Below, in pieces: positions 1-64,000 of a stretch of 64,000 nucleotides of DNA. Every line of letters starts with the position of its first letter. Position 1 is the stretch's first letter. The notes beneath the pieces are model-generated. The model saw nothing but the letters and a program-made list of their open reading frames with translations, searched no databases and was not told the origin of the DNA. Origin of the DNA: Arenicola marina (Eukaryota; Annelida; Polychaeta; Arenicolidae); assembly GCA_964019135.1 (NCBI GenBank), contig OZ025265.1, positions 24,651,143-24,715,142 on the forward strand, written 5' to 3'. The position numbers and the translations under genes are program-made.

Positions 1-366
1 GGACCCGGTGGCTACAGGGGACCCGGTGGCTACAGGGGACCCGGTAGCTACAGGGGACCCGGTGGCTACGGGGGACCCGGTGGCTACAGGGTGGACCCGG
101 TGGCTACAGGGGACCCGGTGGCTACAGGGTAAACCCGGTGGCTACAGGGGACCCGGTGGCTACAGGGGACCCGGTGGCTACGGGGGACCCGGTGGCTACA
201 GGGGACCCGGTAGCTACGGGGGACCCGGTGGCTACGGGGGACCCGGTGGCTACAGGGGACCCGGTAGCTACAGGGGACCCGGTGGCTACAGGGTGGACCC
301 GGTGGCTACAGGGGACCCGGTGGCTCCGGGAGGACCCGGTGGCTACGGGGGACCCGGTGGCCCCGG
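1..366 (+). repeat. 18-bp minisatellite at window edge
   Basis: About 20 units of GGACCCGGTGGCTACAGG, with variants (GTAGCTAC, GGCTACGG) and occasional 3-base extensions. It is cut by the window start, so the full length is unknown. Open frames through it on both strands reflect the multiple-of-three period. Confidence 0.97.
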
Positions 367-1057
367 GTGTGTTGTTTATATACATGTACATGTATATATA
401 ACAGGCGCCCGAGGAATACGTGAGCGAAGGCCGACTGGTTCCAGTGCCAGTCAGTCCCCTCTGGCGTCATGACCAGCGCCGTCGCCCGGGGTACAAGGGC
501 AGTTTGTGTAACGCGTTAATTGATGGGAAGCATGTGCGGAGTGCACTTAGTTAACGGAAGATGGGGAAGGGGTGAAGGCTGGGGGGGTGGGTGAGCAGGG
601 TGGTGTAGGTGGTTGGGGAGGGGAGGGGAGTTGGGGGAGGGAGGGAGTTGATGTTGTTGGGCAGTCAGTGGCTCATCAGCTAGCAAGCTGACTCACTCAT
701 TTAATCAGTGTATGTCTCAGTGGTGGAGGGCGAGTCAGCTATGATTCGCTTCTAAATGTCTAAAAGAAAGATGATTTCATTTAGTTGTGGTTCGTTAGTC
801 AGTGACTTGTGAGATGGCTGGGTGATGGGGGTGTGAACGCTGCTCGATTAATTCGGATGTTGAAAGCCGGTGTCCGTGATGGGACAGTTTTCACTGATGG
901 CATATTGGACGTTACGGATGGAGTTTAACACCGATCGAATTGGTTTATAACGCTCATGATACTATGAACGCTGGTGAGGAGTTCATGGTGACATCTCAAA
1001 CCCAATAGCGTTCTAGCTGGAGAGGCTCGGAAAGAGTGAACACCTCTGGCGTCTCAG
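367..1057. other. Intergenic, no gene seen
   Basis: Begins with a TATATACATGTACATG-type alternating stretch, followed by a G-rich run (575-650). No coding exon or element is recognisable. Confidence 0.6.
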
Positions 1058-2006
1058 GAAATTGTGGAGACAGGGGTCATCCTGTGGAGACAGGGGTCAT
1101 CCTGTGGAGACAGGGGTCATCCTGTGGAGACAGGGGTCATCCTGTGGAGACAGGGGTCATCCTGTGGAGGCAGGGGTCATCCTGTGAAGACAGGGGTCAT
1201 CCTGTGGAGACATGGGTCATCATGTGGAGACAGGGGTCATCCTGTGGAGACAGGGGTCATTCTGTGGAGACAGGGGTCATCCTGTGGAGACAGGGGTCAT
1301 CCTGTGGAGACAGGGGTCATCCTGTGGAGACAGGGGTCATACTGTGGAGACAGGGGTCATCCTGTGGAGACAGGGGTCATCCTGTGGAGACAGGGGTCAT
1401 CCTGTGGAGACAGGGGTCATCCTGTGGAGGCAGGGGTCATCCTGTGGAGACAGGGGTCATCCTGTGGAGACAGGGGTCATCCTGTGGAGACAGGGATCAT
1501 CCTGTGGAGGCAGGGGTCATCCTGTGGAGACAAGGGTCATCCTGTGGAGGCAGGGGTCATCCAGTGGAGACAGGGGTCATCCTGTGGAGACAGGGGTCAT
1601 CCTGTGGAGACAGGGGTCATCCTGTGGAGACAGGGGTCATCCTGTGGAGACAGGGGTCATCCTGTGGAGACAGGGGTCATCCAGTGGAGACAGGGGTCAT
1701 CCTGTGGAGACAGGGGTCATTCTGTGGAGACAGGGGTCATCCTGTGGAGACAGGGGTCATCCTGTGGAGACAGGGGTCATCCTGTGGAGGCAGAGGTCAT
1801 CCTGTGGAGAAAAGGGTCATCCTGTGGAGACATGGGTCATCCTGTGGAGACAGGGGTCATCCTGTGGAGACAGGGGTCATCCTGTGGAGACAGGGGTCAT
1901 CCTGTGGAGACAGGGGTCATCCTGTGGAGACAGGGGTCATCCTGTGGAGGCAGGGGTCATCCTGTGGAGACAGGGGTCATCCTGTGGAGACAGGGTTCAT
2001 CCTTTG
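1058..2006 (+). repeat. 20-bp minisatellite, about 47 copies
   Basis: Unit TGTGGAGACAGGGGTCATCC in strict 20-base register. Sparse point variants include GGAGGC, CATGGG and CCAGTG. Because 20 is not a multiple of 3, all three forward frames are open and read the same rotating peptide; this is not coding. Confidence 0.98.
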
Positions 2007-2461
2007 GCCTCCTCTGGGCTAGGCATTGGTTCGCAGCAATGTCTATCGTTCACCGGTCAGCGAGCGGAACACCCAAGTGCAATGTGAACGTGGAATCCTT
2101 TTCTGAGCCATGCTGATCAATAAGGAAGGGCGGGGGGTGGGGGTGGGGGGGGGTGGCATGACATGGCCATGATTCACAGCAAATGAATGGCGTTTTCTTT
2201 GCGCATAGGCAGCGCATCTATGATGTCAAAGGCACCATGTATCGTTGGACGGTGAAACATGTTCCCTTCGCCATTGCGATGTCCTTTCTGTCACAAACTA
2301 AGACATTTTAGGCCATAACTAACATATATATATCTCTTGGCCGACGTAAAGGTAATCGTTACATTTAATATGAAAAAAAATGCACCGCTGCAGTGGCTAT
2401 TCTGATGGATTTAATTTGTTTCTGAATGAATCTTTGCCGACGGACTCCGCCCAGGCAATTC
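2007..2461. other. Intergenic, no gene seen
   Basis: A G-rich stretch at 2130-2155, then ordinary AT-leaning sequence. No feature supported. Confidence 0.55.
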
Positions 2462-2729
2462 TGATAATGATAATCAGTTTATTGCCAAAAGAAAACACAA
2501 ATTACATTCATTGAGTACATCTTTACAATACATTTATAGTGGCAAGAGCAGAAGCCAAAGGCTTATTCGCTCGTATATGGTGAACGTGGTTAGAGTTGAA
2601 GTTGATTTGCCAGCAAGCTAACAAAGAACGAAAGCGAGAAGAGAACAGTCAAAAGTAAATAATTAAATAAATAAACATAAAAGTAAAGGAGCCATTGAAT
2701 GTTGATTAACGTCTAGCACAGCTAGCCAC

Positions 2730-2761
<32 letters not shown>

Positions 2762-3300
2762 GTAAAGGCAACAGACTATTCAACAGTGACCGTGTTTAAT
2801 ATAATGCGTTTAACTTCTTTCTTAAACATGTATTTTGACGTGCAAAAATTTACCTTTCTAAGCCATTTATTAAATATCCTGGGACCCGTGGTTCTTATTC
2901 CCTTCTCAGATAAAGTAGTCTTTGGTTTATGTACCCGCAGATGAGTAGACGCCCTTGTTCTAGGACTATTCTGGCAATGTAATGGGATTTGGGCCAATAT
3001 ACCGGGGTGAAAATGCCATTAATTTGTTGGCGTTGCGGAAAGCGTTGAAAGGTACCGGCGCAGAAGTCCAATCCCATGTCGTATGGTCACCACGTCTTTG
3101 TGACGTTGGTCTATCTCCTGGGTACTGCGGGCGGGACAGCCATACGACAATGGACGCCCTGAGCGGGGAACCGTTTTCATAATTGCCGTGACCTTGGCGC
3201 CATGAGCGACTAAGACGCCGACCTTCAGGACCAATGCGAAGAGCTTTATTTATAGCCTGTGGAATCGGCATCTTGTGCTGTGAATTTCCATTCCGGTCCG
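2462..3300 (-). mobile_element. Decayed non-LTR retrotransposon 3' end (L2/CR1-like)
   Basis: Minus-strand frames, interrupted by frameshifts, give pieces typical of a reverse transcriptase C-terminus, notably KTTLSEKGIRTTGPRIFN followed by KWLRK at about 2840-2930. Farther along the plus strand the minus reading ends in TTTTGGCAATAAACTG and a short ATTATC repeat (about 2462-2500), a common 3' tail of CR1/L2 LINEs. A run of 28 A lies inside at 2733-2760. It is clearly inactive. Confidence 0.6.
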
Positions 3301-3781
3301 TCACGAATTAGGTTGTGTCCATGGCGTAGGCTCATGAAAAGCTTCTTGCCTCTCTTGTGGGAAAGACATGTGCTTCGTGGTTTCGTTGGAAGGGATTCGT
3401 GGAAGAGTAAAAGGTGACCAGTAAATTGGGATCCTTGGACTGAGAAGTGAGAAATACATGGGGTGGGGTTATTGGGTAGTAAATCGTTCTTATAATGTCT
3501 CCGTCCAGACATCTTTGGAGATTTATGTCTCAACAAGTGTCGCTCATGTCCATTTATCGCGACCTTCGCTTCGTTTGCCCTAGTTTCCCCAAGTGCCATT
3601 GTGATAAGCACGCTTGTGACATTATTAACCAATGACTGCATTGGCGACACATTGGTCACACATTGGCGACACATTGGCGACACATTGGTCACACATTGGC
3701 GACACATTTGTAGCCACAGAAAATTACTTTTGGCATCATTAGCATCATCATCACACATGTGACTGGCCACAAATAATAGCG
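3301..3781. other. Spacer with a short GACACATTGGY repeat
   Basis: Mostly unique. About 3640-3712 holds some seven copies of an 11-12-base unit GACACATTGGC/GTCACACATTGG. No gene recognised. Confidence 0.7.
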
Positions 3782-5168
3782 GCTGACATCAGTAGCCACA
3801 CTTGTGACATCAGTAGCCACACTTGTGGCATCAGTAGCTACACTTGTGGCATCAGTAGCCACACTTGTGGCATCAGTAGCCACACTTGTGGTATCAGTAG
3901 CCACAGTTGTGACATCAGTAGCCACACTTGTGACATCAGTAGCGACACTTGTCACATCAGTAGCCACACTTGTGGCATCAGTAACCACTTGTGACATCAG
4001 TAGCCACACTTGTGGCATCAGTAGCTACACTTGTGGCATCAGTAGCCACACTTGTGGCATCAGTAGCCACACTTGTCACATCAGTAGCCACACTTGTCAC
4101 ATCAGTAGCCACACTTGTCACATCAGTAGCCACACTTGTCACATCAGTAGCCACTTGTGACATCAGTAGCCACACTTGTCACATCAGTAGCCACACTTGT
4201 CACATCAGTAGCCACACTTGTGGCATCAGTAGCCACACTTGTGGCATCAGTAGCCACACTTGTCACATCAGTAGCCACACTTGTGGCATCAGTAGTCACA
4301 CTTGTCACATCAGTAGCCACACTTGTGACATCAGTAGCTACACTTGTGGCATCAGTAGCTACACTTGTGGCATCAGTAGCTACACTTGTGGCATCAGTAG
4401 CCACACTTGTGACATCAGTAGCGACACTTGTCACATCAGTAGCCACACTTGTCACATCAGTAGCCACACTTGTGGCATCAGTAGTCACACTTGTCACATC
4501 AGTAGCTACACTTGTGACATCAGTAGCGACACTTGTCACATCAGTAGCCACACTTGTGACATCAGTAGCTACACTTGTGGCATCAGTAGCTACACTTGTG
4601 GCATCAGTAGCCACAGTTGTGACATCAGTAGCCACACTTGTGACATCAGTAGCGACACTTGTCACATCAGTAGCCACACTTGTGGCATCAGTAACCACTT
4701 GTGACATCAGTAGCCACACTTGTGGCATCAGGAGCTACACTTGTGGCATCAGTAGCCACACTTGTGGCATCAGTAGCCACACTTGTCACATCAGTAGCCA
4801 CACTTGTCACATCAGTAGCCACACTTGTCACATCAGTAGCCACACTTGTCACATCAGTAGCCACTTGTGACATCAGTAGCCACACTTGTCACATCAGTAG
4901 CCACACTTGTCACATCAGTAGCCACACTTGTGGCATCAGTAGCCACACTTGTGACATCAGTAGCCACACTTGTCACATCAGTAGCCACACTTGTGGCATC
5001 AGTAGTCACACTTGTCACATCAGTAGCCACACTTGTGACATCACTTGTGGCATCAGTAGCTACACTTGTGGCATCAGTAGCCACACTTGTGGCATCAGTA
5101 GCCACACTTGTCACATCAGTAGCCACACATGTGACATCAGTAGCCACTTGTGACATCAGTAGCCACTC
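3782..5168 (+). repeat. 21-bp minisatellite with a 710-bp higher-order copy
   Basis: About 66 units of AGTAGCCACACTTGTGACAT plus C. Variants alternate GTGACATC, GTGGCATC and GTCACATC. Rare 19-base units (AGTAGCCACTTGTG, AGTAACCACTTGTG) shift the frame. The marker GTAACCACTTGTGACATC recurs at 3981 and 4691, and the shortened unit near 4150 recurs near 4860, giving a segmental period of 710 bases. Long open frames on both strands arise from the period and are not genes. Confidence 0.97.
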
Positions 5169-5679
5169 TTGTGGCATCCGGAGCAATAGTTGTCGACCCA
5201 GTTGCCACGATATACATAGATGTGTAGCGTCGGAATTATAGTATTATAGTTTATTTGATCCACTTGTTCAATTAGGCATGAGCAATACACGACTTCGCAA
5301 TTACACGCCATCTTGAAAAAAAACGTGACTGGCGCAAATAGTTCTGGGACATCTTTGGGTGTTCCCTTGATTTTTTCTTTGGAGATAAATACCATATTTC
5401 CACTGTATTGGCAAGGCATGTATAAAATTAACGAGCATGTCTAACTTACATTCAGATTAATTAACATTTCCGTTACATAGATGTCAATATTGCATGTTTT
5501 AGGTGTCTAAAAAATACGTTTTCATGCGACGACGCCATCTTGACATCTCGCGAAGACCAAAATAATACCCAGAATGCATTGCACATGCAGTGGCGCCTCA
5601 CAGTGGAATAATCTGAACTAGGATTGGCGAAGTCGTCTATGTAATGAGGATAGCTGAAATATGCCTTGGATGCAGGTGT
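5169..5679. other. Intergenic, no gene seen
   Basis: Ordinary mixed-composition sequence. No repeat, exon or RNA gene recognised. Confidence 0.55.
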
Positions 5680-6005
5680 CAGCGTTCGAACCACCCGTGA
5701 ACTGTTGTTTGCAGCTCAGCTCGCTTACCAACTGAGCTGTTCGCTATAAGTAGGACGCTGTGACCTATGTAGGTCATACCGTCATATGGGATCAGAAGGA
5801 TCCAGGTAGCAAAAGGAGCTATGGCTGCGGAAGTAACTCCCTACTGCTTGCAAAGAAAGATGCGAGATCTCTACCCCGGACCAGTATAGAAATTTACACC
5901 GGTGGGATGTGAACCCGCAACCACCCGCTTGACCGGTTGGTCTAGCAGAGCACACTCGACAGTAAGGCTACCTGCTACTGGTACTAGGCCATGGGCTGAC
6001 CGCCC
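5680..6005 (-). mobile_element. tRNA-derived SINE pieces, minus strand
   Basis: Read on the minus strand, 5680-5755 gives a tRNA-like promoter: CAGCTCAGTTGGTAAGCG (A box) and GGTTCGAACGC (B box). From about 6005 down to 5790 there is a second head with GGGTTCACATCCC, followed by the body shared with SINE B elsewhere in the window (CTTTGCAAGCAGTAGGGAGTTAC). Degenerate. Confidence 0.6.
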
Positions 6006-7727
6006 CCTGCCGGACAATCCTCCAGGAGCCACAAATGACAATGTCTGGTGTGTTTACCGCTTGCAATCGCCTTGTTTTAATGCATACATCTTCATCCCCC
6101 CACTGCCGACAGAATACACATAGCTTCTGTGATAACATGGCCCTACTCGATAAGAGTATTCGTCAACCGAGCACATGGTTGCCATAGTTACCTATAGTTG
6201 GACGTCATTTCGCTTAGCAACCGCCACCGGTTGCATAGCATCCGCGGAGAGGCCGTTAACGGCTGATGTGGTGGTCGTTTGTTGCCTGGGAACCCGTTTA
6301 GACCGAATGGAGAATGTTTCACAGCATTGTTCACTCAATAAAACTGTCGCCCGTTTATCGTTTTCGTTGGTGGGCGGTAAGGGAGTGTAAATGGAGGAAT
6401 TGGGGATAAAGAAACAACATTTCCGGAACAGGCTTCCTGGGGGGGAATTTACTGTTGTTGGCCGCGTGGGTGTGGGAGAGAAATACAGGATTATATTTCC
6501 AGAGTATGAATGAGGTGGAAGGAGATGCTATAAATGTGTTATTATTCAAAATGATTTCATTTCATAATATATATATTTTTTTTTACGTAAGTGTGTTGTG
6601 TTGCCTTTTCTAGTGTTTTTTTTTCGCCTCCGGGTGTGTTTTGCGACAATATCGTAATTATGGTGAACAATATGTGGTTATTGCGATCTGGATAATAACG
6701 ACACTTTACTCGGCGTCCCGTTGTGCTGACTGTGCGTTTACGGTCGTCATTATGTGGACCGGACACGGCACTTATTTAGCGTGGTGGGTGGCGGGGCGGG
6801 GCGGGGCAGTAGGGCCAGGGATGGGGTAGGCTAGGGGTGGGGTAGGGGTGAGGGTAATTGGTCAGGGGTTATCCTCAGTATATCAGGGACGGCGGATCGT
6901 TGCATGACCACCTTCTGCCCCCCCCCCCCCCCCGCCCTCTGCCTCTGTCTCTCTCTGCCTTTCTGTATGTATCATTCTCTGTCTCCACGCGGTCTTCTCT
7001 TGTCTCTCCCGTCCCCCCCCCCCCAGGCTCTCCCTTTTCCTCCCCTCCCTTTCTCTTTCTCTATGTATACGTAGACACTAAAGCCGTCATTTAATAGGCA
7101 ATGTGAGTCAACGAGGTAATGCGGACTATTTTGTGGCCGCGGAGTGTTAATCCGTGACCCGGATGTCGTTGTTGTTTGACGTCCCGGCTATTAGACGGAC
7201 ACTCTGGGTGCTGTCCGCGCAGTAATGTGTCTGCCACAAACACCCGGCTCAATGCACCCTAGACGCGAATGCCTATTCTCGGTTAACCGCCCCCCCCCCT
7301 TCCGTTGTTGAATAGGCACTCTCGTCTGAATGCACCCACGGGGCTGCCTTCGAGTGCCCTCAGCCGTGGTCGCGGTGGTGTGTTCGAATCCCGTGCTCAG
7401 GGGGCCAACAGCAACATCTCGGTGCTGTCTAAACGGTTTCTACTCGACGCGCCTTGGCACTATTGTTACGCCAATAGATGGCAGCACACTTCTCTTTATC
7501 GGTTAACTACGAAATAAATGGCTGCATATATGTGTATATAGGTATGTGGAAATTAAATAAATACACAAATTAAGTTAGAAATAAAAGTTTTTAAAATGGG
7601 TCACTAGAGGGCGCTATCAAATTTTGCTCTGGTTCTTCATCGGGAAGTGACTAAAGCCGTGTGGAGACAGATTTCGGTCAATATTGCCGGCCCCTTGGCA
7701 GGGTATATATATATATATGTTTCTTAT
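6006..7727. other. Intergenic, no gene seen
   Basis: Contains C runs at about 6919-6933 and 7013-7024 with CT-rich DNA between them, and a G-rich stretch at 6785-6860. An isolated GTTCGAATCCCG B-box-like word lies near 7382. No coding exon supported. Confidence 0.5.
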
Positions 7728-7830
7728 ATATAGGTCCTCGGTTCGAATCAGGGCATGGGCGCCTAATCCGGGGCGTGTTTCATCCATCCATCCTTCGTCT
7801 TCCCGGGAGATTTCCAGACAAGTGATGGAT
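7728..7830 (+). mobile_element. SINE A fragment
   Basis: GGTCCTCGGTTCGAATC begins a B-box-like segment followed by TAATCCGGGGCGTGTTTCAT and TTCGTCTTCCCGGGAG. This is the same body that follows tRNA heads at 13068 and 16963. The A box is missing. Confidence 0.6.
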
Positions 7831-8225
7831 AGCCACTTTTTACATTCATTGCCTCCGTTCAGTCCGCAGCTAAATATAGTCCCATCTGACCAAGTACTTG
7901 GGACACGACTGACTTTATATAATCTGAAATCACCCCCCATTGAGTGGTCGGGGGGGGGACTCTCTTCGACAAGGTCAAGGACGTGGACACTGTCACGTCC
8001 AGCTCAGCAATCACCGGCTGTGAATTTATCTGAACTCTGGAAATTATACGCCAAGGACACATAAACTTATTTCTCTGTTTGTGTCTGTGGGTTGCTCGTT
8101 TTTCACTTGGTGCACGGGAAAAATGCGAATAATTTGGTGCTTCGTTTAGGCTATTTGTGCACATGAAATTGGGCGACACAACCTCGCTAGACATTGTAAT
8201 AAGGATCGCTGACATATAGCAGGTA

Positions 8226-8510
8226 CTGGGATTCGAGCCATCCGTAACTTGTTGGGCTGCAATTCATCTCGCACACCAACTTACTTAGCACACTAGGACC
8301 TCTGTAGGTCATATCGTCATACTGGGGATGGGCCAAGGTGGAGGGGAGTCCTGTCTCATTGCGAAGACAGATATGGATTCTCTACCCTGTACAAAGACCG
8401 ACATTTGCCCAAGTGGGGATCGAACCCGGCGCGCACCGCAAGGGCTGGGATAGCAGAGCACGCTCAGTCCATAGCCGAACGCGCTACCCACTAGGCCACA
8501 GGCTGACCCC
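8226..8510 (-). mobile_element. tRNA-derived SINE pieces, minus strand
   Basis: Reverse complement of 8370-8510 reads GTGGCCTAGTGGGTAGCGCG (A box region) and GGGTTCGATCCCCACTTG (B box). 8226-8290 is a second tRNA-like piece with GGCTCGAATCCC on the minus strand. Same class as the pair at 5680-6005. Confidence 0.6.
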
Positions 8511-9780
8511 CCCCCCCCACCCCTCACCCCTCACCCCCATGCCCCGAAATGAGAGAGGTTCTAGAGAGAGAAATCTAGAGAGGTTCCCCGGATGCACTGG
8601 AGGCGGAATCCGTCTTTTTGCGGTCCTCGTATCTCTGCAGATATCGTATTGACATCTTTCACGTCATAAAGAACTCGGTATGCCGACGATGTATATTGTG
8701 TTAAGCACTCGTGGATCTAGTGGAACTGTGTATCGGATGGAAGGAGAAGGAGGAGGGGGTGGGGGAGTGGGGGCAACGCGTGGGGCGAAGGGGCGACGAC
8801 CTCTCGGGGTGGGGGTGGGGTCGGCGCTGTGTAGGGGTGGGGGTAGGGGTCGGCGCTGTGTAGGGGTGGGGGTCGGCGGCGTGTGGGGTTGGGAATGTGG
8901 CGACTGAGGTAGAGGAGCGGCACTGAGAGTCGGGGGGGGGGGGGGGGTGGGGAGGCTGAGGGGGTGGGAGGGGGGGGGGGTGGTATGGGTGGTTTAATGT
9001 GGGATGTATTGCTCTCTCGGGATAATGATATTCGTTTCGTTTCTTTGTCCTCCGCTCCCTCCGCTGCGCGTGGAGGATAGAGTTTAAAGTCGCAGTGCTT
9101 GGTGAGTCTCGGAGTGTGACGTCATCGAGATGACACACTGCGAGACGAGACAGTCAGAGCGACTGGCAATGTGTGTGTGGGAGGGGTGAGGGTGGGGGGG
9201 GGGAGGCGGCGGAGGGGGTAGTGGGTGTAAAGGAGAAATTTGTGGGGGTGTGTAATCCACAGTCCGGGACGCGGTGGTGACTGGGATTTTATTGGAAGGT
9301 TAAGGCAGAGAGGATATATTGGAAGGGGGATGGGAAGGGGGCGGGGCTGTCTGTTGCGAATATGTCCCGAGGATTTGAGAGGTGGGGAGGGTGGGGCTGA
9401 GGGTGGCATGCCGAGGAAGAGGGGTATGATGTGGAGAGGGTGGGATTAGTAAAAGGATTGTGATGGGTCTGAGGACAGGTGCACAGGGTCGGACTGGGGT
9501 AGAGACGGCAGCGGGATCTGAGGTAGATCTGTATAGGGTTGGGCTGGGCTGGGGTTGGGGGGAGGGTGCACTGGGCTAACGCAGCTTTATCGCGGCTCAG
9601 GAACAACATGAGAGTGTGAAGAAAGGGTAACAAACAGTCAGCAAGGTGCGATGGACTACAGAGGGTAGGAGCGGGCGGTGAAGGGGAGGGGGTGACCGGG
9701 GTGATCGGTGTGGGGGCAGGGGGGGGGGGTGTTGCGACCTCGTTTCCGATCTCTCCGATAGGTGTCCCCTCACATTGACG
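8511..9780. repeat. G-rich low-complexity region
   Basis: Long plus-strand G runs (8510s complement, 8930-8948, 8972-8980, 9194-9203, 9718-9730). A loose tandem of about 24-34 bases built on GGTCGGCGCTGTGTAGGGG lies at 8800-8895. Open frames here are Pro/Gly-rich and compositional only. No gene seen. Confidence 0.75.
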
Positions 9781-11879
9781 CTAAGCGTCTTCAGTCCGCA
9801 CAGTCATTGTGTCGGAGGGTACATCCCCACCCACCCACCCACCTCTCACCCCCTCCCCCCCTACTACGCACCCGCTGATCACGATAGCCGCCTCCCCCCC
9901 CCCCCCGACCAGCTCACACTGTCTCCCAGCCCACATGGCTGCACTGTACCAGTCACAAGTCACGGTCTCCTCAACCACCAGATGGACGGACCGATAGATA
10001 TAAGAGATAGACAGATAGATATTCGCGCTATTTACATGGTGTTTATTCAGAGCGGTGCGCCGACAGGTAAAAAAAGAGGCAGACAAGAGGGCCGGGGCAG
10101 GTTGGGGTCAAAGGTCACATTGACCGCAGTTTACGAGTGCCGATGATGTCAATGTCACGTGGGTTTAGGGGTGTGCAGCTGTGGAGGGGGGGGGGATATG
10201 TCAGAGCTGATGTGCGGCATGAGCAAACGCACTCACTAGTCAGGGGTGACTGTGCTTCTACGCTGTGGTATTATAATAACACAATACGTATATTTATATA
10301 TACATATACATATATATATATATGATGACATACAGACGGCCCACAAGACTGGGTAATAACCTCCACCGCCATCGGCTACATGGTGTAATACGCGAGACAT
10401 ATCCGGCTTGGTGTGGCTTGAACCTGCACGACGGCCGCACTTGTACGTTCAGAATTCTGGGTGTGTGAGCACGCTCCTTGAGAACGCGCCGGCTGTGCGT
10501 GCATGCTGCGCGGTGTGACATCGCCATCCCGGCACCTTCGCCATTAAGAGGATACTTATCTTGGAATACATACACCACGTGTCCGATACACTTACAGGGT
10601 TGTCATCACGGCGTCCCCCCATCCTTACTACAACACGACAGGACCAGATCTTTGGCCTGGACTGACTGACTGACCCCCGCCGATAGCTAATGTTTTTAAT
10701 GAGTGAGCGACGACGACATGGTGTTGTCAATCGCCTCTCTGTATGTAAGGGTCGTCGCTGTGTATGGTAATACGCCTCGGTGTGGGCGACATCTGCATTC
10801 GCAGGCGACAGTTGGTGGTACGACTCGGTCGACAGACCTGTCGTACCCTGGCTGGGAATGTCTTTATAGTCGTTTCGTCCTCCCTGCCGACCAGAGCGTT
10901 CTGAGGGCTCGCGGAACACATGTGCTGGATAGGTAGGGTCTGCGGTGCTTCTTGGTCCCAGGAGTGAAGGGTTTCTCAACGCATTGAAATCTACCAGTGG
11001 ATAACATGTATCTTTACAGATATATGTCCACCAGAGTGGTGGTCGTATAAACGGACACCCGGAATGGCGTAGTCCAGATATCAAAGGTGTAGTTAATGTT
11101 TATGTTAACATTGATGGGACGGTCTTTTGCTGCTTCTATCTATATTACCGATATATTTGTAATGCAGACATAAACCTGAGATGTGGAGAGGTGTAGATGC
11201 ATTGCGTCGGGTGATTTATATGTTAACATCTTGCGAGAAATATCAAATGGGGTAAAAGTATTAAGAGATGTCAGTTTTGCTTAGGAGACCGGATAACATT
11301 TGGATGTGGATCTACCTACGTCATCAAGTTTATTGTGGATGGGGTCGTATACCAGGATGCAGGGTTAGTCCTTCGAGGCGAGGGATTCGAATCTGCGCAT
11401 TTCTCATGTAATGCAGACTTGTGGTCTGGAATACGGTTTGGTCACCAGTTGCTATATCTCTATGTCTATATTTGTATGTATCAGGAATTACTAGGGGACA
11501 TCCGGAACGGACAGAAATTATTATTTAATCGGGTCAATCAGTACCCATATATGGATTACGCGCATGACTACCGCTGAACGCGTTAAGCTGCGCAGCGGCA
11601 TGGACGGCTGTGACGTCATAAAATGGATACATCGCATTGGATAGGCTGTTGCTGATGCTTGGATGATAATGAAATCCGTCATGATAGTCATGGCTACCAT
11701 TAGCTATTGGTGATTTGCTTGTTACTTACTGCAATGCTTCAATCGAACGCCGATGTTGCGGAATAATGGACTACCGCTAAAGAAGTTGGATGCCGGGGGA
11801 CTGTCATCTTGTCGGCGGTCTGACAGATCTATAGGTGATATTATATAGCATTAGTGATCATTACGCAGCCATTATCAGT
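9781..11879. other. Intergenic upstream region, no gene seen
   Basis: Mixed sequence with a CCACC-rich stretch at 9828-9910, an alternating TATA/CATA microsatellite at 10288-10324 and a lone B-box-like word GATTCGAATCTG near 11386. Candidate upstream regulatory DNA for the kinase, but nothing specific can be assigned. Confidence 0.5.
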
Positions 11880-12042
11880 GCCTGAGCAATGCCTCATGAC
11901 TAATATTTGGCGGTTCGGGAGGACAGGTGCGAGTCCCTGACATCGCCTCCTCGCGAGCTTTCACGCGCTCACTGACTCGCTCCGGCAGTGACCCGCCAGC
12001 CGCCACCGCCAACCACCCACCCACCCCTCCCTCCCAGCCACC
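11880..12042 (+). promoter_or_regulatory. Putative 5' leader / proximal promoter of the PFTAIRE kinase
   Basis: GC-rich stretch directly before the ATG, rich in CCACC and CGCC words, unlike the AT-richer DNA before 11880. The start context is gccaccATGc, with A at -3, a very good vertebrate-style Kozak match; this is why the start at 12043 was chosen. No TATA box at a sensible distance is convincing, and the transcription start cannot be placed from sequence alone. A TTTGGCGG-like word near 11906 could be an E2F-type site, but this is weak. Confidence 0.5.
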
Positions 12043-12421
12043 ATGCCGGCGGAGACGGGGAGCGGGCGCGCGCGCCTGCAGTCGCGCTTCCACAAGTTTC
12101 TCCGCTCCTTCCGCCGGAAGCAGCCGAAGCAGGACAAGTCGCAGGATGAGGAGTACGCGCGTCGGGCGCCGCCGCCGCCGCCGCCGCCGCCGCTGGAGGT
12201 TGCGCATGCGCAGCAAGACGGACACGGCAACAACACGTACCGCAGTTACCAAGGCGACGTCGACCACGACGCGGCGTTGGCCACGGCCACCATCATCGGT
12301 AACCATGGCTACTCGGATACGCCGTGCAGTAGCCATAGTTACGACACGTGCCTGGCCGAGCGGGGATTGGACGGCTACGGCTCCTTCAGTCGCGAGGTCG
12401 CGTACATGAGGAAGAGACACG
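12043..12421 (+). CDS. CDK14: Exon 1, kinase N-terminus (aa 1-126)
   Basis: Opens with [13 protein letters not shown] and a basic patch at about residues 15-30 ([15 protein letters not shown]) that could bind acidic lipids or partners. A run of eight prolines at 43-50 is encoded by a CCG microsatellite. The rest is Ser/Gly/His/Tyr-rich and probably disordered. It ends in phase 1 at a G|GTGAGA donor and joins exon 2 to make a GGC glycine codon. A (GA)n tract starts 37 bases into the intron. Confidence 0.85.
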
Positions 12422-15400
12422 GTGAGATAGGGGGGCTTGGCTTACCGTGTGGAAACTCGAGAGAGAGAGAGAGAGAGAGAGGATCTTGCTGTTATCATTC
12501 CGCCCGTGTGTAGGTGGAGACACGGTCTATAGATGCGCCCGCATGCCTGGTCGGTCTGAGCTCTATGTATAGCACTAGCCGCGGGGGCCGCTTGTGCGAC
12601 CGACCGTTCATAATCACCTTTAATTACATCACCGCATTCGCATTAATTGAAGCTAGCCAATGACTTTGCGCGGCATGAGATTTTTAAAGACGAAATAGCT
12701 GACCCGCCTTGCGGCTTGCTCCTCTAACACATTAACTCCGGCCTGTAAATAGCTAAGCCTTTAGTTGTCTATAATTCCCTGGCATGATCCCCCCCCCCCG
12801 CCCACACCCCCACTGCGATCGTGGCAGTGGTCCCAAGAGGGCATTAACGTTCGGGGTTTAATCTCCCACCTGCGCACGTTAATAGATAGCTAGGGCGGGT
12901 TGATATTTATGCCTCATAGATAGTGTCTATTTTATACACTGACATTAGTCAATATCTGCCTGTACCTGCCTGTCCCCGGCACGTGGCTCTACGTCGCCAT
13001 AAGATACGCCCCCCGCTCTTTACAAATAAGTCGCAAGAGGAATAGTTACGCCGTGTTTTAGGAGGGTTCCGGGGTGTAGTGGTTGGCGCACTGGAGCGCT
13101 GAATAAGGTCCGGGGTTCGAATCCGGCCCCGGGGACCTTAATCTGGGCCATGTTTCAATTATTCATCCTTCGTCGTCTCGGGAGGTTCCTTGGTGGCCAG
13201 GTTTAGCCCTTGTTTGTGCACAAAAGTGACATAAACATTAAAGACTGTGACTGTAGACCTGTTACTGTGGCTGCCTCTCTGTAGCTGTATCTGTCTTGTG
13301 TGGCTGTGGGTGTGGTTGTGTGGTGGCGACCGTCTCTGCGAGTATCTATATGACCGTGTCAGTGTGGCTATGTGTGTGTGACTGGCTGTGGTTGTGGCTG
13401 TGACTGTGGCTGCGGTTGTGAATGGCTGCGGTTGTGACTGTGTGGCTGTGGTTATCACTGTGTGGCCGTGGTTATGACTGGGTGGTTATGACTGTGTGGC
13501 TGGGCTGTATCTATATAACTGTGTCTGGGTGGCTGGGCTGTATCTATATAACTGTGTCTGGGTGGCTGGGCTGTATCTATATAACTGTGTCTGGGTGGCT
13601 GGGCTGTATCTATATAACTGTGTCTGGGTGGCTGGGCTGTATCTATATAACTGTCTGGGTGGCTGGGCTGTATCCATATAACTGTGTCTGTGTGGCTGGG
13701 CTGTATCTATATAACTGTGTCTGGGTGGCTGGGCTGTATCCATATAACTGTGTCTGGGTGGCTGGGCTGTATCTATATAACTGTGTCTGGGTGGCTGGGC
13801 TGTATCTATATAACTGTGTCTGGGTGGCTGGGCTGTATCTATGTAACTGTGTCTGGGTGGCTGGGCTGTATCTATATAACTGTGTCTGGGTGGCTGGGCT
13901 GTATCTATATAACTGTCTGGGTGGCTGGGCTGTATCTATATAACTGTGTCTGGGTGGCTGGGCTGTATCTATATAACTGTGACTGTGTGGCTGTGGTAGC
14001 TGTGGCTGTATATGTGCGACTGTGGCTGGTTGTGACTGTGTAGCTATGGCTGTTGTTATGGCTGTGTGGATGTGGTTGTGACTGTGGCTGTGGTTGTGAC
14101 TGGCTGGGCTGTATGTGTGTGACTGTCTCTGGGTGGCTGTGGTCGCTGTGGCTTGTATGTGTGTGACTGTGTGGCTGGGCTGTATAGGTGTGACTGTGGC
14201 TGTGGTTATGACTGTGGCTGTATGTGTGCTATAACTCCGGGGGTTGTGAGGTAAGTGTTTGTTGGCGCTTTAACTTCCCGCAAGATGGCGATCTGTGTCT
14301 ACCTTCAGTCTAAACACGTGCACCGTGCGCTCTGCCCTCCGCCTGGCGCGCAGCTGTCCGTCCAAGGCTATGGTTCTGGCAGGAAGAGAGGGAGTCAGAG
14401 AATGTGCCAGAGAGACGGATGGGGTTCGTAGGGGTAGAGGCCGGATGCGGGGGGGGTGGGGGGGGGAGGGTAGCGTATGGTAGTGGGTGAAGCGACGGTA
14501 TTGTAATGGGATTTAGAGACTGGGGAGGAAGAGAAATGCCTGGCCATTCATTCCCAGCGGAGGCTTAGGGCCGAGCAGCAGTGGGTAGTGAGGGTGGGTC
14601 GTCCTGATTGACCGACTCTCCTCTCCAGTGGTCATCACGGCATGGTCAAGGCGGGAAGGGTGGCTGATTCATAACTTTCTGAAGATCTTGATAGATAATT
14701 GGTGGGAATTAATTATTGGAGGGGTTGGGGTCTCTCGTCGGTAGACAGAGAAAGGGCAAGGCCTTGAAACAGATATAGGCATATACAGGAATAGAAATGC
14801 TATGGTAAGTAACGAACACAACAAAACTACGTCAGTATATCGCTAGGTTATATGGGTTGGAACATGTGTATGCCACTGTCCGCCGTAATAATATTTTATG
14901 CCTGTATCATTGGGATTCAATTTGTAGGTGGTCCCTGCCTTGGGGTGATTGTACCCTGTCACTTCTAACCCCAATGCCCGTTATTGTACCCAGTGACACA
15001 TGGCTGCCGGCTTCCTTACCTACCTCCCGCCTTTTGTCTCTCCCGGGCACAGGTTTTGTACCCGCTTGTCACTCCCATGCCCGGTATTCATTGCATCACC
15101 AGGGCCACCACGTGGCCTGGCAGGTAGCGACCGGTGCATGATTCGAATCCTATCTGTGCAAATGTCTTTGCTTGAGTAGGATAACGACCACATGTCTTGT
15201 TAGCGCAAAGGGTAGGGGGTTACTCCCGGAGACGTGGCTCCTCTGTACCTTGACCTTTCCCATTGCCGCGAAACGACCTACAGAGCTTATCGCGTCCCGC
15301 TAAACCAACTATTGGTTGCGTCCAACTAATTCACCCCTCATCTAGCACGAGGTCCCACCTCACCCACGAGACCCCACCCCACCCACGAGACCCCACCCCA

Positions 15401-18400
15401 CCCACGAGACCCCACCTCACCCACGAGACCCCACCTCACCCACGAGACCCCACCTCACCCACAAGACCCCACCTCATCCACGCACACTGCCCTTGTTTTG
15501 TCAGCGTCGTGATTAGAAAAATCTTAATTTTTTTCCTTGGTGGTGTCTTTGGCACCCAGCCTGTTGACTCAAAACGTCGGAATGGGAAACGTTGCCCCCC
15601 GCATCAGCAGCAGACAGTCTTGCTTTCTTAACGCCTTGCTGCGCCTGCATACCCCCCCCCCCCCTCTAATAGCCCTGTACACAGCTTCGGCCCAATGCTT
15701 ATACCCGCCCCCCCCCGCGCTGGTATCCCGTACCAGGGTTGTTAATGAGCTCGTGGGCAGACACACAGACAGACGGATGGAGAGGGGCGGCAGACGCAGC
15801 CAGCCGGCCAAGGAACACCCGTTTAGACGCCGCACATAACTTCCGGTTTAAAACCTCTAGGCACCCGCCCGCCCTGCTTTCTTTTTTGACTCCCGTCCCC
15901 CGTAATAACGCTTTCCCCACATCCTGCCCCATCCAAACCCTTCACCCCCCCCCCACCCACCCCCAACTGCTGGCCCGTCTTATCCCCTACCCCCCTCGCC
16001 ACCCACCTCCATTCTTCCACCCATCCTGCCTCATCCTACCCCCTCGCCACCCACCTCCTTTCGTCCACCCATCTTGCCCCCCCTTACCCCCTACCCACTC
16101 GCCCCACCCCCACCCCCAACTCCTGGCCCGTCTTATCCCCTACCCCCCCTCGCCACCCACCTCCTTTCTTCCACCCATCCTGCCCCATCCTACCCACTAC
16201 CCCCTCGCCACCCACCTCCTTTCGTCCACCCATCTTGCCCCACCCTACCCCCTACCCCCTCGCCCCCCCCCCCCCAACTCATGGCCCGTCTTATCCCCTA
16301 CCCCCTCGCCGCCCACCTTCTTACGTCCACACATCCCATCCATGATCCCCCCCTCACCCCTCACCTACCCCACCACGCCCCTCTCTCGCTTTAACTCTGT
16401 CGATGTAACCATGCTTCCTTCCCTCCTTTGTGGCCCGCCGCTGGAATCTGCAGATGGTGTTGTATTCGACTGGAATGCAGGTCTCCGCAAATGACAAAAA
16501 GATGGTGCAATATCAACAGTCCATCGGCCTCTATTATCGCCATGGCAACACTGATTGACCCTTCCAGAGGGAGTCAGATTTGTCGACCGCTCTGTTCCAA
16601 TCTGATAAGCGGCGTGGGCTGAGAGGCCGCCCCTGGTGGCCGAGTGGGTTGAGCGCTTTGTGGGCGGTCATGTTAGGTCTCTGGTTCGAGTCCCTGTGCA
16701 AGATGCTGTTTATAAATGCAGCTGTCATGCATCATGGCTTCCGTCACTTTTCGCTCTCGTCTCGTGGTCCCCGTTACTTTTTGCTCTCATGGCTCCCGTT
16801 ACTTTTTGCTCTCATGGTTCCCGTTACTTTTTGCTCTCATGGCTCCCGTCACTTCTCGCTCTCATGGTTTCCGTCACGTTTCCCTCAGTGGTGCCCGTCC
16901 CAGTGTGGCCTCCATGGTGTAGTGGTTAGCGCACTAGACTTTAGATCAGTGGGTCCTGGAGGCCTCCCTGGTGTAGTGGTTAGCGCACTAGACCGCATAT
17001 CAATAGTTCCCGAGTTCGAACCCGGACCCGAGCACGTAATCTGGAACATGTTTCACCCAATCATTCTTCATCGTCTCTGGAGGTTCTTTGGTCCACTTTA
17101 GCCCTTGTGTGCACAACTGCGGCTTAAAACACCAATCCTGGTCGTTTCATTGGTTCCCGTAGCTGTTGGCTGCCGTGGTTCCCGAAACAGTGAAACGCGA
17201 GTGCCAGGCAACTTCGGTTTAATAAAGCTCTTTGCCATCTGTTTCCGCGTCTCCCACCTGTTGCCCCCCACCCCGTCCTTCAACCCTTCCCGCAACTTCT
17301 AACCCCTACACATCAAAAGTTGTATTTTACTCCCAGGCAAAGATCCTATCTATTCTGCCTACACAACTGTTTGCTCTAAGGCCCCCCACCTACTCCACTA
17401 TGTCCCACCCGACCCTATTCACTCCCCCCCCCCCCCCTCCCCCTCAACCCTCGCCGCCCCCGCTGGACACTATTGCCTCCTTTGTTCCTGGCTTAATCCG
17501 GATCCGTGGCATCCCGGCCAGGCATGCTGAGGCGATCCCGAGCATTAAGTGCTGGGTTCTGGACCTCTTGAAAGGAGGAAGAGAGGGATTGGATGGTGAT
17601 GACGCGAGGGGAGGTGGGGGTGGGGGGATTACTGGAGTGTGTCGAGGTGTGGGTGGCGGGGGGGGGGAGACGAGATGAGGCGAGATGAGGCATTACTGGA
17701 GGGTGAGGAAGTGTCGGGCGGGCGGAGAGGGAGAAGGAAGGGGATGGTGAGGTGGGCTTTGGGCCGCTGCACCGTCAATTTTTAACTGTCAAGACCTCTC
17801 ATGGCTGGAGGCTGGAGACTCGGCTGTAAGAGAAGGAGGCGCCCGCTTTGTTACCTGTTATCTTTTTGTTATGTTATGACTCCCGAAACGTCACGTGACC
17901 CTGGAGAGGTGCCCGGCGCGTGAAGCGTCCAACGCGCTGTCGCCTAGCAACAGCAGTCTGGGCCGGTTACCCTGCGTCCCGCCCCCCTCCCTGCCCCCCG
18001 CCCCCACCCCTCCTTGCCCCTCACCCCCCCCAACCCCCCCCCCGCCCCCGCCTCTTCCTGTCCCTCCTCCCCCCCCCCCCTCTCCTCGCCCCCTACGCTC
18101 TCCACCATCTCGACACCTTCTGGTTCACTTCCTTGCCGCACGTCTCTGGATTCACACGGAAGCTGCCGTTCTGGAGCTGCTTACTGTTTATTCTATCCGG
18201 ACTTCTGCTTCATCAGGCTTGTCTGCTTCATCTGGCGTGGCGGCTGGTCGCGATTTGTGGATTTTGCAGACGATTTTGCTCCGGACTCGGGGTTGTTCTG
18301 ACAGGAATGTTGGCTTTATTGTTTCCGTTCCCGGGATGGGGTGCCTGGACTTACAAGAAACTCGGTGGGTTGACGCTGCGGGAATACCCACTACACTAAC

Positions 18401-21400
18401 GCCACTGGCAAGTGGTAAACTAACTGCCTGGTCTGGCCTGCTTGAACTACGTGTCTAACTCTGGGTTGAGCAATACCTCGGTTTATTTGACCTTTGTTTT
18501 TATTTTTTATTTCTGTTCAGGTAAATGTGTCATGTTTATATGTACATGTCTAACCGCGTCATCGGCTTGTGCTCCAGCTTCAGCAGCGTCCGGCCTTTTA
18601 GCCTGACTGCCATCGCACCCCGCGCTGAGCTTTGGCGACGTTTTACTGCTATCTTTTCGTATCTCCCTTTAAAATGTTTGTTATTATACCAACCATGAAT
18701 TACTGATCGCATGCGACATAATTGTGTAGCTTCGTTTAGTTCGTACCGAACCTGTTTTTGCCCTTTCTTTACCGATGACTAACAATATGTTAATATGTGC
18801 AATGTTATATATGTTTGTTCATGAAACAGATCGCATGTCTCTCCCGGCCAAGATTAGTGGGTTACCGCCGGATACATGCCTTCTCTCTCCCCCTTGACCC
18901 TCGCCATTGTCGCGGTGTAACCCACGCAGGTTAAAGCGTCCTACGCGGCTAAATCGCCCGTCATTAACACGGTGACTTTAGCCCCCGTAGTCGGCTAGAC
19001 TGCGTTCGTGAAATCCGGCTCTGTTGTTACTGAATACAGTCCTACATTGTGTGGGATGTGGGCGATTTATGGAAGTTATGTTGTGTCTTGATACATTGTT
19101 AACGGGTTCTTGTTGTTGTCTTTCCAGGCAAGGATAAGTCGTCGATGAGTCGCATGAAGAAGCTGAAGAGAAGAATCTCGGCCAGCTTCGGACGCCTCTG
19201 TAAGTAGACTTCCTCTATTGTCGGCCTTTGTACAGGTTATTCATGGCCTCCGTCGTGCTGTGCCCCGTCAACATCTGGTGAACTGTTCTGCCTAACGTGT
19301 GAATCGTGCGTCACCGTTATGCATGTGCAGGGTAGGCAAACAGGGCTTCCAATTCTTGAACAGCTAAGAAATGTAGAACTATTTGATGATGTTAAGGGAA
19401 GTCAGATAATGTTTCGGATGAGGCATACTATGTGTGTGTTTACAATGGCGGTCTACAGAGCCCGGATGAAGTCTTTTTGGAGTGGGAGAACATAATGGGT
19501 TCTGTTCTTTCTTCTGTTGTTGTCTTCGCTGCTATTTAGTTCGGGAGACGAGGGAGATATTCCCTTTTCCCTGGGGGGTGAGGGTGCTGGTTTATTTACC
19601 AACACATTGCAAACACTGCAGACACTGCCGATGAAGCCATATGTCCACTACTTGTAATCACAACACCGACAGTTTGACGCGAACTATTGGTGGCTACTGT
19701 TGCCGTAGCGTGGTATCCACGGCCGTGTTAGATGCTTCCATTTAAAATATGTCCTTCAAAAATATCCCGGAACATTACCCATAATATGTTGAGATTTTAA
19801 CTGCCTAAATGTCGACCGGACGACAGATGTCCTTTACATTATTCACAGTACGTCATCGCATTGATGGAGCTGTATCACATCTATCACGGCTTCCTCCCCA
19901 ATAAACTTGACGGGTCCCGGGGAGCCTGTAGTGATGCTATGTTATATAGTCTATATTCACTTTAGTCTGTATGACGCTATGTGCCAGTCAATCATATCAA
20001 GACACATGTTCATCAGGAGGAAGTGCCTTTGAGCAAGTGTGCGAAGTCCTTGTTTCAATTGTTCTTGCAAGAGAGTTTAACCTTGAGCACTGAGGCCTAC
20101 TTTGGTCCGGTTGTTTTTACCACGTTCTAAAGGCCCTTGGCCTTAAAGCTTGAGCATTTCCTAAGTGCAGTGTTTGGCGGGATGGCTTGATGTATCGCCT
20201 CCGGGAAGGGACCAACTTCTCTGCCAGAAGACATAATGTTAGTCTCTTGCAAACCTATGCGAACATCAGTGCAATCCATCAGTTCTGTGCCAGACGTAGC
20301 TACTGTTAGTCTTACGCGAACCGTCTAGTTCAGTTCACGCCATCTATTTCCGCGGCGTCAAGGCGCCCACGTGCATGCCACGTGGTCTTGTCGCCACCGC
20401 CGCGGGGTTCACACAACTGCCCCGCAGGGAAACCAAGGGTTACGGCATGTCGGCAGGACAATATTGCGTGGTGGAGGCCAGGCGAGGTTGCCTAATGAGT
20501 TACAGCATGCCAGTGGGTCCCCCAGCAGCAGCGGCACCCTGCAGCGGCGCCTGGCCACTGTCTGTCAGAATGCCGCCTGACTCTTGGCTGAGAGCCCTGG
20601 GCGCCATCTAGCCTGACTCATCTGGCCTTCCTATAGCTGGAACCGTGCTTCTCTCTGGGTACCTGAGCTCCCCTCTGTGGGTACCTGAGCACCCCTCTGT
20701 GGGTACCTGGGCTCCCGTCTGTGCCTCCCCCCCTCCCCTCTGTGGGTACCTGGGCTCCCCTCTGTGCCCCCCCCCCCTCTGTGGGTACCTGGGCTCCCCT
20801 CTGTGGGTACCTGAGGACCCCTCTGTGGGTACCTTGGCTTCCCTCTGTGAGTACCTGAGCTCCCCTCTGTGGGTACCTGGCTTCCCTTCTGTGGGTACCT
20901 TGGCTCCCCTCTGTGGGTACCTGGGCTCCCCTCTGTGGCATACCTGGGCTCCCCTCTGTGGCATATCTGGGCTCCTGTCTGTGGGTACCTGGGCTCCCCT
21001 CTGTGGCATACCTGGGCTCCCCTCTGTGGCACACCTGGGCTCCCGTCTGTGGGTACCTGGGCTCCTCTCTGTGGCATACCTGGGCTCCCGTCTGTGGGTA
21101 CCTGGGCACCCTTCTGTGGGTACCTGGGCTCCCCTCTGTGGCATACCTGGGCTCTCCTCTGTGGCATACCTGGGCTCCCGTCTGTGGGTGCCTGGGCACC
21201 CCTCTGTGAGTACCTGGGCTCCCGTCTGTGGGTGCCTGGGCACCCCTCTGTGGGTACCTGGGCTCCCGTCTGTGCCCCCCCCCTCTCTGTGGCATACCTG
21301 GGCTCCCCTCTGTGGGTACCTGGGCTCCCCTCTGTGGGTACCTGGGCTGTGTTAGAATAGCCTGTCCTTCGGTTATAGGTTCGAGCCCCGGCAATGGCAT

Positions 21401-24400
21401 CTGAGGTGGCTTTCGTCTGACACCATTTCATTGTCCCTGGGATATTTATTTGCCCATTTTCGTCTTCATGCCGCCAACCGTGGCCTTAGCATACCAATAT
21501 TTCTTGGCCCAGTTTATTCTGCGCCATATGCCCTAAAGTGGCCTAAAGTGTTCCATGGCTCAGGTTCGCCTTTATGTGCACAAAAGTGGCCTAAAACACC
21601 AATATCTCACTGTCCAACTATTTCTTGCGATCGAATCGTAGTTTCCCACGTCTTCAGACGGACAGGTCCCGGTTTCGAACCCGCACCGAGGGCCGCTAGG
21701 GACTGATATATATGCACTTGATTTAGAGTGACCAATATGGCGATAGCGTTGTGGCAAGATGACTCAACTGTAGCTGGTTGTTCGCCATATTACAACAGAG
21801 AGTCGTTGTGTGTTTGAGGTATGTTGTGGTTTGTGTCGCATGGTGTGGGACGCGTAATTTATACGGCCCCTTATAACCCCGTGTTTGGTTTCGCGAGTCG
21901 CAGGGCGTAATGTTGACTTGAAATATGAACCCGACCCCTTGCTTCCTGAAGTGGCCTGAAAACTAGACCTCTTTATTACCTTTGCCTTCCGTTGTGTGAC
22001 GGCGTTAACCGGCGCTTCTTGCGCTGAAGCCTTTCGCGCGCGGGGCCCCCTCGTGATTGGACAGCGTCGGTGATGACGTCATCACCATACATCCCGATAA
22101 TTGGTTCCCTGGGCACAAGAAAGAAAGAACGCATCATGAATACCAAATAATAAAAACGCATGTCTGTCCAAACGTTTAAATCAGTCAAAAAAAAAGTGTA
22201 GAAAAATATATATGGATCGGTTTTCAATTGATGGCATAGTTGAGGTTACTTCAGACTCCTTTGGATATAACTGCGCGCCCCTCTCATCGCTGTATTCGGC
22301 CTCAGGTGAGTTCGGTCACGGACTTCAGGTGTGCTGGGCCCAGTAGACCCCCCGCGAGGGTTCCTTTGTTACCTTGCCCGACGCCGGGACCGACGCCGCT
22401 TGGCTAACGCGTCTGAATAATATCAAAGCCGTTGCAACGGTTCACCGTGGCCGGTCACCCATCCCCCCCCCCCCTCCCTCACAAAAAAATTGCAAAACAC
22501 GTGGTTTTTCCTGCATGCCATGGGCCGCTGTCTGTCTGTGTGTCTGGCGCGGGCGGGCTGTCTGCATGCGTTTCACCGGCTGGGTGCCGTCTGCGTTGAT
22601 ATTACGGGCAGGATATCGGCGGAAGGAGATATTGGGGAGGGGCAGCGCCCTGTAGATCTCGCGATAAATAGCGAGAGCCTCTGTGTAGAGGGTGCATCTA
22701 TCGCTATGTCTGCTCTGGGAGGATAACGTGGAAGCCGACGCCATAGATTGAATCACTCGGCGACGGAACAAGGAATGGACCGCTGGGATCTCTGAAGGAG
22801 ACATTGAAATCTCACCTCAGTGCGGTCACGTGGTCCATGGAGAGCAGTGCCAGTGGCAGCAGCAATATATTGCCAAGGACCATGTTGACATCTTAAACCG
22901 AGATAACCCAGAGGACTTACCAAAGGACTGCGTTGCCTGTATCGCTAGTCAACGAGGAAGACCCTAACGCCGACAGCAGACCTCGATTGAAGGAGTGGGA
23001 GAGGATTTTAATTTTATTGATCAATATATCGCCGTCCCCATGTCGGATACTGCCAATGGTGGGTGGTCGGTGTTGTGCCGCTATCATTGTAACTGTGGTC
23101 CCCGTCGCTGTGTTTAATACTGCCATCGCCACGTGGGGTAAACCGCCGATAAAATATGTATTGATATGTGAATATTTTGTGCATGTACATGTCAAGACCT
23201 TTGAATGCCGAGTCGGGTGGGTTTGCCGGCCGCGTGGGGGTGACTGTTGGCCTGACGATCGTGCGCTAAGCGGTCCCTCCCCACCGCCAACGATGCTCTT
23301 TGTTCTGTAGCGAAGTCCGCTGAAAGGGATGATGACAGCGAAAATAATGGGCCTAGATGGTCTTCCGGGGAGTGTGGCTTAGCCCCTCTCCCTCCTCCCT
23401 TCTGTACTCTCATCTTCCATGTTCTCCATTCCGTTTCATTTATCTCCATCCTCCCGGGCTCTCAACCCCTGTTTCCCGTCAGCCCAGTCCCCCCCCCCCC
23501 GTCCTCCTGTCCCCAGGCGCCTCCCGGGTGGCCTAGTGGTTAGCACGCTCGGCTGCTTCTCAAGCGAGTTCTACCATGCCGTCTTTGCCTGGACTTCGGC
23601 GTTTGCCGGCCAACTGTGCCAATGCATATGTTCATGTCGGATACAGATCCCATGTAACTTCTCTCTTACCCCCAGCTGTCTGTACCCTGTATCCGGGATG
23701 TATATCCATGGGCTGGCTAACCCCATGCCTCCGTCATCTCCCTACTTCATTGCTATACATCCCTGCCCCACCTCTCTACTCCCTTGTTTTAAATGTCTGC
23801 TCCCTTACCCAGCGTCTGCTTCCTACATCCTTGGAGCTGTACATCCCTGCCCCACCTCCCTGCCCCACCTCCCTGCCCCACCTCCCTGCCCCACCTCCCT
23901 GCCGCACCATTTCTCTGTATCTCTGTTCCTTTACCCCTCCTCCTCGTTCCTTTGCTGTACATCCCTGCCCCAGCTCTCCCTGCTCCCTGGCTTGCCCTCC
24001 ATCCCGCTGCAGCCTCTTGGCCTTGGCGTTATCAGGAATAAGGATCTAAATCCATTTCCCTTTCCCCTTTATTTGACGGACCTCACATTATGACCATGGT
24101 TGTTAGGTTTGCTATTATTTCCCTTGGATTGCGGCCGCCGACTGAGACACACTAGTCGGTGTGCCTGGATAGCAAAAAGTCCCTGGCAACGAACGTAACT
24201 CCGTGTGCTATAGCACCCAGTGTACAATTATTATTGTCCGTGTTATGTTTCCTCACTTCTTGTCCGCACCCCCCCCCCCCCCCCCCGCGGCCCTCCCCTC
24301 CGCCCACCACCGCCTCCGCGTGGTTGTCCTGCCCTCCCCGCCGTTTGCCCTCCCACCCTCTCGCTGCTCGCGCATCCCCTCTACCCCCGTCTCTTTCTTG

Positions 24401-27400
24401 CCCTCCCCTCCCTCCTCTCCCTCCTCCCCCCCCCCCCAATCCCGACGATGTGGTTCACGTCATAGTTGCAGCCAACAGGACCCATCGTTTCTGGCCATTC
24501 CTTCCTTGCTACCTCCATTGAACCACAATATGCGTTAAACATATTACGGTTTCCAAGATGTCCGCGCCTCCAACTCATTGACATTGAACAGCCGCAAATA
24601 TACGTCACACATACGGGCATTATTAGCTGAGCGATCGCTGACATTGTGACGCAGCCGGGAATAGCTACCACCAACCTCTTCACGGCCGGTCTCCGCCATG
24701 CCGTCATGTCGTGTATAATGCAGCACAAACACACCAAACACCGATCAGGTTTTCCCCATTGGTTGATATAGTAGCGCGATATATTACCTAGCCTTAAGGT
24801 ACCCATCATTCACTCTCACTCTGTATGCCAGACGGCTGACGTACAGAGTCTGTACGTCAGTATGCAGACATAGTTAGGGGCTTTTCGAAAAAAAAAAATC
24901 TTCTTGGTTTAGCGGTGTTTTATTTTTTCTTGGCGTCCTGGACTAGCCAAGCGTGGTTTATTACGATGACGTTAGAGGGGCAAGGACCCGTATGTCCCGC
25001 CTTGTCCTCCTGGCCTCCCCCCTTGGCCTAGTGGGTAGCGCGTTCCCGTTTGTACAGGGTGCTCTGTGTCTGGGTCAACCCTCGTAAGCGGCCGGTGCGT
25101 GGTTCGAGTCTCTCCGGTGCAGATTTGCAGGATAAAGACACCATGTTCTTTTTCGCAAAGAGTTGGGATATACTACTCTCGGAGACATGGCTCCTCTTCA
25201 TCTTGACCCTTAACTCCCATTGTCGCGGGGGCAGCCCCGATAGCTCAGTAAGTTAGAGCTCTGGCCTTGAGTGCTCTGGTCACCTGAGAGCTTAACGGCA
25301 CGTGGGTCGGTGGTTCGCGCCCCGCTGTGGCCATGTCGGTGTGGTCGCAGGAAAAAGATCCCATGTCTTTCTTCGCAAAGAGTAGGGGGTTACCCTCGGG
25401 GACATGGCTCCGCTCTCCCTTCCTTCTCCCATTGTCGCGATACGACCGACACAAACCACCGACCAACCTCTCTCGTTAGGCCGCTAGACCGTGGATCACT
25501 CAGTCCTGGGTTCGAATCCGCGGTTCCGTCAACTAATCTGGGGAAGGATTCATGCGTTCATCCAATGATCCATCTTCCCGGGGGTTCCTTGGCCCTCTTT
25601 AGCCCGGTGTGTGCCCAACAGCGGCCCGAAACACCAATTGATTCGTCTCCCGCCTTGAGGCCGTGGAGCAGCCACCCAGCCAGGCTCACCAGCCGTAATG
25701 GGTGTGTGTATGTTTATCACAGGGCCTCATCGCGCCCCGGCCGCGGGTCGGACCCATATAACATAAACCCTTGTGAGAGGTGTGGATGGATGGGCTGAGA
25801 GGCAGGGTAGGCGGCAGGGTAGGTAGTTTGCTGGGGGGAGGTGGGCTAGGCGGCAGGGTAGGGAGGTAGGTGCTGGGGGGAGGTGGGCTAGGCGGCAGGG
25901 TAGGTAGTTTGTTGGGGTGAGGTGGGCTAGGCGGCAGGGTAGGGAGGTAGGTGGTGGGGGGAGGTGGGCTAGGCGGCAGGGTAGGTAGTTTGCTGGGGGG
26001 AGGTGGGCTAGGCGGCAGGGTAGGGAGGTAGGTGCTGGGGGGAGGTGGGCTAGGCGGCAGGGTAGGTAGTTTGCTGGGGGGAGGTGGGCTAGGCGGCAGG
26101 GTAGGGAGGTAGGTGGTGGGGGGAGGTGGGCTAGGCGGCAGGGTAGGTAGTTTGCTGGGGGAAGGTGGCTAGGCGGCAGGGTAGGTAGTTTGCTGGGGGG
26201 AGGTGGGCTAGGCGGCAGGGTAGGGAGGTAGGTGGTGGGGGGAGGTGGGCTAGGCGGCAGGGTAGGTAGTTTGCTGGGGGGAGGTGGGCTAGGCGGCAGG
26301 GTAGGGAGGTAGGTGCTGGGGGGAGGTGGGCTAGGCGGCAGGGTAGGTAGTTTGCTGGGGGGAGGTGGGCTAGGCGGCAGGGTAGGTAGTTTGCTGGGGG
26401 GAGGTGGGCTAGGCGGCAGGGTAGGGAGGTAGGTGGTGGGGGGAGGTGGGCTAGGCGGCAGGGTAGGTAGTTTGCTGGGGGGAGGTGGGCTAGGCGGCAG
26501 GGTAGGGAGGTAGGTGCTGGGGGGAGGTGGGCTAGGCGGCAGGGTAGGTAGTTTGCTGGGGGGAGGTGGGCTAGGCGGCAGGGTAGGGAGGTAGGTGGTG
26601 GGGGGAGGTGGGCTAGGCGGCAGGGTAGGTAGTTTGCTGGGGGGAGGTGGGCTAGGCGGCAGGGTAGGGAGGTAGGTGGTGGGGGGAGGTGGGCTAGGCG
26701 GCAGGGTAGGTAGTTTGCTGGGGGGAGGTGGGCTAGGCGGCAGGGTAGGGAGGTAGGTGGTGGGGGGAGGTGGGCTAGGCGGCAGGGTAGGTAGTTTGCT
26801 GGGGGAAGGTGGCTAGGCGGCAGGGTAGGTAGTTTGCTGGGGGGAGGTGGGCTAGGCGGCAGGGTAGGGAGGTAGGTGGTGGGGGGAGGTGGGCTAGGCG
26901 GCAGGGTAGGTAGTTTGCTGGGGGGAGGTGGGCTAGGCGGCAGGGTAGGGAGGTAGGTGCTGGGGGGAGGTGGGCTAGGCGGCAGGGTAGGTAGTTTGCT
27001 GGGGGGAGGTGGGCTAGGCGGCAGGGTAGGTAGTTTGCTGGGGGGAGGTGGGCTAGGCGGCAGGGTAGGGAGGTAGGTGGTGGGGGGAGGTGGGCTAGGC
27101 GGCAGGGTAGGTAGTTTGCTGGGGGAAGGTGGGCTAGGCGGCAGGGTAGGTAGTTTGCTGGGGGGAGGTGGGCTAGGCGGCAGGGTAGGTAGTTTGCTGG
27201 GGGGAGGTGGACTAGGCGGCAGGATAGGGAGGTAGGTGCTGGGGGGAGGTGGGCTAGGCGGCAGGGTAGGGAGGTAGGTGCTGGGGGGAGGTGGACTAGG
27301 CGGCAGGATAGGGAGGTAGGTGCTGGGGGGAGGTGGGCTAGGCGGCAGGGTAGGGGAGGGGGCGGGGGAGAGGGGATGTGGGAGACCGGCCGGAATTCTG

Positions 27401-30400
27401 ACCTGGCATTGCGGCCTGTTGCCATAACAACCGTTGATTGTAGACAAATGAGAATTGACGAGGATTTTTGTTTTTTGGCGACGTGTCCGTTTATATATAT
27501 GTATAGACAAAGAGAAAGAAAGAGAAAGGAACACGGCGCTACTATGTCATCAGAGGGGAGGGGTGGGGGGGGGGGCGGGGAAGGGTGATTGGTAGGAATG
27601 CATCCTGCTGCAGATTGGTGTGGTCAATGTGAGCAGGTGATTGATTGGCTTAAAACTCGCTACGACTGTCAATCGTCGCTGCCCACTACCATACTATTTA
27701 TACTATATTCAGTATGGTCGCGATGATAGCGGTCATGACTGGGATGGCCGCGGGGATACTAGTAGTAGTGATGAGTAGGGGTGGTAGTAGTGATGTCATT
27801 TGTGATAGCAAGAGGGTGGGGGGGGGGGTGGGGGTGGCCAGCTGATTCCTATAAAAGCGATATCTCGCTGACCTTAGGTCTGCCGCTCGAGACATCCGTT
27901 ACCCTGGGAACCGCTGGGGGGAGTGCAGATAGGACGTGGCTTGTTGATATGTCTGCTCCCTGGCCACGTGGTGGGCCGTGCTGGGGCCGGGCCTGCCTCC
28001 CCGCGCTCCCTGTCCCGTCGCCACCAGAGGCTGAACCGGCATCTTTAGAGGGTCGATCAATAAACGGAACAGACCCGAGAAAAAAGATGGAGGGAGGGAG
28101 GGAGTGAGGGAGTGAGGGAGGGGAGACGAAGACTACCGAGAAAAGGCGAAAAGGAAGTAGAAGAAGGAGAGTGAGAGAGGGAGAGAGATATATAGAGCGA
28201 ATAGTGGTTAAGTTTCTGCACCACTCTTTGCAAAAAAGGAGACATTTGTGCACGGAGGAATACAACCCCACACCTCCAGACTGCTGATTACTGCTTCGAA
28301 AGTTAGGGACAATCTCTGCTCGGCCATTGAAAACCATAGAGTTGGTGCAGATATGATTGGTGATTTATGGATTGGAAATATCTACATAATATGTTGATGT
28401 AAAGCTATACTGAGGCGTGCAGCTTTAACCTGCGTCGGTGTGAGCTCTCCGGTGTGCGAAAGCTGCAGATATATGATGAGCCTCGCAGATCCACTCAAAG
28501 AACTCTTTTCATAGCTGCCAATAGATCATATATTTGCGCCTATTATAGTGGTGCTCAGCCACCGCGGAGAAGCCCGGCAGCGACAGATCGGTTGTCCTCT
28601 TGATATTCCGCTGCCCTCTTGGTCTAGGTTATATATGCCGTGGTAAACAGCCACAGGGCCCGTAGTCTAGACGGCAATGTCGGCGCAGACAACGCAATAA
28701 TCGACGACAAACTTTGGTAACACTTGACACGTTATACTGAGATATACTAAGGTGTCATAAGTTACGAGGAAAAGTTAACACACTCGTAAACTTTGCTAAT
28801 GTAAATGGTTGTATGGCTGGGCTGGGTACCAAAGGCTGATAAATGCATCTGACAGACATTAATTTGAACTTGGTTGTCTACATATATAAAAGGTGGACCA
28901 AGAGAGCTGCACACGAATAATTACTGTATAAAACTCATATATTTGCCCGTCGCTCGTGAAGTTACGATGTGTCGTAAAATACAGTGTAAAAGACAGGATT
29001 ACGAGCGGTGTAACTCTTAGCGAAACGCCTGCCCCCTGCCCCCTCCCCTCCCCCCACCCTCTCGCTCCTCCCCTAGGCTGGTCTCCACCGCAATATGGGT
29101 CGGTGCCTACCCACCATACTGCATCCTGCCCCCGATACGATGTCGGCTAGCGTGTCTGTTGTTGTCTAGAAGCTGCCCCAACGATGCACTAATGAAGCGC
29201 GCGGACCAGGGAGCGCATTGCTATTAGCCACCCACACACCCACAAGATCACGACCGGACTGGTGTCGCCCCCTCGTGACGAGTGCGGACACCTGTTCCTG
29301 ACATATTTCACGCCCCGTTAATTGCCTGTAAATTTTGGGAGTGAGCGCGCGGGTGTCAACCATAGATCATGGCGTCCACCATTTATCACGCTCAGTCCCC
29401 GGTTTTGCTCGGCGTGTTTGGCTTTGGGTTTTATCCAGGCCGCTGTAACCGGTGTGACACATTATTTGCTCGGATGACTTAATTGTTTTTCCTGCGGACG
29501 TCCTTTCAGTCTTAGTTTATCACGCAAGTGTCTATGATTTGCTCGGTCACGTTTTTGTGGTATATATTTTTTTGACCTGAGGCATTATATTTGTGACGCG
29601 TTCTGAGGACATGGAAGATGCAGGTGGAGCTCTTTGTTTGGACAATTCTCTATATAAATCAATAGATACTGACTAGCGTACGTGCGTGGGTTCCTCTTTC
29701 TTTACATGTTTAATTTTGTGAACTTAAAGGGCTTTTATAAGTGGCACCTGGTGTGCACGTATTAGACCGGTGCTCCCGGGCATTTCAGTGGTCCTGGTGA
29801 AGCACTGGTGTACCTAGCGGTGGCACGAAACACAAATGCATCCGTCTAAGCCGATAATATTAATTGAATGACTTCAGGATCAATCACTGTTTAGCGCTAT
29901 TTACCTCAATTAACTTGAGTGTTCTGTGGAAATTGCAAGACCCGTCATCTAATCGTGTGAATGGGAAGATATTGTTGCGCAAAGCTGCATCAAATATCAG
30001 ACTACACCTGCCTCATAGTTATTTATACAGATATTTCCCGCCACTAAATATATTCTGCGTGTATGCTGCAAGGCAAGATTAACGTTCACCTTTCACAAAA
30101 CTACACTTTGCTTCGAATGGAATGGCAAATATGGCAGAGAAATATTTATTGCTGGAGAGCTCATCGTAAGTTGACAGCTATGTGTGGTGCGTCACATATG
30201 TATGTGTGGTACGTCACAGATTTATGTGTGGTACGTCACAGATTTATGTGTACTCCAGTTTTACGGATCCTGCGCAGGCTCCCGGCAATGAATCTTAGTG
30301 ACAGGAGTAGACCATCCTTGCAGTAGTAAGGCTGTATAATGTAACATTTCTACATCCTGCTAGGATTTTGTCGGGAAACGCCTGACCAGTCACCATGCGG

Positions 30401-33400
30401 GCTACCCGCTGTAAGCCATCTATTATAAATAGTAGCGACACCCAGTTGGAGAAACCAATTCCAGGGTCCAGCCGAGCGTCTGGGCGACATCCTTGACCTT
30501 GACCTTGGCATGCTTGTTGACCGGCGTCCAAGGCTGCTTGGTCACGTGTCTGTGGCATGGCTGACTGTGAGGGGGGAAGGGGGTCGCACGAGGCCTTGCT
30601 CTGAAGAGTGTCCAATTATATGCAACTATAAATTGATATGCAAATATGACATGGAAATAAGCAAAGGGTAGCGAAATTAATAGTTTAAGATATGCAAATA
30701 GCAATGCAAATACGCCAACGGAAAACGAAAGTAATAGTTTAGTATATATGCGAAAACTAAAGGAAACGTAGTTTCTGTAACTATGGGTCGTGATTGCGTT
30801 CATTTGGGTATACCTGGCTGCCATGGCAACGATAGAGAGTGCTTGATTACCACTACCATGTGACCCTCCCTCCTCTGGGACACCATGCCCCCCCCCCCTC
30901 AGCTAGGACACCCTTCCCCCCTAAGCTGGGACACCCTGCACCCCCCCCCCCTCCCCCTTTGTTATGCCGTATGCCACCCTTTGACCTGTGAGTGCCAGTG
31001 CCCGTCCCCGTCAGGCTGCAGTCAGGGCCGGAGGTACCGCTCGGAAAAAGGAAATTAAGCTTCTATGATTCGCCGTGCCCCCCGGACCCGGCAGTCACAT
31101 AAACACACATCGGGGACTGTTGTCCGCGCGATGGCCGCCCTAGTACCGGCCATTGTCGACAGCCGCCACCAGGTGGCGCCACCACGCAGGTTTTACATCT
31201 TCCGTGTTGGGATGTCTGGCCCGGATAATCCAACCCGCCCCCCGCCCCCCGCGCCCCGCCCGACTACCATCACACACAATCACCACCCCGCCTCACCCCA
31301 CCCAACCCCACCACCACCACATACACTCACCACCCCACCCCCGCCCCATCCCACTACTATCACACACAGTCACCACCCCACCCCCGCCCCATCCCACTAC
31401 TATCACACACAGTCACCACCCCGCCCCGCCCCATCCCACTACTATCACACATAGTCACCACCCCGCCCCGCCCCACTACTACCACACACTCACCACCCAC
31501 CCCACCCCACCATACCCTACATTCCGGAGTAACCCTCCCCCCCCCCCTTTTCACTATCCCGCTCATCCCTCCCCTCGCCCCCCCCCCCTCCCACTCTCCA
31601 TTCCTTGTCCCTTCCAATCTCCCAGTCCTCCACTGTCCCACTCTGCCTCTTCCACTCCTTTCCCTCCCATTCTGTCAGTCCTGCCCACTCTCACTCTCCC
31701 ACTCTCCCCATCCCCCACCCACTCCTGCCTCCTCTGTGCAATCCTGTTTGCCGCCCCATGAACTAACCACAGACACACTATTGCCCTAAAAGGTTGACGT
31801 TTACGCTCCTACGCGAAGTAACCGACCTATTCCCATTCCCAACACGCGCAGCTTCGTCGGTGTCCACTCAATTGATGTGCCAGTTTTGCCAGTATTGTTG
31901 GGGCTCCTCATATAGATCATGTAAACATTACATCAGAGGTATCTATCGGTCAAAAATTATAAAACTAAATATATAACATTATAATATAATTATAATGCTA
32001 AATATAGTAGAATCATAATATATAACTATAAAGCTAAATATATGAAATGATAATATATAATTATAAATCTATCTATATATAATTATACAGCTATATATAC
32101 AAAATTATAACATAATTATAAAGCTAAATATATAAAATTATAATATATAATTATAAAGCTAAATATATAAAATTGTATATATAATTATAAAGCCAAATAT
32201 ATAATAGTTATATATAATTTCTCAGAGAGCGTTTTATCCGTGATATTTACGTCTTCGTCATATAGCATCGAGTGGGATAATTCTATGTTGTATTGTCTGT
32301 ATTTTTAGCCCTCCCTCGTTTTTTGCATTTAATTATAGCTGTCCTATTTATTTCTGTGTGTGGTTATTTATTGCGAGAGCCGCACTGAAGCCCATTGTAT
32401 GGCGAGTCGTTGGCGGCCATAGATCCATAATTAATGGCTGAGAAGACGAGTGAAGTGCGTGGTTGAGCAGGGTTAATGGTAGTCACGTGATCGGCTTGGC
32501 AGGCTCCCGGGCGGTGCGCCGGGGCGTGACGTCATGTCGCGACGTCATGTCGCGACGTCATGTCGCGACGTCATGTCGTGACGTCATGTCGCGACGTCAT
32601 GTCGTGACATAATTGACGTCATGTTGCTTTTACCACTATCCCAGTTTCAAATTCAGATATTTTTCCATTCAGTGTAAATTGTCCCTGCAGTCGTTAAAAC
32701 AAAACTATGCCAAGATTTTGATTTACTGTACGAAATGCTAAAGGAAATTTTCTGTCATTAAAATCAATAGGAATCTAGAGGCTCATGCGCGATGTGCCGT
32801 GGTGTACGCTCGCAACACCAATGGTTGATAACATATATCTGAACGTCTGGCGACTGGACCTCCTCTCAACCCACCTTCATGTCCCCTCGAGGCTCGTGGA
32901 GGAGTGACTTCTGACACTGTTGGAATTGGAAGTTTGGATGGAAATGGAAATTGGGGTTGAAAGGAAATGACTTGGTGCCTCCAGCCGCTTTTGTGCACAC
33001 AAGGGCTAAGCGGGACGGGACGATGAATGGTAAATGGGTTAAACATTAAGGTCCCCGAGCCGGGATTGGAACCCTGGACCAATTGCTCTGCGGTCTAGAT
33101 AGACCAGGACACTACACCAGGGAGCTCCCCCTCCATTGGGTTGGAGGGAATGGTGTTACTTTAAATGGATGATACCAGGAAATATGGGATATTAACTTGA
33201 AGTAGTGTATTTTTTTATATGTATCTGCATCTCGGGACAGTTTTACCCAACGACGCTTCAATGTCCCAGAAGGTTTCTTGGCTCAATCTAGCCTTTACGT
33301 ACCCAAAACGCGACGTAAAACTCCCAACATTTCATTTTATGGATGCGATGAGCTATCTTTAGACCGCCTCATTCTGGGGGTAATTCAGATATTGCCTCGA

Positions 33401-36400
33401 AACTAGAAGTTGGAGCTTGCTTTGTTTAAGCGGACATGATTATGGACGTGTGTACGGCTTATCAAGCCAAGGAAGGGGCCACCCCGATAGCTCAGTGTGT
33501 TAGAGCGTTCGCAATGAGTGATCTGGCCATATCAGAGCCTAACGGTGGATTGGTGGTTCGAGCCCCGCTGTGGCCAAGTATGTGTGGTCGCATGATCCCA
33601 TGTCTCCGAGGACATGGCTCCGGGGACATGGCTTCGGGGACATGGCTCCGGGGACATGGCTCCGGGGACATGGCTCCGGGGACATGGCTCCGGGGACATG
33701 GCTCCGGGACATGGCTTCGGGGACATGGCTCCGGGGACATGGCTCCGGGGACATGGCTCCGGGGACATGGCTCCGGGGACATGGCTCCGCTGTTCCCTCC
33801 CTTCTCCCATCGACGCGATATGACCAGAAATGGTTAAAACGTCCTGCATATACAATCAACCAACCAACCCTACCGCCCGCATATGTTGGTGTTTTAGGCC
33901 GCTTTTGTGCCCATGAAGGCCCAGCTGGGCCGCAGCGTTGTCGTGTGTGAGAGCCCAAAACGCTCAAACATAATGCACAGTTAGATACAATTCGAGCATC
34001 CACGAATAAATATATCACAAGAACCATGACCAGAGTTTGTCCATGCCCTTAAGGTGGTCCCGACCTCGCATAATTATTGTTTTAATTGATATATCTACGG
34101 CTGAGGGTTTGACAAGTTCAAAAGAGGGCAAAGAGGCCAATTAAAATACCGCTAACGCTTATTTTTTCCATGCCTTGTTATGCACCGCCCCACACTTAAA
34201 CTCCCCCCCCCCCCCCCCCCACTCATTCTAGCTTCTCCTCGAGTGTTATTCGTACATTGCTATCATCTATCGAGCGTATCATGGTTTCATCTCGCCAGAT
34301 TGTGAATGATTGAAACGTCAAATGTAACTGTTCGTTGGTTCTTAGCTATGTAGGACGTTTTGGGTAGTCGGACGTTTTGGGCTCTCTCAGTCGTGCACAG
34401 TGGAATATACGGGGCGCTGACGCCCACTGGAGTGAGGCTTCCAACAACGACTGGTGACACTTTTAGTGACAAGTCTCTGCTCCCTGGTAACTGAGGGGAA
34501 GGCTCGGTCGAGTGGTCGCTTGGCCTTGGGGGGCGAGTGTTTGTCATAGAGGCCACTCGTGGCATTTTGGCCGTCGCGAGGGATGTTCGGAGATACGGAA
34601 TGTGACATTAGATGAGTGGCTAACCCTTCTGGAAGTAGAAGGCCGCACATCAGGCCAAGGAAACTAAATGTTCAGCGCACGGCGTTTAAACCCTGACAGT
34701 CAATCTTCCGTGTTAGACCCCACGAAATGGATTATTGTAGCAAAATGACAGGCGTGAGTCCTACGTGAGCCCTGCGGAAACAATTACTCTCCCTAGCATG
34801 AAAGGACGTCCACCCTACTTGTCAATTATTGCAGTAAAGGGCTAACCAATATCTTGAAACAGTGGTTAGCCCTAACATGGAAAAACTAACCCCAGAACCA
34901 CAGAATTTGACTGACTTGGCCTACTAGAGCGACGTCGGGAATGGAATGAAGAGGGACGGCACGAGTACCAGATCTCCCTTCGTGTCTTGCGTAGTAGCAA
35001 CTCCCGGGCTCCCTCCTGGCAGTGACAGTGACTGTCACTACGCCAGGGAATACATTGGAGCCACCCAAATGGGCTGGGGGTTAGCGCACTCGGCGTTGTG
35101 GAGTATCACCATACCTCACGTATTACTCGAATGTGATATAATACGCACTCTGTTCCACGTGTGCAATAAGTGATATGATACCAGGATGGAAGCTGAACCT
35201 AAATAAACACACACTTACATAAAAAACAAACACTTGACAGGGAGGAGAAGTGTTCTACTTTAATCTTCAGTTTGATACATCGCCGTGACGTCATCACTGT
35301 TAGCCTCGGATAAATCTTTCACAATATGATGGAGCGCCCCCTTTGGGATGGAATTTAATTAATAATATTTTAACATGTCGTGCATAGTTACGGAATTTGA
35401 GCCTTGACTTGAACAAAAGGAACCTTTGTTTTGTAAAAAAGAAAGAAAAAAACAAACAGCATTTGCCGATTCGACGCCATGCATCCTGGGTAATCCTCGC
35501 CAGAGTAACCATCGACCCCAACACTTGAGATTGATTCGTTAATCTTCCATGACGTCACAGTGACGTCACAGGGCCGTCATAGCGGTCAGGTACGCCGTCG
35601 CTTTCGAGTGTTCGGCGTATCCCTAAACATGTCGGGTGTGATAGGACGACGGCTGACGTCCTTCGTGTGATAACCGCTGAGGGTGCTATTCTCGTTTATC
35701 CCTATGTGGGCTCCGAATAGGACTCCATTTTATCCCGGTGNNNNNNNNNNNNNNNNNNNNNNNNNNNNNNNNNNNNNNNNNNNNNNNNNNNNNNNNNNNN
35801 NNNNNNNNNNNNNNNNNNNNNNNNNNNNNNNNNNNNNNNNNNNNNNNNNNNNNNNNNNNNNNNNNNNNNNNNNNNNNNNNNNNNNNNNNNNNNNNNNNNN
35901 NNNNNNNNNNNNNNNNNNNNNNNNNNNNNNNNNNNNNNNNGTCGTCCCCTACCGTGTCCCGAGCATCAACCTTCACAACGTGCAATGCCGTGGATTGTAG
36001 CGTGTCTTCTTCTCCCCTCCCCCTGGCCCCCCCCCCTCGCCCTCCCCCCCCCCCTCCGCATCCTCCCTCCCCTCTTCTGCTAGTTGTCACCAGGAGCCGC
36101 CTGACAGGCACCCCCCCACCGGCGATTCCTGCCACGCCTAGCCTTCCCTGTGTATATAAATAACGCCAGGGCGAGGGTGTGGGTTGTGTTCCTGATCGCC
36201 CTCAGAGGTATCAAGGAGTTAACGAATGCCGTGGTCTGTGGCGTCAACAAGGGAGCCATATAGATATGTATGTCGCCGTCCCGGGGGTCGTTGGGTATCC
36301 TGTGGCTGGGTTAAAGGCGCTCTTTCCCACGGGGTTCCGGAAAACCCGCCGCGGGTGACAGACACTTACGATGATACTCACCCCCCCGCCCCCCCCCCAA

Positions 36401-39400
36401 CCCCGCATGACGACAACCTGGCCTGAGGTCTCTTCCCTCCTCGCCTGCTGTGTGTGTATCTCTATCTCTTTTTCTCACTCTCCCCCTTCCCCCCTCCCTA
36501 TTTCTATTTGTGTCTATGTGTTTTTCTCTCTCGGTCGTTCTCTCACCGTTTCTCCTTTTCTCTCCCTATTTCTCTCTCCATCTCACTCTTCCTCTTATTC
36601 TGTGTTTCTTTCTGACTTTATATCTCTGCCTTTATATTTCTGCCTTTATATCTCTGCCTTTATATTTCGGGGTCACCTTATTCCCCGCTTCAGTCTCTTT
36701 CCGGCTTTGTCTCTGTCTCTCGCTCGCTCCCTGTATCCGTATTCTGCCGTGTCTCCGGCATATCTCATCCTTATCTCTATATCTCTCCCTTATCTCTCTA
36801 TATCTCACCCTTATCTCTCTACATCTCACCCTTATCTCTCTCGCTCTGTTGCTCGCTACGTTGGCCTGTCCTTTTCTGCCTTTCTGAATCTCCCTCTCTG
36901 TTTCACGGAATTTCGGGTGCTCTATTTGTGGTCTTCTCTGTCTCTGGGTATGTGTAGTCTGTCTCCCGTTATCTGGCTTTCTCTTGTTTCTGTTTCTCTG
37001 ATTACATGTCTCGGTGTTTGTTATGTTTCTCCCCCTCCTCTCTCTCTGTCTCTCACTCTCCGCCTCCCTCGCCGTCTTGACTCTCGCGAAGTGTCCGTCT
37101 GCTATGAAGTGCAGTGACGCTGCACGGAGCCGTCTGACACGTGATGTTAATTATTGAGGGTTGTCCACCCCCACCCCCCACCCCCACCCCCACCCCCACC
37201 CCAGCCCTCCCGCTCCCACCGCCCCAACCCCCCACCCTCCATGCCACCCACACACATGTCAACCCGGCCCCTTTACGTTCTCTACAGATCTACTCCATGT
37301 GACTAAAAAGCCGGCCCTGGATAGGTTTTTTGTTAAAATTCATCGGCTGAATCATTTCCAGTTACAACTTTTCCCATGTCACCACTATGTTCCCGTGGCA
37401 ACAGGACCATAGATTACCGACCCCCAGCTCCCTGGGTTATGTGGCAGAGTAGCTCTCTGGGTTATGCTCCAGAGTAGCACTCTGGGTTATGCTCCAGACA
37501 TGCTGCCGGTCTTTGGTTCCGGACCAAGTCTCTGGATTGGAGTCAATCCTGGTGTATCCAGCCTAGAATGTTTCTGTCCTGCTAAGATATAGCGGCAGGG
37601 ATTGCGAGTATTGCAGCATATATTAGACTGAACCGACCGCTTGCGATGGGTAATATGGATATCTCTCTACGCGACCCTAGTCACCAGATATATCAGCTAC
37701 TTAGAAATGAATAAGAATCCCATGTCCTTTTTGGCAAAGAGACATGGCTCCGCTCTTCCCTTCCTTCTCCCATTGACGCGATATGACCAGAATTGGTTAA
37801 AGCGTCCTGAATATACAACCAACCAACCAACGGCTTTACTTTATCTTGTCTTACCACCCAAGGAGGTTTTGGGCCCCTTCCAGCCGACGCCAATCCGCTG
37901 CCTTTATGGCTATACCCCCTGCGCCACCACCCACTAACCCTGCCACTGCCGCTGTCAGGGTTAGAGACCTAATGAAAGCCCTGTTTGGTGTCAGCGGGGG
38001 TTGCTCTGGTAACTGAATATGACGTTTTGTCCGCGCTGTTGACTGAAGATTTCCATGTTGTTTGTCCTGCAACTGAAGCGCACGAGCCCCTTAGTAACCA
38101 AGGTCATCCAAGGTCAACAACTGGTTTCTTGTGTCCACTCCAACCACCGCCTGAAAATCACTCACTGGTGACTCGAGTGTTTGGTCACGTGGTCCGGTGG
38201 CTCACTGGTCGACCAATCAACCAATCAGTTAATACTGGTCATAATGTAACCAATCAACCAGTCGGTTAACACTGCTCATAACGTAACCAGTTGGTTAATA
38301 TTACTCAAAATGTAACCAGTCGGTTAATACTGCTCATAATGTAACCAGTTGGTTAATACCGTTCGTAATGTAACCAATTGGTTAATACTGCTCATAATGT
38401 AACCAGTTGGTTAATACTGCTCATAATGTAACCATTTGGTTATTAAGGCTAGTAATATCACCAATCGGTTAATATTGCTCAGAACGTAACCAATCGGTTA
38501 ATACTGCTTATAATGTAACCAATTGGTTAATACTGCTCATAATGTAACCAGTTGGTTAATAAGGCTAGTAATATCACCAATCGGTTAATATTGCTCAGAA
38601 CGTAACCAATCGGTTAATACTGCTTATAATGTAACCAATTGGTTAATATTACTCTTATTGTAACCAGTTGGTTAATACCGTTCGTAATATCACCAATCGG
38701 TTAATACTGCTCATAACGTAACGAATCGGTGAATACTGCTCATAATATAACCAATCAACTGCACATAATGTACCCAATCGTTTGATACTGCTCATAATGT
38801 AACCATTTGGTTAATAAGGCTAGTAATGTAACCAATCGGTAAATAAACAAATTTGTTCTTTGTTTCCTGTCGTGAGTTTGTTCTAAAAACACCTTAGATA
38901 GGGGGGGGGGGGTTAGATTTAACGTGTTTTAGGTTTAGTTTCTGCCATGTTAGCAGGATCTGTTGTTACGCCTGCTATTTACTGCCAAATGATACATTTA
39001 TTGGAATATCACATATGATCTGCCCTTAATATTATCTATGCTTAAGGATTATACTGTGCTGTATGCTTTCGTGTCCTTAATGTTATTTTTATTTCCTTAC
39101 AGCCATATCCAAAGAGGACTGTATACAAGAGAGAGCTGCCGACGTAAGTAAACAAGGACCCTTAGTACGTCAAATTTAACAAAAAATATGGTTTAGTGGG
39201 TCACTCTAAAAGCGAATAGTGCACACAGGTCAGGGCATTAGGGCAGTAATGGGATTATTGCCGAGTTGTCTTTGGTAATAATAACTATTTATCGTCTGGG
39301 AAATGACAAATTATTATCTTCGAAATGAAAACTTATTATCTTCTAAATGACAAATTATTATCCTCGAAGTGACAACTTATTATCTTCGAAATGAAAAGAT

Positions 39401-42400
39401 AACATCTTCGAAATGACAATTGATTGTCTTGGAAATGACAAGTGATTGTCTTGCAAATGACAATTGATTGTCTTGCAAATGACAATTGATTGCCTTGCAA
39501 ATGACAATGGATTGTCTTGCAAATGACAAGTGATTGTCTTGCAAATGACAATTGATTGTCTTGCAAATGACAATTGATTGTCTTGCAAATGACTATTGAT
39601 TGTCTTGGAAATGACAATTGATTGTCTTGGAAATGACAAGATGTTGTCTTCGGAATGTACAGTTTGAAACAGTCGATTTGTGTTGTATGTAGACAGGAGT
39701 GTTATCCAGACAAGACGGGTCATTGTGAATACAGGGGGTGCTTCATCAGGGACCGATGATTGGCACTAGGCGGAGGGGCTGTATTTTTTTGGGGGGGGGG
39801 GCAACTCTTATCTCCTCTTGAACCATCTCTCTGCGAAAGAATTTGCCTTGTCAATTTTATCTGTTTTCCCCGAATTTATTTTGATGATATTTTTGTTGGT
39901 GAAAGCATTTTATGTCCTGTCCTCTTCAAAACTGAGCCTACCCCTCCCTTCCCCCCCCCCTCTGAGAATTATGTATGTGTCCCTAAGACGTCTAGACGGT
40001 AAAGCAGCCGACAGCCCAAGCACCGTGTGACCTTACCCTTGTCCCAATGCCCGGATGTAAATGAACCAATCGGGGCGTGACGTCATAGGGAAAGCCAGCT
40101 TTACCTTCTGCATACAATTAACATAGATAGTAACATCTCCATGTATGCAAATGGGTAGCTAAGGAAAGAAAGTTTAGATTATTTAACTAGACAATTGTAT
40201 TTCCCTTTCCCTTTTGCATGGATTTCATTACATATTGGAGATCTTCCACGTGTCATGCGGGTCTTGCATAGCTGGAAATGTGCTGATGTTATGTGCTGCA
40301 ATTTATCAATCTTTCGCAAAGAGCATTTATTTTATACCCGGGTATTTATTCCCAACACATGGCTAAACCCTCCCCAAACGAAAGCTCTACTGGTGATAAT
40401 CTGTACTATAGTAGAACATCTCTACACGGAATATGCGTGGGACAGAGCGACACATTCGGTTTACCAAGGTTTATCAAGATTCCAGTACGGGTTTAAACAA
40501 AATCGAAACCTGGTAAATGTCCGATATCGACAGGATTTCAACTTCGATTTTTAAGATTCTTTTGTATATGTAGTACTAAAATTAGACTTAGTAGAGTTCA
40601 TCTACTGAGATTTTAACATATCAGGTGCACTGCTGAGCGAAAACGTAATAGAAAGCGGGGGCGGAAGGGAGGTCCCACCAAATTGACGACCAGAGGTGGG
40701 GGGAGGGGGAGGGTCCCCAATTTTTGACGATCGGGGGGCGGGGCGGGGGAGGGGGGGGGGGCTTAGATGGCCTAAATTTGGCATTGAAACGCAGCATTCT
40801 TTCACCAAAAGGGGCGGTACCCCCCCCCCCCCCCCTATCCTGGATTCGCCCCTGGAAAGGGAAAGAAGACACTACGGGAATCCATCTCGGTGACCGTAAT
40901 GCGACGTACTATAGTATTACCCATTAACACGAACAATCCTATTTGGTGCAACCCACGCACCACGCTCCGAAACAGTAGCGCCCTCTGTTGGGAGCGTCCG
41001 CCGACCGCGCCGTGGTTTTCGCATTAATATTACGTGAAGACGCCCGGCCGGTGGCGCCCTCCCACGGGCCGCCCTGGAGGCTCGCTGGCGAATCGATTGC
41101 GCCCGCCGTCTTCGGATTAGCTTTAAAGGACGGAGATGTGTCCGGTGATAGCGGCGTACGGGATGCTGTCTGGAATCTGGGGACGGGCGGTCGGTGTGGA
41201 GTCATGGGGCAGGTCGGCGTGGGACGGTGTGGAGCCCTGGGGCAGGTCCGTGTGGGACGGTGTGGAGCCCTGGGGCTGGTCGGTGTGGGACGGTGTGGAG
41301 CCCTGGGGCTGGTCGGTGTGGGACGGTGTGGAGCCGTGGAGCGGGTCGGTGTGGTTGGGTGTGGAGCGGTGTGGGTGGGTGTGGAGCCCTGGCGGGGGGG
41401 GTGGGGGGGCGGGACGGGCCGGTAGGGATATGGTTGGGTCGTGATTGGTTGGGTAACAAGAGCGATATCGCCCACTCAGTCCCTTCCCTCTCCGATACTC
41501 CCCGGGTCCCTTCTGCCCCGCCATCGCTGCCTGGGGGCAGTGGGGGGGGGGGGGCATGGCGGGGGGAGGGGTAGAGGGGGGGGGGGGTGCGGATTATGGT
41601 CACTCGGACCGTGCCACAAGGTCAGGCCCCGCGTCTCCGAGGTCATGAATTGGTGCCGGCAATGACGGTATGATGTACCTGAGAGTGTGTGTGTGTGTGT
41701 GGGGGGGGGGGGGGGGAGGGGGGGGGACCGATGTGACTGGCACGGGTGGGACGTGGGGTGGGGTACGGTATGGTATCAAGGGGTGACGTCGGTGCCAGTA
41801 TCCAGTGTGTGTGTGTATGGGGAGGGGTGAGGGTTATCCAGAAGCTCCCCTATAATAGGGTGAGAAGTCAGATTGGGTGGGATTGGTGAGAGTGGCAAGT
41901 GGTTGGCGGAGTTATTATGCCGATGTCAGGCTTAATCACTCCTTGCTTACTGAGTCCGATTTTGAGGCCCTTCATATCAAACGTTAAGGGTGTCACTTTT
42001 TTGAGAGAATGTGATAGATCTGGTGTTATTATAGAAGCGGCCAAAATATGACAAAGATATATTTAAGTGGGGCCCGGGAATAAAAAATAATAGAAAGTCG
42101 TAAAGCTTGGTGATAAATCTTCCTTCCTTCATGTGGTTATTACCAACCGTGTCTTAAAGTCAATGCGATTATTATTTATATCTGTTTTATGTTGATGTGT
42201 ATTGTGTTTTGTTTTGTCTGTCTCGCAGGGCAGCCGTCACGTGACCGTCAACGGACATTCGCACTCGTCACGTGACCCCAGCCAATCTCCGCCCGTCTTC
42301 TACAGTCTGAACGGCACCCCCGACCACAAGCCCATCCCCCACCCCCTCAGGGGCATGGGGCACTCGCTGGACGAGAGCTACCCTGCCCCGCTGCCCCCCC

Positions 42401-45400
42401 ACCACCCCCACACGCCCCAGCACCCCACCGCGCACATGGGCGCCGCCCACCCGCACCATAGCAACAACAGCCACCGTAGCAACGGTCACCATGACAGCGA
42501 TTACAGCCTCGGCGGTAACCCTTCCCAACAACGGTCACGTGACAGCGACTACCCCGGTCACCATGGCAGCCACCCGGGCGAGCTGGGGGGCTATCAGACC
42601 GGCAGTCAGGGGGTCAACCACCGGCCTCCCCCCGTCCCGCCCCACCAGTACGACCCCTACGCCTACGGAGAGCCCCACCCAGCAGGTAAGGAGGCCCATG
42701 TCATTAATGTATTTCCTCTCGGCCCTGGAATGGGGTCATTATCGCAGTTTAGGCTTATTAAAACACTCCCCCTGTCCATCTTTCCTGGCTCGTAGAGGAA
42801 TTGCTCACCTATATTATGATCTACAACATCTTTGAGAGAACTTCCTTGTCTGACTGTGTAATGGTTAACTCTGCTCGACATAGATGTTTAATCATATGTT
42901 AAAAAAAAGGCAAAAACTGCAGCAATGTCCACATTTTGATGACACTTAGCGACAGGAAATGCACCATTTTTGTCCAAAAAAAATACCTCATCAATATACC
43001 CTGGTGTTTGTTGCATACCATATATGTGTACTTGTTCTCTTAGAACATAGCAACATAATTTCTATTCGAAACATGTTTTGATTTTCTAAGGGAAACTAAA
43101 ATATACTAAATATAAATTGTTTCTCGGTAGTAGAGTGGAGTAATCCGCCCAAGGATTGGCATCGCGCCTCTACCTCTATCTCGCTACCCGTCGTTGTAGT
43201 CTACAGTCGCCCTGTCCATCTCACTTGATTTTCTTAAATTATTTAATAATAGTCAATTTGTCTCGACAGTGAAGTGAAGTAATTTGTTAAAATGAACGCC
43301 CAAGGGTTTGCATCGCGCCTCTACCTCTATCTCGCTCTCAGCCCTTGCAGTTCAGAACCTGAAGCGGACCCCGGTGAAGAGACACCACTCGACGGGGGAC
43401 ATGCTGGGCGGGGAGATCGACTTTCCCAGCCCCCCGCGCCACCACAAGCCCCGGAGACCCAAGTCGGAGGGTCACTTCTACGTGGAGGCCTTCAGACCCA
43501 AGAGGGCCTCCAGCTTCGGGGTAGGCCGCTCGCCATGGAAAGGACGTGGATTGGCGTTTTAGGCCATTTTTGTGCACATACGGGCTAAACTGGGCCAGTT
43601 TCGCACTTTATATTAAATGTTGCACAGACTTTAAATTTAAAGTTGATTGATGTAAAGAATGTGCAGAATGTTCTCTTTGGTGCAAAGTGCGAAAAGTGCA
43701 AAATTGTCCGCGTCATCAGTGGAATTTTATCTGGGAACTCGGCGTCATCTCACTGTCAATCTCTCATGTCCGTTTACATGATATAAGCCTAATAACACTT
43801 AAATAATAATCGTGCTGGCGCCATATTAATACCACATGGAGTTCTGATTGAGTTTCTTGCTGTGTTTGCAGTATAACTCGCCGTTCGGCAAGGCGGAGGC
43901 CCCACATTAATACCACATGGAGTTCTGATTGAGTTTCTTGCTGTGTTTGCAGTATAACTCGCCGTTCGGCAAGGCGGAGGCCCCACATTAATACCACATG
44001 GAGTTCTGATTGAGTTTCTTGCTGTGTTTGCAGTATAACTCGCCGTTCGGCAAGGCGGAGGCCCCACATTGATACCACATGGAGTTCTGATTGAGTTTCT
44101 TGCTGTGTTTGCAGTATAACTCGCCGTTCGGCAAGGCGGAGGCCCCACATTAATACCACATGGAGTTCTGATTGAGTTTCTTGCTGTGTTTGCAGTATAA
44201 CTCGCCGTTCGGCAAGGCGGAGGCCCCACATTGATACCACATGGAGTTCTGATTGAGTTTCTTGCTGTGTTTGCAGTATAACTCGCCGTTCGGCAAGGCG
44301 GAGGCCCCACATTAATACCACATGGAGTTCTGATTGAGTTTCTTGCTGTGTTTGCAGTATAACTCGCCGTTCGGCAAGGCGGAGGCCCCACATTAATACC
44401 ACATGGAGTTCTGATTGAGTTTCTTGCTGTGTTTGCAGTATAACTCGCCGTTCGGCAAGGCGGAGGCCCCACATTGATACCACATGGAGTTCTGATTGAG
44501 TTTCTTGCTGTGTTTGCAGTATAACTCGCCGTTCGGCAAGGCGGAGGCCCCACATTAATACCACATGGAGTTCTGATTGAGTTTCTTGCTGTGTTTGCAG
44601 TATAACTCTCCGTTCGGCAAGGCGGAGGCCCCACATTAATACCACATGGAGTTCTGATTGAGTTTCTTGCTGTGTTTGCAGTATAACTCTCCGTTCGGCA
44701 AGGCGGAGGCGTACGAAAAGCGGGAACAGCTGGGAGAGGGGTCCTACGCCACGGTCTTCAAGGGCATCAGTCTGTAAGTTACGTAAGGGCCCCCCCCACG
44801 TCACGCTCACACACTATCTGGCATAAACATTTGTACAATTATGCCTTAATTAGCATTAATTCAAATTAAAATGACTTATAGTTGTACAATTATAGTCGAT
44901 AATATTAATAATATTTATCTATTATACAAATAATAGTATTTAGTTATAATCTTTAGTTCCTATTAATATCAAGAATAATATTTAGTTATAATCTTTAGTT
45001 TCTATTAATATGAGGAATAATATTTAGTTATCATGATTATAAATCATTTAAGATAAAATGACGGCTGAGAACTGTAAAATCACTGTCAATATCTGTAAAA
45101 TAACAGTAAATGACTGTGATATTAGTTGATGAATGACTAGAGTATGAATGGCCGGTACACTGCGACTGGTTACCTGTACCTATACTATGTACCGGTACAG
45201 CTACGCTCAGCAACTCCCATCACTGGGAACCAAAATCTATTATATATTTTGTTTTTGCGTTTTAGCTTAACGAATAAAGTGGTCGCCTTGAAGGAGATTC
45301 GTCTTCAACAAGAGGAAGGCACGCCTTTTACCGCTATACGAGAGGGTAAGTCCCCCCCCCCACCCCACCCCACCCCACTACGCCCGTATTCCAGCAACGC

Positions 45401-48400
45401 CCCCCCCCACCCCACTACGCCCTGTACTGTAAATCGCCTCCCGCTCCCAGTGGCCATGTCACATAGTGTTCGTGTTTATCACATCCGGGAACTGGTCCAT
45501 GAAGATGGGGTTTATGAAGTGGGGTAGAGTAGGAGCCATGTCCCGGGGGTATCATGCTACTCTCGTCGAAGAAGAACGTGAGATCTCTGTCCCGCTGGAC
45601 TATAGACATAATGGGGCGCGAACTTACGGAACGATGACTGGCCTGGCAGAGCTCACGGGACGATGACTGACCTGGCACAGCTCACGGGACGATGACTGGC
45701 GTGGCAGAGCTCACGGGACGATGACTGGCCTGGCAGAGCTCACGGGACGATGACTGGCCTGGCAGGGCTCACGGGACGATGACTGGCCTGGCACAGCTCA
45801 CGGGACGATGACTGGCCTGGCAGAGCTCACGGGACGATGACTGGCCTGGCAGAGCTCACGGGACGATGACTGGCCTGGCAGAGCTCACGGGACGATGACT
45901 GGCCTGGCAGAGCTCACGGGACGATGACTGGCCTGCCAGGGCTCACGGGACGATGAGTGGCCTGCCAGGGCTCACGGGACGATGACTGGCCTGGCAGAGC
46001 TCACGGGACGATGACTGGCCTGGCAGAGCTCACGGGACGATGACTGGCCTGGCAGGGCTCACGGGACGATGACTGGCCTGGCAGAGCTCACGGGACGATG
46101 ACTGGCCTGGCAGAGCTCACGGGACGATGACTGGCCTGGCAGAGCTCACGGGACGATGACTAGCCTGGCAGAGCTCACGGGACGATGACTGGCCTGGCAG
46201 AGCTCACGGGACGATGACTGGCCTGGCAGAGCTCACGGGACGATGACTGGCCTGGCAGAGCTCACGGGACGATGACTGGCCTGGCAGAGCTCACGGGACG
46301 ATGACTGGCCTGGCAGAGCTCACGGGACGATGACTGGACTGGCAGAGCTCACGGGACGATGACTGGCCTGGCAGAGCTCACGGGACGATGACTGGCCTGG
46401 CAGAGCTCACGGGACGATGACTGGCCTGGCAGAGCTCACGGGACGATGACTAGCCTGGCAGAGCTCACGGGACGATGACTAGCCTGGCAGAGCTCACGGG
46501 ACGATGACTGGCCTGGCAGAGCTCACGGGACGATGACTGGCCTGGCAGAGCTCACGGGACGATGACTGGCCTGGCAGAGCTCACGGGACGATGACTGGCC
46601 TGGCAGAGCTCACGGGACGATGACTGGCCTGGCAGAGCTCACGGGACGATAACAGGCCTGGCAGAGCTCACGGGACGATGACTGGCCTGGCAGAGCTCAC
46701 GGGACGATGACTGGCCTGGCAGAGCTCACGGGACGATGACTGGCCTGGCAGAGCTCACGGGACGATGACTGGCCTGGCAGAGCTCACGGGACGATGACTG
46801 GCCTGGCAGAGCTCACGGGACGATGACTGGCCTGGCAGGGCTCACGGGACGATGACTGGCCTGGCAGAGCTCACGGGACGATGACTGGCCTGGCAGAGCT
46901 CACGGGACGATGACTGACCTGGCAGAGCTCACGGGACGATGACTGGCCTGGCAGGGCTCACGGGACGATGACTGGCCTGGCAGAGCTCACGGGACGATGA
47001 CTGGCCTGGCAGAACTCACAGGACGATGACTGGCGTGGCAGAGCTCACGGGACGATGACTGGCCTGGCAGAGCTCACGGGACGATGACTGGCCTGGCAGA
47101 GTTCACGGGACGATGACTGGCCTGGCAGAGCTCACGGGACGATGACTGGTCTGGCAGGGCTCACGGGACGTTGACTGGCCTGGCAGAGCTCACGGGACGA
47201 TGACTGGCCTGGCAGAGCTCACGGGACGATGACTGGCCTGGCAGAGCTCACGGGACGATGACTGGCCTGGCAGAGCTCACGGGACGATGACTGGCCTGGC
47301 AGAGCTCACGGGACGATGACTGGCGTGGCAGAGCTCACGGGACGATGACTGGCCTGGCAGAGTTCACGGGACGATGACTAGCCTGGCAGAGCTCACGGGA
47401 CGATGACTGGCCTGGCAGAGCTCACGGGACGATGACTGGCCTGGCAGGGCTCACGGGACGATGACTGGCCTGGCAGAGCTCACGAGACGATGACTGGCCT
47501 GGCAGAGCTCACGGGACGATGACTGGCCTGGCAGAGCTCACGGGACGATGACTGGCCTGGCAGAGCTCACGGGACGATGACTGGCCTGGCAGAGCTCACG
47601 GGACGATGACTGGTCTGGCAGGGCTCACGGGACGATGACTGGCCTGGCAGAGCTCACGGGACGATGACTGGCCTGGCTGAGCTCACGGGACGATGACTGG
47701 CCTGGCAGGGCTCACGGGACGTTGACTGGCCTGGCAGAGGTCACGGGACGATGACTGGCCTGGCAGAGCTCACGGGACGATGACTGGCCTGGCAGAGCTC
47801 ACGCGACGATGACTGGCCTGGCAGGGCTCACGGGACGATGACTGGCCTGGCAGAGCTCACGGGACGATGACTGGCCTGGCAGAGCTCACGGGACGATGAC
47901 TGGCCTGGCAGAGCTCCCGGGACGATGACTGGCCTGGCAGGGCTCACGGGACGATGACTGGCCTGGCAGAGCTCACGGGACGATGACTGGCCTGGCAGAG
48001 CTCACGGGACGATGACTGGCCTGGCAGAGCTCACGGGACGATGACTGGCCTGGCAGGGCTCACGGGACGATGACTGGCCTGGCAGAGCTCACGGGACGAT
48101 GACTGACCTGGCAGAGCTCACGGGACGATGACTGGCCTGGCAGGGCTCACGGGACGATGACTGGCCTGGCAGAGCTCACGGGACGATGACTGGCCTGGCA
48201 GGGCTCACGGGACATTAACTGGCCTGGCAGAGCTCACGGGACGATGACTGGCCTGGCAGAGCTCACGGGACGATGACTGGCGTGGCAGACCTCACTCGAC
48301 AAAATCAAGCGCTAACGAGGTCATTTTCACAAAGCCTGCGACTTAGACTACATGATGTTATTAGTGGTGCTGGAGCAAAACTGTGATTCCGTATAAATAA

Positions 48401-51400
48401 CTGCCTGAGTGAGTGTGTTCGCCGCATATGTATCGTATGCAGTAGATGTGTATACTCTACTAGTTATTAGTTGGTTTTTAATTAGTTATTTGTATACTAT
48501 ACAGTAGTCACCTGCTGGTCCTGGTTTTACCTAGAAACAAGTCATTGATGAGCTAAATTCACACGGGTTATGCTGAATCTTCTTAAAAACCGTAAAATTT
48601 TATCGAGTAGTGAACTTTTTAACTAGCGTTAAAGAAGGTTGTCAACTATATAACTAACTACAGTTTTGCAGTAATATAATTAATACCACAACTAACGCTG
48701 TCAACGTACGCTACATCCTGCCATTAAAGCACGTGTCATTCTGACACTCGCTGTCCGCTCGGTGTGACCGTGCCTACATCCTGTCATTAAAGCACGTGTC
48801 ATTCTGACACTCGCTGTCCGCTCGGTGTGACCGTGCCTACATCCTGTCATTAAAGCACGTGTCATTCTGACACTCGCTGTCCGCTCGGTGTGACCGTGCC
48901 TACATCCTGTCATTAAAGCACGTGTCATTCTGACACTCGCTGTCCGCTCGGTGTGACCGTGCCTACATCCTGTCATTAAAGCACGTGTCATTCTGACACT
49001 CGCTGTCCGCTCGGTGTGACCGTGCCTACATCCTGTCATTAAAGCACGTGTCATTCTGACACTCGCTGTCCGCTCGGTGTGACCGTGCCTACATCCTGCC
49101 ATTAAAGCACGTGTCATTCTGACACTCGCTTTCCGCTCGGTGTGACCGTGCCTACATCCTGTCATTAAAGCACGTGTCATTCTGACACTCGCTTTCCGCT
49201 CGGTGTGACCGTGCCTACATCCTGTCATTAAAGCACGTGTCATTCTGACACTCGCTTTCCGCTCGGTGTGACCGTGCCTACATCCTGTCATTAAAGCACG
49301 TGTCATTCTGACACTCGCTTTCCGCTCGGTGTGACCGTGCCTACATCCTGCCATTAAAGCACGTGTCATTCTGACACTCGCTTTCCGCTCGGTGTGACCG
49401 TGCCTACATCCTGTCATTAAAGCACGTGTCATTCTGACACTCGCTTTCCGCTCGGTGTGACCGTGCCTACATCCTGTCATTAAAGCACGTGTCATTCTGA
49501 CACTCGCTTTCCGCTCGGTGTGACCGTGCCTACATCCTGTCATTAAAGCACGTGTCATTCTGACACTCGCTGTCCGCTCGGTGTGACCGTGCCTACATCC
49601 TGTCATTAAAGCACGTGTCATTCTGACACTCGCTGTCCGCTCGGTGTGACCGTGCCTACATCCTGTCATTAAAGCACGTGTCATTCTGACACTCGCTGTC
49701 CGCTCGGTGTGACCGTGCCTACATCCTGTCATTAAAGCACGTGTCATTCTGACACTCGCTGTCCGCTCGGTGTGACCGTGCCTACATCCTGTCATTAAAG
49801 CACGTGTCATTCTGACACTCGCTGTCCGCTCGGTGTGACTGTGCCTACATCCTGTCATTAAAGCACGTGTCATTCTGACACTCGCTGTCCGCTCGGTGTG
49901 ACCGTGCCTACATCCTGTCATTAAAGCACGTGTCATTCTGACACTCGCTGTCCGCTCGGTGTGACCGTGCCTACATCCTGTCATTAAAGCACGTGTCATT
50001 CTGACACTCGCTGTCCGCTCGGTGTGACCGTGCCTACATCCTGTCATTAAAGCACGTGTCATTCTGACACTCGCTGTCCGCTCGGTGTGACCGTGCCTAC
50101 ATCCTGTCATTAAAGCACGTGTCATTCTGACACTCGCTGTCCGCTCGGTGTGACCGTGCCTACATCCTGTCATTAAAGCACGTGTCATTCTGACACTCGC
50201 TGTCCGCTCGGTGTGACCGTGCCTACATCCTGTCATTAAAGCACGTGTCATTCTGACACTCGCTGTCCGCTCGGTGTGACCGTGCCTACATCCTGTCATT
50301 AAAGCACGTGTCATTCTGACACTCGCTGTCCGCTCGGTGTGACCGTGCCTACATCCTGTCATTAAAGCACGTGTCATTCTGACACTCGCTGTCCGCTCGG
50401 TGTGACCGTGCCTACATCCTGTCATTAAAGCACGTGTCATTCTGACACTCGCTGTCCGCTCGGTGTGACCGTGCCTACATCCTGTCATTAAAGCACGTGT
50501 CATTCTGACACTCGCTGTCCGCTCGGTGTGACCGTGCCTACATCCTGTCATTAAAGCACGTGTCATTCTGACACTCGCTGTCCGCTCGGTGTGACCGTGC
50601 CTACATCCTGTCATTAAAGCACGTGTCATTCTGACACTCGCTGTCCGCTCGGTGTGACCGTGCCTACATCCTGTCATTAAAGCACGTGTCATTCTGACAC
50701 TCGCTGTCCGCTCGGTGTGACCGTGCCTACATCCTGTCATTAAAGCACGTGTCATTCTGACACTCGCTGTCCGCTCGGTGTGACCGTGCCTACATCCTGT
50801 CATTAAAGCACGTGTCATTCTGACACTCGCTGTCCGCTCGGTGTGACCGTGCCTACATCCTGTCATTAAAGCACGTGTCATTCTGACACTCGCTTTCCGC
50901 TCGGTGTGACCGTGCCTACATCCCGTTGGTACGTAAACATAGACACCGCCACATCCGTCTGTTTGTCTCCCGTAAAATGAAAATAGGATGAGGGTAGGGT
51001 CCTACTTAGCTGCTTAACTACCCGTGACCAGCCGGTTATGTGTAACCTTTAGTACCATTACATATTTATGCACACTATTGGCAGGATACTTGAATAATAT
51101 TTCTTTTCCACTGAAGTGGGAATGTCTGTTTTTGCTCTCGCTAAAGTTAAACTTCTTATAGCATTTTTTAATATATCTATGCACACTACTGGTAAGTAAA
51201 TTTAATGACCTGAAATATTTTCGACTGAAGTGCGAATTTCTGTTTTTGCTATCACTGAATATATACTTTTTAGGGCTTGCAATCTGTCACATGGGTAATT
51301 ATGGCGGGCAGGAGCTATGGCTATACTGTGTAATTGGTACTGATTGTCGAAAACCGCGATGCCTCCGTACCTCAGTTGGTAGTAAGGTGAACCTTATGAT

Positions 51401-54400
51401 CCGGATTTAAAGGACCTGGGTTCAATCCCTAAACTTTTCGTCTGAGTGCAGGAGATTTCTCCGCCTGATGTGACCTAACTCTGCACAAATAAGGTTCTAG
51501 ACCCTATTCACTACATCAACTGGGAAGATGGAGTTATTTCTCCAGGTAGTGTGTTCCTGTTGGAATATTCCCATTATCGTGACCACATAATTTTTGACTT
51601 CAACCGTCATGCACGATTCAGTCTATATAAGCGTAAAACTGACGCGTGAATCCTTGTTGAAGAATGCCGCTACCCTTCATTGACATCCACTTTGCTTTTT
51701 CGCTATTTGCGCTGATTGGTTATGTGTGTTACATTGTTGACCCTCGTTTGACCTTGCAGCGTCCCTCCTGAAGGGCCTGAAGCACGCTAACATCGTGACG
51801 TTACATGACATCATCCACACCAAGGACACGCTGACCTTCGTTTTTGAGTTCGTGGTGAGTAGTACGTGAGCGATGTAATGCATCGCGCGGAAGGTCATCT
51901 GAACTGATCCCCCCAACTTCCAAGCGCTAACTCTGGTCATGACCAGGAAGTCGCCTTTATCTTGTCCTTGACTCTAGAATGAGTGACGCCGACATGAAGC
52001 ACATGACCTAACTCCGGCATGTCTCCGCTTCGGCTTGCATAGAGCGTTCGTGCCCGGCTATACTGTACAGCCAGCTGGTCTATCAGTACGTGTATCATGA
52101 ACCACAGAGTGTGCTCGGGTGATGATCATATGGCGAACCCTACTCAGCCTAAGTCACCACCATAGATACCTAATTGTTTCTACACTGCAGCCCCAACCCT
52201 CTCCCATGCTGTACATCGCATGGGGTCAATCTGCCGCGAAACAAGCCCTGTACGTCAATTCAATGGCATTGGTGATTTCTACCATTGGTATTTACTGATG
52301 AAATACTGCCCATTCCATTTCATACATATGCCAGTCATTATATGCCATTACATGTCAGTAACAAACTGACCTCGTGATAATGTCATTACATGCCATTACA
52401 TGTACATGTTATTACATGTTATTACATGTCATCACATTTCATTACATATCTTTACAGAATACAGATTTGAGTCAGTATCTGGAGAAGCGACGCGGCGGTC
52501 TCAATCCGCGTAACGTCAAGGTCAGTGAATCTCAAGGTCGCTGGGTCGTATACAATGTCCTTGTGGAAATTTCTGATAACAAATCTTCCCGGACTTGGAT
52601 TTGTTGGTTAAAGGCTATGGTATCATTGTGTGCACTTTATGTGCCCAATAGCGGATTAAAACACCCTGATATAACAATTGTGTACATGGCGTGATTGATT
52701 ACTTAGTAAATGGACCATGAGTCTTGATGTGTCTTTTGTGGTAAGCGCAAAATGGTCTGATTTTCTGTACATGTTATCGATGGTATATATCTATCCTGGC
52801 GTCTGCTTTCAGCTGTTTCTCTTTCAACTTCTGCGGGGGTTGGCGTTCTGCCACCAGCGGAGAATTCTCCACCGGTAGGTGTCTCTGTCTCTTAGACCGC
52901 TGGTCGTGTACGATATACGATGGCCCTATAAATCTGCTCGCATTTTGTAGCGGTTCAGGTTTTAGGGTAAATTTACCTAAATATGTATGAAGTAAAGTTA
53001 CCTGATCCAAACAGAATGTTCCGCCACGATTTATCACATTGTGCAAGCACGAGACGTCACCTTGTGACCTGACCATGTGACATGGGTCACTTTTTACCTC
53101 AGCCATGTATTATGAAAAGACCTGTTACTGTACATGGATGTGTGGTCGCAAGATAAAGGTCTTCGCGAAGAGTTAGGGATTACTCGGAGGACATGGCTCC
53201 TCTCCGCTCTTCCCGTCCTTCTCACTTGGACGCGATATGACCAGAATTGGTTAGAGCGTCTTGAATTTACAACCTACCAACTGTGTATGGAACGGTTCTA
53301 ATTCCATTGTTATATTGTCTTTGTTGCAGTGATCTCAAGCCACAGAATCTGCTCATCAGTGAGATCGGCGAGCTCAAGTTAGCCGATTTCGGTAAGTCCG
53401 TGACGCCTAAATACCGAAATGTTATGATCTGCGTGGATCCCATTTAACTTGGTTAAATTCAGTGTTCATGTCATTTATGTTGTATCAAGGTCAATTGTCG
53501 TTCAAGTACTGCCACATTACTTTACATGTAGCAAATCGGTTTGGTTCTAATCTAGCGTCAATGCAAGAAACGATACAGTAAGAGAGACAGGAAAGTTTTC
53601 AATATTAAGGTCAAATAAATTGTGGGTATTATTACTTCGAATGCTTAGCTTTCAATTATATTAATTAATTATGGGTGTTATTACTTTGAGTATGAATTAA
53701 CTTACATATGATCATAATAGTAATCATAATGATCATAATAGTAATCATAATGATCATAATAGTAATCATAATGATCATAATAGTAATCATAATGATCATA
53801 ATAGTAATCATAATGATCATAATAGTAATCATAATGATCATAATAGTAATCATAATGATCATAATAGTAATCATAATGATCATAATAGTAATCATAATGA
53901 TCATAATAGTAATCATCATGATCATAATAGTAATCATCATGATCATAATAGTAATCATAATGATCATAATAGTAATTATAATGATCATAATAGTAATCAT
54001 AATGATCATAATAGTAATCATCATGATCATAATAGTAATCATCATGATCATAATAGTAATCATAATGATCATAATAGTAATCATAATGATCATAATAGTA
54101 ATCATAATGATCATAATAGTAATTATAATGATCATAATAGTAATCATCATGATCATAATAGTAATCATAATGATCATAATAGTAATCATAATGATCATAA
54201 TAGTAATCATAATAGTAATCATAATGATCATAATAGTAATCATAATGATCATAATAGTAATCATAATGATCATAATAGTAATCATAATGATCATAATAGT
54301 AATTATAATGATCATAATAGTAATCATAAGATTGCACTTAATGGCTTTTGGGTTTTTTTATTGTAAAAATGTTGTGCTTTGTCGCAAATTAAATGTTTCT

Positions 54401-54441
54401 ATTTTTGTGCCATGGGCCTGGTGCCTACAGTTTGAAATAAA

Positions 54442-54475
<34 letters not shown>

Positions 54476-57341
54476 GTAATCATAATAGTAATAGTGCCTG
54501 AATACAAACGTTGCTGGTGGTTTACTGTGCGTATCCTCGTATCGCCCCTTGCGTCCCCGTTCGGATGCTGATGTGAGCTGCCGTTTGGTTTCAGGGTTGG
54601 CGCGCGCCAAGTCCGTGCCGAGTCACACGTACTCACACGAGGTCGTGACCTTGTGGTACCGCCCGCCAGACGTCCTCCTGGGGTCGACCGACTACTCCAC
54701 CCCGCTCGACATATGGTCAGTGCTCGCTGCGAGGCCAGTGGGGGGGGGGGCGGGGGGGCGATAAGGGGTTAAAGAAACCGGGGAGGGAGAGATTGGTCTA
54801 ACATTGGGTCAGCGTCTGCTTGACTTGGTATTGGATGAGAGTTGTGGAACTGGAATGGGTCGGAAGCTAAACAAAAAAACATGTGAATTACATGGAGTTG
54901 AGAGAATACGTCACATACGACCGTGACCTTGACCTTGGCATGGCTCCTTGACCAATTGTTCAGCCCAAAAACGTCTCTGTTTGGCAGAGAAGATACGCCC
55001 ACCATTCACCAATACAGGGAGGCCCATTTCCTGTGTACGACCATGTCAAAAGTACATGTATATCACTTCACTAGATCTACTGTATATCAATTCAATTCTT
55101 ATACCGCTGTCTTACGAAAGTAAGTGACGTATGCCGCCATCTTACAAAAGTGGGACAATTCCAAGATCGTATTACATCACTCGTATTAATCTCACACCTG
55201 ACTGTACCTAAATTACCGGAAATGACGTTATTTTGGCCTCCATAGGGGAATTGGATGCATCTTCACGGAGATGGTTTCCGGGGACGCCACCTTTCCCGGC
55301 ATGAAGGACGCCTGGGATCAGCTGGACCGGATATGGAGGGTGAGTCGGGAGTCCTGCGAGGCGGGTATGAGCTCACTGACTTCTCGGGAGTTGGAAAAAT
55401 GTTATATGCTTGTGCTTTAAAGCCTTTTGTACACGTGGCGGTTAAACTGGGCAATAAATCTTCTGGGACAATAAACTTGGGTGATACTTGCCCCAGCTGC
55501 CAGGTGTCAGGATTCGCACCCATGACCTTTTGATTTGTTTTTACAACTGAGTCTGGGGAAGGTAATACCGTTATCAATGCTTACGCTTAAGCCCATCAGT
55601 TGTATGATAATGGGGCCTCTCATTGAAACGTTTCTAGCTCTTTAACGAGCACGATGACACATATATTTGTTTTCATTTTTGAATTCGGAATATAAGGCTC
55701 TTCACATAGTGTAAAACTTATAAAACTATACGAAAAAAGTGTGTCATACATTCTTTATACGGTAATAGATTCACCTACACTAACGCTAAAACTAGACCGC
55801 CAAGTTGTTTTGCTATGAACAGCATAGTTCATGTTCTATTTCCTTGTAGCTCACGTATGTGACGTAATCTGTTTGTCCTGTCGCTAGGTGCTGGGAACGC
55901 CGTCTGAAGACGTCTGGGAAGGTGTGACGTCATACCCTAACTACAGCATAGGTGGGACTTCATTCGTTGTCTGTAGATATTGATATTGTGTGTGCTTCCT
56001 TGATCGCTAACTGAAGTTCATCGATGCTTTAACGTGTGCTTTATTTTGCGTGGCTTCATACTGCATCTTGTAATCGGGGGGGGTGAGTGGGGAGGGGAGA
56101 GGGTGGGCGGCGAGGGATATCTGCGCCTTCCGTCACTAGGCGGCGCCACCGCAGTCGGCGTCCAGGAAGTGACGTCGTAAGTGTAACAATTGTGTTCGTT
56201 TACAAAGAAACGAGTGCGGTGGATCGTGTATATTTGCTTGAAGAAGACTCGTTTTGGACCTTAAAGAAACCATATTTATTACATTGCAAATGGTAAATAT
56301 TAACCTGGACACGAAGTTGTATCCGTCATGCATCGGGATGCCCTGTCCTTAGTAGAACAACACGTTAAATCGTAATTGTTAATTTATGACATTTACTTTC
56401 TTTAAAATGGTACCTTGCTCTACTTTGTTTCCTGAACATGTCTGGTCCCCCTAAACTGCTGGCGCTGCTGTGGTAATTTTACTTCAATATTTTAGTCGTC
56501 TAGCCGTGCAGGCATGTACCTATCAATATATGTATCTATCAATGAACAGAGCGAGAAGTGTGTTTTCGATTTGTTGATGCCCTTTATGTACGTGAAGCAG
56601 GTTTGATATTGGACTGTTTCTGCTTTCTTCCAGAGAAGTTCGGTCGCTACGTGCCGCAGAAGTTATCCACAGTGATCCCCAAGCTCGCTCACATTCCACA
56701 CGCCGAAGTCCTGGCCCAAGAATTGCTACAGGTGCGTAGTGCGTCCGAACTGTAGACCCCTCATTCTGGCTCTGGGTCCAACGTTACTTTACATTACATT
56801 AACCCGAGGTTAAATCGTCCTATTTAATGCTAACCTCTCAACTGGTTCGACTACATTGTACTAATCATCATTCCCACTGCATCTGATTATAGAAAAGTTA
56901 CAGCAGCCCGAGTTTTGCTATTTCGAAAACCGAAATGTTACTGTACGCAAACCGATATAGACAATACATTAACTCGATTGAGCTATGCTGAAGGCCGGAA
57001 TTTCCCTGTATACAGTCATTACTTGTTTATTTCCAGTTAATACCCAGGAAACGCATCAGTGCCAAGGACGCCCTCTTGCACCGCTACTTCTCTGACCTTC
57101 CCAAGAAAATATATGACCTTCCCAATGGTAAATGCGACACAGACTTTGATTCGTCATATTTGGGAACACTTCGATGTTAAAAGAACATCTTAAATCGTTG
57201 TTGTACATCTATGAAATGGCTATTTAGGACTGAAATAATACGATAGCTTATGGGCTTCATTCGCAGTCCTTGGCGTGAGTATAGTTTATGAATGGTAAAT
57301 ATTAACCTCCTGCGAATGACCGATACGTTTTCAGACGCCTA

Positions 57342-57380
<39 letters not shown>

Positions 57381-57583
57381 GGTAATACTAATACAACATA
57401 ATAAGTGTTAACAAATAAATGATAAACAATTATCTTTAGTTGTATGTTTATAATTATTCATGTTTGTCTATTATTCCAGCCGCCTCCATATTCGACATTC
57501 CCGGTGTTCGCCTGGCCCCCGAGGTCGACGAGCTGTTGAGAACCCACATACGAACAAACCCCCACGTCAAGACGAAAGTATAA
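12043..57583 (+). CDS. CDK14: PFTAIRE-type cyclin-dependent kinase, 17 coding exons (gene-level entry)
   Basis: Serine/threonine kinase of the CDK14/CDK15/Eip63E family. Joined exons: 12043-12421, 19128-19199, 39103-39143, 42229-42685, 43351-43520, 44682-44773, 45266-45345, 51760-51854, 52458-52520, 52813-52874, 53330-53391, 54595-54715, 55246-55339, 55888-55951, 56634-56731, 57037-57127, 57480-57583. All junctions are GT...AG and all phases agree, giving 2145 nt (714 aa). Residues 1-383 are low-complexity and basic. The kinase domain spans about 384-668: GEGSY 391-395, VALK Lys413, PFTAIRE 424-430 with the helix-C Glu430, HRDLKPQN 503-510, DFG 523-525, T-loop Ser538. In known family members a cyclin Y partner recruits the kinase to the membrane, where it phosphorylates the Wnt co-receptor LRP6; applying that here is inference. 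Human CDK14 is about 469 aa, so the extra length is N-terminal. CDK14 versus CDK15 cannot be separated by eye; an invertebrate single-copy co-orthologue is likely. Confidence 0.95.
13068..13250 (+). mobile_element. SINE A, near full-length
   Basis: tRNA-like head with GGTGTAGTGGTTGGCGCAC (A box) and GGGGTTCGAATCCGG (B box). It is followed by a body with TAATCTGGGCCATGTTTCA, TTCGTCGTCTCGGGAGG and TTAGCCCTTGTTTGTGCAC. The best preserved SINE A body in the window. Confidence 0.75.
13251..13495. repeat. GTGGCTGTG-type low-complexity sequence
   Basis: Degenerate tandem of TGTGGCTGTGGTTGTGAC-like words leading into the 33-bp array; similar sequence continues after it at 13986-14230. Probably the ancestral simple sequence from which the array expanded. 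Confidence 0.7.
13496..13985 (+). repeat. 33-bp minisatellite, about 15 copies
   Basis: Unit of 33 bases built from CTGGGTGGCTGGGCTGTAT and CTATATAACTGTGT. Two or three units lack GT (AACTGTCTGGG), which shifts the frame. Variants CCATATAAC and CTATGTAAC are scattered. Confidence 0.96.
13986..15099. other. Intron 1 stretch without gene
   Basis: Decayed TGTGGCTGTG sequence to about 14230, a G-rich run at 14440-14475, then ordinary sequence. Nothing further recognised. Confidence 0.5.
15100..15295 (+). mobile_element. SINE B copy
   Basis: Head fragment with ATGATTCGAATCC-type B box, then the SINE B body: CACATGTCTTGTTAGCGCAA, AGGGTAGGGGGTTACTC, GACGTGGCTCC, CCCATTGCCGCGAAACGACC. The same order of words is seen at 25100-25230, 25340-25450, 33580-33830 and 37717-37835. 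Confidence 0.7.
15341..15487 (+). repeat. 19-bp minisatellite, about 7 copies
   Basis: Unit GAGACCCCACCTCACCCAC, in register at 15368, 15387, 15406 and onward. Variants ACCCC and ACCTC alternate. Confidence 0.93.
15880..16345 (+). repeat. C-rich degenerate tandem repeat
   Basis: Irregular units of roughly 50-75 bases sharing CTCGCCACCCACCTCC, TCCACCCATC and TGGCCCGTCTTATCCCCTAC. Long Pro-rich frames here are compositional. Confidence 0.8.
16625..16735 (+). mobile_element. tRNA-like SINE head, partial
   Basis: CCTGGTGGCCGAGTGGGTTG (A box region of Ser/Leu type) and CTGGTTCGAGTCCCTGTG (B box), about 60 bases apart. No intact tRNA stem ends are seen and no terminator follows, so this is a SINE head rather than a tRNA gene. 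Confidence 0.55.
16741..16880 (+). repeat. 25-bp tandem repeat, about 5 copies
   Basis: Unit CTCATGGCTCCCGTTACTTT plus TTGCT. Copies start near 16760, 16785, 16810 and 16835, with outer copies diverged. Confidence 0.9.
16905..17150 (+). mobile_element. SINE A with duplicated tRNA head
   Basis: Two head starts in tandem, GGTGTAGTGGTTAGCGCACT at about 16916 and again at about 16970. The second has the B box GAGTTCGAACCCGG, then the SINE A body: TAATCTGGAACATGTTTCA, TTTAGCCCTTGTGTGCACAA and GCGGCTTAAAACACCAAT. Confidence 0.75.
17151..18827. other. Intron 1 stretch without gene
   Basis: C-rich at 17421-17465 and 17975-18110, G-rich at 17600-17675. A TCACGTGA palindrome lies at 17891-17898. Reading frames here have no family signature. 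Nothing else supported. Confidence 0.5.
18828..18930 (+). mobile_element. Decayed SINE B fragment
   Basis: GATCGCATGTCTCTCCC, GTGGGTTACCGCCGGATAC and CGCCATTGTCGCGGTG follow the word order of the SINE B body, with many substitutions. Confidence 0.45.
19128..19199 (+). CDS. CDK14: Exon 2, conserved basic motif (aa 127-151)
   Basis: Acceptor tttccag, donor T|gtaagt. Encodes the motif [15 protein letters not shown] at 136-150, which resembles MKKLRRTLSESFSRI near the N-terminus of vertebrate CDK14 and the start of PCTAIRE kinases. Met133 or Met136 could serve as an alternative start if transcription begins inside intron 1. Codon phase is 1 in and 1 out. Confidence 0.9.
19200..20654. other. Intron 2 stretch without gene
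   Basis: Unique-looking sequence of mixed composition. No repeat family, exon or RNA gene recognised. Confidence 0.5.
20655..21350 (+). repeat. 22-bp minisatellite, about 31 copies
   Basis: Unit GGGTACCTGGGCTCCCCTCT plus GT, with a GGCATACCTGGGC variant and C-run insertions (20724, 20766, 21275). Local higher-order alternation of the GGGTACC and GGCATACC variants. Long open frames in five of the six frames are by-products. Confidence 0.96.
21362..21700. mobile_element. SINE fragments
   Basis: GGTTCGAGCCCCGGCAATG at 21379 is a B-box-like segment. TTTATGTGCACAAAAGTGGC then CTAAAACACCAATATC at 21570-21605 matches the SINE A tail. GGTTTCGAACCCGC at 21670 is a further B-box-like segment. All are truncated. 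Confidence 0.5.
21701..25011. other. Intron 2 stretch without gene
   Basis: Contains a C run at 22464-22475, a partial tRNA-like head GGTGGCCTAGTGGTTAGCACG at 23527-23547, a 12-bp CCCTGCCCCACC tandem at 23844-23905, and C-rich DNA at 24269-24440. No coding exon supported; Pro-rich frames here are compositional. Confidence 0.5.
25012..25230 (+). mobile_element. SINE B copy, with head
   Basis: Head TTGGCCTAGTGGGTAGCGCG and B box GTGGTTCGAGTCTC. Body with ACACCATGTTCTTTTTCGCA, AAGAGTTGGGATATAC, GAGACATGGCTCCTC and CCCATTGTCGCGG. Confidence 0.7.
25230..25468 (+). mobile_element. SINE B copy, directly abutting the previous one
   Basis: A different head: GCCCCGATAGCTCAGTAAGT (A box) and GGTGGTTCGCGCCCCGC (B box region). 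Body with ATCCCATGTCTTTCTTCGCA, AGGGGGTTACCCTCGGGG, ACATGGCTCCGC and CATTGTCGCGATACGACC. Ends in ACAAACCACCGACCAACC. Confidence 0.75.
25472..25650 (+). mobile_element. SINE A copy, third in the cluster
   Basis: Head with GGCCGCTAGACCGTGG and B box TGGGTTCGAATCCGCGG. Body with TAATCTGGGGAAGGATTCAT, ATCTTCCCGGGGGTTCC, TTAGCCCGGTGTGTGCCCAA and CGGCCCGAAACACCAAT. Three SINEs lie head to tail in about 640 bases. Confidence 0.75.
25798..27355 (+). repeat. Dimeric 39+42-bp minisatellite (81-bp higher-order unit)
   Basis: Two related units alternate. Both begin GGTGGGCTAGGCGGCAGGGT; one continues AGGTAGTTTGCTGGGGGGA (39 bases), the other AGGGAGGTAGGTGCTGGGGG GGA-type (42 bases, with GTGG/GTGC variants). 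About 38 monomers. Everything is a multiple of three, so a 467-codon Pro/Leu-rich frame is open on the minus strand; it is not a gene. Confidence 0.97.
27356..31254. other. Intron 2 stretch without gene
   Basis: G-rich at 27557-27580 and 27817-27835, GA-rich at 28085-28190. At 30190-30250 a 22-base unit with GTGGTACGTCACAGATTTAT occurs about three times. C runs at 30886-30960. No coding exon or element otherwise recognised. Confidence 0.5.
31255..31510 (+). repeat. C-rich tandem repeat, about 42-bp units
   Basis: Units with CCCATCCCACTACTATCACA then CACAGTCACCACCCC; the ACTACTAT words end near 31360, 31403 and 31445. About five copies including degenerate ones. Confidence 0.85.
31960..32220. 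repeat. AT-rich degenerate tandem repeat
   Basis: Units of roughly 30-50 bases sharing ATAATTATAAAGCTAAATAT and ATAAAATTATAATATA. No coding content. Confidence 0.85.
32527..32625 (+). repeat. 13-bp array with CRE-like cores
   Basis: Seven copies of YGACGTCATGTCG with CG or TG at the junction; three of the cores are perfect TGACGTCA palindromes (32527, 32579, 32614). The TGACGTCA octamer is the classical CREB/ATF site. Function here is unknown. Confidence 0.85.
32975..33128 (-). mobile_element. SINE A copy, minus strand
   Basis: Reverse complement reads CTGGTGTAGTGTCCTGGTC, a B box region GGTTCCAATCCCGGCTCGG, then TTAATGTTTAACCCATTTAC and CTTAGCCCTTGTGTGCACA. Same order as the copy at 13068. 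Confidence 0.7.
33129..33477. other. Intron 2 stretch without gene
   Basis: A decayed SINE A tail may lie at about 33258-33330 (TTCTTGGCTCAATCTAGCC, GTACCCAAAACGCGACG). Otherwise nothing recognised. Confidence 0.4.
33478..33885 (+). mobile_element. SINE B interrupted by an internal 15-bp expansion
   Basis: Head ACCCCGATAGCTCAGTGTGT (A box) and GTGGTTCGAGCCCCGC (B box), then GTGGTCGCATGATCCCATGT. Where other copies have a single GACATGGCTCC, this one has about 13 tandem copies of GGGGACATGGCTCCG (33603-33790). The rest of the body follows: CCCTCCCTTCTCCCATCGAC and GCGATATGACCAGAAATGG, ending CAACCAACCAACC. Confidence 0.85.
33603..33790 (+). repeat. 15-bp minisatellite inside the SINE
   Basis: About 13 units GGGGACATGGCTCCG, with a CTTCG variant and one 14-base unit. 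Frames through it are open on both strands because of the period. Confidence 0.95.
33886..33940 (-). mobile_element. SINE A tail fragment, minus strand
   Basis: TTGGTGTTTTAGGCCGCTTT then TGTGCCCATGAAGGCCCAGC is the reverse complement of the SINE A tail (GCGGC-TAAAACACCAA). Joined directly to the end of the SINE B above. Confidence 0.6.
34704..34884. mobile_element. MITE-like element with terminal inverted repeats
   Basis: Starts TCTTCCGTGTTAGACCCCA and ends TAGCCCTAACATGGAAAAA; these are imperfect inverted repeats of about 16-18 bases. The internal stretch GGCGTGAGTCCTACGTGAGC is shared with the element at 59109-59209. No transposase and no clear target-site duplication seen. Confidence 0.55.
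34885..35740. other. Intron 2 stretch without gene
   Basis: Mixed sequence with three TGACGTCA octamers (35286, 35550, 35561). No exon or repeat family recognised. Confidence 0.5.
35741..35940. other. Assembly gap (200 N)
   Basis: Exactly 200 N; the round number suggests a placeholder of unknown true size. Flanks are unrelated by eye. Anything encoded here is invisible. Confidence 0.99.
35941..38204. other. Intron 2 stretch: C-rich and CT-rich low-complexity DNA
   Basis: C runs at 36030-36060 and 36385-36400; a CT-rich tract with TATCTCTCCCTTATCTC-like units at 36430-37080; CCACCCC runs at 37167-37240. A 24-base unit CTCTGGGTTATGCTCCAGAG recurs three times at 37427-37500. A SINE B body lies at 37715-37835. 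No gene seen. Confidence 0.65.
37715..37835 (+). mobile_element. SINE B body fragment
   Basis: ATCCCATGTCCTTTTTGGCA, AAGAGACATGGCTCCGC, CTTCCTTCTCCCATTGACGC, GATATGACCAGAATTGG and CAACCAACCAACC; the head is missing. Confidence 0.7.
38205..38850 (+). repeat. 29-bp minisatellite, about 22 copies
   Basis: Unit of about 29 bases with GTAACCAATCGGTTAATACT followed by GCTCATAAT. GGTTA and TAACC words flank each unit, giving short inverted repeats. Variant blocks (AAGGCTAGTAATATC) recur at about 118-base spacing, a mild higher-order structure. Lies 250 bases upstream of exon 3. Confidence 0.95.
39103..39143 (+). CDS. CDK14: Exon 3, 41-nt microexon-like exon (aa 151-164)
   Basis: Acceptor ttccttacag, donor gac|gtaagt. 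Encodes [14 protein letters not shown], matching in position the SRIALKKDD stretch after the basic motif in CDK14. It enters in phase 1 and leaves in phase 0. It is separated from exon 2 by about 20 kb, and its small size makes it a candidate for alternative skipping, which would shift the frame. Confidence 0.85.
39300..39655 (+). repeat. 22-bp minisatellite, about 16 copies
   Basis: Unit ATTGTCTTGCAAATGACAAT plus TG, with CTTGGAAATG and CTTCGAAATG variants towards the edges. It begins about 155 bases after exon 3. Confidence 0.95.
40620..40870. mobile_element. Possible non-autonomous DNA-transposon remnant
   Basis: Read on the minus strand the right edge is CCAGGGGCGAATCCAGGATA followed by a run of G, a motif I associate with ends of widespread hAT-type and related elements. 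No inverted partner could be confirmed on the left. Low certainty. Confidence 0.3.
41160..41410 (+). repeat. G-rich repeat, about 33-bp units
   Basis: Roughly six units with GGTCGGTGTGGGACGGTGTG then GAGCCCTGGGGC. Outer units are diverged. Trp/Gly-rich frames through it are by-products. Confidence 0.9.
42229..42685 (+). CDS. CDK14: Exon 4, His/Pro/Ser-rich linker (aa 165-316)
   Basis: Acceptor tctcgcag, donor G|gtaagg. Encodes 152 residues unusually rich in His, Pro, Ser, Asn and Gly, with [12 protein letters not shown] at about 222-233 and [15 protein letters not shown] at about 238-252. There are PPVFYSLNG and [15 protein letters not shown] segments with SH3/WW-like proline motifs. I know of no counterpart of this length in human CDK14. 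The open frame, phases and strong splice sites support it as coding. Three TCACGTGA palindromes lie inside it. Confidence 0.88.
42686..43350 (+). other. Intron 4
   Basis: 665 bases, GT...AG. AT-rich in the middle, with the acceptor-region duplication at its 3' end. Nothing else recognisable. Confidence 0.85.
43126..43350 (+). repeat. Duplicated acceptor region upstream of exon 5
   Basis: Two diverged copies of about 90 bases (about 43126-43212 and 43260-43350) share the 27-base stretch beginning GCATCGCGCCTCTACC. The second copy ends in the functional exon 5 acceptor; the first ends in TTGTAG and TCTACAG, AG dinucleotides after a similar pyrimidine-rich run. Confidence 0.75.
43351..43520 (+). 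CDS. CDK14: Exon 5, basic phospho-site region before the kinase domain (aa 317-373)
   Basis: Acceptor cccttgcag, donor ggg|gtaggc. Encodes [17 protein letters not shown], then [14 protein letters not shown] and RPKRASSFG. The basic-Ser clusters correspond in position to KVRRHSSPSSP in human CDK14, where 14-3-3 binding has been described; a similar use here is inference. It ends in phase 0. The intron sequence just upstream holds a duplicated acceptor region. Confidence 0.92.
43521..44681 (+). other. Intron 5
   Basis: 1161 bases. Begins GTAGGC, carries a minus-strand SINE tail fragment at about 43540-43605 and then unique sequence to about 43820. The remainder is the 81-bp exon-boundary array, so about three quarters of the intron is tandem copies of its own 3' end. 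Confidence 0.85.
43540..43605 (-). mobile_element. SINE A tail fragment, minus strand
   Basis: GGCGTTTTAGGCCATTTTTG then TGCACATACGGGCTAAACTG is the reverse complement of the SINE A tail. It starts only about 20 bases after the exon 5 donor. Confidence 0.6.
43821..44711 (+). repeat. Exon-boundary minisatellite, 81 bp x 11, duplicating the exon 6 splice acceptor
   Basis: Eleven near-perfect 81-bp units; the word ACCACATGGA recurs at 43831 and every 81 bases to 44641. Each unit contains a CTGAT branchpoint-like word, the tract TTTCTTGCTGTGTTTGCAG and the exon 6 start TATAACTCNCCG through GCGGAGGC. Acceptor +1 positions are 43872, 43953, 44034, 44115, 44196, 44277, 44358, 44439, 44520, 44601 and 44682. 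In the first ten, the coding frame reads [12 protein letters not shown] then TAA or TGA. Only the last runs on into [11 protein letters not shown]. The final two copies share TCTCCG where the others have TCGCCG. Because 81 is a multiple of 3, long open frames arise on the minus strand; they are not genes. Confidence 0.98.
44682..44773 (+). CDS. CDK14: Exon 6, start of kinase domain with glycine-rich loop (aa 374-404)
   Basis: Encodes [18 protein letters not shown] and then [12 protein letters not shown], matching CDK14 SPKFGKADSYEKLEKLG and EGSYATVYKGKS. The glycine loop is GEGSYATV at 391-398. It starts in phase 0 at the last of eleven identical-looking acceptors and leaves in phase 2 at ct|gtaagt. 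Its first 29-30 bases are part of the 81-bp tandem array upstream. Confidence 0.95.
44774..45265 (+). other. Intron 6 with AT-rich tandem repeat
   Basis: 492 bases, GT...AG. At about 44925-45040 an AT-rich unit of roughly 40 bases built on AATATTTAGTTATAATC is repeated about three times with divergence. No coding content. Confidence 0.8.
45266..45345 (+). CDS. CDK14: Exon 7, catalytic lysine and PFTAIRE helix (aa 404-431)
   Basis: Acceptor gttttag, donor G|gtaagt. Encodes [18 protein letters not shown] then GTPFTAIRE. Lys413 is the ATP-binding lysine and Glu430 is its salt-bridge partner in helix C. The PFTAIRE signature, rather than PSTAIRE or PCTAIRE, places the gene in the CDK14/15 group. 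It is followed by C-rich intron sequence and then a 2.7-kb minisatellite. Confidence 0.97.
45621..48300 (+). repeat. 29-bp minisatellite, about 92 copies
   Basis: Unit of 29 bases: GGGACGATGACTGGCCTGGC then AGAGCTCAC. Remarkably uniform; scattered variants include AGGGCTCAC, ACTAGCC, ACTGGTC, ACGTTGAC and AGTTCAC. Variant units recur in runs, suggesting expansion by blocks. Confidence 0.98.
48301..48707. other. Unique spacer between the two arrays
   Basis: AT-leaning sequence with no recognisable element or exon. Confidence 0.6.
48708..50924 (+). repeat. 63-bp minisatellite, about 35 near-identical copies
   Basis: Unit of 63 bases with CTACATCCTGTCATTAAAGC, ACGTGTCATTCTGACACTCG, CTGTCCGCTCGGTGTGACCG and TGC. 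Only a few variant sites exist: CTGCCATT (3-4 units) and CTTTCCG, which is confined to about eight consecutive units at 49130-49510 plus the last unit. The 63-base period and lack of stops leave a 726-codon minus-strand frame. Confidence 0.98.
51358..51525 (+). mobile_element. tRNA-like SINE, third head type
   Basis: CCGTACCTCAGTTGGTAGTA (A box) and CTGGGTTCAATCCCTAAAC (B box), about 35 bases apart, followed by an unrelated body. Spacing and missing acceptor stem argue against a tRNA gene. Confidence 0.5.
51760..51854 (+). CDS. CDK14: Exon 8, kinase N-lobe (aa 431-462)
   Basis: Acceptor gaccttgcag, donor gtg|gtgagt. Encodes [19 protein letters not shown] and then [13 protein letters not shown], nearly identical to human CDK14 ([19 protein letters not shown]). 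Includes the hinge approach FEFV. It lies 6.4 kb from exon 7 across two giant arrays. Confidence 0.97.
51855..52457 (+). other. Intron 8
   Basis: 603 bases, GT...AG. A TTACATG-type repeat (CATTACATGTCATTACATG-like words) at 52330-52445 precedes the acceptor. Nothing else recognised. Confidence 0.8.
52458..52520 (+). CDS. CDK14: Exon 9, hinge and helix D (aa 463-483)
   Basis: Acceptor tctttacag, donor aag|gtcagt. Encodes [14 protein letters not shown] then LNPRNVK, in the same register as HTDLCQYMDKHPGG in CDK14 and NTDLSQYMEKHPGG in Eip63E. Symmetric phase 0-0. Confidence 0.95.
52521..52812 (+). other. Intron 9 with decayed SINE A tail
   Basis: 292 bases. About 52580-52675 has TTCCCGGACTTGGATTTGTT, TTATGTGCCCAATAGCGG and ATTAAAACACC, the SINE A tail order with many changes. 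Confidence 0.65.
52813..52874 (+). CDS. CDK14: Exon 10, helix E up to the HRD arginine (aa 484-504)
   Basis: Acceptor tctgctttcag, donor accg|gtaggt. Encodes [18 protein letters not shown] then LHR, the helix E segment conserved across CDKs. Phase 0 in, phase 2 out; the HRD arginine codon is split by the intron. Confidence 0.95.
52875..53329 (+). other. Intron 10 with SINE B body
   Basis: 455 bases, GT...AG. 53140-53285 carries the SINE B body: TGTGTGGTCGCAAGATAAAG, TTCGCGAAGAGTTAGGGATT, GGACATGGCTCC, GGACGCGATATGACCAGAAT and a degraded ACAACCTACC end. Confidence 0.75.
53330..53391 (+). CDS. CDK14: Exon 11, catalytic loop and DFG (aa 504-525)
   Basis: Acceptor tttgttgcag, donor cg|gtaagt after the third phase-1 base. 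Encodes [18 protein letters not shown] then ADF(G). Asp505 is the catalytic base, Lys507 and Asn510 complete the loop, and Asp523 is the metal-binding DFG aspartate. All key residues are present, so an active kinase is expected. Confidence 0.96.
53708..54330 (+). repeat. 21-bp AT-rich minisatellite, about 30 copies
   Basis: Unit GATCATAATAGTAATCATAA plus T. Variants TCATCAT, TAATTAT and one 12-base deletion near 54205. Each junction is the palindrome ATGATCAT. Frames on both strands are open (Ile/Met/Val or Asp/Tyr/His repeats) and non-coding. Confidence 0.97.
54331..54495 (+). mobile_element. LINE-like 3' tail with (ATT)n
   Basis: TGTTTCTATTTTTGTGCCAT, GGGCCTGGTGCCTACAG and TTGAAATAAAC followed by about 13 ATT units. 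This arrangement of a short 3' UTR, AATAAA and a trinucleotide tail is typical of CR1/L2-type LINE ends. No coding part remains. Confidence 0.5.
54595..54715 (+). CDS. CDK14: Exon 12, activation segment (aa 525-565)
   Basis: Acceptor tggtttcag, donor atatg|gtcagt. Encodes [18 protein letters not shown] then [18 protein letters not shown] and PLDIW. Ser538 occupies the position of Thr160 of CDK2, as in other PFTAIRE/PCTAIRE kinases. PPD replaces APE, which is usual in this branch. A (TTA)n LINE tail and a 21-bp array lie just upstream in the intron. Confidence 0.96.
54716..55245 (+). other. Intron 12
   Basis: 530 bases, GT...AG, with a G run at 54739-54758. No element recognised. Confidence 0.75.
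55246..55339 (+). CDS. CDK14: Exon 13, helix F and CMGC insert start (aa 565-596)
   Basis: Acceptor cctccatag, donor agg|gtgagt. Encodes (W)[18 protein letters not shown] then [13 protein letters not shown]. It matches CDK14 WGVGCIFVEMIQG and FPGMKDIQDQLERIF. Confidence 0.95.
55340..55887 (+). other. Intron 13 with decayed minus-strand SINE A
   Basis: 548 bases. At 55418-55535 GCTTTAAAGCCTTTTGTACA, GGCGGTTAAACTGGG and GGATTCGCACCCATGACC read in reverse as a SINE A tail, body and B box region. Confidence 0.6.
55888..55951 (+). CDS. CDK14: Exon 14, CMGC insert (aa 597-617)
   Basis: Acceptor tcgctag, donor atag|gtggga, the weakest donor of the set. Encodes [20 protein letters not shown](I), matching VLGTPNEDTWPGVHSLPHF of CDK14. 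A TGACGTCA palindrome lies inside the exon. Confidence 0.92.
55952..56633 (+). other. Intron 14
   Basis: 682 bases, GT...AG. A short G-rich stretch at 56076-56110. No element or alternative exon recognised. Confidence 0.75.
56634..56731 (+). CDS. CDK14: Exon 15, kinase C-lobe (aa 618-650)
   Basis: Acceptor tttcttccag, donor cag|gtgcgt. Encodes [18 protein letters not shown] then [15 protein letters not shown], in register with NHAEDLASKLLQ of CDK14. Phase 1 in, phase 0 out. Confidence 0.93.
56732..57036 (+). other. Intron 15
   Basis: 305 bases, GT...AG, no recognisable element. Confidence 0.8.
57037..57127 (+). CDS. CDK14: Exon 16, end of kinase domain (aa 651-680)
   Basis: Acceptor tttccag, donor atg|gtaaat. 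Encodes [18 protein letters not shown] then [12 protein letters not shown]. The R-ISA-DAL-H-YF pattern is the conserved helix I terminus of CDKs, and YFSDLP is identical to human CDK14. Confidence 0.95.
57128..57479 (+). other. Intron 16 with (ATT)n
   Basis: 352 bases. A (TTA)n microsatellite of about 12 units at 57343-57379, then AT-rich DNA up to the TTATTCCAG acceptor. Confidence 0.85.
57480..57583 (+). CDS. CDK14: Exon 17, C-terminal tail and stop (aa 681-714)
   Basis: Acceptor ttattccag. Encodes [18 protein letters not shown] then [16 protein letters not shown] and [13 protein letters not shown] matches SIFTVPNVRLQPE of CDK14. The tail after it is short and basic. The stop is at 57581-57583. 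Confidence 0.92.
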
Positions 57584-58244
57584 CAGCGCCTCTTCCCGAG
57601 CGGGACACCGCCTCCTGCCCCTATGGTCAGTGGAAGGGCTGGGTAACATGAACTATGCAGATTGCTCATGACTACGATCGTTGCTACCCACGATTAGTAA
57701 CTATAGAGGCATAAATTCTGTATTGATGAATAATAGGATTTTATGTGCTTTGCTTTACATACATGTATTTTTGCTTTCCATGATGACTATATCAGTGTGC
57801 GAAGCAACTGCTGTTGTTAGTAGAAAACCAAGTGAACTAAAACGGGGACGTAGACTGCTCTCCCCCCCCCCCCCCGCCACCCCCACCCCCACCCCTCCCA
57901 CCACCGCCACCACCACACACACACCACATTTTTAGTTGTTAGCTTAATATCTTGTGGTACTGTTTACATATAATATCGATATTGTACACTTACAGAAGCC
58001 CATGAAGAGTGGACAGCGATCCTCAGTCACACTGCCCCACCAGATGTCGCCACCTATCTGTGTGCTGATCTCTCCCGGCCCCAGCTTGGGCTGGGCGGAA
58101 CGTGGAGTCCCCGTTAGAGGCTACACTGTATGCCCTGTGAGGGGTCTACACCACGTGATGAGCCAGGAGGACCGTGTGTGTACACTTGTGTGTACGGCTC
58201 GGCTCCCCCCACCTTTCCCACAGCCAGGCCAGTGAACGCTCGTC

Positions 58245-58530
58245 CAGGTGACGTCACGAAGCTCGCCAGGTGGCGTCACGAGGCTCGCTAGATGGCGCCA
58301 CGGAGCTCGCTAGATGGCGACACGAAGCTCGCTAGATGGCGCCACGGAGCTCGCTAGATCACGCCACGGAGCTCGCTAGATGGCGCCACGATAGCCGCTA
58401 GGTGGCGTCACGGAGCTCGCTAGATGGCGCCACGATACCCGCCAGGTGGCGTGAGCTCGCGTGGTGGCGTCACAAAGCTCGCAAAATGGCGTTACGAAGC
58501 CACTAGCATGCGTCACGAAGCTCGCTAGGT
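58245..58530 (+). repeat. About 22-bp tandem repeat in the putative 3' UTR
   Basis: Some 12 diverged units built on GCTCGCTAGATGGCGCCACG with GA or GG joins; GTGGCGTCACGA variants. Each unit contains GGCGYCAC. It would be transcribed if the polyadenylation site at 58740 is used. Confidence 0.88.
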
Positions 58531-58739
58531 GGCGTGATAATTCTCGATGACAAAGACACTAGGGCCTCCGAGAAGACAATTCCAGCGCATCTTGTGAGAG
58601 TCCACGTCGGACGTCAAATAGATTCAGTACTCTGTCTATGACGTCACCATGATGTCACCATGGATATCACAAATAGGGTGAAACAGCCTATGCCAACGTT
58701 AGTGTTGACGTCGTACGGAACTTATGTTAGTTACGTCAC

Positions 58740-58745
58740 AATAAA
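58740..58745 (+). terminator. Candidate polyadenylation signal AATAAA
   Basis: Canonical hexamer about 1.16 kb after the stop codon, followed by T-rich sequence from about 58780. It is the first canonical signal downstream of the stop that is not inside a repeat. Confidence 0.4.
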
Positions 58746-58765
58746 GCTGAGATAAGATGGGTTAC

Positions 58766-59108
58766 CAAGACAAATTCATAACTTGTTTGGGCCTCATCGG
58801 ATTTAACAATATTGGTGAAAAACAATGTCAAACGGATTTACTTCACAACTTCTGACGTCACATCCGTCATCTCGACAACTTATGACGTCATCGTTGACTT
58901 CTAGCGAGAATCTCTGCATGATCCCTCCAGAGGACATCCCCCTCTCCAAGCAAGATCGAGGAAGGTTCGGACGATGTGACGTCACGATAAGTACAATGAC
59001 GTCACAGGGTGTCTATTTCATCCGACCCATCGGGGCGTTGTGTCCAGCTATCTATGACGTCACTTGGCCTGTAGCCATCTTGAATTTTCGCGGCCACAAG
59101 TAGATCCA
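58766..59108. other. TGACGTCA-rich downstream segment
   Basis: Five perfect TGACGTCA octamers (58853, 58883, 58977, 58997, 59055) in about 210 bases, with no tandem periodicity. Could be a regulatory cluster or a relic of a repeat; function unknown. Confidence 0.6.
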
Positions 59109-59209
59109 TCTTCCATGTTAGAGCCCACGCCCTTGATTATGTTAATAAGTGTTAGGTGTGAGTCATACGTGAGCTATGCTGGGACAATGGTTCGCCCTAA
59201 CGTGGAAGA
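59109..59209. mobile_element. MITE-like element, short form
   Basis: Starts TCTTCCATGTTAGAGCCCA and ends CGCCCTAACGTGGAAGA, near-perfect inverted repeats of 16 bases. Internal GGTGTGAGTCATACGTGAGC matches the longer element at 34704-34884. Confidence 0.6.
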
Positions 59210-60079
59210 ACGACCTGACAAATTGTAAACGCCGGTGGCTGAACTTTTGCGTATAAAGTCAATATCTAGGCCTACTGTGTCACCATTCATTGGATTTGAA
59301 GACGTCCTTTCTGGCTTCACCATGGATATCTATACAAATTCTCACATCGAATGTGAAGATACATGTTGCCAGTCAATGAATATCATGGCCAGTATGTCTT
59401 GGAAGTTACGTTGTGGGCAGCTTCTGGAGGCCCGGGACAGGCTGATCAATGGGTCGTCTGTAAACACTGTGATATACCACTTAGCGTCATGTTGGCTGGC
59501 CTGACCAGTAAACAGGGCATTTTATTTCTAATTTGGGACCGATGTTAATGGCGTACTGTGGTCTTTTGGTTGGTTAAATGGTTATGGTTAAACGGCACAC
59601 TTTGGTGCATTGGTCGGATCCAGTGGTGCACTTCGCATGGTCCATGCACCAGGTTAAGTAAGGCACCTTCCACCGTGCATCAACAGGGTTCCTGTTACAC
59701 TGTCCGTGCAGCGACCGTATTAAATAATGGGCTGTGACTGGCTTGAATGCGCAGGGAAGGCGACTGTTGATGTCTGGTGATCAAAAAGGTTTCTCGTACG
59801 AATATATGCAAACTGTACGAACAAGACAGGAGCCACAACGAACTGCCCACGTGTATTATGGGCGGGTCCCGCCGATGACCATAGGAATCACATCGGCTGG
59901 AACCTGCGTAACCTTCAGGGTAAACTTTATCAAGAGGCCAGACACGTGGCGCAGGTTGCAGCGGAGCTGACACCTTGCGTGTCCCATCGCAGTAGTCCTA
60001 CCAAGGGTAATAGAAACCTTTGTTCTACTGTACCATCGACGCAGGAACAGTAAGAATCTAACCGGGAGGTGTGCATTAT
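59210..60079. other. Downstream intergenic, no gene seen
   Basis: Mixed sequence. Short frames have no family signature. Nothing supported. Confidence 0.5.
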
Positions 60080-60262
60080 GGTGACGTAAATATACATTTG
60101 AGTGACGTAATCAAACATTTTTAGTGGCGTAAAAAAAATTTTTTTAGTGGCGTAAACAAACATTTCATTGACGTAAACAAACATTTTAATGACGTCAACA
60201 CACATTTTAATGACGTCAACACACATTTTAGTGACGTAAACAAATATTATTCTGACGTATTT
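60080..60262 (+). repeat. About 22-bp GACGTAAAC repeat
   Basis: About eight diverged units of GTGACGTAAACAAACATTTT, including two TGACGTCA octamers (60190, 60211). A related block TATTGTGACGTAAACACACA lies at 60755-60850. Confidence 0.88.
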
Positions 60263-60754
60263 TACGTAGCTTTGGTAATAAGTAGATGCAGTTTTAATGA
60301 GCTGCCAAAGTTGATAGCGCTGCACAGAGCATAGGTAGGACCTGTAAATACCACTCTTCTTCCGAACAAAAAATCCCGTTAATGGTGTCGATAATAATAT
60401 ATAGCGGTAACCCGGGCATCCTTGTCACGTATCTCTTGTCACGTGACTGTTAGCACCTGATCCAAACCCCACGAGACAATCCTCACTTGGCCAAAACTCA
60501 AGTGACCAATCGTTTATTGTAACTGTGTCTTTACTTCTTATGTTCTGATGTGTGTTAAATACTCATACATAGATATCAAGTGAGTTTTTTTTTATCGTTA
60601 GCATTGTTCTGAATGGGACGTTCAGCTCTGTCCAGTACTGTACCACTGACCCACAGGTGGGAGCCCTGGAACATGGCCACAATACCCCAGCGACATGGAT
60701 GGAGCGAAGAGTGCATGAAGGTGTACGATATATGTGATGCATTGTGGCTGCACT

Positions 60755-60850
60755 ATTGTGACGTAAACACGAACTGTTGTGACGTAAACACACACTATTG
60801 TCAGGTTAACACACACTATTGTGACGTACGCATCAACTATTGTGGCGTGC
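60755..60850 (+). repeat. 20-bp GTGACGTAAACAC repeat
   Basis: Four to five units of ACTATTGTGACGTAAACACA with changes. Related in core sequence to the repeat 500 bases upstream. Confidence 0.8.
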
Positions 60851-63800
60851 AGAGCCGCAGAAAGATGCCTGTACCTGTTTTCTAGCCTGTGAGTTACCAG
60901 CTATATTGAATTCCTTGCCTCCAGTAGTTAAACCACTACTTGCAATGTCTGGTCACTGTACAAGATTTACCTAAACACGCCCTTGTATAATATCATAATT
61001 GTGCCTCCCACCAAGTCTTTTAACATAGCGTATATATAGAGAGATATATATATTTAAGTTTCGCTTGCTCTCAAAATCAATGTTGATCTCGAAAGTACAA
61101 TTATTGTCAAACTTTCTACAGCGGGGATAAAAGATAGGGTTATCATTTCCCTATGTAAACAAGGATGTGGAGGGGGTTACTAGGCTAAATGAAGAATGGT
61201 TGTAGTGAAATTATGCCCTCTGTGAAGAATGTTTTAGAGTGAGATGCTGCTTTATATGAAGAATGCTTTCCATGCCAAACTTGCTTCTTAATGCATTTAT
61301 CCAAACACATTTAGATCAGCATGAACGATCCAGGTTTTTCACGTGTGTTGTGGCGACCGCCGATGTGTTGTTTCCCGCTGTCCGTGTGCTGGCTTGGAGA
61401 GAGTATACTAGTACACAGCGACGGTCTAACAGCCCAGCTTCATTTTGTGGTACGTGGTTTATAGACGCAGCCTTTCACAGGGGCTAGATCGCGCCCGGAT
61501 TGGATGTGTGATGCGTATATGAGCAGCCAGGATGACGACTGAGTACTCGCTCGTCTTCAGCATGGTTGTGGCTTTTATTGTTGTGTTACCATGGCAACAG
61601 CTTTAGCTAGTGGCCCCCATGCATCACGTGAGCTGGCTGGGTGACCGTGTTAAGTAAGCCACTTCGGTGGAGAAAGAAGCATCATGCACGAGGCAGAAAG
61701 ACCCTATGTATGGTACTCTCACTGCGCTAGATGCATGGTTACGTCTGTGTTTGTGGTTTCTGCCGATTATATCTTGGTTTAATTACCTGTTTGCTGATTG
61801 TTGGGATATTTTTGCGCAATTTTAAGACTTCCAATGTTGCTGTCTTGGTTTACTTTTTAACTATTATTGAATGCCCACACTCCGCATGTCGACAAAATGT
61901 TACCTTTTAACTAAGGGGAACGAAAGGTCAGCACACTGAGCTTAATTTAACGATTAGCTTAAAAATCGATCCATTATTTCATGCAATGATAATATACAAC
62001 GAATTTTAAATGAAGTTAGTATTATATGATGTTCAAACTGGCGTTCATATATATAGGTCAAGTATTGAGCGAGATCATGTAATTTAGTACACTTGGTAAA
62101 CAATAAGGATTTTTACTTCGATTTTAATTAATTTGTTTCAATTGCTCTACAAGACCATCCATCGCTTTTAAGTTGGGGGTTCGCATCCGACATGAAGTTT
62201 CTATTTGTGTGCCAGAGATGTCCTATGCTTCTATGAAAACGGAAGGAATCAACCCCTGGGCACATGGCTCTGCACTGCATTGATATTTTATGACCTTGGT
62301 CAAGTTTCATTCTGAACAATATGAGGCTTGCAGATCCATATAAGTTTAAATAATGTGCCATTTGTGCCATAGTTTCGTTTCCTTAAGAGTGGTTTTCTTT
62401 TTTGCTATGCAAAGTTTTTAGCAATAATATGATTAATCACGTAAGTTTGTCATCGAATATAGCTTTTACCAAATTAAGTTTGAGATTATGTTGACGAATC
62501 AAAAGTCAATCCTGTATGCAACCTCCTAAGATGTATGCTAGATGAGAAAGAAAACGCAAGTTTATAGCATGGAAGAAAATAGTTGCGTTACCTTCCGGAC
62601 GAGTATGGTATTTTTGTCATGTGTATCGTCTTTGTATTTTATTGATGATCTATTCTGACCGATTATGTTGATATTTCATCCCTCCCAACAGGTGTCAAAC
62701 ACGGCTTTTTATATAACGTATAACCTCTGCTAAATATTATTTCGTTGCGAACGCATCGACAGCAGGTTTTTACGTGGAAGATGATATCACTTGTATAGCG
62801 TTTTCAGTTACATTTCTGCAGATGAAGGAATGCGGCTTGGTGTGTCAAGCATTCCACCATCTTTATTCGTTGTTCTTCAACAAGTCAGATGAGTCTGAGT
62901 TTAACCCTTAATTTCCATGCCAATGTATATGATGAAAGCCGCGTCTGATCTAAACTGCTATTGACGTGTGTGACGTCACCACTATCAAGGGATGCGTGTT
63001 GCTTGGTTGTCGTCGCTGGATGTAGAAGTCGCTTACAAACTGTGTAGAGTGTAGGTCTGTGCAGGGTGTTCGCTCCGTTAGGGTTAATGACCGTTAATAA
63101 CCGCCACCCCCAGCGTACGAATCTGGTCTCTATTCGACAAACCAAATCAACCCGCCAGTCTGGAAACAAAGGGTCCCATCTTCCACATAATCGGACAGGA
63201 ATCTAATCCAAGTATTGCAGTTTAACCCAGTCGTGTGTAATATGTGAGTTACCTTTATTGCGAGCATTGGTGGACCAACCGTGGTAAGGAAGGCCCGAGA
63301 AAGACAGAGATGAGCTGTCGGCTGGGCCCACCATACTATATACATATGGCGATGGTGATATAAGATTTTCATCCGTAGGTGTAAATATCTGTACCATATG
63401 ATATATTTATTTGTGCCGCACTCTGTTTAAGCTTTTCACTGTGTACCGTGGGATTCATGAACGCTGAGCAGTGTGACCCAAGGGTTCTGAAGGCGCTCAA
63501 AACGCATGTACTCCTGTGTATAGTAAATTTCAGCGGTTAGAACCAAATACACGTACGCTTGCTTCGAAGTAGAATGCGGAAGCGTCTGATGAAACAGTCC
63601 TATTTTATGAACGATCGGGTCGAATGTATGATATTTTCCTGTTTTGTATGTCTTTTTTTATGGACTCAAACGTTGAAGAAATGAAGCTGGTTTGGGACAG
63701 TCAGAATCTGTGCAATTTGGCAAGATTGGTTGGGGGCGATGTTTGGGGTCGGCCTGGTGGTATGATTGTAATAAATGCGGTGTTCAGCATTCAGTGTCGT

Positions 63801-64000
63801 GTGGGCGGAAGGAATGGGTAGTAACGGTACGCGATGGACGCTTCTACCTGCCGCTGTGTGAGATAAAATGTCTTGTCTGTCTGCCTTAAACGTCCAAATA
63901 AAATGTTAAAAGTACTAGATATTGTTTAATTTCATGTCTAAAAGTGCCGACCGGAGGAGGGTGACGATCAGTAAATTTCAAGAGTTCAAATCTTTTCAAC
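60851..64000. other. Downstream intergenic, no gene seen
   Basis: AT-leaning unique sequence. AATAAA at 63897-63902 could be a distal polyadenylation signal of the kinase or belong to another transcript. A TGACGTCA octamer lies at 62971. No exon with a recognisable product on either strand. Confidence 0.5.

Follow-up and report, generated by a model that had tools for sequence, protein, structure and literature searches.

The window, the whole 64,000-nucleotide stretch of Arenicola marina DNA that was analysed, contains on its forward strand a kinase gene which, judged by its homologues and reading frame, is intact and of the CDK14/PFTAIRE type. From 43351 onward the exons maintain an open frame, are separated by GT-AG introns, and encode a complete kinase domain: all 263 positions of the Pfam Pkinase profile (1e-63) are matched, by residues 68-352 of the 398 that were read. 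Among the best 120 matches listed, the nearest homologues were unnamed sequences of 82% and 81% identity; named homologues were found in Owenia (76%, cyclin-dependent kinase) and Lineus (78%, CDK14-like). The kinase domain starts where an 81-bp minisatellite, the CDK14 array, stops. The features of the locus are listed below by window position; here and throughout, a slash within a motif marks an exon border or break point.

42229..42688, forward strand: upstream coding exon, 5' border approximate, similar to P0001
43351..43520, forward strand: preceding exon, ending ...RASSFG/gtaggc, open frame, GT-AG borders
43817..44710, forward strand: 81-bp minisatellite, 11.0 units, over the intron end and exon start (Tandem Repeats Finder)
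43872..43910, forward strand: first decoy acceptor, with a 12-residue coding-like stretch and a stop; nine more decoys follow, one per 81 nt, the last from 44601
44653..44681, forward strand: branchpoint-like word, pyrimidine tract and TTTGCAG of the productive acceptor, with identical letters before every decoy
44682..44773, forward strand: productive 92-nt exon, the first 29 nt being the last array copy, followed by the kinase domain
44774..44779, forward strand: donor gtaagt of the productive exon
45266..57578, forward strand: 11 more exons, which complete the CDK14-type kinase (open frame, GT-AG borders, homology)
Further exons 1-6, forward strand: 45266-45345, 51760-51854, 52458-52520, 52813-52874, 53330-53391, 54595-54715
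Further exons 7-11, forward strand: 55246-55339, 55888-55951, 56634-56731, 57037-57127, 57480 to stop

Two very long minisatellites, at 45626-48295 (29 bp x 92) and 48711-50923 (63 bp x 35), lie in the next kinase intron but one and are clear of the kinase exons.

The CDK14 array was found at a single location in the assembly. Its units match at 98% with 0% indels, and each joins some 50 nt from the end of the intron to the exon's first 29 nt. All 11 units carry a pyrimidine tract, a CAG acceptor (within TTTGCAG) and, about 24 nt upstream of the AG, the branchpoint-like word TTCTGAT. The first exon base falls at 43872+81k, with a spacing of exactly 81 nt and the last at 44682. From -43 to +29 the 11 acceptors are alike except for one synonymous base in the third exon codon (TCG in units 1-9, TCT in units 10-11). 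Position -44, which belongs to the stop codon of the preceding unit, is A or G, so that the decoy units end in TAA (7/10) or TGA (3/10). Unit 1 has extra differences further upstream, at its junction with the unique intron. Units so alike would mean either recent growth of the array or recent homogenisation. Folding of the unit RNA, tried in two frames, was no better than in shuffles (z 1.15 and 0.07), and no inverted repeats of at least 8 nt within 90 nt were found between 43700 and 44800. A reverse-strand frame of 349 residues also crosses the array; a unit length divisible by three eases such frames.

Repeat finder and unit-by-unit comparison thus agree with the original prediction of an 81-bp array bearing 11 equivalent acceptors, and the gene model bears out the donor at 43520 and the 92-nt exon at 44682-44773 that it had named. 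Computed translations likewise confirmed its claim about the outcome of splicing. From 43520, each of units 1-10 yields 12 residues and then a stop, identical for all ten, and only unit 11 reads on, through 11 more exons, to the end of the intact kinase. The resulting exon would measure 92 nt for unit 11, 173 nt for unit 10 and 254 nt for unit 9, and up to 902 nt. As a general rule, a stop well ahead of an exon junction leads to transcript decay. Since no decoy stop is closer than 134 nt to the next junction downstream, decay would be the expected fate of decoy-spliced transcripts, and is more likely than a truncated protein. Because everything nearer is identical, what distinguishes unit 11 must presumably be its position or the exon sequence past +29. 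Beyond +29 the purine fraction is 0.60 in the productive exon and 0.40 in the decoy. Values of 0.39 to 0.57 in the remaining exons of the gene make this difference only weak, suggestive support for exon enhancers. Within the unit no usable donor was found, the best candidate scoring 2.5 where the two real donors score 5.5 and 6.0; it is therefore unlikely that single units are used as exons.

Repeats of this kind have been described in amphioxus, as the original prediction had stated. In the available text of PMC3087553 and PMC3902484, "mirage" minisatellites span intron-exon boundaries in Adh3, TnC, the globins BflGb6 and BflGb9, and PGBD5; they occur at acceptors or at donors, repeat the splice signals and change in length, and regular splicing is kept. 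The CDK14 array likewise crosses a boundary and repeats splice signals, and on this structure it is a mirage minisatellite. It differs from the amphioxus cases, as far as that text describes them, in belonging to an annelid rather than a cephalochordate, in lying in a CDK14-type kinase gene, in being known here from DNA alone, and in unit number (11 near-identical units, with as many as 72 in one sister array, compared with 3 or 6 in BflGb6). The COX1 encoded on contig C762 places the animal among errant annelids and not with amphioxus: among the 120 matches listed, the best named ones were the annelids Pilargis wolfi (91%), Namalycastis (90%) and Saccocirridae (87%), and Pilargis belongs to Errantia, Phyllodocida. 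Intronic minisatellites are also reported for an annelid, in earthworm metallothionein genes (PMC12783039), where extra copies of exon 4 are absent from the transcript; unlike the CDK14 array, no splice-boundary repeat is described in the available part of that source.

The original prediction had advised a search for other boundary-spanning repeats. The area searched was the 280 kb around the window and 50 kb more (L032-L036), with a crude exon finder that was trained on the CDK14 kinase and missed exons, so that the mirage count is a lower bound for these stretches. In the 330 kb examined, four further boundary arrays of separate origin were found, all at donors: two in an ARP3 gene, one in an acyl-CoA synthetase family and one in a PKN-type gene. 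The CDK14 array thus stands out less than had been implied.

L013:6515-7149 (G000:C20:24731657-24732291): ARP3 array 1, 31-bp units, 17 copies, 13 exact CCAGTAGTGAGT
L013:9509-10000 and L014:1-389: ARP3 array 2, 21-bp units, 42.5 copies, 37 AAGGTAGG
L027:2944-4140, L029:4792-6016, L032:2733-2952 and L033:4012-4725: acyl-CoA synthetase arrays, 28-bp units, with 42.7, 43.7, 7.9 and 25.5 copies in that order
L036:2528-4465: PKN-type array, 27-bp units, 71.9 copies, 59 CAGGTGAGG

The genes were recognized by comparison with solved structures (Arp3, 1.1e-47; PKN2, 4.6e-151) and by Pfam (AMP-binding, 1.4e-26; Actin, 1.4e-14). Both ARP3 arrays lie in the gene body at donors, and none other was counted there; several ARP3 exon borders, placed by tblastn, are approximate. 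At array 1 the exon ends ...DSGDGVTHIIPV/gtgagt, each 31-bp unit repeats the final 12 exon bases and the donor, and the intron is almost entirely made of such units. Array 2 belongs to the exon ...SGGKLK/gtaggc and starts 7 nt inside it. The synthetase arrays stand at the exon ...KYKGYQ/gtgggt in four paralogues, and the PKN array at ...DHKIVY(R)/gtgagg, where every unit reads KIVYR-stop in frame. In ARP3, the synthetase and PKN alike, the known protein needs the first donor of the array. Translation continued beyond the true donor runs into a stop: five residues on in ARP3 array 2, four in the synthetase, 31 in ARP3 array 1, and in PKN directly behind the split codon. A second PKN array, at a later exon (L036:5143-5554), starts at intron +5 and hence was rejected as a mirage. 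Two further observations were made alongside. The last ARP3 exon exists in two differing copies about 5.6 kb apart (L014:2061-2153 and L014:7698-7787), which could be a duplicated terminal exon, an alternative one or a pseudogene. Elsewhere in the assembly, a long 39-bp array (G000:C1:606016-612276), whose listed units contain GATACAG/GTAAGT, seems to be a further donor array. We found no report of boundary minisatellites outside amphioxus in the open-access literature, judged mostly by title and abstract; as far as that literature shows, mirages are now present in a second phylum, where they are seemingly frequent.

We favor, with a probability of about 0.72, ordinary minisatellite growth over a splice site, in which the kinase survives because splicing takes the outermost site, the one giving the shortest exon. 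The reconstructed order of events would be as follows: a segment straddling the acceptor was tandemly duplicated, perhaps through the short shared word GGCG, which is present at both break points (intron GCTGGCG/CCATATT, exon GGAGGCG/TACG). Minisatellite turnover, in a repeat-rich genome, would then have brought the array to eleven units. The gene would survive because the spliceosome mostly pairs the donor at 44774 with the nearest acceptor, that of unit 11, and units 1-10 would be removed with the intron. Any leakage into units 1-10 would give stop-bearing transcripts that are probably lost to decay. The same rule would apply to the donor arrays, in which the correct mRNA comes from the outermost site, here the first donor and again the shortest exon. 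In favor of this reading are the equivalence of the units, the kinase arising from unit 11 alone, and the early stop common to all decoys, along with the sister donor arrays, the 24.9% repeat cover of the region, and the amphioxus mirages, which are reported to be spliced normally. Other points count against it. Exon size, as had been proposed, may rescue the last site, but by itself it is a poor discriminator: units 10 and 9 would give exons of ordinary length (173 and 254 nt), so distance alone may not exclude them. In laboratory constructs, moreover, duplicated strong donors favor the intron-proximal copy, the opposite of what the donor arrays need.

Splice sites might instead be preferred birthplaces of minisatellites in the Arenicola genome, so that the overlap is not due to chance; we consider this rather unlikely. 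Arrays are abundant (33 of period at least 10 and score at least 100 in the window, covering 24.8%; 89 in the 280 kb around it, covering 24.9%). When intronic arrays were placed at random within their introns, 5/34 lay over an exon edge where 1.73 were expected (P=0.011), or 4/33 against 1.56 without the CDK14 case (P=0.034); an earlier version of the test gave 4/31 against 1.49 (P=0.024). However, the cases are few and were in part gathered post hoc, and the intron and array lengths were typed in, some of them approximate: three O-methyltransferase arrays were entered as 100 nt, the far end of the synthetase intron was assumed, and the four synthetase paralogues formed one count. The second PKN array was scored as not anchored, and L034 and L035, where one array apiece lay apart from the exons located, were left out since their introns were undefined. 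In the long first intron of CDK14, 20 arrays lie clear of any known exon, as do three in the O-methyltransferase gene. Rotation of the arrays in the window pointed the other way, with only 1/28 modelled splice sites inside arrays against 6.8 expected (P(1 or fewer)=0.048).

Nor were the array units overall clearly enriched in donor words. At threshold 8, such words were present in 7/89 units, where shuffles gave 6.0 and the reversed word 4; at threshold 9 there were 3 against 1.2 (P=0.095). In the whole assembly (867 Mb, 762 contigs), three AGGTAAGT at gaps of 10-40 nt gave 1296+2548 matches, compared with 1425+1100 for the pattern read backwards (3844 vs 2525), which favors a birthplace bias, but these are matches rather than arrays and long arrays weigh heavily, so that the genome-wide excess would be at most modest. 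The match positions listed include nine clusters on the plus strand of C1. Donor words as a general minisatellite seed, with no clear excess in the 89 local arrays and a mild one genome-wide, were rejected. Searches of the assembly also returned five kinase matches of equal score about 8.54 kb apart (G000:C5:5402476-5437356), a tandem gene array, and kinase matches with in-frame TAG or TAA, and mostly no TGA, on small contigs (C443, C465, C504, C330, C652 and others); this codon usage suggests ciliate contamination.

A broader view is doubtful: in this annelid lineage minisatellites would be born preferentially at splice sites, whether the gene has a housekeeping or a signalling role, and would convert introns to ladders with as many as about 70 matching donors or acceptors. 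A strict outermost-site, shortest-exon rule would keep the genes working, and splicing efficiency would be slowly retuned by unit number, which would differ among individuals and among paralogues. An intron with a donor ladder might also keep many U1 particles bound along its length.

The synthetase paralogues illustrate how such arrays change. Two of them (L027, L029) belong to an inverted duplication of about 10 kb with 97.4% identity, and their arrays, 98.2% identical over 1249 aligned bases, are one internal 28-nt unit apart. Given this one-unit difference, and about 8 and 25 units in the other paralogues, splice-site arrays change by whole units, a comparison that covers the synthetase family alone. 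The fourth paralogue (about 25 units) has a one-base exon deletion and is perhaps a pseudogene. Variation of this kind, from 7.9 to 43.7 units among paralogues and by a single unit between near-identical copies, together with the eleven equivalent acceptors, is what a dose switch would exploit: decoys would compete with the productive site, and stop-bearing transcripts would scale with unit number, tuning the kinase level or making truncated protein. Normal splicing is nevertheless reported for the amphioxus arrays in the accessible text of PMC3087553 and PMC3902484, and similar arrays stand in ARP3, where strong loss of correct mRNA would presumably be costly. We regard a dose switch as improbable, and the ratio-setting role that the original prediction assigned to the CDK14 array as unsupported.

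Tandem repeats are prone to misassembly, and the available text of PMC3087553 contains one amphioxus case, but an assembly artefact is highly improbable for an array of <1 kb inside a 33 Mb contig, with an irregular pattern of unit variants and four more loci of like structure. Recursive or stepwise splicing through the CDK14 units is barely credible: joining the preceding exon to a unit does create a weak GT (CGG/GTATAA), but its score of 4.5 is under those of the two real donors (5.5, 6.0), and splicing there would drop a base and break the frame.

Ordinary growth over splice sites, the reading that we prefer, carries implications beyond one kinase. That five arrays of separate origin were met in a small annelid sample suggests that any minisatellite-rich genome will make them. 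Boundary arrays are natural experiments on how one splice site is chosen among matching neighbours. Intron-proximal choice, if it were used, would spoil ARP3, PKN and the synthetase, and the rule that this animal follows could therefore be learned straight from its RNA.
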